Part shown: piece by piece, positions 1 through 64,000 of the stretch
Layout: the number at the start of each line of letters is the position of its first letter
Position numbering within the stretch: the first letter of the stretch is position 1
Assembly (NCBI GenBank): GCA_008508345.1
Contig: QNGE01000151.1
Location: 1-64,000, forward strand
Direction of reading: 5' to 3'
DNA length: 64,000 bases
Source of the DNA: Paragonimus westermani
Lineage: Eukaryota > Platyhelminthes > Trematoda > Plagiorchiida > Troglotrematidae
Translations under genes and position numbers: made by a program
The notes under the pieces: generated by a model
What the model saw: only the letters and a program-made list of their open reading frames with translations
What the model was told of the DNA's origin: nothing
Database searches by the model: none

Positions 1-4
1 CTTT

Positions 5-3000
5 AACATGCCCAATATCTCCTGGACCTCATTTTCTGCTCCGGCAAAACGGGCCGAATCCCTTTTATGCATTCAGCTGAATGGTTGGAACCAATACGTC
101 CTGACGCCCACCAGGAAGAGCATATTTTGCCTCTTATATTCACCATACGTATTTTGTCGATAGAAATATCTGTTCTACAACAATTCCCAGGAAGCGGCCG
201 TACCGTAGTCAAATGTCTGATTGATTTCAGTGTGGCTATCGAACCAACAGTTGTATTCTACCGTCCGATCAAACTCATTGATTTTGCAAATCAGACCCAA
301 GCATAACAACCGGAGAATTTATCAGACATCTAACGTTTTCTATCGACGTTTTGGCCCCCATTAAATCAAAACCTGTAGGCTCGTATGTACAAGGTAAAAT
401 CCTTACTGCAAAAGAGACTGACAGACTTAAAATGCTTATGTCGAGGTACAAAAGAATACTAAACTTTTCTCTGGTGATGCAATTGAACAAAATGTTTGAA
501 CACATAGAACGTTAGCCGCAAATTCGTCAAATAAACGAATAGAAATTTGCGCCCAATAGTGGGCAGAGATGCACGAAACCAGTGCAACTATTGAGACGGA
601 GAAGTTCCACGAGGGATCCTGCTATTAGAATTATTGCTCTCAAAGACAAAACGGTTGTCAATGATCCTGTAGCGATGTGTGAAATCTCTGACTCACATTT
701 CTCTGCCCCGTTTAGCATAGAAGGCATCTCATTACCTGCTAATTTGCAGTCGAAAACAGAGAAGGTTTTGGGTAATGATCTTATCGATTTTCGAAGTGTT
801 CGTTTACAGTTAGCTAGCATTAAGTCCTCAATCCATCCTGGACTAGATGGTATCCCATCAATGGTCGTCAAGCAAGCAAGTGAGAATATACCCATCCTCA
901 TACTCAATTTGTTCACCCTATCACTTGTATCCAGCACATTCTCTCTCCAGTGGAAAACCTACATCAATATGCCTAGTCACAAGAGTAGTACAAGGCAGGA
1001 CGTTAGTAACCATCGTCCAATCAACCACACGTCAGTCTGTTCGAGAAAGTTTGAAAGGATAATAAGGCTGCACATAGTCATGTTCTTAAGGACACAAAAC
1101 CTTATGAAACCCTCACAGCACGGTTTCCTTAGCAGACGCTCTTGTATGACATGTCAACTGGAATTCTGAAACAATATATCGACCCCAGTTGACGCAGGAA
1201 ATACGGTAATAATCAAATACTTGGAAATAAAAAAGGCCTACAATCGTGAGCCTCATGAGCGCCTCTCGATAAAAATAGCAAATTTGGGCATACAAGATCC
1301 CTTGTATAGCTGGCTGTCGTCATACCTTGAAGGTCGCACTTAGAGAGTCAAAATAGGAGAGCACTACTCAACACCAAAACCAGCAAATAGTGAGGTGGTC
1401 CAAGGAAGCGCTCTAGGTCCGTTGCTCTTCTTAATGTACATAAATGAATTATGCGACGTTATTACACATAGCAAGTCCTCTCTGATTCCTGACGATATCA
1501 AAATCGCTTATACATTCCGCCAGGGCAGTAACATCAATCTCTGTCTAGAAAATATACGACAGGACCTGGCGTCATTGCAGTTGTGGTGCGAAACATGGCT
1601 GATGTTCTTCTCAGCGAACAGATCGAACATCATCACTTATGGTTGTAAATTACCTCATGGCTCCATCTCACTAGACGGTTGTAATATTGATACAGAAACT
1701 TCGGCCAGAAATCTAGGAATACGGTATTCGAACTCCTCCAATTTCTCTGAACAAGTATGCTTCCAGGCAGCGAAAACTAAAAGAACAATATGCTGTATCA
1801 AAAAGACGTTCAGTCTACCAGCTATGAAGCTGACACTCTACAAAATGTGTGCTCGGAATCACCTCGAGTATTGCACTTTCATTTACTGTCATCTACGCAG
1901 GTCTGATAGGCCTGTGTTGGCGAACATTCAGCGATCGTTTACCAAAAGCTTATTATGATATTCTTATTCGCTCACCTACAGACAGCGCTGTGAAAAAATT
2001 GGTATTGATCCACCTTGGTTGCGTAGACTAAAGTTGAACCCGAAGCTGCTGTATAAACACATACATTTGGATGTGATTACCACAGCGTTTACCGTCCACT
2101 CACAACACAGCCCTTCATGTAGTCTAAGACGTAACGGTTCCACCTTGCCAACCCTGATATCCCGGAAAAGTGTACGTGCAAACTTCTTCCTTGTAAAGTA
2201 TTCCCACATTTGGAATCAACTTCCAAATAAAGTTAGAGCCAGTAACAACGTTCTGCATTTTAAAAAAGGTTTGGACAGCTATCTTACGTTAACAAACACA
2301 GTGTCTATCTTCAAGCTCCCTGTATCACCCGATGACCTTTTTGAGTGTGGTCCGAGAAACACGTAGCTATCAGATGCGCATTACTTAGATAATCCCTTGT
2401 CTAACGCCCCTCGACATGTGAACGCGGCGCTCAACAATAAGTCCAGCAGAACGACGTCGTGTAAGCTTTAGTTATCAGACGCTCACGTATACCCCAATAA
2501 ATAAATTTCGAGTACATAGCAAAATGCTACAACAAACATTAGATAGGGTTGTATATTACAATAATCTCAGCAAAACCAATAATATCGTATGTCCTTTCTC
2601 AAAAATTTCCGCCAGCACACTGTTTGTCACAGTAAATTTTATAACCCTACATTTTCTCATCTAACGTGTGGAAATACACTCTCAGTTCCGATCCCCATAT
2701 TATCCACTGAGCGAGGAAACTTTCCTACGACAGATGGGCGCACGGAACTTCGTCTTAGATGAACGGTTCGCGAGATGTTCAAATTTGGACGTTTTTCAGG
2801 GAATCGACGAAATCCTGTGTCAGAATATGCCCAATCGTTTGCTAGATTTTGGGATTTTCCGCGCTGCTTCGCCAAAGCCGACCTATCTGGACATTTTCCG
2901 GACGCCAATTTTATCCCCTAATAGCAAAACACTCCAAAGATGCGTTTGGACATCCTTCCCGGAGTGGCCTTGAATTAGTTAAAAAGTTACCCATCCCACA

Positions 3001-3270
3001 ACTTTGTGATAGGTAAATTAGTGTAACATCCCATTTTTTGAGGCTAAACCTGTGAGGCCACCGAACTATCTCCTTGTCTGCTGCATGCGTCAACGTTTTC
3101 ATAAACGGCATTCATTTGCCTTTTGACCGCGTCCTTCTTGACGGAAGGCTTCACGTTTTGCTACTAATTACTCATTCGTTTTTGTAAAGTTTGTAAATAT
3201 CTGCAGTGATCGCGCACAACCCAGCGTGCTTCTTACATACGCTTTGAGAAATATCTTTCGATTATTTATT
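5..3270 (+). mobile_element. CR1-like LINE copy 1, decayed, cut by window edge
   Basis: A non-LTR retrotransposon. The frame at 582-1169 has the N-terminal reverse transcriptase signature: HPGLDGIP, then a decayed WK..xxMPSHK, HRPINHTSV, FERIIRLH and QHGFLSRRSC. The frame at 1395-1958 has QGSALGPLLFLMYINEL (motif B). The catalytic YADD position reads IPDD, so the tyrosine/alanine part is lost. The C-terminal thumb follows at 2019-2366 with WNQLPNKVRA and FKKGLDSYL. The parts lie in different frames and stops interrupt the joins, so no functional protein is expected. The 3' UTR runs from 2367 to about 3270. Positions 5-520 match 8149-8700 of copy 2 and should be the end of the endonuclease/linker part. 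The clade call is by motif only. Confidence 0.8.
1706..3229 (+). repeat. Near-identical 1.52-kb block, first copy
   Basis: This stretch (RT thumb plus 3' UTR of CR1-like copy 1) recurs at 9161-10684, always with an offset of 7455. I see only about five single-base differences, near 1766, 2432, 3030, 3064 and 3198. Outside the block the two element copies are clearly diverged. The open frames at 2668-2973 (+) and 2657-2908 (-) lie in this shared 3' UTR and are not credible genes. Confidence 0.9.
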
Positions 3271-3281
3271 TCAATTTTCTG

Positions 3282-3485
3282 ACAAGCTCTTTCGAATAGA
3301 TTCACTAGACTCGAGTTTCGGTGTCATTTGCGTTCGTCTGTGGTGCATTTCCCTGCCATGACCGGCATTTGATCTCCGGCTATCCATTCATTACGCAACG
3401 GTGTTGACCACTTTCCCATTGACCTCACATTAGGCCCAATCGAATTATCAAATATTAACGCTCAACCGCCTTCGCTTGTGAGTAA
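3282..3485 (-). mobile_element. tRNA-derived SINE, - strand copy
   Basis: Aligns by eye with the better preserved copy at 49110-49311: the same 3' tail (TCTAGTGxxTC then TTCGAAAG on the - strand), the degenerate B-box region near 3367-3380, and the same head complementary to the TTGAGCG and CCTAATGTGAGG segments. The B box is damaged here (GAGATCAAATGCC on the - strand), so transcription by RNA polymerase III is unlikely. Confidence 0.65.
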
Positions 3486-3593
3486 TGATCACGTTGCCTT
3501 TTCGTTTCGAGAGGAGACACAGTAGCTGTTCTGTTTACTGCAATCGACAAACCCGCGATCAGGAATTCCAAGACAGGTGAAAATCACTGATCT

Positions 3594-3690
3594 CATCAAA
3601 CCTGCAAGAATGTGCACTACTAGCGAGCTCTAATTAGATTAAAACTCGAGTCTAGTACGGTTTTTCTAAAAGAGGCTGGCCGGGAAGTTC
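3594..3690 (+). mobile_element. SINE 3' tail, + strand, head to head with the previous copy
   Basis: Carries the family tail: GAGCTCTAATTAGA, then AAAACTCGAGTCTAGTAC and AAGAGGCTGGC. Its 5' tRNA-like part is unrecognisable. It lies about 110 bases from the opposite-strand copy, so the pair could fold back. Confidence 0.55.
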
Positions 3691-4134
3691 ATCTGAATTC
3701 GAAGGTTGCGATCAAGTGTGAGTGATGTTCAATTTGAAAATTCTAAGATACATAGGGAACCATATGGGGGGAGCATGTCCAGTTTTGGCATATGGAAACT
3801 GATGAAGCCCAAACTGAACGAGATTAAAAGAAACGGTTGCAGTTATTGTTGTAAGGATGGAGATGATGAATCAAGTTCGAAACTAGGGAAAATAAACTAC
3901 AGAACCACCCTTCAGTACTGGCCAAACAGGGCACAGCAATCTCGAAAGTGATACAGCGCACCTCAATTAAATCAACACTGCACGCTGAAAACCGGCTGGT
4001 ATACCGAACTCTGGGTGACAGTTGGAGTAGCAGCGACTGACTGGTTCAAAGGATGGATTCGTACTCTTGGTTTTACTTATAAAAACCTGGTGTTATTCCT
4101 CAGACCTTTTCATTAACCAAAGTGAGCTGACGTC
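3691..4134. other. Unassigned stretch left of the BEL/Pao element
   Basis: Contains an 81-codon open frame (3706-3951, +) without recognisable motifs. It may include remains of the BEL/Pao 3' LTR, since the pol C-terminus lies immediately to the right on the - strand, but no paired LTR was found. Confidence 0.3.
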
Positions 4135-7100
4135 CTATCCTACAGTGCCATCGGCAGTCCTTACTGACACTCGACGTAGGTGTCCGTCAACACCAAGAAA
4201 TACCACCATGATTATACCATAGAGCCAGACATGCGCCGGAGACTTTTCGTGATAAGCAACTACACCGTCAACTGAAGATTGCGCGAAGAATTCGAACGCT
4301 TGGGTGTAATTTGTAGTAATCCCGCCGCCGTTGTTCCCAATACGCGAGAGAAACGCTATGCCTGTCTTCATCCCCTATTTCAACGTCCACGTGGTGTAAC
4401 GTTTATAAATACTCCTATATTCGAGTGCAACCTAAGCAAATCACTAAGACTAAGCACCTAGGGATTAGATGAATCGTCTTAAGCAGGCATGAATGGCCTG
4501 TCGTTGACGATCTGCGTACTTTTCACCATGTGGGTGTCAAATGCCCTTCACTCATCTGTTGTTGTTTTACTGACGACAACACTCGTCTCATCGTTCGAAT
4601 CATTCTCTCACAAGCCCTGCACCAATGACTTACACCCGGCGGATTGAAATATCATTCATTCCGCTGAATTGATAGCTTATCTGTCAACACACAGATCCAA
4701 ATGTCGTAACCTCCTTCCCAACTCTAGGTAGACTAAAAAATTTGAAAGCGTTGTCGCTTCAAATGAGAAAGGAGTCCTTAGACACAGAGTGGGTTACTTC
4801 TTATTGAAGGGTTCGAGGCTGTGATCAGGCGAACATGAAGCCATAAAGTTTGAACTCGTTTCTTTCCACACGCACCCTGAGAAAAACGAAATAACCCACC
4901 GCACAGACCTAAATAGGCAACAGTCTGTCGAAAATCTTGTCGCTGGGATTAACGCCATCATTTGGGTGCAATGTTCAGCATAAACCTTTTCGCAGCGACA
5001 GCATTCAGCTTCTGGTCGTTTAACGGCCATCGTACCTTTCAAAACTCAAAAAGGCTTTTCAATGCCGGTAAGCACATGCGAGGCACTCTGTGCTATTCGG
5101 ATTCGTGGTATTGACGTATCAAAGTGCTTGTGATAACACTACGGGAGAACGATCATCAAGTTCGCAATGATTCTATCCTTTGGTCGGATTCTACTGCCAC
5201 GGTACAGAGCTGGCTGCGACCTTTCAAGCCTGTCCACCCTACGAGCGTTTATGACGAACTCCTTTAGGACCCTGAGATCATTTGAGGACTGGTGCTCTCG
5301 TCCGAACTTTAACAGCTTGAGACAAAAGCACCGATGTTGGACGGACGGAGGGTTTCCACTCTAATCGACGTACTTTGTCTAGCGCACACGAATACGAACA
5401 CGAGTCTAACGTTGCGTGATATGCAAGCAAACTCCCGCAGTAAATTAGTCTAACTGAAGTATCTTGGCACCAACTGGTCGAGTATAAAATTGAAGTCGGG
5501 TTTCGAGGTGACCGCTTTGGTGAGTCTAATCTCGGGGTCTTCTTTTAACGGGCGTAAGAAAATTGACACCTTCCCCCGTTTTTTCCTGGCTTCAACAAAA
5601 AGCTCGGACTACGCAGACAGATTTTCATCTCTTCGCTGGAAGTCTGTGGTACTTTCCCGGACGCCGCATCGGCCGGATTTCATTCTGAAGGCACATGCCC
5701 CCAATAACAGACGAAAGTGGGGTTATGAGTGAGAATTACACAATTGGCAATGAAATTTGCGAAACATGATGAGGTGTTCTGCAAGTATTGTAACATCAAT
5801 GTGAAATCTGTCCGCAGGACGGCGTTCATTTTGGAATTTCCAACTAACGAATCGAAAACTGCATCCGCTTAGATGTCGAAATGGCTGACATATACTTCAG
5901 CTTTGGTAGCGTAACTGCCTTTTAGGCGCTCACCCTGGATGCTACCACCAGAAAGCCACACGGAATATTATCATCCGGGGCAACCACCCTTCGACAGCTC
6001 ACCGTTCCGTAACCGACTTCTGATGCATCACAAAACACGCAGTTTGACAAGGTTTGCTCCATAAAATCCATAAACAATGCATCTGGGCAATGTGACGCTG
6101 TCCATGGATTCAACACCATCCGGCCAACCTTCCCAACGCACCGATTATACTCCTTTATACCGGATTCCCAACCAATGTCTTGGTGACGAAGGTCTTCGGG
6201 TGTCCTGCGAGCCGGTCATAACATTGGTGCAACTAGTACCAAGGGATCGTATAACAAATCCACAACACTTAATATTCCTCTCCTCGTGTGACTGGCATAA
6301 GGATGACTGATTTGAGACCGGATGCACCCGTCTGCTACATGCTACCTTACTTGCAGAGCTCGCAGATATTCACAATTGTGAAGTTGAAGATTCCGGTAGT
6401 CAGTGAGTTTTCATTCATTGATGGATGTTCAATTGCTTCGCTGCATTTAGAAACCCATTTGGTGAGCTTAAACAAGCACAGCCACAGCACTCCTCGAAGT
6501 TCATCAACCATAGCCTTAGCCTCGGATACTGAGTCAAATGACACTAGGCAGTCATCCACGTGGAAGTTTTCTTTCACTATGATCGTAGTCTTCGGTAGAA
6601 TTTTTTTCTGATTATTCACAACTATAGTTTGTAGTGCAAAACTAGCGCGAATGGGGGATTATGTTACTTCAAGTGGGCGGGCATTCAGCTTTCAGGTGTC
6701 CGGCGTGCCTTCAAATGAACTAGAACCCCACCGGAGAAAACATAATGCGCCTCAGTTACGACATGGAACCTTCACTTACAGGAACATCTCTTCAGTGCCG
6801 GCAGTAGATTTCACCGGGTATTTGCAATAATGTGTGAGCACTCCTAATAATCTGCTGTTTAGGTCCGGAACCTGGAATAAGGCTTTTTGAGGAATACGCC
6901 CCGGTGTTAATGGACAAAATCAGAGACTATTCTTACCTCACCGGGCTTATTCGGGTTAAACGTTGAATGGTGTTGTAAACACTATCTTCGTGTCGTGGTT
7001 GTGATGAACTCAGTTATGTGACAATTCCTGATATGCTCCAGCATCACGGCCGAGTAGCCAGCGCTTAGCTCTGGGTCGCGAATCAACCTTCTTTTCAATG

Positions 7101-8105
7101 CAACAAGGCGTTTCTCAGCCATCTCTTTGTTGCTGCACAATAATAAATTACCTTGTCTTCATGGCAAGCCTACCTCATAGTGACTGTCCTTGGGTATTAC
7201 ACTGCCTCCAGCCATGCAAACTGGTAGTCTGTCCTCAACACAGGGATCTTTGTCTGAAGTGCCTCTGTCAATAAAATCTAACTCACATCTTTCTGACCAA
7301 ATCGTCCGACACCTAAAGTGCCCCGACGAGGTTTACAAAACGTTCATTCTGCGGTGTGACAGGGCATGGACCTCGGAGACACCAGCCGAAAATGATCTTA
7401 CTCCCACAAGGCCCAATGACACTACCCAAGCTCTGTTCCAGTACCCAGTGTGTTCCGGAATGTCGTTTTATATCAGACTCCTTGCGCCGTTTCCGCTTGA
7501 ACCCTCGGAAAAGAAGCCACTCCGTTGACGGTATTTATTTACCTCAGAATGCTGAACGACGTCAGCATGCCTCAGCAGCCGTTGTTTCACTGTATGAACC
7601 GAACCAGCTGTGATGGAATACTCCGGGTCCAAGGAGTGCAGTTCAACTTACAATTTGTTGCATGGTGTTGCACAAGTTTTGTGTAGAGTACAAAACGTCA
7701 TTCGAGAGGGTTGTCCCTGTAACCCACTCACAACTGCAATAGATTTATCAAACAACGTAGGGCCAGGTTCATTATCCAAAAAGACGTGAGTTGCAACAGA
7801 CGCTTCTGCGCCAACCAAATATATCGGGGTGAATCCCAGACATACGCCTTTTAGAATGGACGTAGTACCGCACAAGGATGACCTTGCCGTCTCCCCATTA
7901 CACCCTCCAGGCTTGTTTTTGGGAACCATTGTATGGTGACGCCGACCACAACCCGGAATTGCGAATCATATCCGTAACCCATAAGGTTCACTTTCAAGAA
8001 AATGCTAGCGTTTGCGTTCCTTAGCACCGCTTTGCGTTGCTCCAAAGATTGACTGCTCAATCGTAGAGCAATGAGTTGAGTTACCTTGTAGGGATAATGA
8101 ATCAT
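4135..8105 (-). mobile_element. BEL/Pao LTR retrotransposon, decayed coding region
   Basis: The pieces are in element order on the - strand. 8105-7850: gag end with a decayed zinc-knuckle region (SLEQRKAVLRNANA, cysteines lost). 7929-7648: aspartic protease with THVFLDNEPGPTL in place of the usual AFLDPGS type motif, and the following FGWCLRGP near 7370-7420. 6985-6900: RT start (HHSTFNPNKPGEVRIVSDF). 6619-6347: RT palm with HVDDCLVSFDSVSEA and FKLTKWVS, where HVDD replaces YVDD. 6119-5922: CDASEVGYGTVS and DDNIPCGFL. 5042-4794: possible integrase core. 4371-4135: pol C-terminus (FLGVDGHLRRVSVRTADGT). Several frameshifts and stops; LTRs not identified. Confidence 0.8.
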
Positions 8106-8148
8106 GTATCAAACATGCCCTGCGAACTAAACCTAATTGGTTGTGAAT

Positions 8149-10730
8149 TCAACATGCCTGATATCTCCTGGACCTCATTCTCTGCTGCAGCAAAACAAGC
8201 CGAATTTTTTCATGCATCCAACTAAATGGACGAAATTTAAACGTTCTAACGCGCACCAGACAGGGGCACATGTGGGATCTCCTATTCTCTACAAACGTTT
8301 CGTCTGTATTGATATCTGTTCCACATCAAATTTCAGGAAGCAATCACAATGTCTGTTTGATTATAATCTGGCTACGAAACCGACAGTTGCACTCCACCGT
8401 CCCCTTAAATTCTTTGATTGGAATGCCTTGATTGGAATGCTCTGCTAAAATCCTTAAATTGGAATGACTTCTTTCACAAATCAGACTCGAGCACAGCGGC
8501 CGGAGAATTTATCACACAGTTAACGTGTTGTATCAACGTTCTGGCCCCCAAAAAGTCAAAACGCGTTGACTCATGTGTACAAGATGAAGTCTTTATTACA
8601 AAAGAAACCAATAGACTTGAAATGCTTGAGTCGAGGTGAAGAAGAACATTATAAATCTGCATGGTGACGCAACTGAGCAAACTGTCCAGACCCATAAAAC
8701 GTCGTACGTAACTTCGTCATATAAATGAAGACAGACGCGAGCTCCGTAATGAGTAAAAATGCATGAAACTAATACAGCTGAGGAGATGGGAAAAGTCCAG
8801 GAGATACCCTGATATTAAAGATATTACTCTCAACAACAGGTCGTTGATACCCTTGTTGCAATATGTAGAAGACACAACCCACATTCTGCTGCTCCGTTTA
8901 GCTTAGAAAGCACCATATTGCCTGTTAATATGCCGTCAAAAACACAAAGTTTCGAGTAAGTTACCACATGGTTCTTACAATATTTGTTCGCAGTTAGCTA
9001 GCATTAAGCACAAAACCACCCTTGAGTCGACGGTAACACAGCAGCGGCAAGCAAGCAAGAAGGCGGGAAAACACCCATCCTTCTACTTAATTTGTCCAAT
9101 CTAACACTTTTACATAGCACGTTTCCCCACTCGGTGTAATCTGGATGAAGTCAATTCGGTCAGAAATCTAGGAATACGGTATTCGAACTCCTCCAATTTC
9201 TCTGAACAAGTATGCTTCCAAGCAGCGAAAACTAAAAGAACAATATGCTGTATCAAAAAGACGTTCAGTCTACCAGCTATGAAGCTGACACTCTACAAAA
9301 TGTGTGCTCGGAATCACCTCGAGTATTGCACTTTCATTTACTGTCATCTACGCAGGTCTGATAGGCCTGTGTTGGCGAACATTCAGCGATCGTTTACCAA
9401 AAGCTTATTATGATATTCTTATTCGCTCACCTACAGACAGCGCTGTGAAAAAATTGGTATTGATCCACCTTGGTTGCGTAGACTAAAGTTGAACCCGAAG
9501 CTGCTGTATAAACACATACATTTGGATGTGATTACCACAGCGTTTACCGTCCACTCACAACACAGCCCTTCATGTAGTCTAAGACGTAACGGTTCCACCT
9601 TGCCAACCCTGATATCCCGGAAAAGTGTACGTGCAAACTTCTTCCTTGTAAAGTATTCCCACATTTGGAATCAACTTCCAAATAAAGTTAGAGCCAGTAA
9701 CAACGTTCTGCATTTTAAAAAAGGTTTGGACAGCTATCTTACGTTAACAAACACAGTGTCTATCTTCAAGCTCCCTGTATCACCCGATGACCTTTTTGAG
9801 TGTGGTCCGAGAAACACGTAGCTATCAGATGCGCATTACTTAGATAATCCCTTGTCTAACGCCCCTCGACATGTGAACGCGGCGCTCAATAATAAGTCCA
9901 GCAGAACGACGTCGTGTAAGCTTTAGTTATCAGACGCTCACGTATACCCCAATAAATAAATTTCGAGTACATAGCAAAATGCTACAACAAACATTAGATA
10001 GGGTTGTATATTACAATAATCTCAGCAAAACCAATAATATCGTATGTCCTTTCTCAAAAATTTCCGCCAGCACACTGTTTGTCACAGTAAATTTTATAAC
10101 CCTACATTTTCTCATCTAACGTGTGGAAATACACTCTCAGTTCCGATCCCCATATTATCCACTGAGCGAGGAAACTTTCCTACGACAGATGGGCGCACGG
10201 AACTTCGTCTTAGATGAACGGTTCGCGAGATGTTCAAATTTGGACGTTTTTCAGGGAATCGACGAAATCCTGTGTCAGAATATGCCCAATCGTTTGCTAG
10301 ATTTTGGGATTTTCCGCGCTGCTTCGCCAAAGCCGACCTATCTGGACATTTTCCGGACGCCAATTTTATCCCCTAATAGCAAAACACTCCAAAGATGCGT
10401 TTGGACATCCTTCCCGGAGTGGCCTTGAATTAGTTAAAAAGTTACCCATCCCACAACTTTGTGATAGGTAAATTAGTGTAACATTCCATTTTTTGAGGCT
10501 AAACCTGTGAGGCGACCGAACTATCTCCTTGTCTGCTGCATGCGTCAACGTTTTCATAAACGGCATTCATTTGCCTTTTGACCGCGTCCTTCTTGACGGA
10601 AGGCTTCACGTTTTGCTACTAATTACTCATTCGTTTTTGTAAAGTTTGTAACTATCTGCAGTGATCGCGCACAACCCAGTGTGCTTCCTGCCTGTGCGTT
10701 CGGAAATGTGTTATTATTATTAATATCATT
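8149..10730 (+). mobile_element. CR1-like LINE copy 2, decayed, internally deleted
   Basis: The start (AACATGCCTGATATCTCC) matches position 5 of copy 1. The 5' part to about 9120 is clearly diverged from copy 1 and full of stops. At about 9121-9160 the sequence jumps from the RT fingers to the region before the thumb, a loss of some 690 bp relative to copy 1. From 9161 it becomes almost identical to copy 1. The 3' end runs into a short TTA-rich tract (10710-10727), a common form of CR1/RTE tail. No functional product is expected. Confidence 0.75.
9161..10684 (+). repeat. Near-identical 1.52-kb block, second copy
   Basis: Partner of 1706-3229. The sharp left edge is at 9161, inside the RT coding part. 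The right edge is at about 10684, where copy 1 continues TTCTTACATAC and this copy continues TTCCTGCCTG. Confidence 0.9.
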
Positions 10731-11047
10731 TTCCCTCGTCACAAATGTGGTCTGACGCTGGACTTTAAGAGTGTTCTTGTCATCTACCACAGATCATTCT
10801 GCTCGAGATATTTTGGTAGAATTTCAAATGTTGGGCTTTCACATTCGCAAAATTCAACAATGCTCCCTTGGCACGGTTTTCTTCCCTCACGGATGATATG
10901 TAAGCCCGAATTCTTAAACCATATCTCAATGTCTGTCAGTACAGGAAATGCGCTAGTTTTACTCTTCCACATGTAAAATGATTTCGATGGTGTGTCTGAT
11001 AAGCGTCCCCAGGTTAAGATGGCGTCTTTTGACATATAAAATCACCT
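10731..11047 (-). other. Unassigned stretch with an 83-codon open frame on the - strand
   Basis: The frame 11035-10784 starts at ATG and ends at a stop. It has a protein-like composition with few low-complexity runs and a Cys-rich segment (IVEFCECESPTF). I do not recognise it. It lies between two decayed CR1-like copies, so it could be a fragment of another mobile element or chance. Confidence 0.2.
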
Positions 11048-12835
11048 ATGTAGCTGGCTTTCGTCATACCCTGAAAGTCGCACGCGAATAGTCGAAGAAT
11101 TAGAGCATTATTCAACACAAAATCCGATAACCGGTGTACTGATTCGAGAAAGTGTTCTTGAGTTGCTGCCTTCTCTAATATAGATAAATGACGTATGCAA
11201 TGTTAGTAAACACGGCAGGCTCGCGACCTCACGCTACTTTACATATTTTGCCAGCCAAGTAACATCGCTTCCTGTCTCCAAAATATAAAATAAAGCCTAC
11301 CATCATCGCACTTTTGGTGCAAAACTTGGCTGATGACGTCCTCAGCGAACGAATCAAATGAATCAATGATTCTATCTCACTGAAAGGTTGTAATATTGAT
11401 ATCGCAACTTTCGTCATAGATGTAGGAATATTGTATTCAGAGTTCTTCAATTCCTCCGAATAAGTATGTTTCCATTTAGCGAAAACTAGTAAACCAACAG
11501 GCTGTATCAAAAGGACGTTCGGTCTACGGGCTACGAGGAAGATGATTTACAAAACGTGCTCGACATCAACTTGGGTATTGTACATTTATTTACTGCCGCC
11601 ACGCAAGTCTAATAAGCCTGTGTTGGGAATCCTTCAAAGATCACTCACTAAAAGCATATTAAGATATTATCCTCCGTTCAACCATAGGCGACGCTGCCAA
11701 AAACTTGGCGTTGATCCACTTTAGTTGCAAACACTGAAGTTGAATGCAACACTTTCTCATGACCTCATACATTTGGATGCTGACACCACGGCGTTTACCG
11801 TCCACTCACAACACAGCTCTCCATATGGCCTCAACAGTGAGGGTTCCACTTTACCAGCCCTGCTATCTCGGACAAAAGTATGCGAAAGCTTCTTTATTGT
11901 AGAATATCCCCGTATGGAATAAAATTCCCGCTGAAATCAAATTCAGTAGCCGTACCGAAGAGGATTTGAATAGTTATTTCGCGCTATGGAACATAATGTA
12001 TACTTTCAAACTCTTTGTATCCTCCGATCACCTTTTTGAGTGTGATTCAAGTAGCATTTAGTCGTCAGCTGGTTGTAAACTAGATGCTCATCTTCGCTGT
12101 CTAACTCCCATCGAAATCAGTTTCGTTGACACGGTTCGTTGAAGCGTTTACTGCCCTCCCACCTAGCATTTGGTCTACTAGACACCAACGTGATTTCATT
12201 CACATTTCGTGGTAAATATGATTACTCCACATCTCCTCATTTAACATATGGATTGCGTTCTCTGTTAGTCCCATAAGCATTCGTCGTATGAGAAAACTTC
12301 CACAACGAACGGACACACAAAACCCTGTCTTGGCCAAACCATTCGCGAGATTTCTAATTTGTCCACGGTTTCCAGCAACCAGCGAAGTTTTGCATTAAAG
12401 TCCACCCAATCGTTCGCCGTAGTTTGAAATTTTTCTTCATTCCTCGCCAAAGCAGACGTATTCTAACATTCTTGAGACGCTATTTATGTCACGTAGTGGC
12501 GAAACACCCTGAAGATACATTTTAACTTTTCCCTAAAGTGACCCTGAATTATTTGAAGTATCGACATACATAAACTTCTGATAGATTAATTAATGTTACA
12601 TCACGCTTTTTAGACCGAATCTGTGGAGCAGGCGAACCAATGATTTTCCTGCCGTGTGCGTCAAAGTTTCGTGAACCACAATCACTTTTTTATCACTCCC
12701 TTTTTGGTAACAAATTTTATGTTTGAAGTTCCGTTTAATTGTTTTGTTTTGTTTCGCCTGTAATTATCTGCAACGATCGCGCGTAACTCAGCGTGTGTGT
12801 CACGTATGTATTAATGAATATATATTGTTTTTATT
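11048..12835 (+). mobile_element. CR1-like LINE copy 3, decayed
   Basis: Starts with sequence matching copy 1 near 1305 (TAGCTGGCTTTCGTCATACC). It contains a decayed motif-B region near 11140-11180, the thumb region 11542-11922 (HTxHSSPYGL, STLPALLSRT), and a 3' UTR ending with ATCTGCAACGATCGCGCG, as in copies 1 and 2. It is much more diverged than copies 1 and 2 are from each other in their shared block. Non-functional. Confidence 0.7.
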
Positions 12836-13256
12836 GTACACGCATTCAGGTGAGAGTGAATGTAAAACCAAATGACATACCGGGAGTCATCACCACAATA
12901 GGTGTTGCCACCTCCTCGTTGCGTAACGCTGATATTCGGGCCACCCTGCCAATGTGACAGATAGATGCATCTAAGCTTACCGTCAGGGATAAGTGTCAGC
13001 GCCCTAAATCATATACCGCGGAGTTGTGACTGGATAAGTTCACTCAAAATTTCTTCGGGTCAGCACAGCGGATTGAATCTCTAGCACATGTTCACAATCA
13101 CTTTTGCAAAACCGTAGACCAGTTCAACTCTTTGAACTGGTGTACGTCAGTTCGTTTACATTTCACCACAGTTCTGCTCATTGTTTACATCTCAGCTCCG
13201 TAGTGCATTTAGTTCTGTTATACGATTTTCCGACAACACAACTCAAAACCTATTGC
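12836..13256. other. No feature seen
   Basis: Unique-looking sequence between the CR1-like copy and a small open frame. No motif or repeat was recognised. Confidence 0.4.
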
Positions 13257-13490
13257 ATGGATTATCCAATGCGCAACGAAGCAAGACCCGAATCATTATT
13301 CATGTCGTGCATGTTCGTTTTTACTTTTCTGCTAACTCCTTCTGTTGGCCAACGCAAAACTTTTACCTCGTTCATCGACATATCCAGCTATCAATATAAT
13401 GCGACGGATTTTGATGCCCCAAATAACTTTAAGAATTACAAAATACAACTATCCTTATTGGCAAAAATAAGCTTCAATCTTCGAGAATAA
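13257..13490 (+). CDS. Possible small secreted protein, 77 codons
   Basis: The open frame from ATG at 13257 to TAA at 13490 is the downstream part of a longer frame open from 13104. The N-terminus has charged residues followed by a hydrophobic run (SLFMSCMFVFTFLLTPSVGQ, about residues 13-32), which would pass as a signal peptide with cleavage near residue 32. The rest is Asn/Tyr/Phe-rich without cysteines. No family is recognised, and no donor site suggests it continues in another exon. The chance that this is random is substantial. Confidence 0.2.
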   Translation: MDYPMRNEARPESLFMSCMFVFTFLLTPSVGQRKTFTSFIDISSYQYNATDFDAPNNFKNYKIQLSLLAKISFNLRE

Positions 13491-13607
13491 TCAGCCCACT
13501 ACAAGTCCCAATGGATTGCAACTTCAATGCTTGACGATTCACTAACTTAAAGGCTTGACAACAATGATAAATAGTTTCACATAGTTGCATTCATTTGTGG
13601 ATTCAAG

Positions 13608-13800
13608 ATGATTTTAGTTTTTTACCTACATTTGTTTTCGTCCGGCCATCCATTTTGTAGTATCCGTCCGGCGCTCCATGCCTTGCTAGCTTGACGTGTT
13701 CCTCTGTGCATCCTATTTTCAGTGGTCGATGTGTGTCTTCGTTCTTCATTGCCGATAGGTTTTCGATAGTGAGAATTTGTTAAGCATTATTCTATCGGAC
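13608..13800. repeat. Dispersed repeat, copy A (pair of 27478-27709)
   Basis: Shares GATGATTTTAGTTTTTTACC at its start, the following GTCCGGCCATCCA, and an end block (TTCATTGCCGAT, TTTTCGATAGTGAGA, then a GGAC end) with 27478-27709. The middle parts differ in length. No coding capacity; family unknown. Confidence 0.65.
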
Positions 13801-14861
13801 TACTCCCAACAACTGGTGGGTCTATAATTTACACACTTTGTAGTCGTCGCCTGCCTGATGGAAATCAGCCGTGGGTAGCAAAATCTGCCTTCAGAACGTG
13901 ATAAAATGATACATCCATAAACATCCGATGATAGTTCGGTGGTATCTCTCAGAACGTTTAAAATCATTGATTTCTGCAACTGAAAAGATTAAGACATTTG
14001 AAATGTTTCGTTTTGGCCGACCGTTAATCGGTTTATTCTTTATTTGGTGCCGAGGAATAAATTAGCGGTGGTTGGTGTCGCGACTTTGTAAGAACGTTTT
14101 CCACTGGAGTAGGTTTTTATGTCTGAATAATAGTTAATTGTCCCATGCTGACGAATGATGTATCGTATATAAGTTCGATGGGACATGCCTTGATACGTAT
14201 TCTGTCGAAAATGTATCCCATGGTCGGTGAGTTTCGAGTTCCAACGAGTTAAAAATTTGTTTACATAGGCAATTAAAGATTTACGGCGTTATTTACATGC
14301 TTGATTCGGGCAAAAATCGGGCGGTGAACGCTTAAATTATGATAATGTGGGCATGCGGTTTCGTGGCAGACGAACTACCAGTGTATAAAATGCAAACGAC
14401 GTAGGAGCACATGTCGCGGATAACGAAATGTTTAGTGACTTGAGTTCACATACTTCACACAGCACATTTGTCGAAATGATTGATGTCCTTCACGCCTTAC
14501 TATCGTTAGCAGAAAAACCAGGATAGTTATCCGCTCATTCACACTGGAGCACTACCAGGATACAACTGTCTTTCTGTACGATGCACATCTAAGTGATCGT
14601 CGGACTACTGCAGACGAAGGAGACGACTCGAGGCATCTGTTCGAGTGCAACACTCCAACTGTTTAGTTAAAACACTATTCTGCTGATGTTTACGGTACGT
14701 ACATAACGAATATGGGTATTTGCAACAACAACCATCAGTCAAAACGTCCTATAATATGTAAGTGGGTTCGCGTACAATAATGTTGCAGGAACTCGGCCTC
14801 AAATTCTGAATCCTTTGAAGGAAAACAGCGTACTGTCTGTTATGGAAGACACGGCTGGCAG
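13801..14861. other. No feature seen
   Basis: AT-rich sequence with no recognisable ORF, repeat partner or RNA motif. It ends at the 3' terminus of the - strand LINE. Confidence 0.4.
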
Positions 14862-15425
14862 CATCCGATTCGGATTAGCCCGTCACAGTTACCGAAGCCA
14901 AAGGACGCCTGCGTTTATCCATCACTGCAATTGGCTTGCTCTGCATCAATTGCAGTTCCACCAACACACCACATATCCAGTGTAAACCCGAAGGAATAAG
15001 ACTAGGAGATGTGCCGGTGGGGCCATTCTCTCCAGCCGGCCAATGCTGGTTAGCCATTTGATTGGCTAATAAAGAAAGGAAACCCCTATCTCTCGGATAC
15101 TAAACAGAGAGGCTGCAATGACGAGATCTACACTGAGAAGAAAGATTTTGAAGTGTAATACAAGAAGCGTTGCAGTATAGGAGTTCAGGTTAGTGCATCC
15201 CAGAGAAGAAAAGGATGAAAAGCAAAGTTCTCATTGGACTATGAAAAACCAGACAGACCATTCATCATACAATGCACCAACAAAGCCGGAGAAAAGAATG
15301 GGTAGAAGACCACAGACACTCAAGTTTCTGAAAAGAAGAGCGGATTAATTGTCAATGACCACGATGTTGGCCGATGCAGTCATTAACAGAAGTAGAATAA
15401 GTATACCGATATGACCTACCTGAGC

Positions 15426-18400
15426 CTAGCGTACTCGCCGCCTCTTCGCCGACGGGGTACTATGAGTACGTTGGTGACCTACCAGCCCCAAACGGCCAGC
15501 GCATTCGCGGCCGCACACATCACAACGCCATATAGTCACGTCACCGCGACCTATGGCACCGATGGTTCCTTTGCGTACCGCACGCTTCCGCTCGCGACCA
15601 CGCAATAGTTGCTCGTTGAACGCTCGGACGCCCGCCCGAACCGTATTCCTCCAGGCCGTCCGGTTCAACGCCAAATCTTCCCAACATCTAAAATCAATGT
15701 TACAACGTGAAAGACTTACCTGCACAACATCCTGGTACCTCCGCTTCTGGCCACCGGGATTTCGCTTACCTGACTTCACTTGTCCGTACAGTAACTGCTT
15801 CGGGATACGGTCATCGCCCATCCGACGGACGTGACCGAGCCAACGGAGCTGGTTCAGCATCAACATGGCTTCCATCCCGTCCATGTCCGCTCGCCGCATT
15901 ACCTCAGTGTTCGGAATCATGTCCGACCACCGAATACCCAAGATGCGCCTCAGACACTGAACATGGAAACGGCTCAAATAGCTCACGTTCCGCTGATACA
16001 GTGTCCACGTCTCACTGCCGTACAGCAGGATAGACAGCACCATTGAGCGGTAGACACACAACTTCGTGGCCATCTTCAGGCTGTGATTCTTCCAGACACG
16101 CCTTTCAAGACGTCCGAAAGCAGCGCTAGCCTTTGCCACACGCGCTCTCAACTCGCGGTCCACGGACAGATCTGTCGACAAGTTGCTACCCAAGTAGCAA
16201 AAATCCCCGCAGCCATTCACAGTGTCTCCAGCGATGCGAATTTCGGGTGGAGGTACACAAGCAGCACCTCCACCAGGAGAAGGCTGAAAAAACGAATACG
16301 TCTTACCTGTGTTGATGTCCAACCCGAACTTCGATGCTGCCGAAGCGAATGCTGTAGCTAGACGTTGCAGCTCTTCTTCGCTGTGCGCTAGCAAGGCGCT
16401 GTCATCGGCGAACAGAAGCATCCGCATCCTTGAGGTCTGCAGCCGGGTTGAGGCGCCAAATCGTCGGATATTCAACAGACGCCCGTCCGTCCGGTACTCC
16501 ACCTCGACACCATCCTCTCCAGAGTTCTGAAAAGCAACTGTTACCATCGCAGTCAAATATAAACTAAATAGGGCTGGGGCTAGAACACAACCCTGCTTCA
16601 CGCCAGTGACGATGTCGAAATCATCAGAGGTCGATCCACACGATTGCACCTTCGCCTTCATGCCCGCATGCAACAATCTAACCATATTGACGAACTTACC
16701 TGGACATCCAAACTTACCAAGCACCGTCCACAGCGCCTCGCGGTTCACGGAATCGAACGCTTTGGTGAAGTCCACGAACAGGGCATACAAGGGCTGATTC
16801 CGTTCTCGGCACTTCTCCTGAAGCTGTCGAGCAGCAAACACCAGGTCGATTGTACTCCGACTCGACCGAAATCCACACTGCTCCTCGGGAACATTCATCT
16901 CCAGAACGGACGCATTCAGTCGGTTCAGGAGGATTCTGGCAAGCACCTTGCCTGCACAGCTCAAGAGGCTGATACCTCGGTAGCTGTCGGTGCATTGCTT
17001 GCTACCCTTCCCTTTGAACAAGGGTACGATGAGGGCATCCTTGAAGTCTTGCGGCATCACCTCGTGCTCCCAGATGGAGTGAACCAGCTGGAGCAGAGCG
17101 CGTTCCAACGCCGGACCGCCATTCTTCAGGATCTCACCTGGCAGCCCATCCTCGCCTGCAGCCTTCCCGTTGCGCAGTTGACCAATCGCCCTCTGCAACT
17201 CCAGCAAGTCGGGGGCGAGAGCAAGCGAAGATTTGACGTCCTGTTGCGGCAGACTGTTAACAGTCGCCCAATCAATTGTAGTAGGGCGGTTTAACAGGCT
17301 GCCGAAGTGTTTGCGCCATATTCCCATGATGTCTTCCGGCTGGCTGCAAGAACAACCGGTGTCCACGTCTACCAGTGCTTTAGTAGACTGGATAGACGGA
17401 CCGAAGATCGCCTTAAGCGAATCGTAAAACTCCTTGTGTTGCCGACGATCTGCGAAGCCCTGCATGCGCTCGCCCTGTTTCCTCCACCAGTTGTCCTTAA
17501 TTCCGCGAACACGCTCAGCCAGTTGACGGCGGATATTCCGGAACCTAGTCTTCTTCGCTCCATTGCCAGGGTCCATTGTGCATGTGGCGAACGCGGCATT
17601 CTTCTCTCGTACCAAGTTGGAGATAGCCACGTTGTTGTCATCGAACCAATCCGGGCGTTTCTTGCGCTCCACACCGATCGTCTCGGTGGCTGCTACCATA
17701 ATCTGTTTCTTCAGTTGTTGCCACATACCCTCGGGGGTAGTGGGTACAGGAGCATTGTGCAGGCGAGCGACGACTGCACGTTGAAAGGCAGCCTTCGTCT
17801 CGAAGTTCTCCAACCTTCTGATATCCAGCTTCTGCCGTTGTCCAAAAGATCTACAATAAACGGACTTGCGTACATGGATAAACAATTTGGTCCTGACCAG
17901 CCTATGATCTGTGCTACATTCAGCCCCGCGCATCACTCGCGTGATGCGCACTTCACCAATGTCGCGCTGCCGCACAATCACGTAGTCAAGTAGGTGGTGG
18001 TGACCGCTTCGTGGATGAGTCCACGTCGTGATGTCGCTCGCATCCAGCTGGAATCGGGTGTTCGTGATAGCCAGCTCGTGAGTAGCACACAGGTGCAGCA
18101 GACGATCACCGTTCGCGTTGACTGAACCAATGCCGTAGGGTCCGAGGACTCCCGGCCAAGCTACAGAGTCGCGCCCAACTCTAGCGTTCAAGTCACCCAA
18201 AACAAACAGTCGGTCATTCACTGGCGCAGACCGGATTGTGGCGGACAGCTGATCATAGAACTGGTCCTTTGTATCATCAGTGTGACACATAGTTGGACCA
18301 TAAACACTAACAAATGTAGCACACTTACCTCGACCGAGTCGCAGGCGCATCGACAGCATTCGGGGGCTGATGCCGTGCGGTTCGCCTATCATCAAACCAT

Positions 18401-18956
18401 TGATGCGATCAGCGACTGCAAAACAGACACCATGCTCCCGAACACCGTCTGTCGGGTAGCCTATCCAGTAAAAAGTGTACCCGGCGCCTGCTTCCCGCAA
18501 CTTACCTTGGTCTGCAAGCCTTGTCTCACTCAAGGCTGCTACGTCGATTCCATACCGCCGCAGTTCCATCGCGATCAGGGCGGTGCGTCGTTCCGGCCGT
18601 TCTGTGGCGCTGCATCGATCCAGCAGAGTGCGCACGTTCCACGTCCCAACCGTAAGCGTGTTGCGTCCACGGGCCTGTCTCCAGTTGGTCTTCTGGGCAC
18701 TGAAACCTAGTTGAGCATTATCTGCTCGGGGGCTCGTGATTGGGGGGACGTATGAGGGTGAGTGTTTGGCAGTAGCATGTTTTCGCCTATCCACCCTGCC
18801 ATGTGCAGCAGATAGGGCGACCCGGTTTATCCTGCGCGACGGCCGATGCAGTATACTATTTGGTTTAGTTTGTATCATCATCATTGTAAGTATGGGCTTC
18901 GGATACTGCCAGGACGCCCAGACATGTGCAGGAGAGCGATTAGGGCCCTCAACCAA
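15426..18956 (-). CDS. LINE polyprotein: AP endonuclease, reverse transcriptase, C2H2 finger
   Basis: A 1,176-codon uninterrupted frame. It opens at a TTG (18956); the first ATG is at 18884 (codon 25), the likelier start. Endonuclease, about residues 100-340: GTWNVRTLLD, AALSETRL (catalytic Glu), VYGP, LGDLNARVG (Asp/Asn), TWTHPRSGHHHLLDYVI and STDHRLV (Asp-His). Reverse transcriptase, about 590-900: SYRGISLLS, FVDFTKAFDSVN (motif A), GVKQGCVLAPALFSLY (B) and LLFADDSALLAH (C, FADD). A thumb follows (LLYGSETWTL, LRWLGHVRRM), then the C-terminal finger CDVCGRECAGRLGLVGHQRTH, a C-x2-C-x12-H-x3-H pattern. All catalytic residues I can check are present, so it could encode an active product. The element lies near the RTE-like/CFDP2-like group by motif; exact clade uncertain. 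Confidence 0.9.
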   Translation of the reverse strand: MVEGPNRSPAHVWASWQYPKPILTMMMIQTKPNSILHRPSRRINRVALSAAHGRVDRRKHATAKHSPSYVPPITSPRADNAQLGFSAQKTNWRQARGRNTLTVGTWNVRTLLDRCSATERPERRTALIAMELRRYGIDVAALSETRLADQGKLREAGAGYTFYWIGYPTDGVREHGVCFAVADRINGLMIGEPHGISPRMLSMRLRLGRGKCATFVSVYGPTMCHTDDTKDQFYDQLSATIRSAPVNDRLFVLGDLNARVGRDSVAWPGVLGPYGIGSVNANGDRLLHLCATHELAITNTRFQLDASDITTWTHPRSGHHHLLDYVIVRQRDIGEVRITRVMRGAECSTDHRLVRTKLFIHVRKSVYCRSFGQRQKLDIRRLENFETKAAFQRAVVARLHNAPVPTTPEGMWQQLKKQIMVAATETIGVERKKRPDWFDDNNVAISNLVREKNAAFATCTMDPGNGAKKTRFRNIRRQLAERVRGIKDNWWRKQGERMQGFADRRQHKEFYDSLKAIFGPSIQSTKALVDVDTGCSCSQPEDIMGIWRKHFGSLLNRPTTIDWATVNSLPQQDVKSSLALAPDLLELQRAIGQLRNGKAAGEDGLPGEILKNGGPALERALLQLVHSIWEHEVMPQDFKDALIVPLFKGKGSKQCTDSYRGISLLSCAGKVLARILLNRLNASVLEMNVPEEQCGFRSSRSTIDLVFAARQLQEKCRERNQPLYALFVDFTKAFDSVNREALWTVLGKFGCPGKFVNMVRLLHAGMKAKVQSCGSTSDDFDIVTGVKQGCVLAPALFSLYLTAMVTVAFQNSGEDGVEVEYRTDGRLLNIRRFGASTRLQTSRMRMLLFADDSALLAHSEEELQRLATAFASAASKFGLDINTGKTYSFFQPSPGGGAACVPPPEIRIAGDTVNGCGDFCYLGSNLSTDLSVDRELRARVAKASAAFGRLERRVWKNHSLKMATKLCVYRSMVLSILLYGSETWTLYQRNVSYLSRFHVQCLRRILGIRWSDMIPNTEVMRRADMDGMEAMLMLNQLRWLGHVRRMGDDRIPKQLLYGQVKSGKRNPGGQKRRYQDVVQVSLSRCNIDFRCWEDLALNRTAWRNTVRAGVRAFNEQLLRGRERKRAVRKGTIGAIGRGDVTIWRCDVCGRECAGRLGLVGHQRTHSTPSAKRRRVR
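15770..16211 (-). repeat. 442-bp block identical to 59418-59859
   Basis: By direct reading no base differs between this block (offset 43648) and the second LINE copy. The copies differ at many sites on both sides; for example about twelve differences in the next 96 bases after 16211. It encodes part of the RT thumb region. Confidence 0.85.
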
Positions 18957-19320
18957 AGCCTTTGGCTAAAAAGCCTGAACTGCAAAGCAGCATCTGTTTC
19001 ACACACACGCGCGCGCAGACGCGACAGCATCAAACACCACTGTACATACGATCCCAGCAACCAGACGCACAGTCAGTCCAGGCAAAACGAAGCAACAACA
19101 CACAGTCTCCACGCACAACAAACGCACGCATCTGCTTTTTGTCTGGCTGCTTCCCATCGGCCAATCTGACAAGGTTGAACCCGCAAGGACCGAAGTCACA
19201 GTCAGCACAGCCCTCCGGATCAAAACAGCACGCAAGCCTGACCACCACACCAAGGTAGCAGAAAAGGAAGACAACAATAATAAACGCACACATGTTTCGC
19301 ACGGAAGCAGCAAATGCAAC

Positions 19321-20018
19321 AGTTCAGAAGTTTTCTTGATATGGTAAAATCGATGTCACGCATGGAACCACCCCCTTTCCGAGTAGGTTCTCTACAGTCT
19401 TCCTCAGTGAACCCATGGTTGTGACCGCCGTGCGTTGGTAAGCGTCAGTAATTACGTGAAGAATATATTGTCTCGTTTAACAACGTCCGTCTGTCAAAAA
19501 GTCCTGAAACATCTCAATAGGCGTGCTTCTCTGCTGCACTTTGAACGAAAGGCGTGAACATGGCAATCGCACCTCATATAAGCTTATGCTGATTGAACTC
19601 GATTATAATGATCAGTCACTATGGTGAGCGCACCACGCCGACTTAGACCCACATCACGCCTGAAAATCATCATTTGCCGTATTATCCACTCACCCACGGT
19701 GTCCTCAAATATAGATGGTTCGCAGTTCCAGGTGGTGATGATTATGCAACCTCCCACCTGCCGGATTTCGGCACATATTTCACGGATTATTGAGTGTACA
19801 AGTTAACGGAAAATGATTTATAACTTGATTATGCACGTTCACCTTCATTTGTTGTTTACTCCCTCCACGTACCAATTGAAAAATTTCAATCGTCTCGTAA
19901 ACGTATTTTCCTATCAAATTCAGCGATTCAGCGATTGATACACGGTTCGCGGTCCCCGGATTCAGTCGGTTTCACTTGATCAGTGTCAGTGGATGTCTGT
20001 TGATCTGAGAGTCGGCCA
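19321..20018. other. No gene seen
   Basis: Spacer between the intact LINE and a decayed CR1-like LINE. Nothing recognisable on either strand. Confidence 0.4.
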
Positions 20019-21950
20019 TTAAAAACATGGTGTTGCACCGCTCTTAGGGATTAGAGTGAATACCAGCAAAAACGTAAGATTATTCGCATAATGCAATTTC
20101 AGGTAAATGAGCATCAAGCAAAGCTTTAAAACGATCCCTAGAAGCGCTGCTGACGACCTCAGAAGGAAGGCTGTTCCAACGATTAATAACCCTGTTAGAA
20201 ATGAACTACTGCCTAAGAAAGGTCCGAGGACGAAACTTGGAAATCTCCCTAATATGCCGTCGTTGGCCGTCACTATTAGCTACAGTGAAGAACTGTTCTC
20301 CAAGACCTACTCTGAAGAAGTCTGAGTGATAAATCACTGTGGAGTCTTCGAAATTCAAGTGGGTAAAGGTCAAGAATTTCAAGTCAAGACTCGTAAGTAA
20401 CATTCCTCAGGCCCTCAACCTTCTTGGTAGACGCGCGCTGGACATGCTCAACAGCTAATGTTTTTCTTCAGGCCGGTATACACGGCCTGATTGGCATACT
20501 CGAGGAGCGATCTTATATAAATCCCGTAAAGCCTTTGCAGGGAGAAGTGCGCCTACTCACCATAAGTGCAGTAAATCCCTCTTATGCCGCCATCTCATGG
20601 TGATACGTGAACGACAAGTTAGACGACAACCAGATGCCCAGATCTTCCTTCGGATCGATTCTCATAATATCTACTGTGTTAACTGCACTATGAATCACGA
20701 AGGCATTGCCAGAATCTCCACCGAGTGGCATGTGAGTACATTTATTGTTATTTAGTGGGAGACTCCAATCATACGACCCGCGCTTGATCGCGTCAAGATC
20801 AATCCGTAGTGCACTGGGATCAGTGGTATTCCAGATTTCTCGGTCGTCTGGGTTGCTGGAAATATTATTCGGAAGGTCGTCGATGTAAATGGGGAATAAC
20901 AAGTGACCTAACACCGGCCATTGGCGTACTCCCGCAGAAATGAAAGAGGGAAACGAAAGGTCTGATCTGGTCTTAACTCCAAAAGTTTTACTTTCAAGAA
21001 AAGGGGTTATCCAGCGGAGAAGATCGCCTTCGGTACCACAGGCTTCCAGTTTGTGTTTTAGGGGGCCCTGTGGTACACAGTCAACAGCCTTAGCGGGATC
21101 GAAGAAGATAGCATGTGAGATGAGGCCAATGTCTTTGGTCTTCGTCAGACTATCCATGAAAATAAGCATGTTTGTTATGCATGACCGGTTAGGAAGGAAA
21201 CCATGTTGTGTGAAAGAGAAAGAATTATTTGATGGGAAGTAATCGAGGATGACGCACTTTAGTAGGCGCTCCATTATTTTTCACGGGATGCTGGTGATGT
21301 TAGTTGGTCAATAACTAGCCGGAGAGTGCCGGTCACCCACTTAAATATGAATGTGACCGTCAGCCCTTTTCATGCGTTAGGGAGGATGCTACTCTGGAGT
21401 GTTTGCTTAAACAGCTTACACAATGGTTCAGCCAGACTAACAGCCACTTCTTTGAGTATTCTGGGATGGGTCATGTCAGGACCAACTGCACTGTATGAAT
21501 GAACCTTGAGTGAAATGTCTCCAAAATCTGGCACTCAGTGATCTTGAGTGGTTGTCAGAATTTCTGCAACGGTAGTACAAGATGCCAGCTCGGGGATGTG
21601 ACGTTGTAGACTGCCGAGTAGTACTCCCTGAATAACTCGGCCACAACTAGGGGGTCAGATAAAGTCTGCCGGTTGGTGGTCGTGAAGTAAGAGCTTGCGG
21701 CTGGTCTTTCATAGTCGTCGCAGATGTTTGAATAAAAGGTCTTTGTTCCCACGTTTTCTCAGCGTCATTGATAAAAATCCTTCGCACAACAGAACAAAAC
21801 TTTTTTCTCTAGCAATATGGGGATAGTTAATCTTTTCTAGAATAGTCCATCCACCATCATTCAGACGATGTTGCGAACTCGCATATTTACGGTATACCGA
21901 CGTGAGCATCCACTACTTGCGGATAATCTTCAGCCCACTGCGTTGTGGTG
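20019..21950 (-). mobile_element. CR1-like LINE, decayed, - strand
   Basis: The frame 21274-20582 (231 codons) is the RT core: TQHGFLPNRSCITNML, HAIFFDPAKAVDCVPQGPL in place of FDFSKAFDSV, ISAGVRQWPVLGHLLFPIYIDDLP (motif B) and a destroyed YADD (DREIWNTTDPSALRID). 21752-21555 is the linker before the RT (LSDPLVVAELFREYYSAVYN). 20403-20206 and 20273-20019 are the thumb (RRHIREISKFRPRTF, then a frameshifted RVINRWNSLPSEV equivalent). Both A and C motifs are broken, so it is inactive. It is a separate lineage from the three + strand copies at the left. Confidence 0.75.
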
Positions 21951-23700
21951 AGTTCTTTTCCTTGAATATTTATTAGTTTTGTTGACGTACACGTAATCGG
22001 TTGTTTTTATGTGTTCGTGTATACTTTCAAGTCATGATGGTTTGCATATTTTCTCAGTTCGATTTTATTAATAGTCGTTGGTAGCTTTTAACCATGCAAC
22101 CACTACACTGTTCCTGAAATAGCACCCAAACACGCCGACAGCCTTTTCATCGATACTAACGCTCTCATTCGAACAAGTTTCTCGGGAAAATCGTCAGGGG
22201 AGTAAACGTGGGATATGTGTTCAATGAGGTCAACCAGTCATTGTGATATGAATCCACCAGGTGTGATAGTATAGCGCTGCAGACAGACTTTGTTATAGCA
22301 CTACTGAGTCAAGCTGAATGGTGTTCCTGGAAACCGTTCCGATAAGCATCTGGTCGTGCAGCAAACATAACTGGCTCCACGAGTCCCACCCGATGATGAA
22401 CCACTGAGAACTAGCTTGTTTGTACGAGGTTAGAACAAGTTGCTACCAGTTGTTAGCTAGGCTCCAACGTGGCCACTATGCAGTTCCGTGATATTATAAT
22501 AAACTAACAGGTAGGGCACAAGTACGAAATCCCAAAATTAGGCCATTTTTAATTCAGTGACACTCACTAAAAAGACCCGAGTGAAACAGCCATTCCACTA
22601 CCCAAAGCTGAACGACAAACGCTTTACAGCGTTGCTAACAGTGATGCAACAACTCATCGGTAACTCGCATTTAGACGGAGCCCCCCACCGGAAAGTCTTG
22701 CCTAATCGATTGTCGGAAGCAATGTATGCAATAGTTTGGGCTGCTTAATCCCAAACACTTGCTAATAAGGCGAAAATCGCTGATCAAATAGTGGGTCATT
22801 GTCAACCACTTCTTGGTTGCTTAGGCGTAGCACGTTCTATTCCACGTCTTGAAGTGAGCAGGATTAATGCCGACAGCACACCCACCTCCAAATTTGGCCC
22901 AAAAGACATTGAAGTTCTATCAGCAGAAATGGCAACTTTGTAACGTGGTTTAAAATGTTTTTCTCAAGCCGCTCTGCAAGCTATTGTGATGAGCAGGTGG
23001 TTTTGCGCTGGAGCATCGTCCGCTGACAATTTAAGACGCCTTTTCTGGAGAGCAGTGAAAACCTTCCCATCAGACATCGAACTATAAGAACTTAAAAAAC
23101 AAACGGTATATTTTCAACACTGTTAGGAAATATGACAAACAGTTTGTTCTAGCCTAATCTGGGATCAAAGACACAAACATCTAGAAAAAAGTGGGAAAGC
23201 GCGAGGTGGCCCCAGCCTACTCGACGGCATTCAGAAACGCTTCAGGCGAGAAGTGCATTAAACCCTCGATTGCACTGAACAACGCTCGAAAAGGTCTAGG
23301 TTAACCGATTTTGAACAATGAAAGGATAGATCAGCCATTAGAAGAGGATCAAACGTTCGCTGCGTGCAATTAGTTGCACGGTTAAGAAAGCGGTGTTGAG
23401 TTTGTATCAGGCATTCTATGGCGGGCGTGCACAGAAACGTGAGAACAGAAGAGACCTGCAGTAAAGCACGGTTGCAGCCGAGATCCTTAGAGAAGCCACA
23501 CGATCGCTGGTCACTGAAATTTCGACCTAATATATTACCCAGGCGACATGTGACGCAGGCAAAAACAGACTGTTGGTACCCTGAAGGTTCTGGCGGCCCA
23601 GCCAGACGGTGCACCAAACCCTGCATCCACGCACTATCAAGACGACGCAAACAATGCCTTCTCTTCTGACTCCCCCTGTCGCATCACTTTTATACGGCAC
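21951..23700. other. Unassigned stretch, perhaps the 5' part of the Gypsy element
   Basis: A 63-codon open frame at 22557-22748 (+) and another stretch near 22860-23090 could be gag remains, given the protease and pol immediately downstream, but neither shows a diagnostic motif. The segment 23340-23520 resembles 31120-31300 in several short blocks (GTTGAGTTTGT.TCA, GTTGCAGCC..), which might reflect a shared LTR. Both ideas are weak. Confidence 0.25.
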
Positions 23701-23712
23701 ATACATGCCGTA

Positions 23713-26450
23713 ATGACGTACCTGGGTGCAGGTTATCGTGTGTCCGTCTACGAATGGCAAGTTATACGCTTGCACCCCGCAGCTCTGTGCTGCAAATGGC
23801 ACTCCTTTAATGACTTACGGACAACATTCTATTGCTCTAAATCGGGGCCTCCGGCTGACGCTACGTTACTAGTCACAATCGCTGCGGTACCTTCTACTAT
23901 TATCAGCGTAGGTTTTCTCATACACGTCTACCTTCTTGTCGATACGGGGCGTTGTCTGGTGATCCATTGGGCTGCCCATTACCGGCACGCATGCAACCGT
24001 TACGGACATAACTCCCATATATGCCAACCTCCTGCTTCTTGACAATATGTGGGTTTCTTCACTGAGTTCCCACTGCTCGTTCACACACTGAATGATACCC
24101 AAATAGTGACCTCTGATTTTACACACCAAATCCACACTAGACTGTCCGCCGTCCCAGTACGGCTCCTCCGGCTAGTCCCCGACAGATTCAGTCCCACCAG
24201 AGCAGAGTTCGAGCGCATGCTTGACCTCAGACTACTACGCTCTTCCGAGAGTCTAGGGGCTTTAGCGTTGCATATGGTCCATAAGAAGTCAGGTGATTGG
24301 CGTCCATGCGGTGATAACCACAGGATAAACAAAGCAACCGTCCCTAAAAGTATCCAGTTGTGCACAAGAAGGATTTACCTACTCGCGTGCATGAAAAAAC
24401 ATATTCACCAATACAGATTTAGTACGTGCTCATCAACAGGTCTTGGTAGCCAAAGAACGTATACCCAAAGCGGCAGTTATAACCTCTTTTGGCTCTTTCG
24501 AATTTCTTAGAATGCCACTTGGTCTAACAGCGCGGCTCAAACTTGCCAGCACTCTGTCCATGAGACGACTAGTGGTTTGGACTTTGTTTATCTTTACTTG
24601 GATGATAATTTAGTAGCCAGCTCTTCGCAGGATGAACACTTCACGCATCTTCGCATCTTATTGTAAAGTTTGACACAATATGGTGTCACGGTTAACCCCA
24701 CCAAATGCGAACCAGGTGAGACCACAATAGAACTTCCTAGTCATGAAATCTCAGAAAAGAGAATCGCCGCACTCACGGATACGATCAGAGCGATCCGTGA
24801 ATACCCCGAGCCAGATTCCCTCGGACGACTTCGTCGCATCAGTTGTCTGATCGTTCACCACTGACATTTGATACCTCATTATGCGCACATAATGCAGCCA
24901 ATGACCAATCTCCTCCGTAAAGATGAACCCAAACTTCAGTTCACAAAGGGCCACGCGCACTGCGTTCGTTGAAATCAAGGATGTGGTGGCCAACTTAGCT
25001 CGGCTGTTGATGATGTTTGGCGGCAGTTCGCTGAAAAGCAGGGACAACTCTTAGCTTTCTTCTTCAAACTTACACGGTCCGTGGAATCCCGACATAGCAC
25101 GTTTGGAAGGGAATTACTGGTCATCAATTCGGACATCTGTCACTCTTGTCATTCATTGGAATGCAATGCCTCTAGGGTTCATACTGATCATAGATCACTG
25201 ATACATTCTCTAAACACTGCATCAGACAGGCATTCCTCAAGGGCAATGAAGCGCCTGGAGTATACCTTTCGGTTCGCGACTCATACGACATGTCGCAGAT
25301 GTCGAAAACAATATCGCAGACGGTCTTTTACGATCCCATAATTTCAACACACCTGCTAACAGTTGCAATGAATCGGCAGCCATGGCTACCGCACAAGCCA
25401 ATGATCTTGAGATCGAGCACGATCATCGAAAGGGCGCTCTGACAGTTCAACCCGTGCATCTGACATCTTCAGAGAGAACAATCCACCGCAACACTTACAA
25501 GAGAACACCTCGCAATTTAGTGCCTGCATCTTCTCGCTGCCCGGTATTAAAGACACCGTTCAACTTGTCCCTTCCTGGAATCTGCACTACAGACAAAACT
25601 TTTAAGTGAACGTTTGGTATGGCCCACGATAAACCAATACGTCCGCAGTAGGACCGGTCTGGTCTCCAATAGCAACGTCCCAAAGTTCGCCGTGGTAATC
25701 TTTCCTTCACGAAAGCACTTTTTTATCACGTTCACTTCGATCTGGTGGGTCCAATATCAACCTCAAATAGCCCTATTTATCTGCTGACTTGTGTTGACCG
25801 CTTCACCAGAGGGTCCGTGACCGCACCACCCATCAGAGGCGATAGGCGGCGCTTTCCTGAAACGCTGGATTGCACAATTCAGTCGCCCAGCAATGGTGCT
25901 CACAAATCGTGGATCACACTTTGGATACATCAGCAAGCAAGCACAATCGCACTAAAGCTTATCATCCACCAGTAAATGGGACTGAGCGCTCTCACTACCA
26001 GCTGAAAGCCGTTCTCAGTGCACATACCAAAGTGAGGTGATGAAGTGAGATGCTGAAGAAGCATTCTTTTTGTTTCTCTAAGAACTGCGAAATATGATGA
26101 AGGAGGATCTAAACGCGAACTTGCAAACATAAGTTATCGGCTGAACTCCTCTTACCAGCAATTTCGGCATCGTACGATGACGGTAATTATACAGCTGGTT
26201 TGGTGCACTACATGCGGAAGCTACAATCGACGCGAGCTAGACGGCAATCGTGAGCTATGCTTGTACACACTAGAAATGTCTCCAGGCACTCAAGTTTTCA
26301 CAAGCCCGGATGACCTGCGTCGATTACTGCAACCCTTATACTAACATGGCTCTTATCGTGTCCTCACAAGACACATGAAAACCTTCAACGTTAGCTGCAG
26401 CGGCAAGCGTGGACAGTTTCCATCAGCAGGCTGGAAGCTGCATTTATGAG
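23713..26450 (+). mobile_element. Ty3/Gypsy LTR retrotransposon pol, decayed
   Basis: Read left to right. Protease remnant with YLLVDTGRC near 23930. RT at 24115-24345 (HQIHTRLSAVPVRLL, EFERMLDLRLLRSSESLGAL, HMVHKKSGDWRPCGDNHRIN). RT palm at 24500-24720: EFLRMPLGL and, in another frame, LYLDDNLVASS, so the YLDD catalytic box survives; then YGVTVNPTKCEPGE and SHEISEKRIAALTD. RNase H at 25081-25270 (HSTFGRELLVI, HTDHRSLIHSL, DRHSSRAMKRLEYT). Integrase at 25735-26000 (LLTCVDRFTRG, AYHPPVNGTERSHYQLKAVL). C-terminal tail near 26325-26440 (LQPLY, HGSYRVLTRHMKTF). At least five frame changes and several stops make it inactive. Confidence 0.8.
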
Positions 26451-26834
26451 GAGATCATCAGCCGCACATCTGTCGACAGGGAACGCTCCTGGTCTGTGGC
26501 CCCTCCTGGTTACAACAAAGAGCGTTACGTCGATGTCCCCACAACCCCAAATTCCGCGTCCTCCACCCGTAAGCATATTCATCTTGGCAGGGTGCTTCGC
26601 AAGCCTGTACGTTTCGCTGTATCTGTGAAATCTTATTTTCGGAAATGACGTTTTCTGTGGACCATAGGCAAACATTGGAAGGCATCATTTCTGTCTATTC
26701 TCGGTTATGGTTCATTTAGACTTAAAGGTGTACATTTTTCTACCAACGAATTTTTTTGAACGTTAACTCTGCTTCATAATTTATTTCTTTTATTTTCGGG
26801 TATTTCGATACGTAAAAAAGACAACTCACCTGTC

Positions 26835-27180
26835 ATGACTCTTATGCCTTTGCAGTTAACTGATGTATCGCCAGGTCAAGTCCATCCGCTCGCCGATACT
26901 TTTCTTTCTGGAATCTATCAGTTTGAGGCAGGAGAACAGATGAAACCGAAGATAGAGACACTCGAAGCTGCAGTGCCCACGAAATCGTCGGCAGTGAAAT
27001 TATTTAATCGACCGGATGTGTTGACACCGTGAGTATTCCTTTTACGCTTGTGGGGTGGAGACCTCACTTCGGTTTCTCTCTTTCAGACGTTTCGAACATG
27101 TCGCGTGGAGAGGCAAGTCCCAGCTACCTGTTGTAGTGCATTTGACAAATCTACACCCCTTTTCTCCCAAGAGTTTATAG
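26835..27180 (+). CDS. Possible two-exon gene, 95 aa, function unknown
   Basis: Exon 1 is 26835-27028 and exon 2 is 27087-27180. The 58-bp intron has a consensus donor (GTGAGT) and a pyrimidine-rich acceptor ending TCTCTCTTTCAG. The phase-2 junction restores an open frame that ends at TAG 27178-27180. The product starts MTLMPLQLTDVSPG, continues with FEAGEQMKPKIETLEAA and RPDVLTPRFEHVAWRGKSQ, and ends FSPKSL; it looks protein-like and soluble, with no signal peptide or membrane segment. An AATAAA lies at 27436-27441. The TTGCAG just before 26856 could instead be an acceptor, making this the 3' end of a larger gene. I do not recognise the family. Confidence 0.4.
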
Positions 27181-27477
27181 GGTTGGACAGCCTGCTGCGA
27201 CGGACAAGAAGTGCACGAGAGAATAGATAAAGTGCACAAAAGTACCATGCGAGTGCGGCAATTATCTTCAACCGACTGTTCCCCTGAACCTCGACATTCC
27301 TTATACCCTACCATTATTCTTTTTGTGTGTTACGTAGTAACTGTGATAAGCCAAAAAGACCCCTACTTTCCATGAGTTAATGAAGGTCTGTTTAATATAT
27401 ACTGGCCTCCTGAATGACAGCTATGTGGCGAATATAATAAAAAGTGCTTTGTTAGTCACATGCACTTGTACAATCTT

Positions 27478-27709
27478 GATGATTTTAGTTTTTTACCTAC
27501 ATTCATTTTAGTCCGGCCATCCAGTTTGTGATGTCTTTCCCGCGGTTAGAATCACAACTCGCTCAGTACCTCGCCTGCTGCACGTGGTCCGCTGTACATT
27601 CTAATTTCCAGTAACGACGTCAGTGGACGGGAATTGGCGCGTTTTCTTTGTTTTTCATTGCCGATCGGTTTTCGATAGTGAGATTTTGCGAGGTATTATT
27701 TCATTGGAC
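27478..27709. repeat. Dispersed repeat, copy B (pair of 13608-13800)
   Basis: See copy A for the shared blocks. Here the segment GCCGATCGGTTTTCGATAGTGAGA closes the repeat. Confidence 0.65.
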
Positions 27710-30596
27710 CAGTTCTAACACCATGGGCTATTAGAGATATGATATGAGGAGGTGTCCTCATTATCGAAAAAACTGTCAGTTTATGCAACTGATGGCTTGT
27801 TACACGAAATGTAGGCTTATAACGCAGTTTGTTTTACTGTGTGAATACCCTAAAGGCTCAATAATCTTTTAAACAGTGGGATATTGATTGTTCCCGAAGT
27901 TTGCAGTTAGGTGCTTACTGAAAATATTTCGGAAACGTTGGTACGGTGGTGTAATCCAATTGAACCGTAGGCATTTTGTTCCCGTAATGCACTGAGGCCT
28001 CTCATTATTCCGCCATATTTAATTCAGAACCATGTGCAATATTCTTAAGATATATATATATATATTATATCATAATATTCTGCACCGCGGTTACGCTCGC
28101 CTTCCTCGAATGTGATAAGGACTGACTTACCTGTAGACGGGCAAGGTAGGGGCACCAGTGGACGAAGGAACTTTGCTCATATATGATCAGCTCCACATTT
28201 GTACAGCGAAACACGTCTTTGGGGGGTGCGTCGTATGCATTGCACAGGTTACACTGCCTACAGCGGCCAATGAAGATGGACGCAGTTCATACTTTTCGTT
28301 CCCGATCACCGGTTTTGTTTAAATGGATCCGACGTCATATATGATAAGCAGACGAGAGCAGGTTGGTATGCACAAATTATTGTCTTCATCGGTATCCAGC
28401 TCCATCCACACGCCATGCTGTTATGGAGATTCCCGCTACGGTGAAGGAAGTTTTCCGACCTCACTATAGCGAGAAGTGTTTGCAATCATAACAAAAATGA
28501 TACGTCCTATACGATATATCTTTACATATATGTATATGGTTATATCCAAAGGTGGGGATTCGAAAGAATATGTATCTGTTCAGTATATATGTATAATGAA
28601 CGTTTGGTACACTAAATGTTTAGTGTACACTGGTATGCAAATTTATTACTTACTAAATGTGCGTCTTAGCACATAAGGAAGGTTCGTCAGTATTGTCATA
28701 TCAGTCTGTCGGGGGATAAGTAACTTTGTGTTCTAGTATTACAGAGATTATAAGGTGGTTGAGCTGGATAACACCGAGTGAAATTCGTGTCATCGCATTT
28801 GCTAAAATATATACCTACATAAGGTAGAAGCATGTTCTTGATCTTCAGATGGGATTTCAAGGGACACACAGAGAGCCGCGTCTCGGTACTTGCCACGAGG
28901 AACGACACCGCAAAATAACATGGTTCTTTTGACTCAATCACCCTAATGGTAAGCCTTGTACACTAACATATAAGCATTTTGAAGAGTTAATATCGAAAAT
29001 ACGGAGTGACGCCACGTCACACAAAATTCTCTGTTCACTTGTCAGCGGACCGATTCACCGCGCACCATAGCGAGGTTGGCCATTACTCACTTTTGGATGC
29101 CTGAATACCCATTAATGGAAGTGTAGAACGGCCGACGCGATCCAAGAAATCCAATTTGAATTTCTTGCTTCTTCCTCTCGAATGTTTCCGGCAAGAGGAT
29201 ATTGTTTCAGAGACCAAACGACGTTGATGACAAAAGCTTTCCATGACGTGGTATATCGTGCACTAAACCGTGGCTGTAATTTTCAGGTGTTTCAGGCGTG
29301 CATCTCTCCTGAATGTTAGAAGTAAGAATGTGCGGAAAATTCGTTGGACGGAAATGTAAAACAACACCGATCCAGATACACGGAGCCTCAACTGATTAAC
29401 TTTGTGCTCCGGGATACCATCGGGTAGGTTAGAGATACCGCGGATAATGAATGTCTGTGGCCGATCGATGTAGTCGTATTCTCTTCCCAAATGTCTTCGC
29501 CTTTGGTAGTGTGCCCAGGAGAAGTCTGGTTGTACAGAGATGCCAGAATGTAATCAAAGCACCACACGAGCGAACGGGTTTGAAGCCAAACTTTCTCACT
29601 AGCCGGATGAGTCAAACTACATTTTTTTATAGCAGAGGACGTTATAAAGTTTCTACTGCTCATCTCCGAATTTTGAATGAGTTGTCCAGGCATTCTAAAA
29701 GGCTCCGAACAATGGCCGAGTCTTCGTGGGTTGAAACTTCTGATCTCCTAAGAGGGAACTCCGAAATCTGATGGTCAAACAGACGGGATACCGGAGAGTG
29801 CTTCGTTACCAACTTGAACGTACCTGAAATTCAAATATCTAACGAACTGTTCATTCGGTATGAGATAGTGAGTGTTGCGTGTTTGTCGGCTCAAGAACAA
29901 AACGCGATTTCACTGAAGAAGTATTAATATATAAAACGATCAGATGAATCCTGACGAGTAGTGCTACGTTCAATATTTTTTTTGAAGACATGCAACAGCA
30001 CTTGGATGTGAGATAATGAAAGGTGAAGCTGGTAAACAGCTGCTATAGTTTAGCGCAACCATCGAGCAACCAACAGCTACTTCTCAAATTGGAATGTTGC
30101 CGAATTTTGATATGTTTGCTCAATACAGCCACTAAATAAATTTAGTTCGATTTTCAGTGACAAGCTGTTTGGTGTTTACCAGAAGGACTTGAGGTAGAGA
30201 GGGGGGACATGCAAAAGAAACTAGCGATTACACTGTGTTCATGTGAGGTATCCAGCTGAGGCCATTTTTGTTGCCTACCCAGCCTTTTATTTCTCTACAA
30301 CTCTCGTGTGATAATCCACAACCAAATAACCCTGCCTGTCATTAATTATAACATGATGGCGTGTTAGAATGATCGATGTATTATAAACGCTGGTGTGTAT
30401 ACGGATAAATGTATATTTGAACTAAAGAGCGGTTCTAGCTGCCCATGTGGCTGACAATTCATTATGTGCTTACTGCTTGCTTACTGACAGCTGGGAACAC
30501 CACTCATAAGGAGCACTCGAAAATTGGTCCCAACAGGCGCTGGAATGACGTGTTGCGGTAGGGTTCGAAAACAAGCGCTATATTTCCATTAATGCT
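27710..30596. other. AT-rich spacer; simple (AT)n tract and possible ORF1-like remnant
   Basis: A (TA)n run lies at 28049-28070. On the - strand near 29480-29390 a fragment reads DRPQTFIIRGISNLPDGIPE, which resembles the RNA-binding start of LINE ORF1-type proteins. A similar short reading (KSIILGIPDSI) occurs on the - strand near 51310-51280. Stops and frame changes prevent a firm call. No host gene was recognised. Confidence 0.3.
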
Positions 30597-30909
30597 TGTG
30601 TTGCATAACAGGCAGTTTCGTTGTGAGTAGTATACTACTCACAAGTAGTGTATTACCCACAGGCGACATTCAGGAATAAAAGGACAAGCCCCGAACACGA
30701 CGGACAAGAAGAGACTATCGAAACAGTGTGTACATGATGTGTGAGAGCTTTCACCAGGAGAATGACAACGTACTGTCATCCAATGTATGTGAGTGCATGT
30801 CCGTCGTGCAAATGAGTGTACACGTTTGTGGTTTAGTTTTTGACGACCTATACGGAAGTTTGCGCAACAAAACAACTTGTTGGCCAAGCGTCTTTTGCGG
30901 ATACAACAC
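30597..30909 (+). repeat. Dispersed repeat with a 24-bp palindrome, copy A
   Basis: Matches 39308-39613 at roughly 85 per cent by eye. It begins TGTTGCATAACAGGCAG and contains a perfect palindrome at 30621-30644 (centre GAGTAGTATACTACTC). Later shared blocks are AGGACAAGCCCCGAACACGA and GACAACGTACTGTCA. It could be a solo LTR, but no element coding region or target duplication supports that. Confidence 0.6.
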
Positions 30910-32268
30910 CTGGAGATGTGTTGAGTCGTTATCTCCAGCCTAATCTCGTACCAACGACAGCAACCACGAGTATAAGGGAAAGGAATGCGAAGTGGGCTTA
31001 AACCCACCCGGCGGCACTCAAGAGCGCACTAAGCCGAAAGTTGCAGCATTTTTGTGTAAGTTAAGCGTCACGAAAAAAAGTGCCGGTGGAATGATCTTGA
31101 AGAGTGGAATAGTATACAAGCCGGTAAGAAAACAGCGAACATCTGCGGCATGCAGTGGGTTGGAGGACAGGAGATGGTTGCACTGAGTTTGTGTCACGCC
31201 TCCTACGGCAGTCGTAAGAGGAAACATATGTAGAGAACGGACATGTGGAAAAAGCTGATTGCAGCCAGTGTCCTCTGAAAAGTTACAGGATCGTTGATCA
31301 TTACTCTGCTAATAATCGAATTCCTAATGTTACCGATGTTATCAATGTTATCGATTGTGACGCCATGTGATAGCAGGTTGCACAATTCACCTTCCACATC
31401 AGGCACATATCCCTCCACATTTCAGGTTTTGATCGTTGTGAGCCCCACTAATCTACAAACTACAGACTGCATCTTTTGTGTAGGAAGCTTGAAAAGTTCG
31501 ACACTGCCAATGTGCATCTGGATGGCCACACATTATTAATCACCAATGAGACTTTATTTGAGAAGAGTCAAGTGGCAGCTTGCAAATCAAAATTAGCATA
31601 ATTTTTGCAGGATACCACTTCCAAAAGAGATTCGCGGGGTTTACTCAACGACAGATGAACGTAGTTAACACTAGACTTCACCAAAGAAACGATAAGTTGC
31701 GACAGCAATTTTGCTGCTTCTCTTAGAATCATACAATCTTATGCCCATTCCTTCAAACTTTCTATCCTGATGGACACTGTTCTACATTGCCTTAATTCAA
31801 TTGTGGCTAGAGAATTGTTAACACCTGCGACATTACAGACGCTCGCCTAACAATGGAATGACACATGGAAATAAACGCTCTCCCTTCCTCGTCGGTGTGC
31901 TGAGAATACAAGCTTGGTTCCACCGTTGATAGGCTTCGCCGTTTGAAACAACTGGTAGTATTCTTCGCCGGTAGTCTTCCTACTTTTTTATGTTTGTAGG
32001 TTTCTGCACAATTGAAACCTTCTGTATTGAATGATGAAAAAGAAGACGAAAGCGCAGGGTTAATGGATTATCATACACGTGTTCATAAAAATAGAGACAC
32101 TATCATTTCCAATGGATACCAAATTTACCCGCTAATCGCATTAATTTTCTCAGTAAGGCACCAGTTAGGAGTATTGGAATCCTTTACGCTGATGCCTTAC
32201 AAAAATTTATTCGTAAGCCTGTATATTTTCTGATATTTTTATCTGAGGGAAATTTTGTGCAAAATCAG
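30910..32268. other. No gene seen
   Basis: Unassigned sequence. Short blocks at 31120-31300 resemble 23340-23520. No protein motif. Confidence 0.35.
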
Positions 32269-33758
32269 TTTTTTTATTGCATCAGAAGTCACGGTCCAGA
32301 AAGAGCCAGGGCATTTCAGGCAAATTAACGGGATGATAACGCATCAATGCTTGTCCAGAGCGAATTTAGGAATCAATCACAAGCAATCTGCCTCGCCAGA
32401 TTAACCGTTTCATGGACGAAAGTATTTGCTAGTGACAGTTTACTCCTGGTAGGACCGTCCTGTCAACAGCAAAACTTGGCATTTAGGTTGCAAACGTTTC
32501 ATCACCAGGCGAGGTGATGAAACGTTTGCAACCTAACTGCCAAGCTCGGCGAACATGTCAATACCAAAACCATCATCCCGAGCTACAAACAACACAACCA
32601 CTGTTCCCAACCATCAGAAGAAAAACTTATCGGTCGGTTCCCTTCTTTCTGCTTCAACAGATCTTGACTATCTAGATTGGAAAACCTTGAATCGTCATTC
32701 CCATACCATTTAATATTTGTCGTGCGTTAGTGACAGCATGTGGCCAAACTCAGCTCACATACGTCGCGATCATTATTCCACCGGATTCTAAGCCAAAGTT
32801 TTCACTAATTGTGTTCGTAGGTTATATTTACATCACGTTATCTTCAATAGTTTGATGGGCGTTCAGTAAGTTTCATGTGGAGTCATTTACATTGCTTGAG
32901 ACGGTTAAAAACGAATTGTCACCACCTTAGTGGCTCAGGTTTTGAAGAATTTCAGGAGGCTTCGGTCACACAGTAGTGAAACAATTGAGGCACGTAAGAT
33001 CTACCATACGACTACAGGCATAAAATTTGTCCGTATGGAGCGAAATATTGTGGTAATTCGCCAATATTTCTTAAACTGTGGGGGCATTTTTATATTCTGA
33101 TGTAGATCAATGCTGCAATAATGCATCTTTTTATGAACTACGAAGTTTTTCAGTAGTATTGCTTACGATTCTAACTAGTTCAGAGCCTTTTAGAAATCAC
33201 TGGAAAGACGGTAACGAGTGAATTGATGATTCATGTATACCTGTCTCGAAAAGGATATGTGACTGCTGAATAAACACAATGAACACTCAATCAGCTTCCT
33301 GTGGACTATCTGACCTAAGCCTATGTCCACCAAATATAGGCAAGTTTGCTGGAAAACTCCGTTTTAAGACAAATATATCATCGGGATCGAAAAATAACGG
33401 GACGTCTTGCCTACTTTCGGCATTGTAAACGAAGTAACAAATTACGGCCGTCTGTAAACCCTTTTTATGCCGTTATACCTATAACTGTCTTCATGTTACC
33501 CATGTACTCTGCTGAGGCCGTATATCCCAACCGTTTTACTGTAGCGAACATCTTGCTAACCGTGTGCATATGTTTCCGGGTTACTGTTTTCAGAACACCA
33601 TTATTATGGTTGGTGCTTCATGTAATATACGTAATGCATCCGGTTTGACAATCCCACGATGCAGCATGGGATAAGTGCATCACTGGAGATTCAAGAAGAA
33701 AAAAGGGTAGCCCAATGGTGCTGACTCATTCTCCATTTTTCGTAGCGTATTATTCTTC
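32269..33758. repeat. 1,490-bp block, first copy, ending at an N gap
   Basis: Identical to 33760-35249 (offset 1491) except for one base (A at about 33402, G at about 34893). It ends exactly at the ambiguous base. The open frame at 33346-33648 and its twin at 34837-35139 are the same sequence and have no recognised motif. Confidence 0.95.
32483..32536. repeat. Perfect 24-bp inverted repeat (hairpin), with twin at 33974-34027
   Basis: The left arm 32483-32506 and right arm 32513-32536 are exact reverse complements with a 6-base loop (AGGCGA). The right arm reads GGTGATGAAACGTTTGC and onward. Beyond the perfect part the arms remain partly complementary, for example GCCAAG on the right against CTTGGC on the left. 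Confidence 0.9.
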
Positions 33759-33759
33759 N
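33759..33759. other. Assembly gap (single N)
   Basis: The only ambiguous base I found in the window. Identical 1,490-bp blocks abut it on both sides. Confidence 0.97.
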
Positions 33760-35249
33760 TTTTTTTATTGCATCAGAAGTCACGGTCCAGAAAGAGCCAG
33801 GGCATTTCAGGCAAATTAACGGGATGATAACGCATCAATGCTTGTCCAGAGCGAATTTAGGAATCAATCACAAGCAATCTGCCTCGCCAGATTAACCGTT
33901 TCATGGACGAAAGTATTTGCTAGTGACAGTTTACTCCTGGTAGGACCGTCCTGTCAACAGCAAAACTTGGCATTTAGGTTGCAAACGTTTCATCACCAGG
34001 CGAGGTGATGAAACGTTTGCAACCTAACTGCCAAGCTCGGCGAACATGTCAATACCAAAACCATCATCCCGAGCTACAAACAACACAACCACTGTTCCCA
34101 ACCATCAGAAGAAAAACTTATCGGTCGGTTCCCTTCTTTCTGCTTCAACAGATCTTGACTATCTAGATTGGAAAACCTTGAATCGTCATTCCCATACCAT
34201 TTAATATTTGTCGTGCGTTAGTGACAGCATGTGGCCAAACTCAGCTCACATACGTCGCGATCATTATTCCACCGGATTCTAAGCCAAAGTTTTCACTAAT
34301 TGTGTTCGTAGGTTATATTTACATCACGTTATCTTCAATAGTTTGATGGGCGTTCAGTAAGTTTCATGTGGAGTCATTTACATTGCTTGAGACGGTTAAA
34401 AACGAATTGTCACCACCTTAGTGGCTCAGGTTTTGAAGAATTTCAGGAGGCTTCGGTCACACAGTAGTGAAACAATTGAGGCACGTAAGATCTACCATAC
34501 GACTACAGGCATAAAATTTGTCCGTATGGAGCGAAATATTGTGGTAATTCGCCAATATTTCTTAAACTGTGGGGGCATTTTTATATTCTGATGTAGATCA
34601 ATGCTGCAATAATGCATCTTTTTATGAACTACGAAGTTTTTCAGTAGTATTGCTTACGATTCTAACTAGTTCAGAGCCTTTTAGAAATCACTGGAAAGAC
34701 GGTAACGAGTGAATTGATGATTCATGTATACCTGTCTCGAAAAGGATATGTGACTGCTGAATAAACACAATGAACACTCAATCAGCTTCCTGTGGACTAT
34801 CTGACCTAAGCCTATGTCCACCAAATATAGGCAAGTTTGCTGGAAAACTCCGTTTTAAGACAAATATATCATCGGGATCGAAAAATAACGGGGCGTCTTG
34901 CCTACTTTCGGCATTGTAAACGAAGTAACAAATTACGGCCGTCTGTAAACCCTTTTTATGCCGTTATACCTATAACTGTCTTCATGTTACCCATGTACTC
35001 TGCTGAGGCCGTATATCCCAACCGTTTTACTGTAGCGAACATCTTGCTAACCGTGTGCATATGTTTCCGGGTTACTGTTTTCAGAACACCATTATTATGG
35101 TTGGTGCTTCATGTAATATACGTAATGCATCCGGTTTGACAATCCCACGATGCAGCATGGGATAAGTGCATCACTGGAGATTCAAGAAGAAAAAAGGGTA
35201 GCCCAATGGTGCTGACTCATTCTCCATTTTTCGTAGCGTATTATTCTTC
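33760..35249. repeat. 1,490-bp block, second copy, starting at the N gap
   Basis: Partner of 32269-33758. It starts with the same seven Ts as the first copy and ends at ATTATTCTTC, after which unique sequence continues. The pattern fits an unmerged contig overlap better than a biological tandem duplication. Confidence 0.95.
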
Positions 35250-37670
35250 CTTATAAACGATTGAAATGCAGTCGGCATAGACAGCGCCATATGCATGTTT
35301 CTTTATAGGTACTATGTCGTCCTAACCGAATAATGTTGGTGAGAGACGTAGTAAGCGGGAACTTACCTAAATGCTATGTATCCACCCATGGAACGTCAAA
35401 AGAGCAGCGATTTCTAAGTCACAATATGCAGATAGAGCAGTTACATTTCTGCCTCTTCTCACACCCGCTTTTGTTCACACCGCTGGTCTCACCCTATGTG
35501 TATACTAACTGGTCAGTGTGATGAACACTGTCAGAACTTATACCGCTGACATACGACAGACCTCCCCAAGTTACTGCACTTGCTGAAAAGTGGTTGTCAC
35601 AAGGAGTCAGCGATGCTGAGATCACTATCCTTGACCATTCTTTTTTCCATGCCGACTCTTTAAGAGGGTACAGCGGGTGTACGTTATTCATAGTCAACTT
35701 CCTGATATGTACAGCGTCAAGATATTGCATGCTAAACTCAGTGGCTTAGGTTCACTATCACTGATGGTTACATATTGTTTACCCTCGAATTGTCTTGTCG
35801 TGTTTTTATTGTCTTCCACCTCATTTTACTAGCCATGCATAATTACTTCACCGTACCACATTATACATATTTGTTTGGATTGATGAACAGATGCTACGTA
35901 CTGTTAAAAGAATCCTACCACGCGCAGATGTGGTTTCTTTCTACAGCGCCGGTGAATGTCCGTCACCCGAGACATCTTATTGCTGGGTTATATTTCAGTT
36001 CTATTGCTTCGCACAATCAGTTAGGCCGAAAACCTCTCCACCAATATTACTGAATATTTTAGTGACATAATCCATTTTAGATTAATCCCGTTTACTTTGT
36101 TGGTTATTTTATTTCGTCACTTGTTGGGGTTCATTTTTTTTACATATTGGTGAATTCTACATAACTGTTTAGTTTTGAACTGTCTCAGCTGTTTATTAAA
36201 GTTTACAGTAATTTTGTCAGTACCCTCATTGGTATCCGGATTTCCATTTTCCATCTTACCCACCCCCACCCCCCTAATTGCAGTTCGTAAGATTCACTCC
36301 TGTATTCAAAGCTCATAGTGTCGAATCGCAGCCTGTGGTGTATTCATACGTACTTCAGTCCATATCAGCGGAGATTGTGGAGAAGGTTTACAGCCCAATT
36401 CACAACATCCTTTTCAGCAATTCATGTGATGCTTGAAAAGATGCATTACTATATAAAAGCCGAATTATCAGGGCAATAATCTAGGGGACCAGAATTCGTC
36501 GCACCTGTTTCGGCATACGAGATCGTTGTGTGTACCCTCCAAGATGAGGGATTCTACTTTTCGTGAGTTGTGGTTTACACAGCTGCCACCGTCTAACTAC
36601 GAAATATTGATATCTTTTAACCTCATTTCGCGCATTGTGGAACTTTCTGACGCTGACGATAGGATGCTGGAGGTCAATCTATGCTAGCTAGAGCTCTTTG
36701 GCTTACACATTCCGTTCCGACAGACAAACGATACGTTCGCCAAGCACTTAGTTGTACTTACAGTGCAGAAGAAACAAGTGCTGAATCGCATTTTCCGTAG
36801 AAGTCGGTCATCTTTTAGCACGCGTTTACTCAGTTATCATTGTTTTTACACATGGAACACGTGTACACCATTTCGTTGACACCACCAATACTTTGAGCAC
36901 TGCGCAAGAAAGTGTAGTCAGTCATACTTTTCCGTCGAACGCATCCGTCAAATAGTAACGGTGACAATTGTCAGAGGCTTAGTTCCAAAACCCCACTCGC
37001 TTGTCATAGTAATTCGGTCTACTAAAGGTTTTTCAGTTATATCGGTGTCAAGGTGAATGTGTTCTAAGGATCACTTTAGCTTACATTGCAAACAACTGAT
37101 GGAAGTGGAATCGCAACGTACAGTACATGCTCACATACACTTGACATAGGCTTGCAGCAACAATTTCATTGGATGTTCATCATTGCTGATGTGGTTGCTG
37201 ACTTTTTGTCAGTTTTGAGCCAATGTTTAACGAAAAGACTTTCCGAATCACACTACGTTATAATCGATACACGACACGTGGACTAGACTTAGTTCTATCG
37301 GTTTGCTTTCAGACTCACCCGAGACTGTATTAAACTTTTCCACCTTACTGCAACTTACAACCTCTTCATACGACCCCATCACAGGTAACCGCAAAGTAGG
37401 TCATCAAATTCCAGCTACAAACCGCACTACCACAATCAGACCGCGTTGAGTACTTCTCCTGAGGCCGACAGCTTCTAAATCTGATTTCGATCACATGTTA
37501 CAGTCATGTAGTATTTAGTGATCAAGCAGCGGTCGATCAGTCTCATTGCGCACTGTTTCTGGACACTGAGCCGTTTAAAATTTGTGAATCAGTGTTTTCT
37601 CGCCAAATAATTTCACACTTCCTGATCGTTACCTTATTCCCTACAAAAAAAGACTTTTTCAAATTACGTA
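35250..37670. other. No gene seen
   Basis: AT-rich sequence with scattered short open frames and a C-rich tract near 36261-36276. No repeat partner or protein motif was recognised. Confidence 0.4.
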
Positions 37671-38445
37671 TTACTTTACGGCAGCGAGACCTGGCCGCTC
37701 AGACAGGGTAGATGACGTGAACCGCCTTCAAGTATTTGACCACCGATGTCTGCGTTCAGTCGCTCGTGTCGGGTGGCACCAGCGTGTAAGTAACGGGGAG
37801 GTTAGAAAGCGGGTGTTTGGTAGTGATTGTCAAACGAGTTCTTTTGTCCGCTGTCTACGTTTGCACAGGCTTAGATGGTTAGGTCATGTACTAAAGATGC
37901 CAGCTAATCGTCTTCCACACCGAGCACTGTTCGCTGACACTGCGACCGACTGGTGTAAGTTACGAGGTGGTCAGATAATGACCTGGCGTAGGGAAATGAA
38001 GTCGTTCACCAAGGGGTTGGTCACTGTGGGTCGTGTTCGTTTCCCGGGCTGGGGCCCTCGCGACTAACAGAGTCGGTGGTTGGAGACTCTATGTGAGATG
38101 GCGGCTAATCGAGCTCAGTGGCGTGAATGTTGTCGTTGTTTGTCCGAGTTGTGTGTGAAGTGAGTGCATTTAATGACGCGGGGCAGTGAAAGCCGTAAGG
38201 AAGCTGTCTCGCTGATGACGCCTTACTCTCACTTGCAGCTCGGTTGTTTGTTTTCAGAGTGTAGGCACCTTGATGCTGAATGTTTGAATATGGACGTAGT
38301 CATTTTCAGTAGTTAGGTACCTTCCTGTGCCCTTCTTTTTCGTTCTCTCTTCCTATATAGGGTTTTCTTTGCTTTCATGGTTGTGTGGCAGTTAAGCATT
38401 AGTGTGAACCACTGATGTATTGCTGTCTATGATGATGAGAACCGA
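37671..38445 (+). mobile_element. RTE-like LINE 3' fragment, copy 1
   Basis: Begins inside the RT thumb (LLYGSETWPLRQ). From 37717 it reads LQVFDHRCLRSVARVGWHQR, VSNGEVRKRVFG, LHRLRWLGHVLKMPANRLPHRALF, GWGPRD, then a stop and CEMAANRAQWRECCRC in a nearby frame. The 3' end has ATGATGATGAGAAC, the short tandem tail usual for RTE elements. A 5' truncation has removed the endonuclease and the RT core. Confidence 0.75.
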
Positions 38446-39307
38446 TAACACCAAAATTTACGCTTCAGTATGTAAAAATGCAGCTGTTTTATATGATGTC
38501 AGATCATAAAATCGAGGCTTTAGCTAAACTCGTGACTCGTAGAATAAATAACGCCACTGGAAAAACCTTCCACGCGCACAACTGTGATTCGTGTCCAGAT
38601 CCAACCAGGTAGTTTACGTACAACTGAAATATGTGTTGCCTACATACATGACCTTCTTTTGGGTTTCACTATTTCATCTACTCCTGTGGAGCAAGTTGCG
38701 TCGGTAGCACAACTGGGCACGTTCTCAGAGATCAGTGAACACCACCCTATATGGTTGGGTGAGAGAGAGTTTGAGTCAACTATGAGTACAATTCTGGTGG
38801 ACTACGCTGACTCAGGACACCAAGTCCAGTCGGAATTGGTTCTTAATTCCATTTACCACCTGCCCAGCCGCCATTCCAAAGCAGTCAAATTCCGTATTTT
38901 GACTACCGCTGAAGCGACTGAAATTTGGTTACTCAACCCACAGTTTTGAGTCCAGAAAAAATGTGTCCGCGCTGTACGGTTGCCATGGCCCCCCGTTACC
39001 CCAGACTGTTCTTTGAACTGTCTTCACTTCTGTCTTACATGTTTAAAAAATCAGACTCCAATGCACGATATCTCATAGTGCACAACTGCCAAAGATGTAT
39101 ACTGGGCTGTAGGCAGTTATGTACACTCAAACAACGCATATGCAACACTTTGCAGGATATCCTTATAAGCCGCTCATCCCACTCCGGTTGTATCTTTTCC
39201 CATGAACTGTATCCTACCATTCTGCATCTTTAATATATATTAGTGAGATTTCCCACAAGGTATTTAGCTCCCAGAAACCCCTGGATTTGAGAACACAAGT
39301 GTACATA
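38446..39307 (+). other. Two overlapping open frames, 121 and 102 codons, possible exon pair
   Basis: The frames are 38584-38949 and 38925-39233, offset in phase. A putative 53-bp intron (38892-38944, donor GTATTT, acceptor AACCCACAG) would join them in phase 1. The first lacks an early ATG. The second has a Cys-rich motif (MCPRCTVAM, later HNCQRCILGCRQLC). I do not recognise either, and the donor is weak. Confidence 0.2.
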
Positions 39308-39613
39308 GTGTTGTATAACAGGCAGGAGTAGTATACTACTCACAAGTAGTATATTATCCACAGGCGATATTCAGGAATAAGAGGACAAGCCCCGAACACG
39401 ACGGACAAGAAGAGTTTATCGGAACAGTGTGTACTTGTTGTGGGAGAACGTTCACCGAGGCGAATGACAACGTACTGTCACCCAATGTATGTGAGTGCAT
39501 GTCTGTCGTGCAAATGAGTGTACGCGTTTGTGGTTTAGTTTTTGACATGACCTTTAGGGAAGTTTGCGCAGTAAACGGATTCACTAGCCAAGGGTTTCTT
39601 TGCGGACACAACA
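39308..39613 (+). repeat. Dispersed repeat with palindrome, copy B
   Basis: Partner of 30597-30909. The palindrome core here is 39326-39341 (GAGTAGTATACTACTC). Confidence 0.6.
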
Positions 39614-39998
39614 ATAGAAACGGTCTTAACACAAATATTCACCGAAATTAAACACCTCGGTTTTTGTGTAGCAAACTGCAAATATCCGATCCACACCTTA
39701 ATATCATGTGAACAGAAATACATATTTACTGGTTCCAGTTCTCAGAAATCTACTTTTGCTCAATTTCGCTCCGATTATACACTGTGTTACAAATGGACAG
39801 AAGATAACGAATAAGTGGTTCCAAAAAATGAACAGTTTGGCGATTCCAGTATGATTCAATTAGTGAGATTCTTCTACATGTTGACAATTACAACAACGTA
39901 CTGAAACATCTCCAAATTACTAACGTTCATCTTAGTTCCTATGTGACGGAGTTCAGTATTTTGCTTTCATACTAAGGGACACGTTGTTGTATGCTATA
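39614..39998. other. No feature seen
   Basis: AT-rich, no motif recognised. Confidence 0.4.
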
Positions 39999-40401
39999 AT
40001 GGCACGTTTGAGTGGGAAGTCTTCGAAACTCACACATATTACTTTTGATTTACATTATACTAAACTTAGTAATGATATTTTTCGCATTCCTCAATTCGTG
40101 CTGAATGACAGATTTGAGTGCATATCTACACAAACTTATTACGTGCAAATAGAATTGGGGAACCTGTTCAGTGTTGTTACAGCCATTCTGCAGTGGAATT
40201 ATTCCCTTTTTCTGCCCAACTTTCCTCACAAATATTGTCTAGCTTTGAATCACTTTGCCAACTTGTTCTGTAAGCTTTCGTCTACATCGTCATGCGGTAC
40301 TTCTCTCTTTTATTTCAACAGTGGCTCGCAAGCAGAAACGTTTGCCAGCCGAGCACACTCAGTTCATCACCAGACGTGTTCAACAAGGGGATCCAAGTTG
40401 A
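39999..40401 (+). CDS. Possible two-exon ORF, 116 aa, function unknown
   Basis: Exon 1 is 39999-40269 from an ATG. The 52-bp candidate intron 40270-40321 has donor GTAAGC and a good acceptor (CTCTTTTATTTCAACAG). Exon 2, 40322-40401, ends at TGA. The spliced C-terminus is basic (LARKQKRLPAEHTQFITRR). The unspliced frame is also open to 40442, so the coding signal is ambiguous. No family is recognised, and the second exon resembles parts of the hairpin repeat at 32.5 kb on the opposite strand (GGTGATGAA), so it may be repeat sequence. Confidence 0.2.
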
Positions 40402-40442
40402 CGTTTTCCGGAAGCTTCACTGAGCGTTGTCTCTTCTTATAA

Positions 40443-42312
40443 ATACCTAATATGTCTTCTGCCTCGCAAATAAAAGGTGATGTCGGTGTTCATAGAGTTT
40501 GCGATGGCTCACCCGAATACCAGTCTTATTTAACAATGTCACTTTTACAGAAAGTGTCAGGTTTCTTTTGATCATTAGGCCAAAGCATGCTGACAGGCGC
40601 CTGAGTAAGCACGACAGGTTTAACGCATTGCCCGTCTGTTGACCAAACGTAAAAATTGCCTAATCACACGCACAACATGTGTGAGCCAGGCCAACGTTTA
40701 CACATGTAGCAATTAAACTAATAAGGATTTAAACCATTAGTGTAATAAATGTGGGTTAGGTCGCAAACCCCAGAAGAGACAGGTTAGATCGGCCACGGAA
40801 TAAAAATGTGTTTGACAGAATTTGAAATTTCCTTTTTGAAATGACGAGTTCGAAATATTTCGGTCCTGAGAATAACACGACTGACACCGACAAATCAGTC
40901 AAACCAAATTAGTAGTGTACAAATCTTCCTCGTTACGCCCCAAAATGTATGTGAAGCGTGTCTATGTAGTCCATGAAGACCTACGAACATTCTGGGATCA
41001 GAATTTCGAAGGACCGTTACTAGAATTAGTAGTTAAGGTCATTAAGCAACCAATGAGCAAAACGGAATAGTGGTCGTGCAGGAAAAAATGGCGACGGTTA
41101 CTTCTGGATTACCTTTAGAATTTCCGTCCGGTCTGTCTGAACAATGTCGTTCTCTCGATGATGAAATTGTTTTTAGATGAAAAACATGGATTCTCTAACA
41201 AGTTCACCACTCACTGTCAATTAACTGATGGGATGGAACGTCAATAACTTTGATTTCTTGTCTTAGTCGGTATTCAACAATCACTGATGAACACATCCGA
41301 ATTGATGAGGACTGGACGTGCTTAGCTTAATACGCCGATGTGTTATCAGCTGCCTGACCTATTATTTTTATTGGTAGTATTGCGAATTTTATGGATGTGA
41401 TTATTCAACCACGCTCCAATCCCTAAGCTTTCCTCTTATGTCCCTTTAAGCAACTGAGATTAAACAACGCGAAAAATATATCTTATCGAGTAACTTGCTG
41501 AAGCTGAACACTTGTAACACGTGACAAAATAAATCCGAAGATACAAAAAGAGACGAGTTGACTGGAAATACATGGTAAAGGAATGCGCAGGATGTATGTA
41601 TTCGCGTTGTGTATTCGCGGTTGTCCAGTGAACTGTGCAAGCTAACTTCCGAAGAACTTGAATTAAGAATCAGCATATTAATTTGTTGATCCTGCTGGTC
41701 TGCTACTAGAAGTATCAGGGTTTGCCCATTGTTATTGGCACTGATTCTGAGTTCCGAATCTAACAATGCATTTCAACGGATGTGAACTGTGTGATGAACA
41801 AGTATTCCAAATGTCCATGGAATGATTTTCAATCCGTGACATCGTTAACAAGGATTATCCCTAATAATCTTTCGAGATGTTGCGTGTGTCCATGGGCATT
41901 ATCGTAATATTGCGCTTGTTGCGCACCAATTCAGCTTGCTTTGTCTGCATGTCCTCTGTGTATATTTGCTCTGGATCATTCATGAACAAATCACGCATGA
42001 ACCGATCCGGTGCACCCGGACAACCACAAGATCGTAACATCGTAGATCAGGATGCCTTACTGGTCACCTAAAATTACTGGAGAGTATATGCATACCGATA
42101 ATAATAGGACATTTCATTTGTTTTCAGATCACTTAATGCTTGATATACCGGTTTCTCTGAAGCCAATGGAGTTTGCAATAAATATTTTTGGTTTGTTTTT
42201 ATTTCATCAAAATAGTTATCAGTCAGATGATTTCTGAGTTCGCGTAGTTCTTTTCTCTCCTTCTGATCATCGTAATCCTAACTGATTGTTAATCGAGAAC
42301 ATTTATTTTTAG
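40443..42312. other. Upstream region of the NRF-6-type gene; one possible - strand exon
   Basis: The - strand frame 41766-41446 follows an acceptor-like TTGTTAG and reads ISANNNGQTLILLVADQQDQ, then SSSSEVSLHSSLDN. It is protein-like but unidentified and has no ATG at its start. No core promoter element is convincing. Confidence 0.25.
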
Positions 42313-42339
42313 ATCGAGATTTCCAAATCGGACGAGAAA
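42303..42339 (+). promoter_or_regulatory. Splice acceptor and short 5' UTR before the start codon
   Basis: CATTTATTTTTAG ends at 42312, 27 bases before the ATG, which itself has A at -3 (GAGAAAATGA). This could accept a spliced leader (trans-splicing is known in flatworms) or close an upstream 5'-UTR intron; the sequence does not decide. Confidence 0.45.
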
Positions 42340-43099
42340 ATGAGCAAAATCCTAGTGGTTTTGTTTTCTATTTTTGTCGTGATAGATGAATTGCATGCAA
42401 AACACAACATTCCATCCTTCCAATATGCTGTGGAGTTGTTGGCACAGAGTGAAACTAATAACCTACTTTCCGCAAATGTTAGCTCGTTCCTTGCGCAGAA
42501 ATTTGGGGAGTTCTTCCCCTCTTTTTTCACCAATCGGTCCTCATCAGTCTACGATTCCACTTGTTGGCGAGATATTCACGCTATTATGTCAGCCACAATT
42601 AATCGACAGCGGGAGTCTTTCCAATGTAATTTCATATAACCCAAGTGTTTTGATATATTGCCAGGGTTGGACTCAATCGGAAGACCGTTGCCCGGAATTA
42701 CCGGAGGCGCCCACATTTGGCCTGGAAGCTTTGAGTTATGCATGAATATTCGAGAAACTAGTTCCATCCAATCCAAATATTGTTCCATGTTCATTTATGT
42801 TCCACAAAATCAGGTAACTGAACTTGCCATTCATATTTCTTAAAATTTTCAAATAGAAACTAGGGGGATTTGACATTGGTTTATGCGTGCCCCAATCCTG
42901 TTCCACGGAACAAATAAGTTGTCTGTTGAACACAAGTTAGCTGTTTTTCAGTCTCACCAATTCATTACATCTGTTATGTTTTCCTGTTTATTTTATTCAC
43001 AGTTTTATCTGGATTCTCGCTCACTGTAGACAATAAGGCCAGTCATTGTCACAGTGACCCTGGCGAACTTCCGAAAGACGTGTGGTACTGGATTGCAAT
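42340..43099 (+). CDS. nrf-6: NRF-6-type gene, exons 1-4 with micro-introns
   Basis: Exon 1 (42340-42625) encodes MSKILVVLFSIFVV..., a signal peptide, and N-glycosylation sites at Asn46 and Asn65. Intron 1 is 39 bp, intron 2 is 43 bp and intron 3 is 67 bp. Joining exon 1 to exon 2 creates Trp96 from a split codon, exactly where the family has a Trp before LDSxG. Exon 3 supplies GLCVPQSC. Exon 4 ends LPKDVWYWIA at a phase-2 donor (AT|GTAAGC). Without splicing each frame breaks, so single-frame ORF calls miss the gene. Confidence 0.9.
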
Positions 43100-46000
43100 G
43101 TAAGCACACGTTCACTTCATGATACATCCCTTCACTGCTCACATTGGTTTAAGGATACATGGCCTCAAATTTCAGATCATCATCATCCTCTCCCTCCCAC
43201 TTCTCGTCAACATCATCACGTCAGTGGTTAGCGTTATTGCTCAACCATAAAGAAAAAGTCACGTCCTAGCCAAGAAGGAGTAAGGAATGGGAATAGACCT
43301 AACTACTAAAATAAACAAATACACCTCAACATTCAAAACCTTGCACATGAGCATCAAAGCTATAACTGAAGGTAAGGTGTTGAGTTTAGGACATTTTCTG
43401 CGACTTCTACTCTTCAGCATCACTAATTGCATTTTCCTTGCGGACAAACTGGTTAAACAACAAACGTCCGCTTATCCACCGTCTTACTTAAAGTCTCTGC
43501 TTACTTACTCTGCTGGTTGTGACTGCCCTAAATTCGAAGACAAAATCGGTCTAAGGTGGCCAACCCCTCGATGACTAACTTCATTTCTCTACACCAGGTT
43601 AGCATTACTTCACCTGGAAAGCTATCCCAGTCGACCGCTGCATCGTCAAAAAGTGTTCACTGTGCAGACGACTAGCAGTCATCATCAGTATGTAGCCGAA
43701 CCGTCTAAGTCTGTCCAAACTTAAAGTCCGAACAAAGGAACCCATTTAGCATTCGCTAATTAATACTCACTTCTTAAACTGGTGACTAATTATCCGTTTG
43801 TGCCACACAATGCGACATGTGGAACGTAATAAATTCACTCTACAACACTTTATTCAAGGTTGGTGCGACGTAAACTCGCACTCTTTTGCGCTTCTCATCT
43901 TTCCTAAAAATATCCAAACAAGGTGTGAGAATATTCAACGCAAGATGTGTGTTCGACAAAGACGCTTGTGTACAAAGCCGCAAACGCTTTCGTGCACCAT
44001 ATCGAATGAACCTAGTCGGAAGTTACTAAAAACTAATAGGTTTGTTGCTACCAGAACGCGATTCTCTGGCATTCCATTATTCACAAGTTATTCACAGTTG
44101 TTGTGTCCGAAAAAGACGCTTGGCCAGCGATTTGCGACAAGAAGAGGAATTGAGCAGCAAACTCCAGAAAGGTGCTCGATTGCTGTAACCGTTTTACACT
44201 AACGCACCCCGCATGTCAGCGCTGAGAACTAGATATCATCCCCTGTGGTCGCAGGTGACCACTTAACTAGCCGGTGCTTTTGCCGCAATGACTAGCGTCT
44301 TTGCACGCGTTTCGTCGTCAATTTCAAATAGTGTATATCCTCGAACCAGGTTTCTCCTTAGGAAGCCGAGATGTTCCTGCCCGTCTCTTCACGCGCACAC
44401 AAACATACACTTCCATGCTCTTCAGCCCTATTTTTTCTGGCCTGACCCTATCTTGACTCCAACGGTCGGTAATGAGTGGTTTTGTCACTTCGCTCGCTAT
44501 CCTGTCACTGTCCTATGAACGTCAAGGAGCCATACCTAGTTGACATGAGTAGGTACTTGAAATTAAAAAACATGCATACTGTTGGTGTTCGCTTGTTTGT
44601 CTGGTTTATCATTAAAGTTTCACTCTCATGCCTCAAATGGATGAGTTTTCGAGAGCCTTATAGAAACGCGGCAGTTCAACTGTTAGTCGGTTGGTCGCTT
44701 GGTGCGTTGTCACCAACTCGGTTCATCACATTCAGTGTGATTAGTGTTTATTCATTCAGTGTGGTCCAACCTAAATCAACCACTTTAATACAGTAGCCTC
44801 AACAAAATGGACTACCATGGCCACGTGTTGCATAGAGTAGAGACGAGTGCTTTGAGTCGCTTTGAGTGCTTTGATAAGCCTACTAACCAGGTATGCTGAG
44901 AGAACACTTACTGGCTGATTCAAGATTGTAGGCTCGAACCCAGCTACATTGTTCAAAACCATCTTCCCAGCAGACGCAGCTTGTGCCACATACACGTTAC
45001 TGACTTCGTAAACCCCTCTCATGCTTAGAAATAATGACCAGCGTAGGCCACGAAAACGCACCTTGGCAACCAAACTGTAGACAGGATAAAATGTCGGAAT
45101 GGACAATTTTGAACTGGGTTGAACTTTTGCGAATCTACGTTTTAACAAGCCACGCAAACTCGGAACATCGTGTATGGTATGTTTACGGATTAGCATAGGA
45201 ATTAGATATAGTGACTGTCTCCCACATTTTTCATTGAGGTAACAGATAAGGTTATGTTGGAGAACATATCTAACAGGTATGTCATAATAACCTCCTTTCT
45301 TGCATGGGACGCATCTTGCAGTATACGGAGTTACAGGAAGTCTCTTTAGTTGAAACTACGATCGCTCTAGGACTTAAACATTAATTTAGTGTATGAGATT
45401 CATACATGTCGAATGTGGTATGATATGATATGGCAGTGTTATAGTGGACATATATCATTAATTCGAGAAACGTACTGTCTGGTCACTTAGCTATACGAAA
45501 AATGGACGTATAAAATAAGGTATATATTTATTTGGATGGAATTAGGGATACGAATGGACTTCTGATGTTAGCCTCTGTGTGGCTGAGCTAGAGGGAAACC
45601 TCGGGTGAATAAGTGTCAGGTCATACATTAGGAAGAACGAATCTGAAGCAACTGTACGGTTTGTACGCAATGACTTGCCTTTTCATAAAGCTGCAGATCT
45701 TTAGAGATATCGTTTCACATCAACTTCATAAGCAATGAATAAGACCTGCATGACAATCTGGATTTTCTTTGAGCTTACTAACAGTAATCGGTAGTGTGTG
45801 TATCGATTACATCTCAGATATGATTACCCTTTTGGTCAAAATTGTTGAGGTTTGTATTTGTGCTTGCTAAATGTAACAGTTAGGGCGCTTAACTGAACGT
45901 CGAGGCACTGGTATTTTTTAGGATGGGAAGAACGCCGATGAAACCAAAAACAATCAAGTGCATTACAAGACACTTCTGCAACATGTATTTTGTCTATGTA

Positions 46001-49000
46001 AAAATCAGTGAGAACGTTACTATGTACAGCAAGTAATTGGATTAGGTGGTTGCATAAACATTAACCAATCATACGTCAGTAGTTCGGACGACAGCTGATT
46101 TCGTCAGTTCGAAACGACTTCTCAACTGGCACACCTTATGATACAACTTAAGCTGGAAACGAGCATATAGGGAGAGATCGGTTGCTAGGAGTTTGAAGGC
46201 GTCCCTTAACATCAGAAGGTTAGACTCACCCATCGCCGTACGTATATCCACATCCCACAACTGAGGTGCTTTCTCCAGTAAAATACGTGAACTCTGGGAA
46301 AGATATGGTCTGACGCCAAATGACGAGCACACTCTAAATAATTCTGGTGTAGCAGCGTTACAGATGTACGAAAGTTGACATATATTTAAACCACTTAGTT
46401 CTGGTTATCGGTTCAGTAAAAATCAAAAGAGGACATTTGTGAAGGGATTTCAACACCTCTATACGTGCTGACCAGTCGCCAGCGCGAAATCGGAAAATTT
46501 TGACTAACTGCACATATCAACAACACCTGAATGGACCGCCCAAATTGATTCAATGTTTCACAAACTAAGGACACAAATGTTTCCACAACACACAGATTGA
46601 CTGTGTCAACGTATTCTGTGCAGTCTGACCGATGTCTTCAGTTTGGTGAAAAGCCATAACCGTGAGTAATCGACTTCAACTAGCAGGACTGTTTCTGTCT
46701 CTACTGATAGCGATATGGTAACCTGAGTCTTGATCGCATACGAACATGGCTGAGCGTTCGCATATGGAAAATCAGTCTTTCTTAGCGTGAATTACGTGGT
46801 TACTTCAATGAAGCATGAACGAAATATAATCCCGAAGGTGAACACTACTAAGTAGGTGTGGCGGGAGTGATCCGAATGTTAAGTGCTACTTTTCGAAAAA
46901 GGGTTGACCCCAAAGACAAAATGAATGTGATAAGTGTCATTTGTTGCAACTGATGCTCAATTGATATCAATAAGATGATCTCTGCAATCCATCAGTGATT
47001 ACCAATGGCTCACAAATCTGTAGCAATTTCGGATTACGGTTAGATAACAACATCCATACCAAGCAGGAGGTCGGGCACTAGAGTCGGTTTGGTAGTCGAG
47101 TTTGCTGGAATCAACAGATCGCATGTGTAACTACAGTTGATGACCACGTAAGAAAATTTGCTGATATACGCTGTTGCAAGTGTCGATCTTTTCTGCTTAT
47201 GCTGACGCCAGCACAACGGCAACCGAACGGGTATATTACGTAAGGAGCACACTGGTCGGTTGAATATGTATCACCACCATAGGAATTTAATCTCTTGGCA
47301 AGTGAACAGCTGGATAGTTGCGTTGCCGTGCCAATGTCCGCTTGTGGCCCAATATGTTGGTCAACTGTTCACCTTGTGAAGTGAATTTGCAGAAACGTTC
47401 CTTCTCTCCAGATCAGTGCCTTCTTTTTACAATGGATATTCGCCAACTTGCTCGGATAACCATCATTCCCCTGCTTTTCCCTGACCAGCGAGCTCTAACT
47501 GTTTATTCTATATAGGTGATCATACTGTCTGCGTGTAAGTCACAAGCGACAGTAATTAGGTACCCACGGATAGAAAACTGATTATGCCAAATTCGAGCCC
47601 AATGGCTCACTGACTGCCTGTTGAGAACAAGGCCGGAGTTCAAGTCTTTATCGTAACATGGATGCACACTAATAGAATTAAAGGTAAAACTCGAGTCTAG
47701 TGAAATTTTTCGAAAGTGACGAGTAGTCTACTTAAGTGTAAAAGGTGCTATCAAATATGTTGTTAAATTATAATGTGAAGTTGGCTCCTAATGAGCGTAC
47801 AGCATACGACACAGGTTAGTAATTGACAAATGAACACGTTCTGTGGCAAAATTATGTGTGCGAAAAGAGACTGGAGAACCTCATGTCACACCTTTTGTTC
47901 ACGGGATATAGAAGCATTGTTTACGAGCGAGTATCATTACGATAGACAACTTATTTTAAATTTGGTTCTGTCTTCCTACATTGGACGCTTCTAGTCCTTC
48001 ACAGAATACCCCTAACATTCGGTTGGACAAAACTGTCGCGCTCAAACATGCATAAGTAATTATTTGTCGTTTGGTTATCACTTGCTGTGTAGGGGCTGTA
48101 AATTTACGAACACGATATATACGTACATCGCAAACTTCACAGCTGATAAATAAGTCAGTTCTGTTTCACTTGCTGTGATTTAGCTTCGTTTACGGTCAAT
48201 TTATACTTAACATACCATAATGAAAGAAAGAAGATAGTCAGACATTTTTCCGGCTGCCTCTAGACAGGGAAAGATTTGATTTCGATACATTCTGGTTGCT
48301 ACTGCCGATTGCGCAGTCGTTTCTTGAGTAGACATTTGTCCGGCCTGTCTGTCTGTCTGTTTGTCATTTTTCATTTTAACATATGCCTATATCTCTTGAA
48401 TTGAAGATATCTAAGAAAGCCAAGAAGATAAACCTATCGAGTACATCTCAGTCAAGAACTCAAATTGGAAAAACTGAGAACATTAGCACTGAAAAGAAGT
48501 GGCGACTTGTTGCCAAATGTTACCGATCTCAAGTAGGATTTGGCCAAATGCTCAGCAGGCATGACAGCTAAACGAAAATCATATTACCATATGGTAAAAA
48601 CAGATTAACTTGGAATAACACAACGTTACGAGCAAGTTGTAATTGGCGTTGAAATTGTGAATTGGCATTGAAACCATACAAAAAACTTTTTTTTGTGATA
48701 TGTGACAGTAACTCTAATCCCATTACGTTGTACTGTAGAGAGAAGTGGCGGCTCTTCATTGCAAAATCCAACCTTTTGAAGTGATCGATGTGCGTGTTCT
48801 CTAGTGGTTATCACTGCATAGAATACACAAACACTGTTCCAGCCACATTAGTTATTTTCCTCTTCAAACCTTGGGCCACCTTCCCTTACTTTAACTTGGT
48901 GACCTGGACCACTTCTACCATTATAGGCTCTACCTCAGCTGAAACCGCACTTATGAATGGACAGGTTTTGGGTTTTCATTCTACTTAATTACGATAACGG

Positions 49001-52000
49001 AGGTGGACACTTAATTCGGTTATGCAGAAAAACGGTTGTCATTTTGTATTTTCAAGTTGACCATTACTCACATTTGATCGCAGCGTTCGCATTCAGATAG
49101 ACTTTGCAGCCAGCCTCTTTCGAAAAGAAGCACTAGACTCGAGTTTCGCTCTCATTAGAGCTCGTCAGTAGTGCATATCCTTGCCACGGCCGGGATTTGA
49201 ACTCCGGACATTCCAATCATGAGGCAACCGTGTTAACCACTGCGCCATTGACCTCACATTAGGCACGACCGAATTATCACATCTGAACGCTCAACCACTC
49301 TCGCTTGTGAGCACCATTCTGAAAATAGCATGCTGTCTTGCCTGTCGGAAATTTCCACTTTTTTGCATAACCGTACCGTAGTGTTTCATGAGTACGTATC
49401 AATGATCTGCCGGAATCCAAACTTCAGTTCATAACAGCACGTGCACTTAACTTTGGTTCCCTGCGAAAAATATACGGATGCTGACAAGCGATCATGCTGA
49501 CAAAAATGTCGTACGCTCCACATGAATCTTCGTTCGATCACCTTCTTGCTGCTAGTTGCCAGTTTCCTGTAAGGTTACTGGGTGGATTTCCATAATATCA
49601 TCTAACGGTGAGAAGTTGGGACATGAAACATGTTTGCGCATTCAAAATACGACACATCTAGACAGTAAGGTGATATAGGTTGTTAACGACGTGTGTACTG
49701 AATTGTGAGCTCCATCGTGCGTGAGATAACCCGCACGATTAGATTGCAACGGAGTAAGCAACTTCAGACACGTTTCCATTAACTTGTGTGAGTGCCATCC
49801 GCTTACAATTATATATCTGGTAGTCTAACAAAATATAGGCACAAGATAGATTTCGACCATCGATATAAAAATATCCTTGAAATGAGGTCTCCGAGGACTA
49901 CCATGTTACGGCCACTTTTCGCTATGTGAGTTCCATGAATTTTATAAATTACACTCTCTCAATGCATAACAGAGTAAGGAATTTTCGGTGGTCAACACAA
50001 AGTCAGGAAATATATCGTCCGCAGATTGTCCATCAACCATTTTTTGAGTGAATTGTTTACGGAACTCCAACCGGATCGAGTTTATTGCCAGCTATTTTTT
50101 TGGCCAAAAATTAGGCTCAGCCAAAGCATCACATTTGAATGTTCAGTTACAACCGTTTGCGAGTGACACTCACGTTGTCCGACAGAGTAACTGGGACAGC
50201 TGTTAGCAGCGGTGACCATTCTTTAATGAACAGGAATGTCACAAGGAACCTGGGTTGTCGTAAACATTTGTCACAGTACGGTACCGGTTTACACATGTTT
50301 GATTGGCGGGTCGAACTACCAACTGGTTTTAGATTATTGCACCGTCTTGTAGCTATGTAACCACTTTGAAGCAAAGTTTGCAACCCACCGTGCATCTGTT
50401 TGTTAAGCCACACTAACATATGGGTTTGAATATCTGCAAGAATATGTTCAGCAAGGGTTTGGGTACTGTAGGTTGGTTTCGGCTTTCGGGCTAGGGCTCC
50501 CACGACTCGCAGACTCAGTGACTGAAAACGTTGGGCGAAATGGCGGCCAATCGGACTCAGTGGGTTAAATGGTATCGTTGTTCCAGCGAGTTGCTTGTGA
50601 TGTGAGTGCACTTAGTAGCTTTTAGGAGCGAAAGCCTTGGGGAAGTTGCCTTGTTTATAAATACTTAGTTTCACTTATAGCTCAGTTGTTTTCCTGCAAG
50701 GTGTGATCACCTTGATATTGAGTAAGTGAATAATGCCGTAGCTATTTTTGGTAGTCACGTCACCTTTTCCCCTGTTTTCCTCCCTGGTCGCGTTCTTTTT
50801 CTTCATGGCTTTATGACATTGAGGACCACTGACCTGTTACTGTCTATGATGATGAGAAACGGTGGGGGTATTGGATCAGTCTCAGTTGTTTCGACCACGC
50901 AGTCGGTGGTCTTTTTTGACGTTTGTAGTCAAAAGATAACGTGCATCAAATCCGGCATGTTTACTCCGAAGCAGGCACAATCATCCTGATGAGTCAGTTA
51001 TTTTCAGCACAAATATTATGATTTTTTTCATGAAAATTCTTAGAAAACACTTTGTCGGTTTTGTGATTTTTTTTACCACGCCTCAAGTGTGTATGCCCAA
51101 CGAACGTTCATAGCACATCATTCTGTGAGATTGACAGGCTGGACGTAGATACTGAGTCATTTGCGAGTTATTCCTTACTGTGTATCTTGGATTCACCGGA
51201 GTCCGTAGGATTTCGAGGTGGATCGGGTTTATACGCATTTCTTGCAAGCGTAACTGGTGTCTTCTCCGATCTATGGACTAAATTGAGTCAGGGATACCGA
51301 GAATAATACTTTTCTAACAACCTATCATATTTTACCGATTTTCTTCTGCTCGCGTTACTGAAATTTTGAAGTTCCGCCTACTAACTTAGCAAGGTGAAAG
51401 TTCTGAATGGAAATATTTTCGTTTTGGGCAGGTGGATTTTAAGACTATATTTTTAAGTGGCAAGTTGTTTTTATTCTTACTCCTGAATAAAGACCGTAAA
51501 CTCCGATGGATTGGTGATGGTGAATAACTGGAAACCACCACATAAAATTGATAAACAGATTGGGAATAACACAACGTTTCGAGCAAGTTGTAATACTCTA
51601 CGTTTCAGCCACCTCGGGTGGCCTTCCTCAGGAGTGTTGATCACATAAAATGTTTGACAAGTGGAGCAGACGATGTTTGTGGTGGCCTCGCTACGCATTA
51701 GTTTTTACGTACAACATAGGCACATCGTCATGGTCGCTTAGGGTAATTATTTGAGAAAGTCAGATTCCTTGCATGGACCACGTAGTCATGCATGTCTTTG
51801 AAAGTACACCTCCACGTCATATTGGTTTAAGGTCAAGCGAAATCAAGCTATCGGGGCGTTACTTCTGTTTGGGGGTTGTTCTCACACGTGACATCCAGTG
51901 CGCTTTGTTTTTGTATTCCGAGTGACGGCTGGTCAGCACGACTCTGTGTTTGTATTACTAATAATGTTGATTCAGATCTTAGTCCTATTACCAATTATGT

Positions 52001-55000
52001 ATGCAATCCTCCGCACCATTCCCGTTACAACACAACCCGTCGTTCACGATAAAGTTTTCTGCGCACAATTGAAAATGTGTTGTTAAAAGAAGGTGAGTTT
52101 ATCCAGAAGACTGAGTGCGGATCTTGAATTTTTGGAATCCACGCTATTCGGTAGTTTGTAGCCCCATTTGTGGGCTAGATCTGGAAGCAGTACGGGTTTA
52201 CAGTTTGAACTACAAGACTGGTTCCTATAAGTAGTTCAGTATCACTACCCAGGTTGCCGGTCATGTGATCAAAGCAGCGCAACAAGCGCCAAATCAGATT
52301 TTAGTTACCAACGTGGTAGCTGGTAACTCGGAATGCTTTATATCGTTAGACTCCACTTGCAAATTCAAGCTACTCCACATCCATTGTGTACACTGTTTCA
52401 CATAGCTGGCGTGCCTCAGCATCTGTTGGTAGTCATTTAGATCTGGTCTTTTCGTTAACATGTAACATGGAAGGCATCTGCCCGTTTGGGATTATTACTG
52501 TTTGTTATTAACCTTCTGAACACCGATGGATGTGGTTAATTTTAGCCTATGCTTCATTCTTCGTGACTAGCGTTATCCTATTCTTTAAGTTCACTGAGTA
52601 GTATACAACCATGTGGAGGTGGTTCAGCTCAACACACCACTATTCACCACTCCAAGCAAAAACGTCCAGACAGCTACAGCTTGCCTTATTACGTTGGGCG
52701 GGATTAACGTGAAACTAACTTCTGTAACGTCATATTTATTTCTCAACCCTCCTTTTTCTCCAAACAACAGTGCACTGCTTTCCTTCTGCCTGCTGCTACT
52801 CACTTGCGGATTGATTTTAGATCTCTTCATATACTGCAAATGGATCAAATCTGGCGCGCATCAGCACGATTGGCCGGTGTATTTTGGCCCTCACTCAGCC
52901 ACAAGTACCGAGCAGGACGGGACAGAGATCGACAATTTAGGAAGCACTCCATCCGGCTCTACAGACAACATCTACCCGGTTCATTTCTCAGCTGAATCTG
53001 ATGGTCAACTGCATCCGTCAATCTATATGGAATATCGATCTGGTAGGCGTAACTAACGTGTCGCATAACAGCTGGGTCGTATGTTCCTCTCAGTATCGGC
53101 AATTTGGTTTTCTTTCTACCTGTTGTACGCAGCAATGTCTGAACCACGGTGTCGAATTGGCAATTACTGACCGGACAAAATAAGTTGTCCTAGAAAATTA
53201 AAAAATACAAATGTCTTCCATCGGACCCAATCGGAAGTTCAAACTAGTCCTGTAATGTAAGACTGATGTAATAACGTCATAAATTAATCTAAAACCAACT
53301 TCTTGTTACGTAATTCTTCAAAATGTGCGAAAGTTTCAGTTTTTCTTTTCTTGAAGATGATTGAGTTTTTACGTAACCTCTTCTTTCTCTATGGTTTCCG
53401 TTTGATGAAATTAAAAATCGAAATGTGTTTTGTGACCTAAGTTAGTCGTCCTTGTCTCTCGGAACTTGACTACACGCATGCTCACCTGTTCATTGTAATA
53501 TTCTTCTGTTTCATTTGGTTCGGTAACCAAAGGTTTTAAAAGCAATCTATCAACCACTAACAGATTTATTGATATACACTGTTCTCCATAGCAGAAGATG
53601 TAGTGATTTTAGTACCGTTCAGCACTTTACTGTCTTGGTAGAACGATCAAGGAACTAATGTCTGTGATTTGTAGGCTGACAGTTTTCAAAATATATAATC
53701 ATTTTCAAACTACTGGGTGAGAGATTAGAGATAGTGGAACAAAGTTCACACGTGCACAAAAGAAACATGCAATTATGCTATGCACAACTCACTCATTATC
53801 AACGTTACCATGGTAGTTCTGGGCTATTAAACGTGACTTCGTGTATACAACTTTTATATGAATCTTTTTCGAGAATACCCGCTACTTTGCTTCTGTACCT
53901 GAACTGCACAATACAATAATCAGAGTTTAACAGCATTGATGAGGATTAAACTTATTTTATTGACTTACTGTTTCAGTCACGGGTGAGGTTTAAAAAAGGT
54001 AGAAAATGGTAAACACGAAATTATGCAGTGGTCGAGCAAACAGTGAAAGTGGACGCTGAGTACTTCTAGCCTTGAAAACGTAGCACACTCACCTGATCCG
54101 TTTCAGACATTTCGTGCACTATCGCAGCAGACGGATACCACATGATTGGCTCACTAAAATACGAAATACTTTCCAAAGATTTACCAGAATATGTTTACCT
54201 GTCTACAACCCCTACTTTTCACCCGCGATTAACGGGCAATTAATGTGAGAAACAACAGGACTTGACTGACCACATCTATGCCAAACAAGGCAAGCAACTA
54301 TGGGTACCAATACTGTTTGTCTGAATACAATGGAACGGAATGATTGTACATATTTCCGTGACTGGGACATGTAGAATAACTAACGTCTGACAGTAGGCGA
54401 ATGCACAGCAGCCCAACCATAAAATGGGTTAGGGCGTTAACACCAGTAGAAGGGATTTTATGCTCTATCCAATGACAGAACTTAGGGGACACGACAGAAG
54501 AAGAACGATTTCACTCTCGTCTCATTTTTTACACATCTGTTAAAAACAGGGAAAGAAATAACAACCGGATGTCAAAGTAAAACCATCAAACAAACTTTCT
54601 GGCAACATTTTAGCTCGTGGTCATGTAAGAGTCAGCCGTTTTACCATGTAAGCGATGCACTGCTGCTTATGAGTTGTAATTGCTTAGAGTAAATTTCGTT
54701 TCCTAGTGTTCTTTGTATCATTTTCCGTTCACAGAGTTTTAATTACAACGTTCGGGTAAGATCCTTTGAGTACAGTAGGGTTTTATACCTAATCTACGCT
54801 TGTTCCTTCACCTCAGTCACTTATTAAACCATGAGTATTTGAAAGACAGTTTAGATATTAGTTGTATGTTGTATGGATAGAGAGAGTTCAAATACCTCCT
54901 ACCCAGTATGCTGTAATACAAGAAACGTGGTTTACATACCACCGATACAAACTATTTGTTTCAAGGTGGTAAGATTACTGTCCAGCATATGTTTCAGCCT

Positions 55001-58000
55001 GTAGATGGTTTAATACGGTCACATAATTCTTGCAGACCGATTCATAGTTTGGCCTGGAATTAGTTGTAAGAGAAATGCATATGCGAAATATGGGTTATAT
55101 GTGACCCATCTGCTGGTTCTAAGGTTAAGAAATTCATGGCTATTGTAACGGCAGGCAACTTATTGATTATAAGCCGAGTTACACCGGAAGGCTTGGTAGA
55201 ACACTCGTGATTAGTCACTCTTGTCACTACCAGTAAACCACTGCAATATAGTTTGTACGCACGCAGACAATACGTATTATACACACGTAATCATGTTGAA
55301 AGGGAGTATCATTAGTTATGCAGTTGGCAGATTCATGCAAACGGATAGTGGCCAATATCGAGGTTGTTGTCCGGTTTGTGTACCTAGAAAGCTGTATTAA
55401 CGACGGCGAAAGTGTGGGGAATGAGGTAGAAATGCGTATCTCTAAGGCTAGGTTGGCATTCGTTAATCTGGGGGTACATTTAGCAACAGAGAGCTATCTC
55501 TCTGCAGCTTAAGAGTCGCGTATATAAGGCTACAGTGAGAGCTCCATTTCGTTATATCGGCAAAAATTGGTTGTTCAGGTTTGAAAACGTGAGCTGTCTT
55601 CTGGTATTCGACCATAGATGTCTGCATGCGATCGCGCGTATCGAGTGAAACTAGTGAGTAAGTAACGAGAAAGTTAGAAAGCTGGTGTTTGGCGATGATT
55701 GTCGGACCAGTTCTTTTGTTTAGTCTTACATTTGCACAAACTTGTATGGTTAGGTCATGCAGTAAGGATGCCAGCTGGTCGCTTGCAACACCGAGCACTC
55801 TTTGCCGACCGGCGGAAGGTGCGAGATGAAATGATGAAGACCTGGCGTAATGAAATGAAGTCGTTTACCAAGGGATTGGCCACTATAGGTCGGGTTCGCC
55901 TCCCAGGCTGGGGATCTCGTGGCACACAGTCGATGGCTGGGGACTTCAGGTGAGATGGCGGCTAATGGAACTCAGTGGCGTGAATGTTGTCGCTGTCTGT
56001 CTGAGTTGTCTGCCACAGAACTTCTTTTTAGACTAACGTGGGAACTTACCGGTAGAGATATCTCATGTGATGATTCTGCCGTGTCTAATGTGAGATTGTT
56101 GGCGCAGTGATCGATAAGGTTACCTCCTGGAAGCGTGGCCAGATTTTTACTCCTGGCGATTGCAATTATGACGAGCCCTAATAAGAGCGAAATTCGAGTT
56201 TAGTACTTCTTTTCGAAGCCAAATGACTGAGATGTCCACGGAATTGTGACAGTTGTACTCATTTGTGAATGATATTCAAACACTTGCTAACCTTTAGTAA
56301 TAAAGGCACTCAAATAGATATCTAGAACAGCACACTAGGTTTGAGGTTACACGTAGCCCTATCACAGACATGAATATTGTTGTTGTGTTACCATGTTGTT
56401 TGTGAATTAAGTATAATCACTGTCAAGGACTAGTAAAACTCTGTGGAAGCTGCTTTGTTGAAAACACTACTTTCACTTATAGCTTACTTATTTTTATGCA
56501 AAATATAGCTACATTCCTGTTAAAAGTTTAAATTTGTGCATAAATGTCTTAATAAAATGTTGAATCCCGTTTCCTTTCTAATTTGAGAATGCTTCTACCC
56601 ATGGTTGTATAATATTTAAACTTTGGTGTGGTGCACTGATGTATTTTGTTGCTTATAAGAATGATGATGACCCTGTAATGGAACAGGAAGCAGTATTCGA
56701 TATGCTGCCTAAAAACAGGATGTTCCAATTCGGTTAACAACTCCCTGTGTTTGTACTCACTTGTGGTGGCGTGAGTTTGACCTAGCATTTACCTTAGAAT
56801 TCACACTGCATATCTCAGCGATGTTTGGGGGAAGATCCCCTCATGTATCACTAAAGTCTTGTTGGTGTTTAGTAAGTTGAGACAGCAACGGTTCTAGTGT
56901 GACATTGGGCAAGATATACAAAGCGACCCTACTGAATGTTCAGGTGTACTTTGCGAAGCAGGCTCACTTTGTGCCTGTGATATTCGTGGCACATCTTTTT
57001 TGGCCACCTTCTTGTATAGATCATTACTATGCTAGAGATGATGAGGTTTGACGATATTTTGGAAAAAATGCCAACTTTGTTTGAAAAGGTCGGTGGGACA
57101 CATGATTGTCCGTCAGCTACTATATCACGTCTTGTTTGTGCTTACTTAGTGTATCATGAGAAAAACAGAACGATAGACATCGCATGGTTGAGTGTTCAGG
57201 TAGAATATAATATCATGTTTTTGGCTGCATCCGGTGATAGGTAAAAAAGACAGATTGTCACTAGTTAAAGATATTGCAAGGTAAAGTTGCACGTCAGAGT
57301 CCTTGATACGAATACTGTTGTGCTTATTTTCTGGACTTTCTTTAGTTAGCAATCTACAGATTTTTTTTATAACAATCCAAAACAGAAACAAAAATGTACC
57401 AAAAAATTTAGTGCGATGTAAAACAGATAAATAAGAATTCTTGATTCTTTGTCAACGGCTTTTATCTTGTATCACATCTTTTTGATTCGCCATACTACTT
57501 TTGGACATTTATGTTTGTTATATGACTATTAATCTTCATTGAACCTGCTATAAGTTCCGTGTATCCCAGTACAACCACTAGTCGTAGTACCTATTTTCCG
57601 CGCTACCACTCGCACTTTCCTTGTGCGAAGTTGTACAGAATGCCCTTCAAAGCAAATGATATTCAGTAAGAATAGTAGTATGATTAAAAATTATAGTAAT
57701 TAATTAGCTTTAGAAACTGTGACATCCTGACTCTATGTTGTAGTGCAATCTTCCTGTATTTATTAACTGTATGTGGCCAGCAACCTATCCCAAGTAATAA
57801 TAGGCCCACCTTTAAGAAAGACTGTTGAGGTTCTTGTAGTGATAACCGTGAAACAAGTGGTACTGTCGTCTAAGCTGCCTGTCTCTATTGTGATAGCTCG
57901 TGAATACGTGCCGAAGTCCGTCTGGGCTCAGGCATTGTGGCTCAAACATTATGCGGTGTCTGATCTCGATAAATTTTCTGTTCCGTAGATCCAAAAGGCA

Positions 58001-61000
58001 ACTGTCAAAGTTGTTCATGTACTGCAACAAGCAGGCTAAGAACGAACACCAGTCACATGCAAGTGTGGACGCAGAGTGAAAACAGGTGCACGAATCAACA
58101 TGAGCATCGGTTGTACTGAGTGGACGATCACACGATTTACCAGACAAATCTACTAGGTACGGCACACACGCTCGGATACGGCATGGCGAACAATTGGTGA
58201 ATGTTCGAACGAAGAACACACGAAAGTGTAAACGCATATGGTTGGCGGCATCCGATTCGGATTAGCCTGTCATAGTGACCGAAGCCAAAGGACGCCTGCG
58301 CTTATCCATCAATGCAATTGGCTTGCGCTGCACCACGTGCAGTTCCACCCACACACCACATATCCAGTGTAAACCCGAAGGAATAAGACCGGGAGGTGTG
58401 CCAGTAGGTCCTTTGTGTCCAGTCGGCCAATGCTGGTTAGCCAGTTGATTGGCAAATAAGGAAAGGAAACTCTTATCTCTCGAAAACTAAACAGTGAGAG
58501 GTTGCAATGACGAGATCTAAACTAGGAAGAAAGATTTGTGAAGTGGAATACAAGAAGCATTTCAGTGTAGGAGTGCAAGTTAGTGCATCCCAGAGGATAT
58601 GACGATGAAAAACAGTTAACATTGAACTACGAAAAGCCAGAGAGACCAACAGGTTGGGAATAACACAACGTTATGAGCAAGCTGTAATACTCTACGTTTC
58701 AAACACCTCGGGTGGTCTTCCTCAGGAGTGTGGTAGTCAATTACAACACTCCTGAGGAAGGCCACCCGAGGTGGTTGAAACGTAGAATATTACAACTTGC
58801 TCGTAACGATGTGTTATTTCCAATGTGTTTATCAATAACATGTTAAACACGACGCCCAAACTATTCAACTTCACTCGTACTAAATGTTGTGCGGATATCT
58901 TACAGCCAGACAGACCACTCATCATACAATACAGCAACAAAGCCGAAGAAATGAATGGGTAGAAGACCACGGACACTCAAGTTTCAGGAAAGCAGAGCGG
59001 ATTAATTGTCAACGGCCAGGCTATTGGCCGATGCAGTCATTAACAGGAGTAGAATGGATACACTGATATGACCTACCGGAGCCTAACGTACTCGTCGCCT
59101 GTTCGCCAACGGGGTACGTTGGTGACCCACTAACCCCAAACGGCCAACGCATTCGCGGCCGCACACATCGCAACGCCATATAGTCACCTCACCGCGACCT
59201 ATGACACCGATGGTTCCTTTGTGTGCCACACGCTTCCGCTCGCGGTCACGCGATAATTGCTTGTTGAACTTTCGCACACCCGACCGAACCGTATTTCTCC
59301 AGGCCGTCCAGTTCGACGCCAAATCTTCCCAACATCTAAAATCAATGTTACAACGTGAAAGACTAACCTACACAACATCCTGGTACCTTCGCGTCTGACC
59401 ACCGAGATTTCGCTTATCTGACTTCACTTGTCCGTACAGTAACTGCTTCGGGATACGGTCATCGCCCATCCGACGGACGTGACCGAGCCAACGGAGCTGG
59501 TTCAGCATCAACATGGCTTCCATCCCGTCCATGTCCGCTCGCCGCATTACCTCAGTGTTCGGAATCATGTCCGACCACCGAATACCCAAGATGCGCCTCA
59601 GACACTGAACATGGAAACGGCTCAAATAGCTCACGTTCCGCTGATACAGTGTCCACGTCTCACTGCCGTACAGCAGGATAGACAGCACCATTGAGCGGTA
59701 GACACACAACTTCGTGGCCATCTTCAGGCTGTGATTCTTCCAGACACGCCTTTCAAGACGTCCGAAAGCAGCGCTAGCCTTTGCCACACGCGCTCTCAAC
59801 TCGCGGTCCACGGACAGATCTGTCGACAAGTTGCTACCCAAGTAGCAAAAATCCCCGCAACCATTCACAGTGTCTCCAGAGATGCTAATTTTGGTTGGAG
59901 TTAAACAAGCAGCACCCCCACCAGGAGAAGGCTGAAAAAACAAAAACGTCTTACCTGTGTTGATGTCCAACCCGAACTTCGATGCTGCCGAAGCGAACGC
60001 TGTAGCTAGACGTTGCAGCTCTTCTTCACTGTGTGCTAGCAATGCGCTGTCATCTGCGAACAGAAGCATGCGCATCGTTGAGGTCTGTAGCCGGGTTGAG
60101 ACGCCAAATCGTCGGATATTCAACAGACGCCCGTTTGTCCGGTACTCCACCTCGACGCCATCCTCTCCAGAGTTCTGAAAAGCAACTGTTACCATCGCAG
60201 TCAAATATAAGTTAACTAGGGCTTGGAGTAGAACACAACCCAGTGACGATGTCAAAATCATCAGAGGTCGATCCACACGATTGCACCTTCGCCTTTATGC
60301 CCACATGCAACAATCTAACCATATTGACGAACTTACCTGGACATCCAAACACAGCGCCTCGCGGCTCGCGGAATCAAAGGCCTTGGTGAAGTCCACGAAC
60401 AGGGCATACAGAGTCTGATTCCGTTTCCGGCACTTCTCCTGAAGCTGTCGAGCAGCAAACACCAGGTCGATCGTACTTCGACTAGCCCGGAACCTACCGT
60501 GCTCCTCGGGAACATTCACCTCCAAAACGGTTGCATTCAGTCGGTTCAGGAGGATTCCGGCAACTACCTTGCCTGCACAGCTGAACAGGATGATACCCCG
60601 GTAGCTGTCGGCGTACTGCTTGCTACCCTTGACTTTGAAGAAGGGGACGATAAGGGCGTCCTTGAAGTCTTGCAGCATCGCCTCGTGCTCCTAAATGGAG
60701 TGAACCAGCTGGAGCAGAGCGCGTTCCAACGCCGGCCCTCCATTCTTCAGGATCTCATCTGGCAGCCCATCCTCGCCTGCGGCTTTCCCGTTGTGCAGTT
60801 GACCAATCGCTCTCTGCAGCTCCAGCAGATACGCGCTTGCACACACACCTTGTCGGTGATTTACATGTTCAGTGCTGCCGACGGCACTATACGTGTGCTG
60901 CAAGATGGCCTCCAACGAAGAACGTGTTTTTAAATGGTTATGAATATCCGTACATTATACACTCGCATCTTTTGAACAGCAAAACTCATAATGTCCAGTA

Positions 61001-62208
61001 GGATGAGATAAGGTCACCCAGGTTCTGTCCTTAATAAAAGGTCGTTTTCCACAAATCCAGAGTGATAGTGCGCAAACGGTGGTCACTTTTCTCAAGCTTC
61101 CCCAAAGTAGCACAAGGAGCTGAGTCCATTTTTCCGCTTGGGTTGGGAATCGTCCACATCACTGTCGTCTGATTTCCAGTTCACCGGTGGTCGTACAGTT
61201 CACTTATCTCACCAGTTGCATTAACAATGTCGATTTGTCTGGCAAAATTACTAATCCAATGATAGTGTTGTTTATCAGATGGAATCTGCATCTCTCTCCG
61301 AAGCTACATGAGATTCATACACTCGATACTTCAATACCGCTGTGAAGGTGGGCAAGCTGATACAGAAAACGTTCGTCGGTTGTCTGTTGCGTGCCATGGT
61401 TGCTTCCGAGCTACTGTTCGCGTGTGATCCGAACATCCAGTATGCACTGATTAGAAAGCCACCAGGCATCGTTGAGACAGACGGGTCGACATGCATAGCC
61501 ATATCACGATGCTCTCTTTCTCATCATCCATAGCAATGCATCAGCAGTTGACCTCGATGCTCAGTATCTTATCCAATTATTACCAGGTAGTTTACTGTTT
61601 ACACGTCCTAGAATTCACCAGAAAAGATTTGAAGGCGTTTGTTGCATATAATCGTCTTCAAATACACTGCAAATTTGCTACTTTTATCCCAAACCAGTGG
61701 TCACCTGTGATTTCAGACGTCGCCCCATATAGCCAGAAACGTCGGTCCAGCGAGAATTTGGAGTTATTAGTTAAACATTTTATTCCAAGAACTTTCGCAA
61801 TGTTCCACCGTTTTGTAGTACTTCTTGTGTACTAAATATCTTCTGAAGTCCCTGAGAAGCGTGAAAGAATCTCATTATCCGAATTTCGTAACAGTACGCC
61901 AGACGACGAAGTTAGTGTAATCTATTGGCGCCCTAATGACCTACGTAACCTACCATTTTTGTCCGTGGTTCATTTTAATTTTTATCTGTCAGGCTTTGTG
62001 GATCATCGCGGTATACTGTTCAAACTGTTGAGTGCCTTCTCCCCAGCGTTCAATGCACACAAGCTCTACCAGTCCGGGTATGGCCTAATTCTTGATGCAG
62101 AAGGAAAGTGGGTGGAGCACCCGCTGACTTGCCTGGATGGACTTCGGGTGCTCACGATGTGTTGGATCATTTTCGGACATTGTCTCGTGTTTACCATCCC
62201 TTACTCGA
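42340..62208 (+). CDS. nrf-6: NRF-6-type membrane acyltransferase, six exons, 3' end outside window
   Basis: Exons: 42340-42625, 42665-42813, 42857-42935, 43003-43099, 52771-53042, 61993-62208. All five introns are GT-AG and the phases (1, 0, 1, 2, 1) match at each junction, giving 366 codons plus one base. Domains: signal peptide about 1-20; NRF domain with Cys75, the WLDSIGRPLPGI segment (96-107), WPGSFELC (114-121), Cys135, CVPQSC (155-160) and Cys187; membrane helix about 198-226; a cytosolic linker of about 80 residues; then LLSAFSPAFN (306-315) and CLDGLRVLTMCWIIFGH (341-357), the start of the acyltransferase-3 domain with its conserved His357. The family (nose resistant to fluoxetine in Caenorhabditis elegans) is linked to lipid or small-molecule transport; the substrate here is unknown. 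The missing part should hold most of the ten-helix domain. Confidence 0.88.
43100..47524. other. First part of intron 4 of the NRF-6-type gene
   Basis: Intron 4 is 9,671 bp (43100-52770). This part shows a 134-codon frame (43798-44202, +) and a 141-codon frame (45196-44771, -) with no recognised motif. A B-box-like GGGTTCGAGCC on the - strand near 44934-44944 might mark another SINE, but no A box was found. Confidence 0.4.
47525..47730 (+). mobile_element. tRNA-derived SINE, + strand, in intron 4
   Basis: Contains a B-box-like GGAGTTCAAGTC near 47635-47647 and the family tail AAACTCGAGTCTAGTGAAATTTTTCGAAAG. The A box is decayed. Same family as 49110-49311. Confidence 0.6.
47731..48600. other. 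Intron sequence with (CTGT)n tract
   Basis: A short CTGT repeat lies at 48344-48363. The open frame at 48383-48571 has no motif. Confidence 0.4.
48601..48650 (-). repeat. Remnant of the hammerhead-like repeat
   Basis: Matches the outer part of the unit seen at 51562-51640 (GGAATAACACAACGTTACGAGC, then AAGTTGTAAT). The core with CTGAGGA is absent. Confidence 0.55.
49110..49311 (-). mobile_element. tRNA-derived SINE, best preserved copy
   Basis: On the - strand: an A-box-like ATGGCGCAGTGGTTAAC (49248-49232), then a B-box-like GGAGTTCAAATCCC (49205-49192), then the family tail with GAGCGAAACTCGAGTCTAGTGC and CGAAAGAGGCTGG. About 60 bases of a non-tRNA head precede the A box. The tRNA region has no intact cloverleaf. 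No hammerhead core is seen in this SINE. Confidence 0.75.
50112..50182 (-). mobile_element. SINE head remnant
   Basis: Aligns with the head end of the family (compare 3440-3500): blocks ATCACATTTGAATGTTCAG and GAGTGACACTCACGTTG. The tRNA-like part and the tail are gone. Confidence 0.4.
50440..50862 (+). mobile_element. RTE-like LINE 3' fragment, copy 2
   Basis: Matches 38003-38440 through the C-terminal coding end (AGCAAGGGTTTGGGTACTGT, then ATGGCGGCCAATC.GACTCAGTGG) and the 3' UTR to the ATGATGATGAGAAAC tail. Shorter than the other two fragments. Confidence 0.7.
51562..51640 (-). ncRNA. Hammerhead-ribozyme-like unit, single copy
   Basis: On the - strand: CTGAGGA (51631-51625), then a stem with arms GGCCACC and GGTGGCT around a CGA loop, then GAAAC (51606-51602). 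This matches the hammerhead order CUGANGA, stem II, GAAA. Downstream an ACGTTGTGTT could give a short stem III (CGT/ACG) and a stem I with AACAC upstream, but two extra bases sit between stem I and the core. Such motifs are known in Penelope-like elements and retrozymes. Cleavage competence is unproven. Confidence 0.45.
51641..52770. other. End of intron 4
   Basis: A hydrophobic open frame (51898-52086) looks like a membrane helix, but its flanks do not give a phase-compatible exon. The true acceptor of intron 4 is CCAAACAACAG ending at 52770. Confidence 0.4.
52771..53042 (+). CDS. nrf-6: NRF-6-type gene, exon 5
   Basis: Phase 2 in, phase 1 out. It begins ALLSFCLLLLTCGLILDLFI (residues 205-224), completing the first membrane helix begun by YWIA in exon 4. 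It then codes a hydrophilic Ser/Thr/Asp-rich loop of about 65 residues ending MEYRS. Donor TCTG|GTAGGC. Confidence 0.85.
53043..55309. other. First part of intron 5 (53043-61992, 8,950 bp)
   Basis: AT-rich, no repeat partner or motif recognised. Confidence 0.4.
55310..56060 (+). mobile_element. RTE-like LINE 3' part, copy 3, decayed and split
   Basis: RT end: VRFVYLESCINDGESV (equivalent of FRYLGSCI), EVEMRISKARLAFVNLG (55318-55512). A stop follows, then the thumb in other frames (RCLHAIA-type region, LVWLGHAVRMPAGRLQHRALFADR at 55740-55810, then MKSFTKGLATIGRVRLPGWGSRG and MAANGTQWRECCRCLSEL). It matches copy 1 (37717-38160). A SINE follows at once, and the rest of the RTE 3' UTR resumes after it, up to about 56670 with an ATGATGATGAC tail. 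Confidence 0.75.
56061..56225 (+). mobile_element. tRNA-derived SINE inserted in the RTE fragment
   Basis: Head TCTAATGTGAGATTG, A-box-like TTGGCGCAGTGATCGATAAG, a decayed B box near 56150, and tail GAGCGAAATTCGAGTTTAGTAC with TTTTCGAAG. The flanking RTE sequence continues on the right, so the SINE is the younger insertion. Confidence 0.6.
56226..56670 (+). mobile_element. RTE copy 3, 3' UTR after the SINE
   Basis: Blocks shared with 38180-38440, including TCACTTATAGCT and GCACTGATGTATT, then the ATGATGATGAC end. Confidence 0.5.
56671..58238. other. Intron 5 spacer
   Basis: The 71-codon frame 57029-57244 (MLEMMRFDDILEKMP at its start) and a - strand frame 58237-57812 show no diagnostic motif. 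Confidence 0.35.
58635..58917. mobile_element. Inverted-repeat insertion of hammerhead-like units with target duplication
   Basis: Insertion 58649-58903 (255 bp) is flanked by AGCCAGAGAGACCA (58635-58648) and AGCCAGACAGACCA (58904-58917). The uninterrupted LINE copy at 15245-15264 has ACCAGACAGACCA once. Inside, arms at about 58656-58732 and 58743-58822 are inverted copies of the unit at 51562-51640. The remaining 80 bases (58823-58903) are AT-rich and unrelated. No protein is encoded, so it must have moved with borrowed enzymes. Confidence 0.75.
58743..58822 (+). ncRNA. Hammerhead-ribozyme-like unit, + strand arm
   Basis: CTGAGGA at 58752-58758, stem II GGCCACC/GGTGGTT with a CGA loop, GAAAC at 58777-58781, then TTACAACTTGCTCGTAACG and TGTGTTAT. 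The inverted arm at 58656-58732 carries the same core on the - strand, with one stem substitution (GTGGTC/AAACAC side). Same caveats on stem I as for 51562-51640. Confidence 0.4.
59418..59859 (-). repeat. 442-bp block identical to 15770-16211
   Basis: Partner of the block in the intact LINE; the neighbouring sequence of the two copies is visibly diverged. Confidence 0.85.
60832..61992. other. End of intron 5
   Basis: Unassigned; open frames at 61342-61533 and 61491-61835 have no motif. The acceptor TTTTTATCTGTCAG ends at 61992. Confidence 0.4.
61993..62208 (+). CDS. nrf-6: NRF-6-type gene, exon 6
   Basis: Phase 1 in and out; Gly295 is formed across the junction. It encodes residues 295-366 with ILFKLLSAFSPAFNAHKL and CLDGLRVLTMCWIIFGHCLV, the diagnostic start of the acyltransferase-3 domain. 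Donor A|GTAAGTG at 62209 is near consensus. Reading through would hit TGA at once, so another exon must follow. Confidence 0.9.
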
Positions 62209-64000
62209 GTAAGTGATTGAGCTGCTTGTAAGACGTCACCATCATCTTTAGTAGTGAGAACGGCGGTAAATCATTGTTCGAAGCTAATGTTCAACTGCCA
62301 TGCAATCATTAAGAGGAAAATTATCCCCTGTTGATTGATAAAATAGGTGAGGAAATGGGTTTAATCCACTAATCCCTATGCCTAACTTCAAACAATCAAT
62401 ATCAAGGTATGTAATACACACTGCAGACAAACAACCGGTCTCCAAATGGGAGTAAGAGTGATTCTGGAAAACAGTTTCCTTACGTCTTCCCCCCTCCACT
62501 GTCATAGTCTAAAGATAGAGCCTGTGCTGCTGAGTTCGACTAGCAGACAGGATACTCACTCGCGGTCCCAATATCCGGCCAACAGTTCCTAATGTTTCTT
62601 ACTCTATTCACACCCACCCAGTTTGTTACCCTAGCAACTTACTGCACTTGCGTGTGATTTCATCCGAAAGTGCTCAGTGTGGCGGATGAGCATGTTAGTT
62701 TCTCAGTTCATGAGCCCACTATCTGTGCTTGTATGTTCTAAGTAAGTGACTTGAGCCGACCAGTCTGTATTTTCATCAACCTCATTTGGTTTGCAGTAAA
62801 ACTAACCCGAATTCGGATTATGGGTAAAACCAACCCGGAATCTGAAGCCAGATCTCTGATGTGACATTCATTGTTGTTTTCTTTTTTAGCCATAGGATTA
62901 TCTGAATGTAACAAATGAGTATGCTTACTCTAACGGTTTTGATCTGGAGATCAATGTCTCTCAATCATAGTATTGGTACTTCTGCCAGTGATCCCATGAC
63001 AGAGACGGCAATCACTCTCAGTGTCTCTTACGCGTTTTGTTGAAAGTCTACCCACTTTTTACTGATGGAACTCAACTTTTCAACCCACTCCGGAGATTAA
63101 ATGTGTTATAGTATTCATACAGTGGTTGTCACTCCCCTACAATTTCGTCAGTGATTCTGAAGTAAGACAACTTAGCTCGCTGGCAACCTTATAAACTCTA
63201 CGTACATGCCTCATCCTCCATTCAGGTACACGAATAACTTGGCAAAAATTGTGAACCCGTTGGTCTGGCTAAGTCACGGACAGAAGAAACCCAGATGTCA
63301 AAATGATATTTCTTGAGACGTGTGATAAACTCGTCTGCAGCTTGCATCAAAACATAGAATTTTGTCCTTTCTAAGGGGTGAACAATGAGCTCCTTAAATT
63401 TGCGGATTACAGAATGATGATTTTAATCCACTATATGGCTATATAGTAGGTCGTCTTTGAAGCATGTCTACAAATTATGCGTCTATTCCCTCAATGCAAC
63501 AACGTACAGTGCTCGTCCCAGTTTGCTTGGTTTCCCTAACTGTTCAAGTACATAGTGCTGTGAAGTTTGGTGTGACAAACAACCTTGAAAATGGTTTCAA
63601 CCCACGAACTTAAAAAAGGGGAACATTAGCGCACAAGTTGAGTTGCGTACTGACATTCTGATCGCATCTCTTCGGACAGTATTGTCAAATTGGCACATAC
63701 AATTTTTAATGGGGGGCAGATGACGAAATAGGTATGTGAATCAATCATGTGACAAAATGGGAAGTGGCATGATGCGACCGAAGCACATTCCCAAATAGGA
63801 GAGATGAAGACGATGTACCACAATGATATGCGTTCAAAGTCTATGGGTACACGTCGAGGGTAAAAGAGTACTCACCGAGTGGTACTGAATGACATGATGA
63901 GAAAAGATGAACAGAGAAAGCACAGGAAAGAAAGTGCTAAACAGTGTGCTTAGTGAGGAGCAAATCCGTCCATAAATCTGGTTTGTAAAAGATACGTAAA
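62209..64000. other. Intron 6 of the NRF-6-type gene (incomplete)
   Basis: No phase-1 exon encoding the next acyltransferase helices was recognised, so exon 7 probably lies to the right of the window. Confidence 0.5.

Follow-up and report, generated by a model that had tools for sequence, protein, structure and literature searches.

The question raised by this locus is whether an insertion that folds back on itself and carries hammerhead-like motifs on both strands, at 58635..58917, is a new kind of ribozyme-bearing element or the product of a known one. It lies in a window of 64,000 nucleotides, the whole stretch of DNA analysed (contig QNGE01000151.1 of the Paragonimus westermani assembly GCA_008508345.1, positions 1 to 64,000). 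An earlier reading, made from the letters alone (the sequence-only reading), saw in it a foldback element set apart from Penelope-like elements (PLEs) by its inverted arrangement. We find instead that the insertion is most likely PLE-derived: a new family member, not a new kind of foldback. Its features and those related to it are:

58240..60954, minus strand: host LINE, with reverse transcriptase (RT) matches to PF00078 in 59371-60690
58635..58648: left target-site duplication (TSD), AGCCAGAGAGACCA; the site is present once, at 15247-15260, in the other LINE
58649..58738, minus strand: left (inverted) arm, in which about 7 nt of the family 5' end (TTGATAA...) are missing
58686..58732, minus strand: opposite-strand hammerhead-like core in the left arm, its CTGAGGA beginning at 58725 on that strand; stem II is interrupted in the window copy
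58739..58835, plus strand: right arm, a pLTR-like unit of family form GATTACAACACTCCTGAGG...CTGTTTATCAA
58745..58791, plus strand: stem-III-less hammerhead-like core in the right arm, predicted cleavage after 58784
58836..58903, plus strand: tail outside the palindrome; in the family, most 3' ends fall in a cluster at ...GATATCTTACA, with some lying about 15 nt beyond
58840..58903, plus strand: beginning of a reading frame within the tail; its family majority, MLNTTPKLFNFIRTKFGADIL, resembles a PLE-type N-terminal motif
58904..58917: right TSD, AGCCAGACAGACCA
15247..15260: empty target site in the paralogous LINE copy
51547..51639, minus strand: solo unit of the insertion's family, 98% identical over 93 nt, without tail or second arm
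48598..48643, minus strand: short fragment of the insertion's unit, 89% identical

The insertion itself is real, as the sequence-only reading had it: 255 bp (58649-58903) stand between 14-bp duplications with a single mismatch (13 of 14 bases identical), and the paralogous LINE (~14853-18956) holds the target site once. The host LINE lies on the minus strand with its frame ending at 59368, so that the insertion sits in the LINE 3' UTR, again in agreement with that reading. Matches to the PF00078 RT occur in both LINE copies, and endonuclease domains in the longer of the two: in the paralogous copy, 15426-18956 (minus strand) is an unbroken frame of 1,176 codons with endonuclease and RT domains.

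Within the window the inverted arms are read at 58648-58735 and 58742-58829, each 88 nt long, 89% complementary and spaced by 6 nt. Comparison with the family places the arm limits at 58649-58738 and 58739-58835, followed by a 68-nt non-palindromic tail at 58836-58903. The inverted arms of the proposed 255-bp foldback thus stand, whereas its tail had not been told apart from them. No ORF for an RT or an endonuclease exists within the 255 bp, and the insertion was rightly said to lack coding capacity, except that its tail contains the first ~21 codons of the frame from 58840. The solo unit at 51547..51639 stands, as read by eye, between CACATAAAAT repeats.

We searched the window's own assembly (823 Mb, 9,701 contigs) for relatives, ranking them by similarity to the window's copy. 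Further copies with the same ends do occur, a point on which the sequence-only reading is borne out: 40 places, the window copy included, were scored of 1,949 first-look candidates, and all 40 match in reverse too, so both arms are present in each. A fixed-position sample of long contigs (20 stretches of 10 kb, in all 200,000 bases including 12,336 N), too small to yield a copy number, contained one close copy and one match at 71%. Of the other 39 loci, twenty were aligned, with their flanks, to the window copy. The 21 rows have sharp ends, and their majority sequence is a perfect palindrome of 2 x 97 nt, free of mismatches, with a 69-nt tail. It reads TTGATAAACAG...TTGTAATC up to the centre and GATTACAA...CTGTTTATCAA beyond it, then TAACATGTTAAAC...GATATCTTACA in the tail. 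As these first 40 copies were ranked by likeness to the window's palindrome, their uniform junctions are partly a matter of selection. The tail starts with ATG and is open throughout in 20 of 21 rows; the remaining row, L016, is read from another ATG.

For TSD scoring the remaining 19 loci were added to the 20 and the window copy, each set against 30 shuffles of its own flank. The score exceeded all 30 shuffles in 26 of 40 loci, and 23 of these 26 TSDs are 11-16 bp long; L014, which would have been the 27th, was excluded, its match falling within the element. In the other 14 loci the TSD is not beyond chance, or invalid. Among the 30 loci scoring 9 or more, 27 have their right end -4 to +3 nt from GATATCTTACA, the exceptions being L021, which ends about 15 nt further, L014 and L039. 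Five of the 40 loci represent two insertions seen repeatedly (L028-L030; L043-L044).

Several lines of evidence point to a PLE source. The insertion is made of inverted, head-to-head pLTR-like units with a palindromic junction, a one-sided tail running into a frame, and TSDs; by sequence and pairing, a minimal hammerhead without stem III also lies in the unit, which we infer to be a pLTR. Inverted pLTRs, palindromic junctions, a tail at the ORF start and TSDs have all been described for PLEs, hence the PLE-derived reading. In Adineta vaga, a PLE insert comprises pLTR-ORF-pLTR next to an inverted pLTR, together with a TSD, and palindromes lie at the inverted junctions; a 31-bp tail is optional at one inverted pLTR, and pLTR plus tail reach the first 22 codons (PMC3846280). 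Inverted pLTRs in PLEs are also reported in PMC8969392, and the inverted arrangement consequently does not set the insertion apart from PLEs, contrary to what had been claimed. In PAc, a PLE of Anolis, two internal sites early in the ORF serve as starts of reverse transcription and delimit the tail; cutting and extension affect both target strands, and hammerhead cleavage is dispensable in vitro (PMC11167929).

The tail frame MLNTTPKLFNFIRTKFGADILQLINN resembles a PLE-type N-terminal motif, as measured by a position score built on 27 of the 29 PLE-type proteins in an alignment (P0069 was omitted before alignment, P0099 and P0037 after). Its score was reached by 57 of 20,000 shuffles and by 2 of 1,795 genomic 26-mers starting with M. 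The resemblance is weak and short, and we regard it as moderate evidence from sequence comparison. No protein in the catalogue shared three words with the tail peptide.

PLE-type RT pieces are present in the genome (L065, L066). We assign them to the PLE type by a sequence motif and by one match (P0016) with PF01541, a name that none of the sources gives them. The best relatives that bear a name are proteins of trematodes (Dicrocoelium, Paragonimus, Schistosoma), which on their own would make a trematode the probable host, and the database names of related RTs are unnamed, uncharacterized, hypothetical, reverse transcriptase domain-containing, or none; among the 120 matches listed, one, P0016 of Stylophora, also carries PF01541. 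Of seven PLE-type pieces examined with Pfam, five contain RVT_1, three of these below the curated cut-off, one has a weak DUF6133 and one is without a match. In L065 (7603-8257) the unit and tail lie directly against the YVDD catalytic motif of a PLE-type RT, with N on the far side. A GIY-YIG-like frame was seen by eye in L066 (2910-3242, minus strand), unconfirmed by Pfam, and after its end a degenerate CTGAAGA hairpin, likewise by eye. No autonomous PLE with the insertion's pLTR and ORF start was seen: none of the 20 copies selected by their tail continues into a shared ORF, the 3.5 kb upstream of L088 match no PLE-type protein, and C5:192860-198320, between two copies with the same flank, holds no PLE.

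Among known systems, the family resembles Pen2a of A. vaga (PMC3846280) in its head-to-head inverted pLTR, palindromic junctions and TSD, in an optional one-sided tail into the first ORF codons and in an inverted pLTR that is shorter than the direct one. It differs in having no ORF body between the pLTRs, in its many short copies, and in its longer TSDs (11-16 bp in 23 of the 26 good ones, against 8, 9 and 10 bp in the A. vaga examples given there). With PAc, a Poseidon element of Anolis carolinensis, it would share two adjacent RT starts in the early ORF that bound the tail, and it shares a minimal hammerhead at the pLTR-ORF junction; the ATG follows the hammerhead in the window family, whereas the PAc ORF begins at stem II (PMC11167929). 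Short PLE-derived repeats in number are also found as nonautonomous Penelope elements in Heliconius butterflies (PMC6685494).

As the sequence-only reading stated of the hammerhead-like core, CTGAGGA, a stem II and GAAAC occur in each arm, on opposite strands. In the right arm, stem I is formed, imperfectly, by AACACTC/GAATATT, followed by CTGAGGA at 58752-58758, stem II at 58759-58776 and GAAACGTA at 58777-58784. Uninterrupted base pairs in stem II of the window copy number 7 (right arm) and 4 (left arm); in stem I, 5 of 8 positions pair in either arm. The family majority unit, AACACUC CUGAGGA A GGCCACC CGA GGUGGUU GAAAC GUA GAGUAUU, pairs better (6 of 7 in stem I, 7 of 7 in stem II), the window's copies being more worn. 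Its stem III amounts to 2 bp (A-U, C-G) without a loop, so that a lone unit should not cleave. Judging from the sequence, a stem III could form only between two copies of the unit pairing through ACGU, as a dimer.

Variants of PLE hammerheads that lack stem III were reportedly described by Cervera and de la Pena in 2014 and by Lunse et al. in 2017. The window's units are like these in their CUGANGA, stem II, GAAAC and want of a proper stem III, with a palindromic ACGU that would permit dimers; they differ in being inverted, not tandem. Reviews likewise call PLE hammerheads minimal and devoid of helix III (PMC6155905, PMC7229834, PMC6466107), and double-hammerhead dimers and tandem copies are mentioned in one of them (PMC6466107).

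A descriptor written after the sequence was seen (CTGANGA, stem II of at least 5 bp, GAAACGTH) matches the window twice, at 58752 (plus) and 51631 (minus), missing the left arm at 58725; it gave 0 matches in 150 order-1 Markov windows of the same length. The Rfam hammerhead models found nothing in 58501-59000 or 51501-51700, even at E up to 10, a rejection of the core that the sequence-only reading had itself named as counting against it and that, on its face, does. The best Rfam matches in the foldback, to microRNA-precursor models, are below their thresholds and were set aside, long hairpins tending to give such matches.

The predicted folds also speak against cleavage by the foldback RNA. 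The 263-nt majority RNA folds as a 97-bp hairpin of -192.8 kcal/mol, and the 47-nt unit reaches -11.0 in its hammerhead fold against -13.6 in its best fold. Each strand of the foldback RNA offers one sense unit, paired to its own complement; since, moreover, the hammerhead fold is not the unit's best, cleavage by this RNA is doubtful, and the two opposed hammerheads are unlikely to be the working ribozyme pair once suggested. The predicted cleavage site, after GUA, lies 46 nt from the palindrome's centre, which rules out hammerhead cleavage as the origin of that centre. In the right arm, 12 of 407 core positions depart from the majority, compared with 110 of 3,180; the left-arm counts are 8 of 407 and 167 of 3,180. 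The right arm gives no clear sign of selection on the core sequence, while the left-arm core has a lower rate.

The variants of the arms bear on how the palindrome arose. We compared them in 37 distinct copies, after dropping L029, L030 and L044 as the same insertions as L028 and L043. At sites 32 and 7, which have the commonest shared variants, the arms agree in 36 of 37 copies (21 A/A, 15 T/T, 1 discordant) and in 35 of 37, respectively. Nineteen variants occur in both arms at once, 13 of these being confined to a single copy, and the 37 copies make up 17 both-arm haplotypes. Concordance is lower elsewhere: T at site 75 is in both arms of 4 copies and left only in 5, T at site 49 in both arms of 4 and right only in 3, C at site 41 in both arms of 1 and left only in 5. 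Overall the arms mismatch at 201 of 3,585 positions, which we read as later mutation.

Six pairs of copies share two or more left-only variants, against a randomised mean of 5.1 (six pairs were reached in 811 of 2,000 runs), and no pair among the 37 has two right-only variants in common. Linked left-arm variants, of which L027 and L046 share three, were considered as a trace of spread en bloc and rejected, this maximum being reached in 582 of 2,000 randomised runs. Variants shared within copies, together with left-only sharing at the random level, imply that the palindrome was seemingly made anew at insertion, and they render it unlikely that the insertion spreads as a foldback element. It looks as if each palindrome was freshly made from one template, or as if its arms had been converted; conversion between arms could account for their concordance.

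A second sample was chosen by the tail alone: 20 copies, from 20 of 40 places, these 40 being the ones scored of 131. Nine have both arms, with varying junctions, and three copies (L071, L080, L086) extend further into ...GTGATTTCGATTAC than the common ATCGAT centre. Seven have a right arm only, the 215 nt retrieved upstream of the tail containing no left arm; a TSD was recognised in two of them (L072, L081). One, L070, is complex. In the remaining three, L077, L078 and L085, the tail is joined to an inverted left arm of ~42-90 nt, the right arm is reduced to ~4-9 nt, and the TSDs measure 9, 13 and 14 bp (scored without a shuffle control); L085 has an N at the junction. Later deletion could have produced these unmatched left arms.

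We therefore propose the following course of events, and think it probable that the insertion is a short, ORF-less product of the machinery of a Penelope-like retrotransposon with such a twin-primed origin. The insert would be composed of an inverted pLTR end, a direct pLTR end and the first ~65 nt of the ORF as the tail, between target duplications of ~14 bp. The PLE endonuclease would make a staggered cut at the target. One target 3' end would prime reverse transcription just before the ATG, giving the left, inverted arm (family start TTGATAAACAG), and the other would prime ~65 nt into the ORF, giving the tail and right arm. Both cDNAs would extend toward the 5' part of the pLTR, their 3' ends joining at short self-complementary stretches such as TCGA to form a palindrome; the common centre ATCGAT may thus be two cDNA ends joined at a self-complementary TCGA. 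Were the tail-primed cDNA to halt at the first start site, the right arm would be all but missing between left arm and tail. In this scheme the hammerhead would be a passenger of the pLTR. The anatomy, the family, its ends and TSDs, the concordance of the arms and the copies with an unmatched left arm are observed; the PLE source, the priming events and the joining are deduced from them.

In its most specific form, which we hold only tentatively and at somewhat below even chances, PLE insertion is a twin priming in which one RNA is copied from two fixed internal start sites, each serving one of the cut target strands. Where the second RT displaced the first cDNA, the RNA would be copied twice, yielding a palindrome whose arms share every variant; where it stopped, an unmatched inverted arm would result. 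One caveat comes from PAc: in the window family 69 nt separate the two ends, which are allotted to different sides of the insert, whereas the PAc start sites show no strand difference (PMC11167929).

The same PLE source could have given rise to the palindrome by snap-back self-priming, one strand folding back and copying itself, and to this we assign a minor though real chance. Perfect palindromes and private variants common to both arms are what copying one strand twice should produce. Self-priming on an antisense template is moreover the favoured model for A. vaga PLEs in PMC3846280, where the proposal rests on palindromes at inverted junctions. A fold-back cannot, however, yield a left arm that is absent from the right side, and L077, L078 and L085 have one, with TSDs; the left arm of the aligned copies also ends near one point, matching a place 69 nt short of the tail end. 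Taken together, the within-copy arm variants and the 3 of 20 copies with unmatched left arms fit two-site twin priming better than snap-back.

Models that dispense with a PLE fare far worse. A foldback or MITE-like DNA element multiplying as a palindrome by transposase would suit the near-uniform copies of 255-263 bp with the same ends and long inverted repeats, yet we judge it very improbable: the repeats are not terminal, a tail following the second arm; 7 of the 20 tail-selected copies are without a left arm; arm variants are common within copies and not inherited by arm; and TSD length varies where it should be fixed. Hardly any credence, in our view, is due to a retrozyme-like or other ribozyme element whose inverted hammerheads process the RNA. 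The core motifs do occur on both strands, but, to go by known hammerheads, cleavage is not to be expected of a lone unit whose stem III has 2 bp and lacks a loop. The complement of the sense unit pairs with it, the junction is not set by cleavage predicted 46 nt from the centre, and core conservation is restricted to a lower rate in the left arm, with no clear selection in the right. A retrozyme would have its units in direct tandem; here they are opposed, one sense unit per strand.

If true, twin priming on one RNA would explain the inverted pLTRs of PLEs, their one-sided tail and the shorter inverted pLTR, with no need for self-priming or antisense templates. A family of copies this short, whose ends, junctions and arm variants can be read, is a natural record of single integration events and can separate snap-back, two-RNA and one-RNA models. 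The view that opposed hammerheads are the sign of a new ribozyme element is corrected as well.

The window contains further repeats. A type I hammerhead that is not part of the foldback insertion lies at 49130-49174 (minus strand), above the Rfam threshold with 34.7 bits. It belongs to a short repeat with GGGATTTGAACTCCGG nearby and related stretches at 3287-3482, 3604-3741 and 56065-56217. GGGATTTGAACTCCGG is reminiscent of a tRNA B box and of SMalpha-like SINEs; ARAGORN found no tRNA. The hammerhead looks to be of the retrozyme/SMalpha type. Retrozymes and SMalpha-like elements with type I hammerheads resemble the foldback family in placing a hammerhead within a short non-autonomous repeat, and differ from it in their direct arrangement and full stem III. 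Elsewhere, a 1,493-bp sequence occurs twice, side by side, at 32269-35252; the copies are 99.87% identical, and either one includes 70 bp matching their own reverse complement at 91%. A 1.6-kb repeat is duplicated at 1680-3277 and 9135-10732, with 98% identity.
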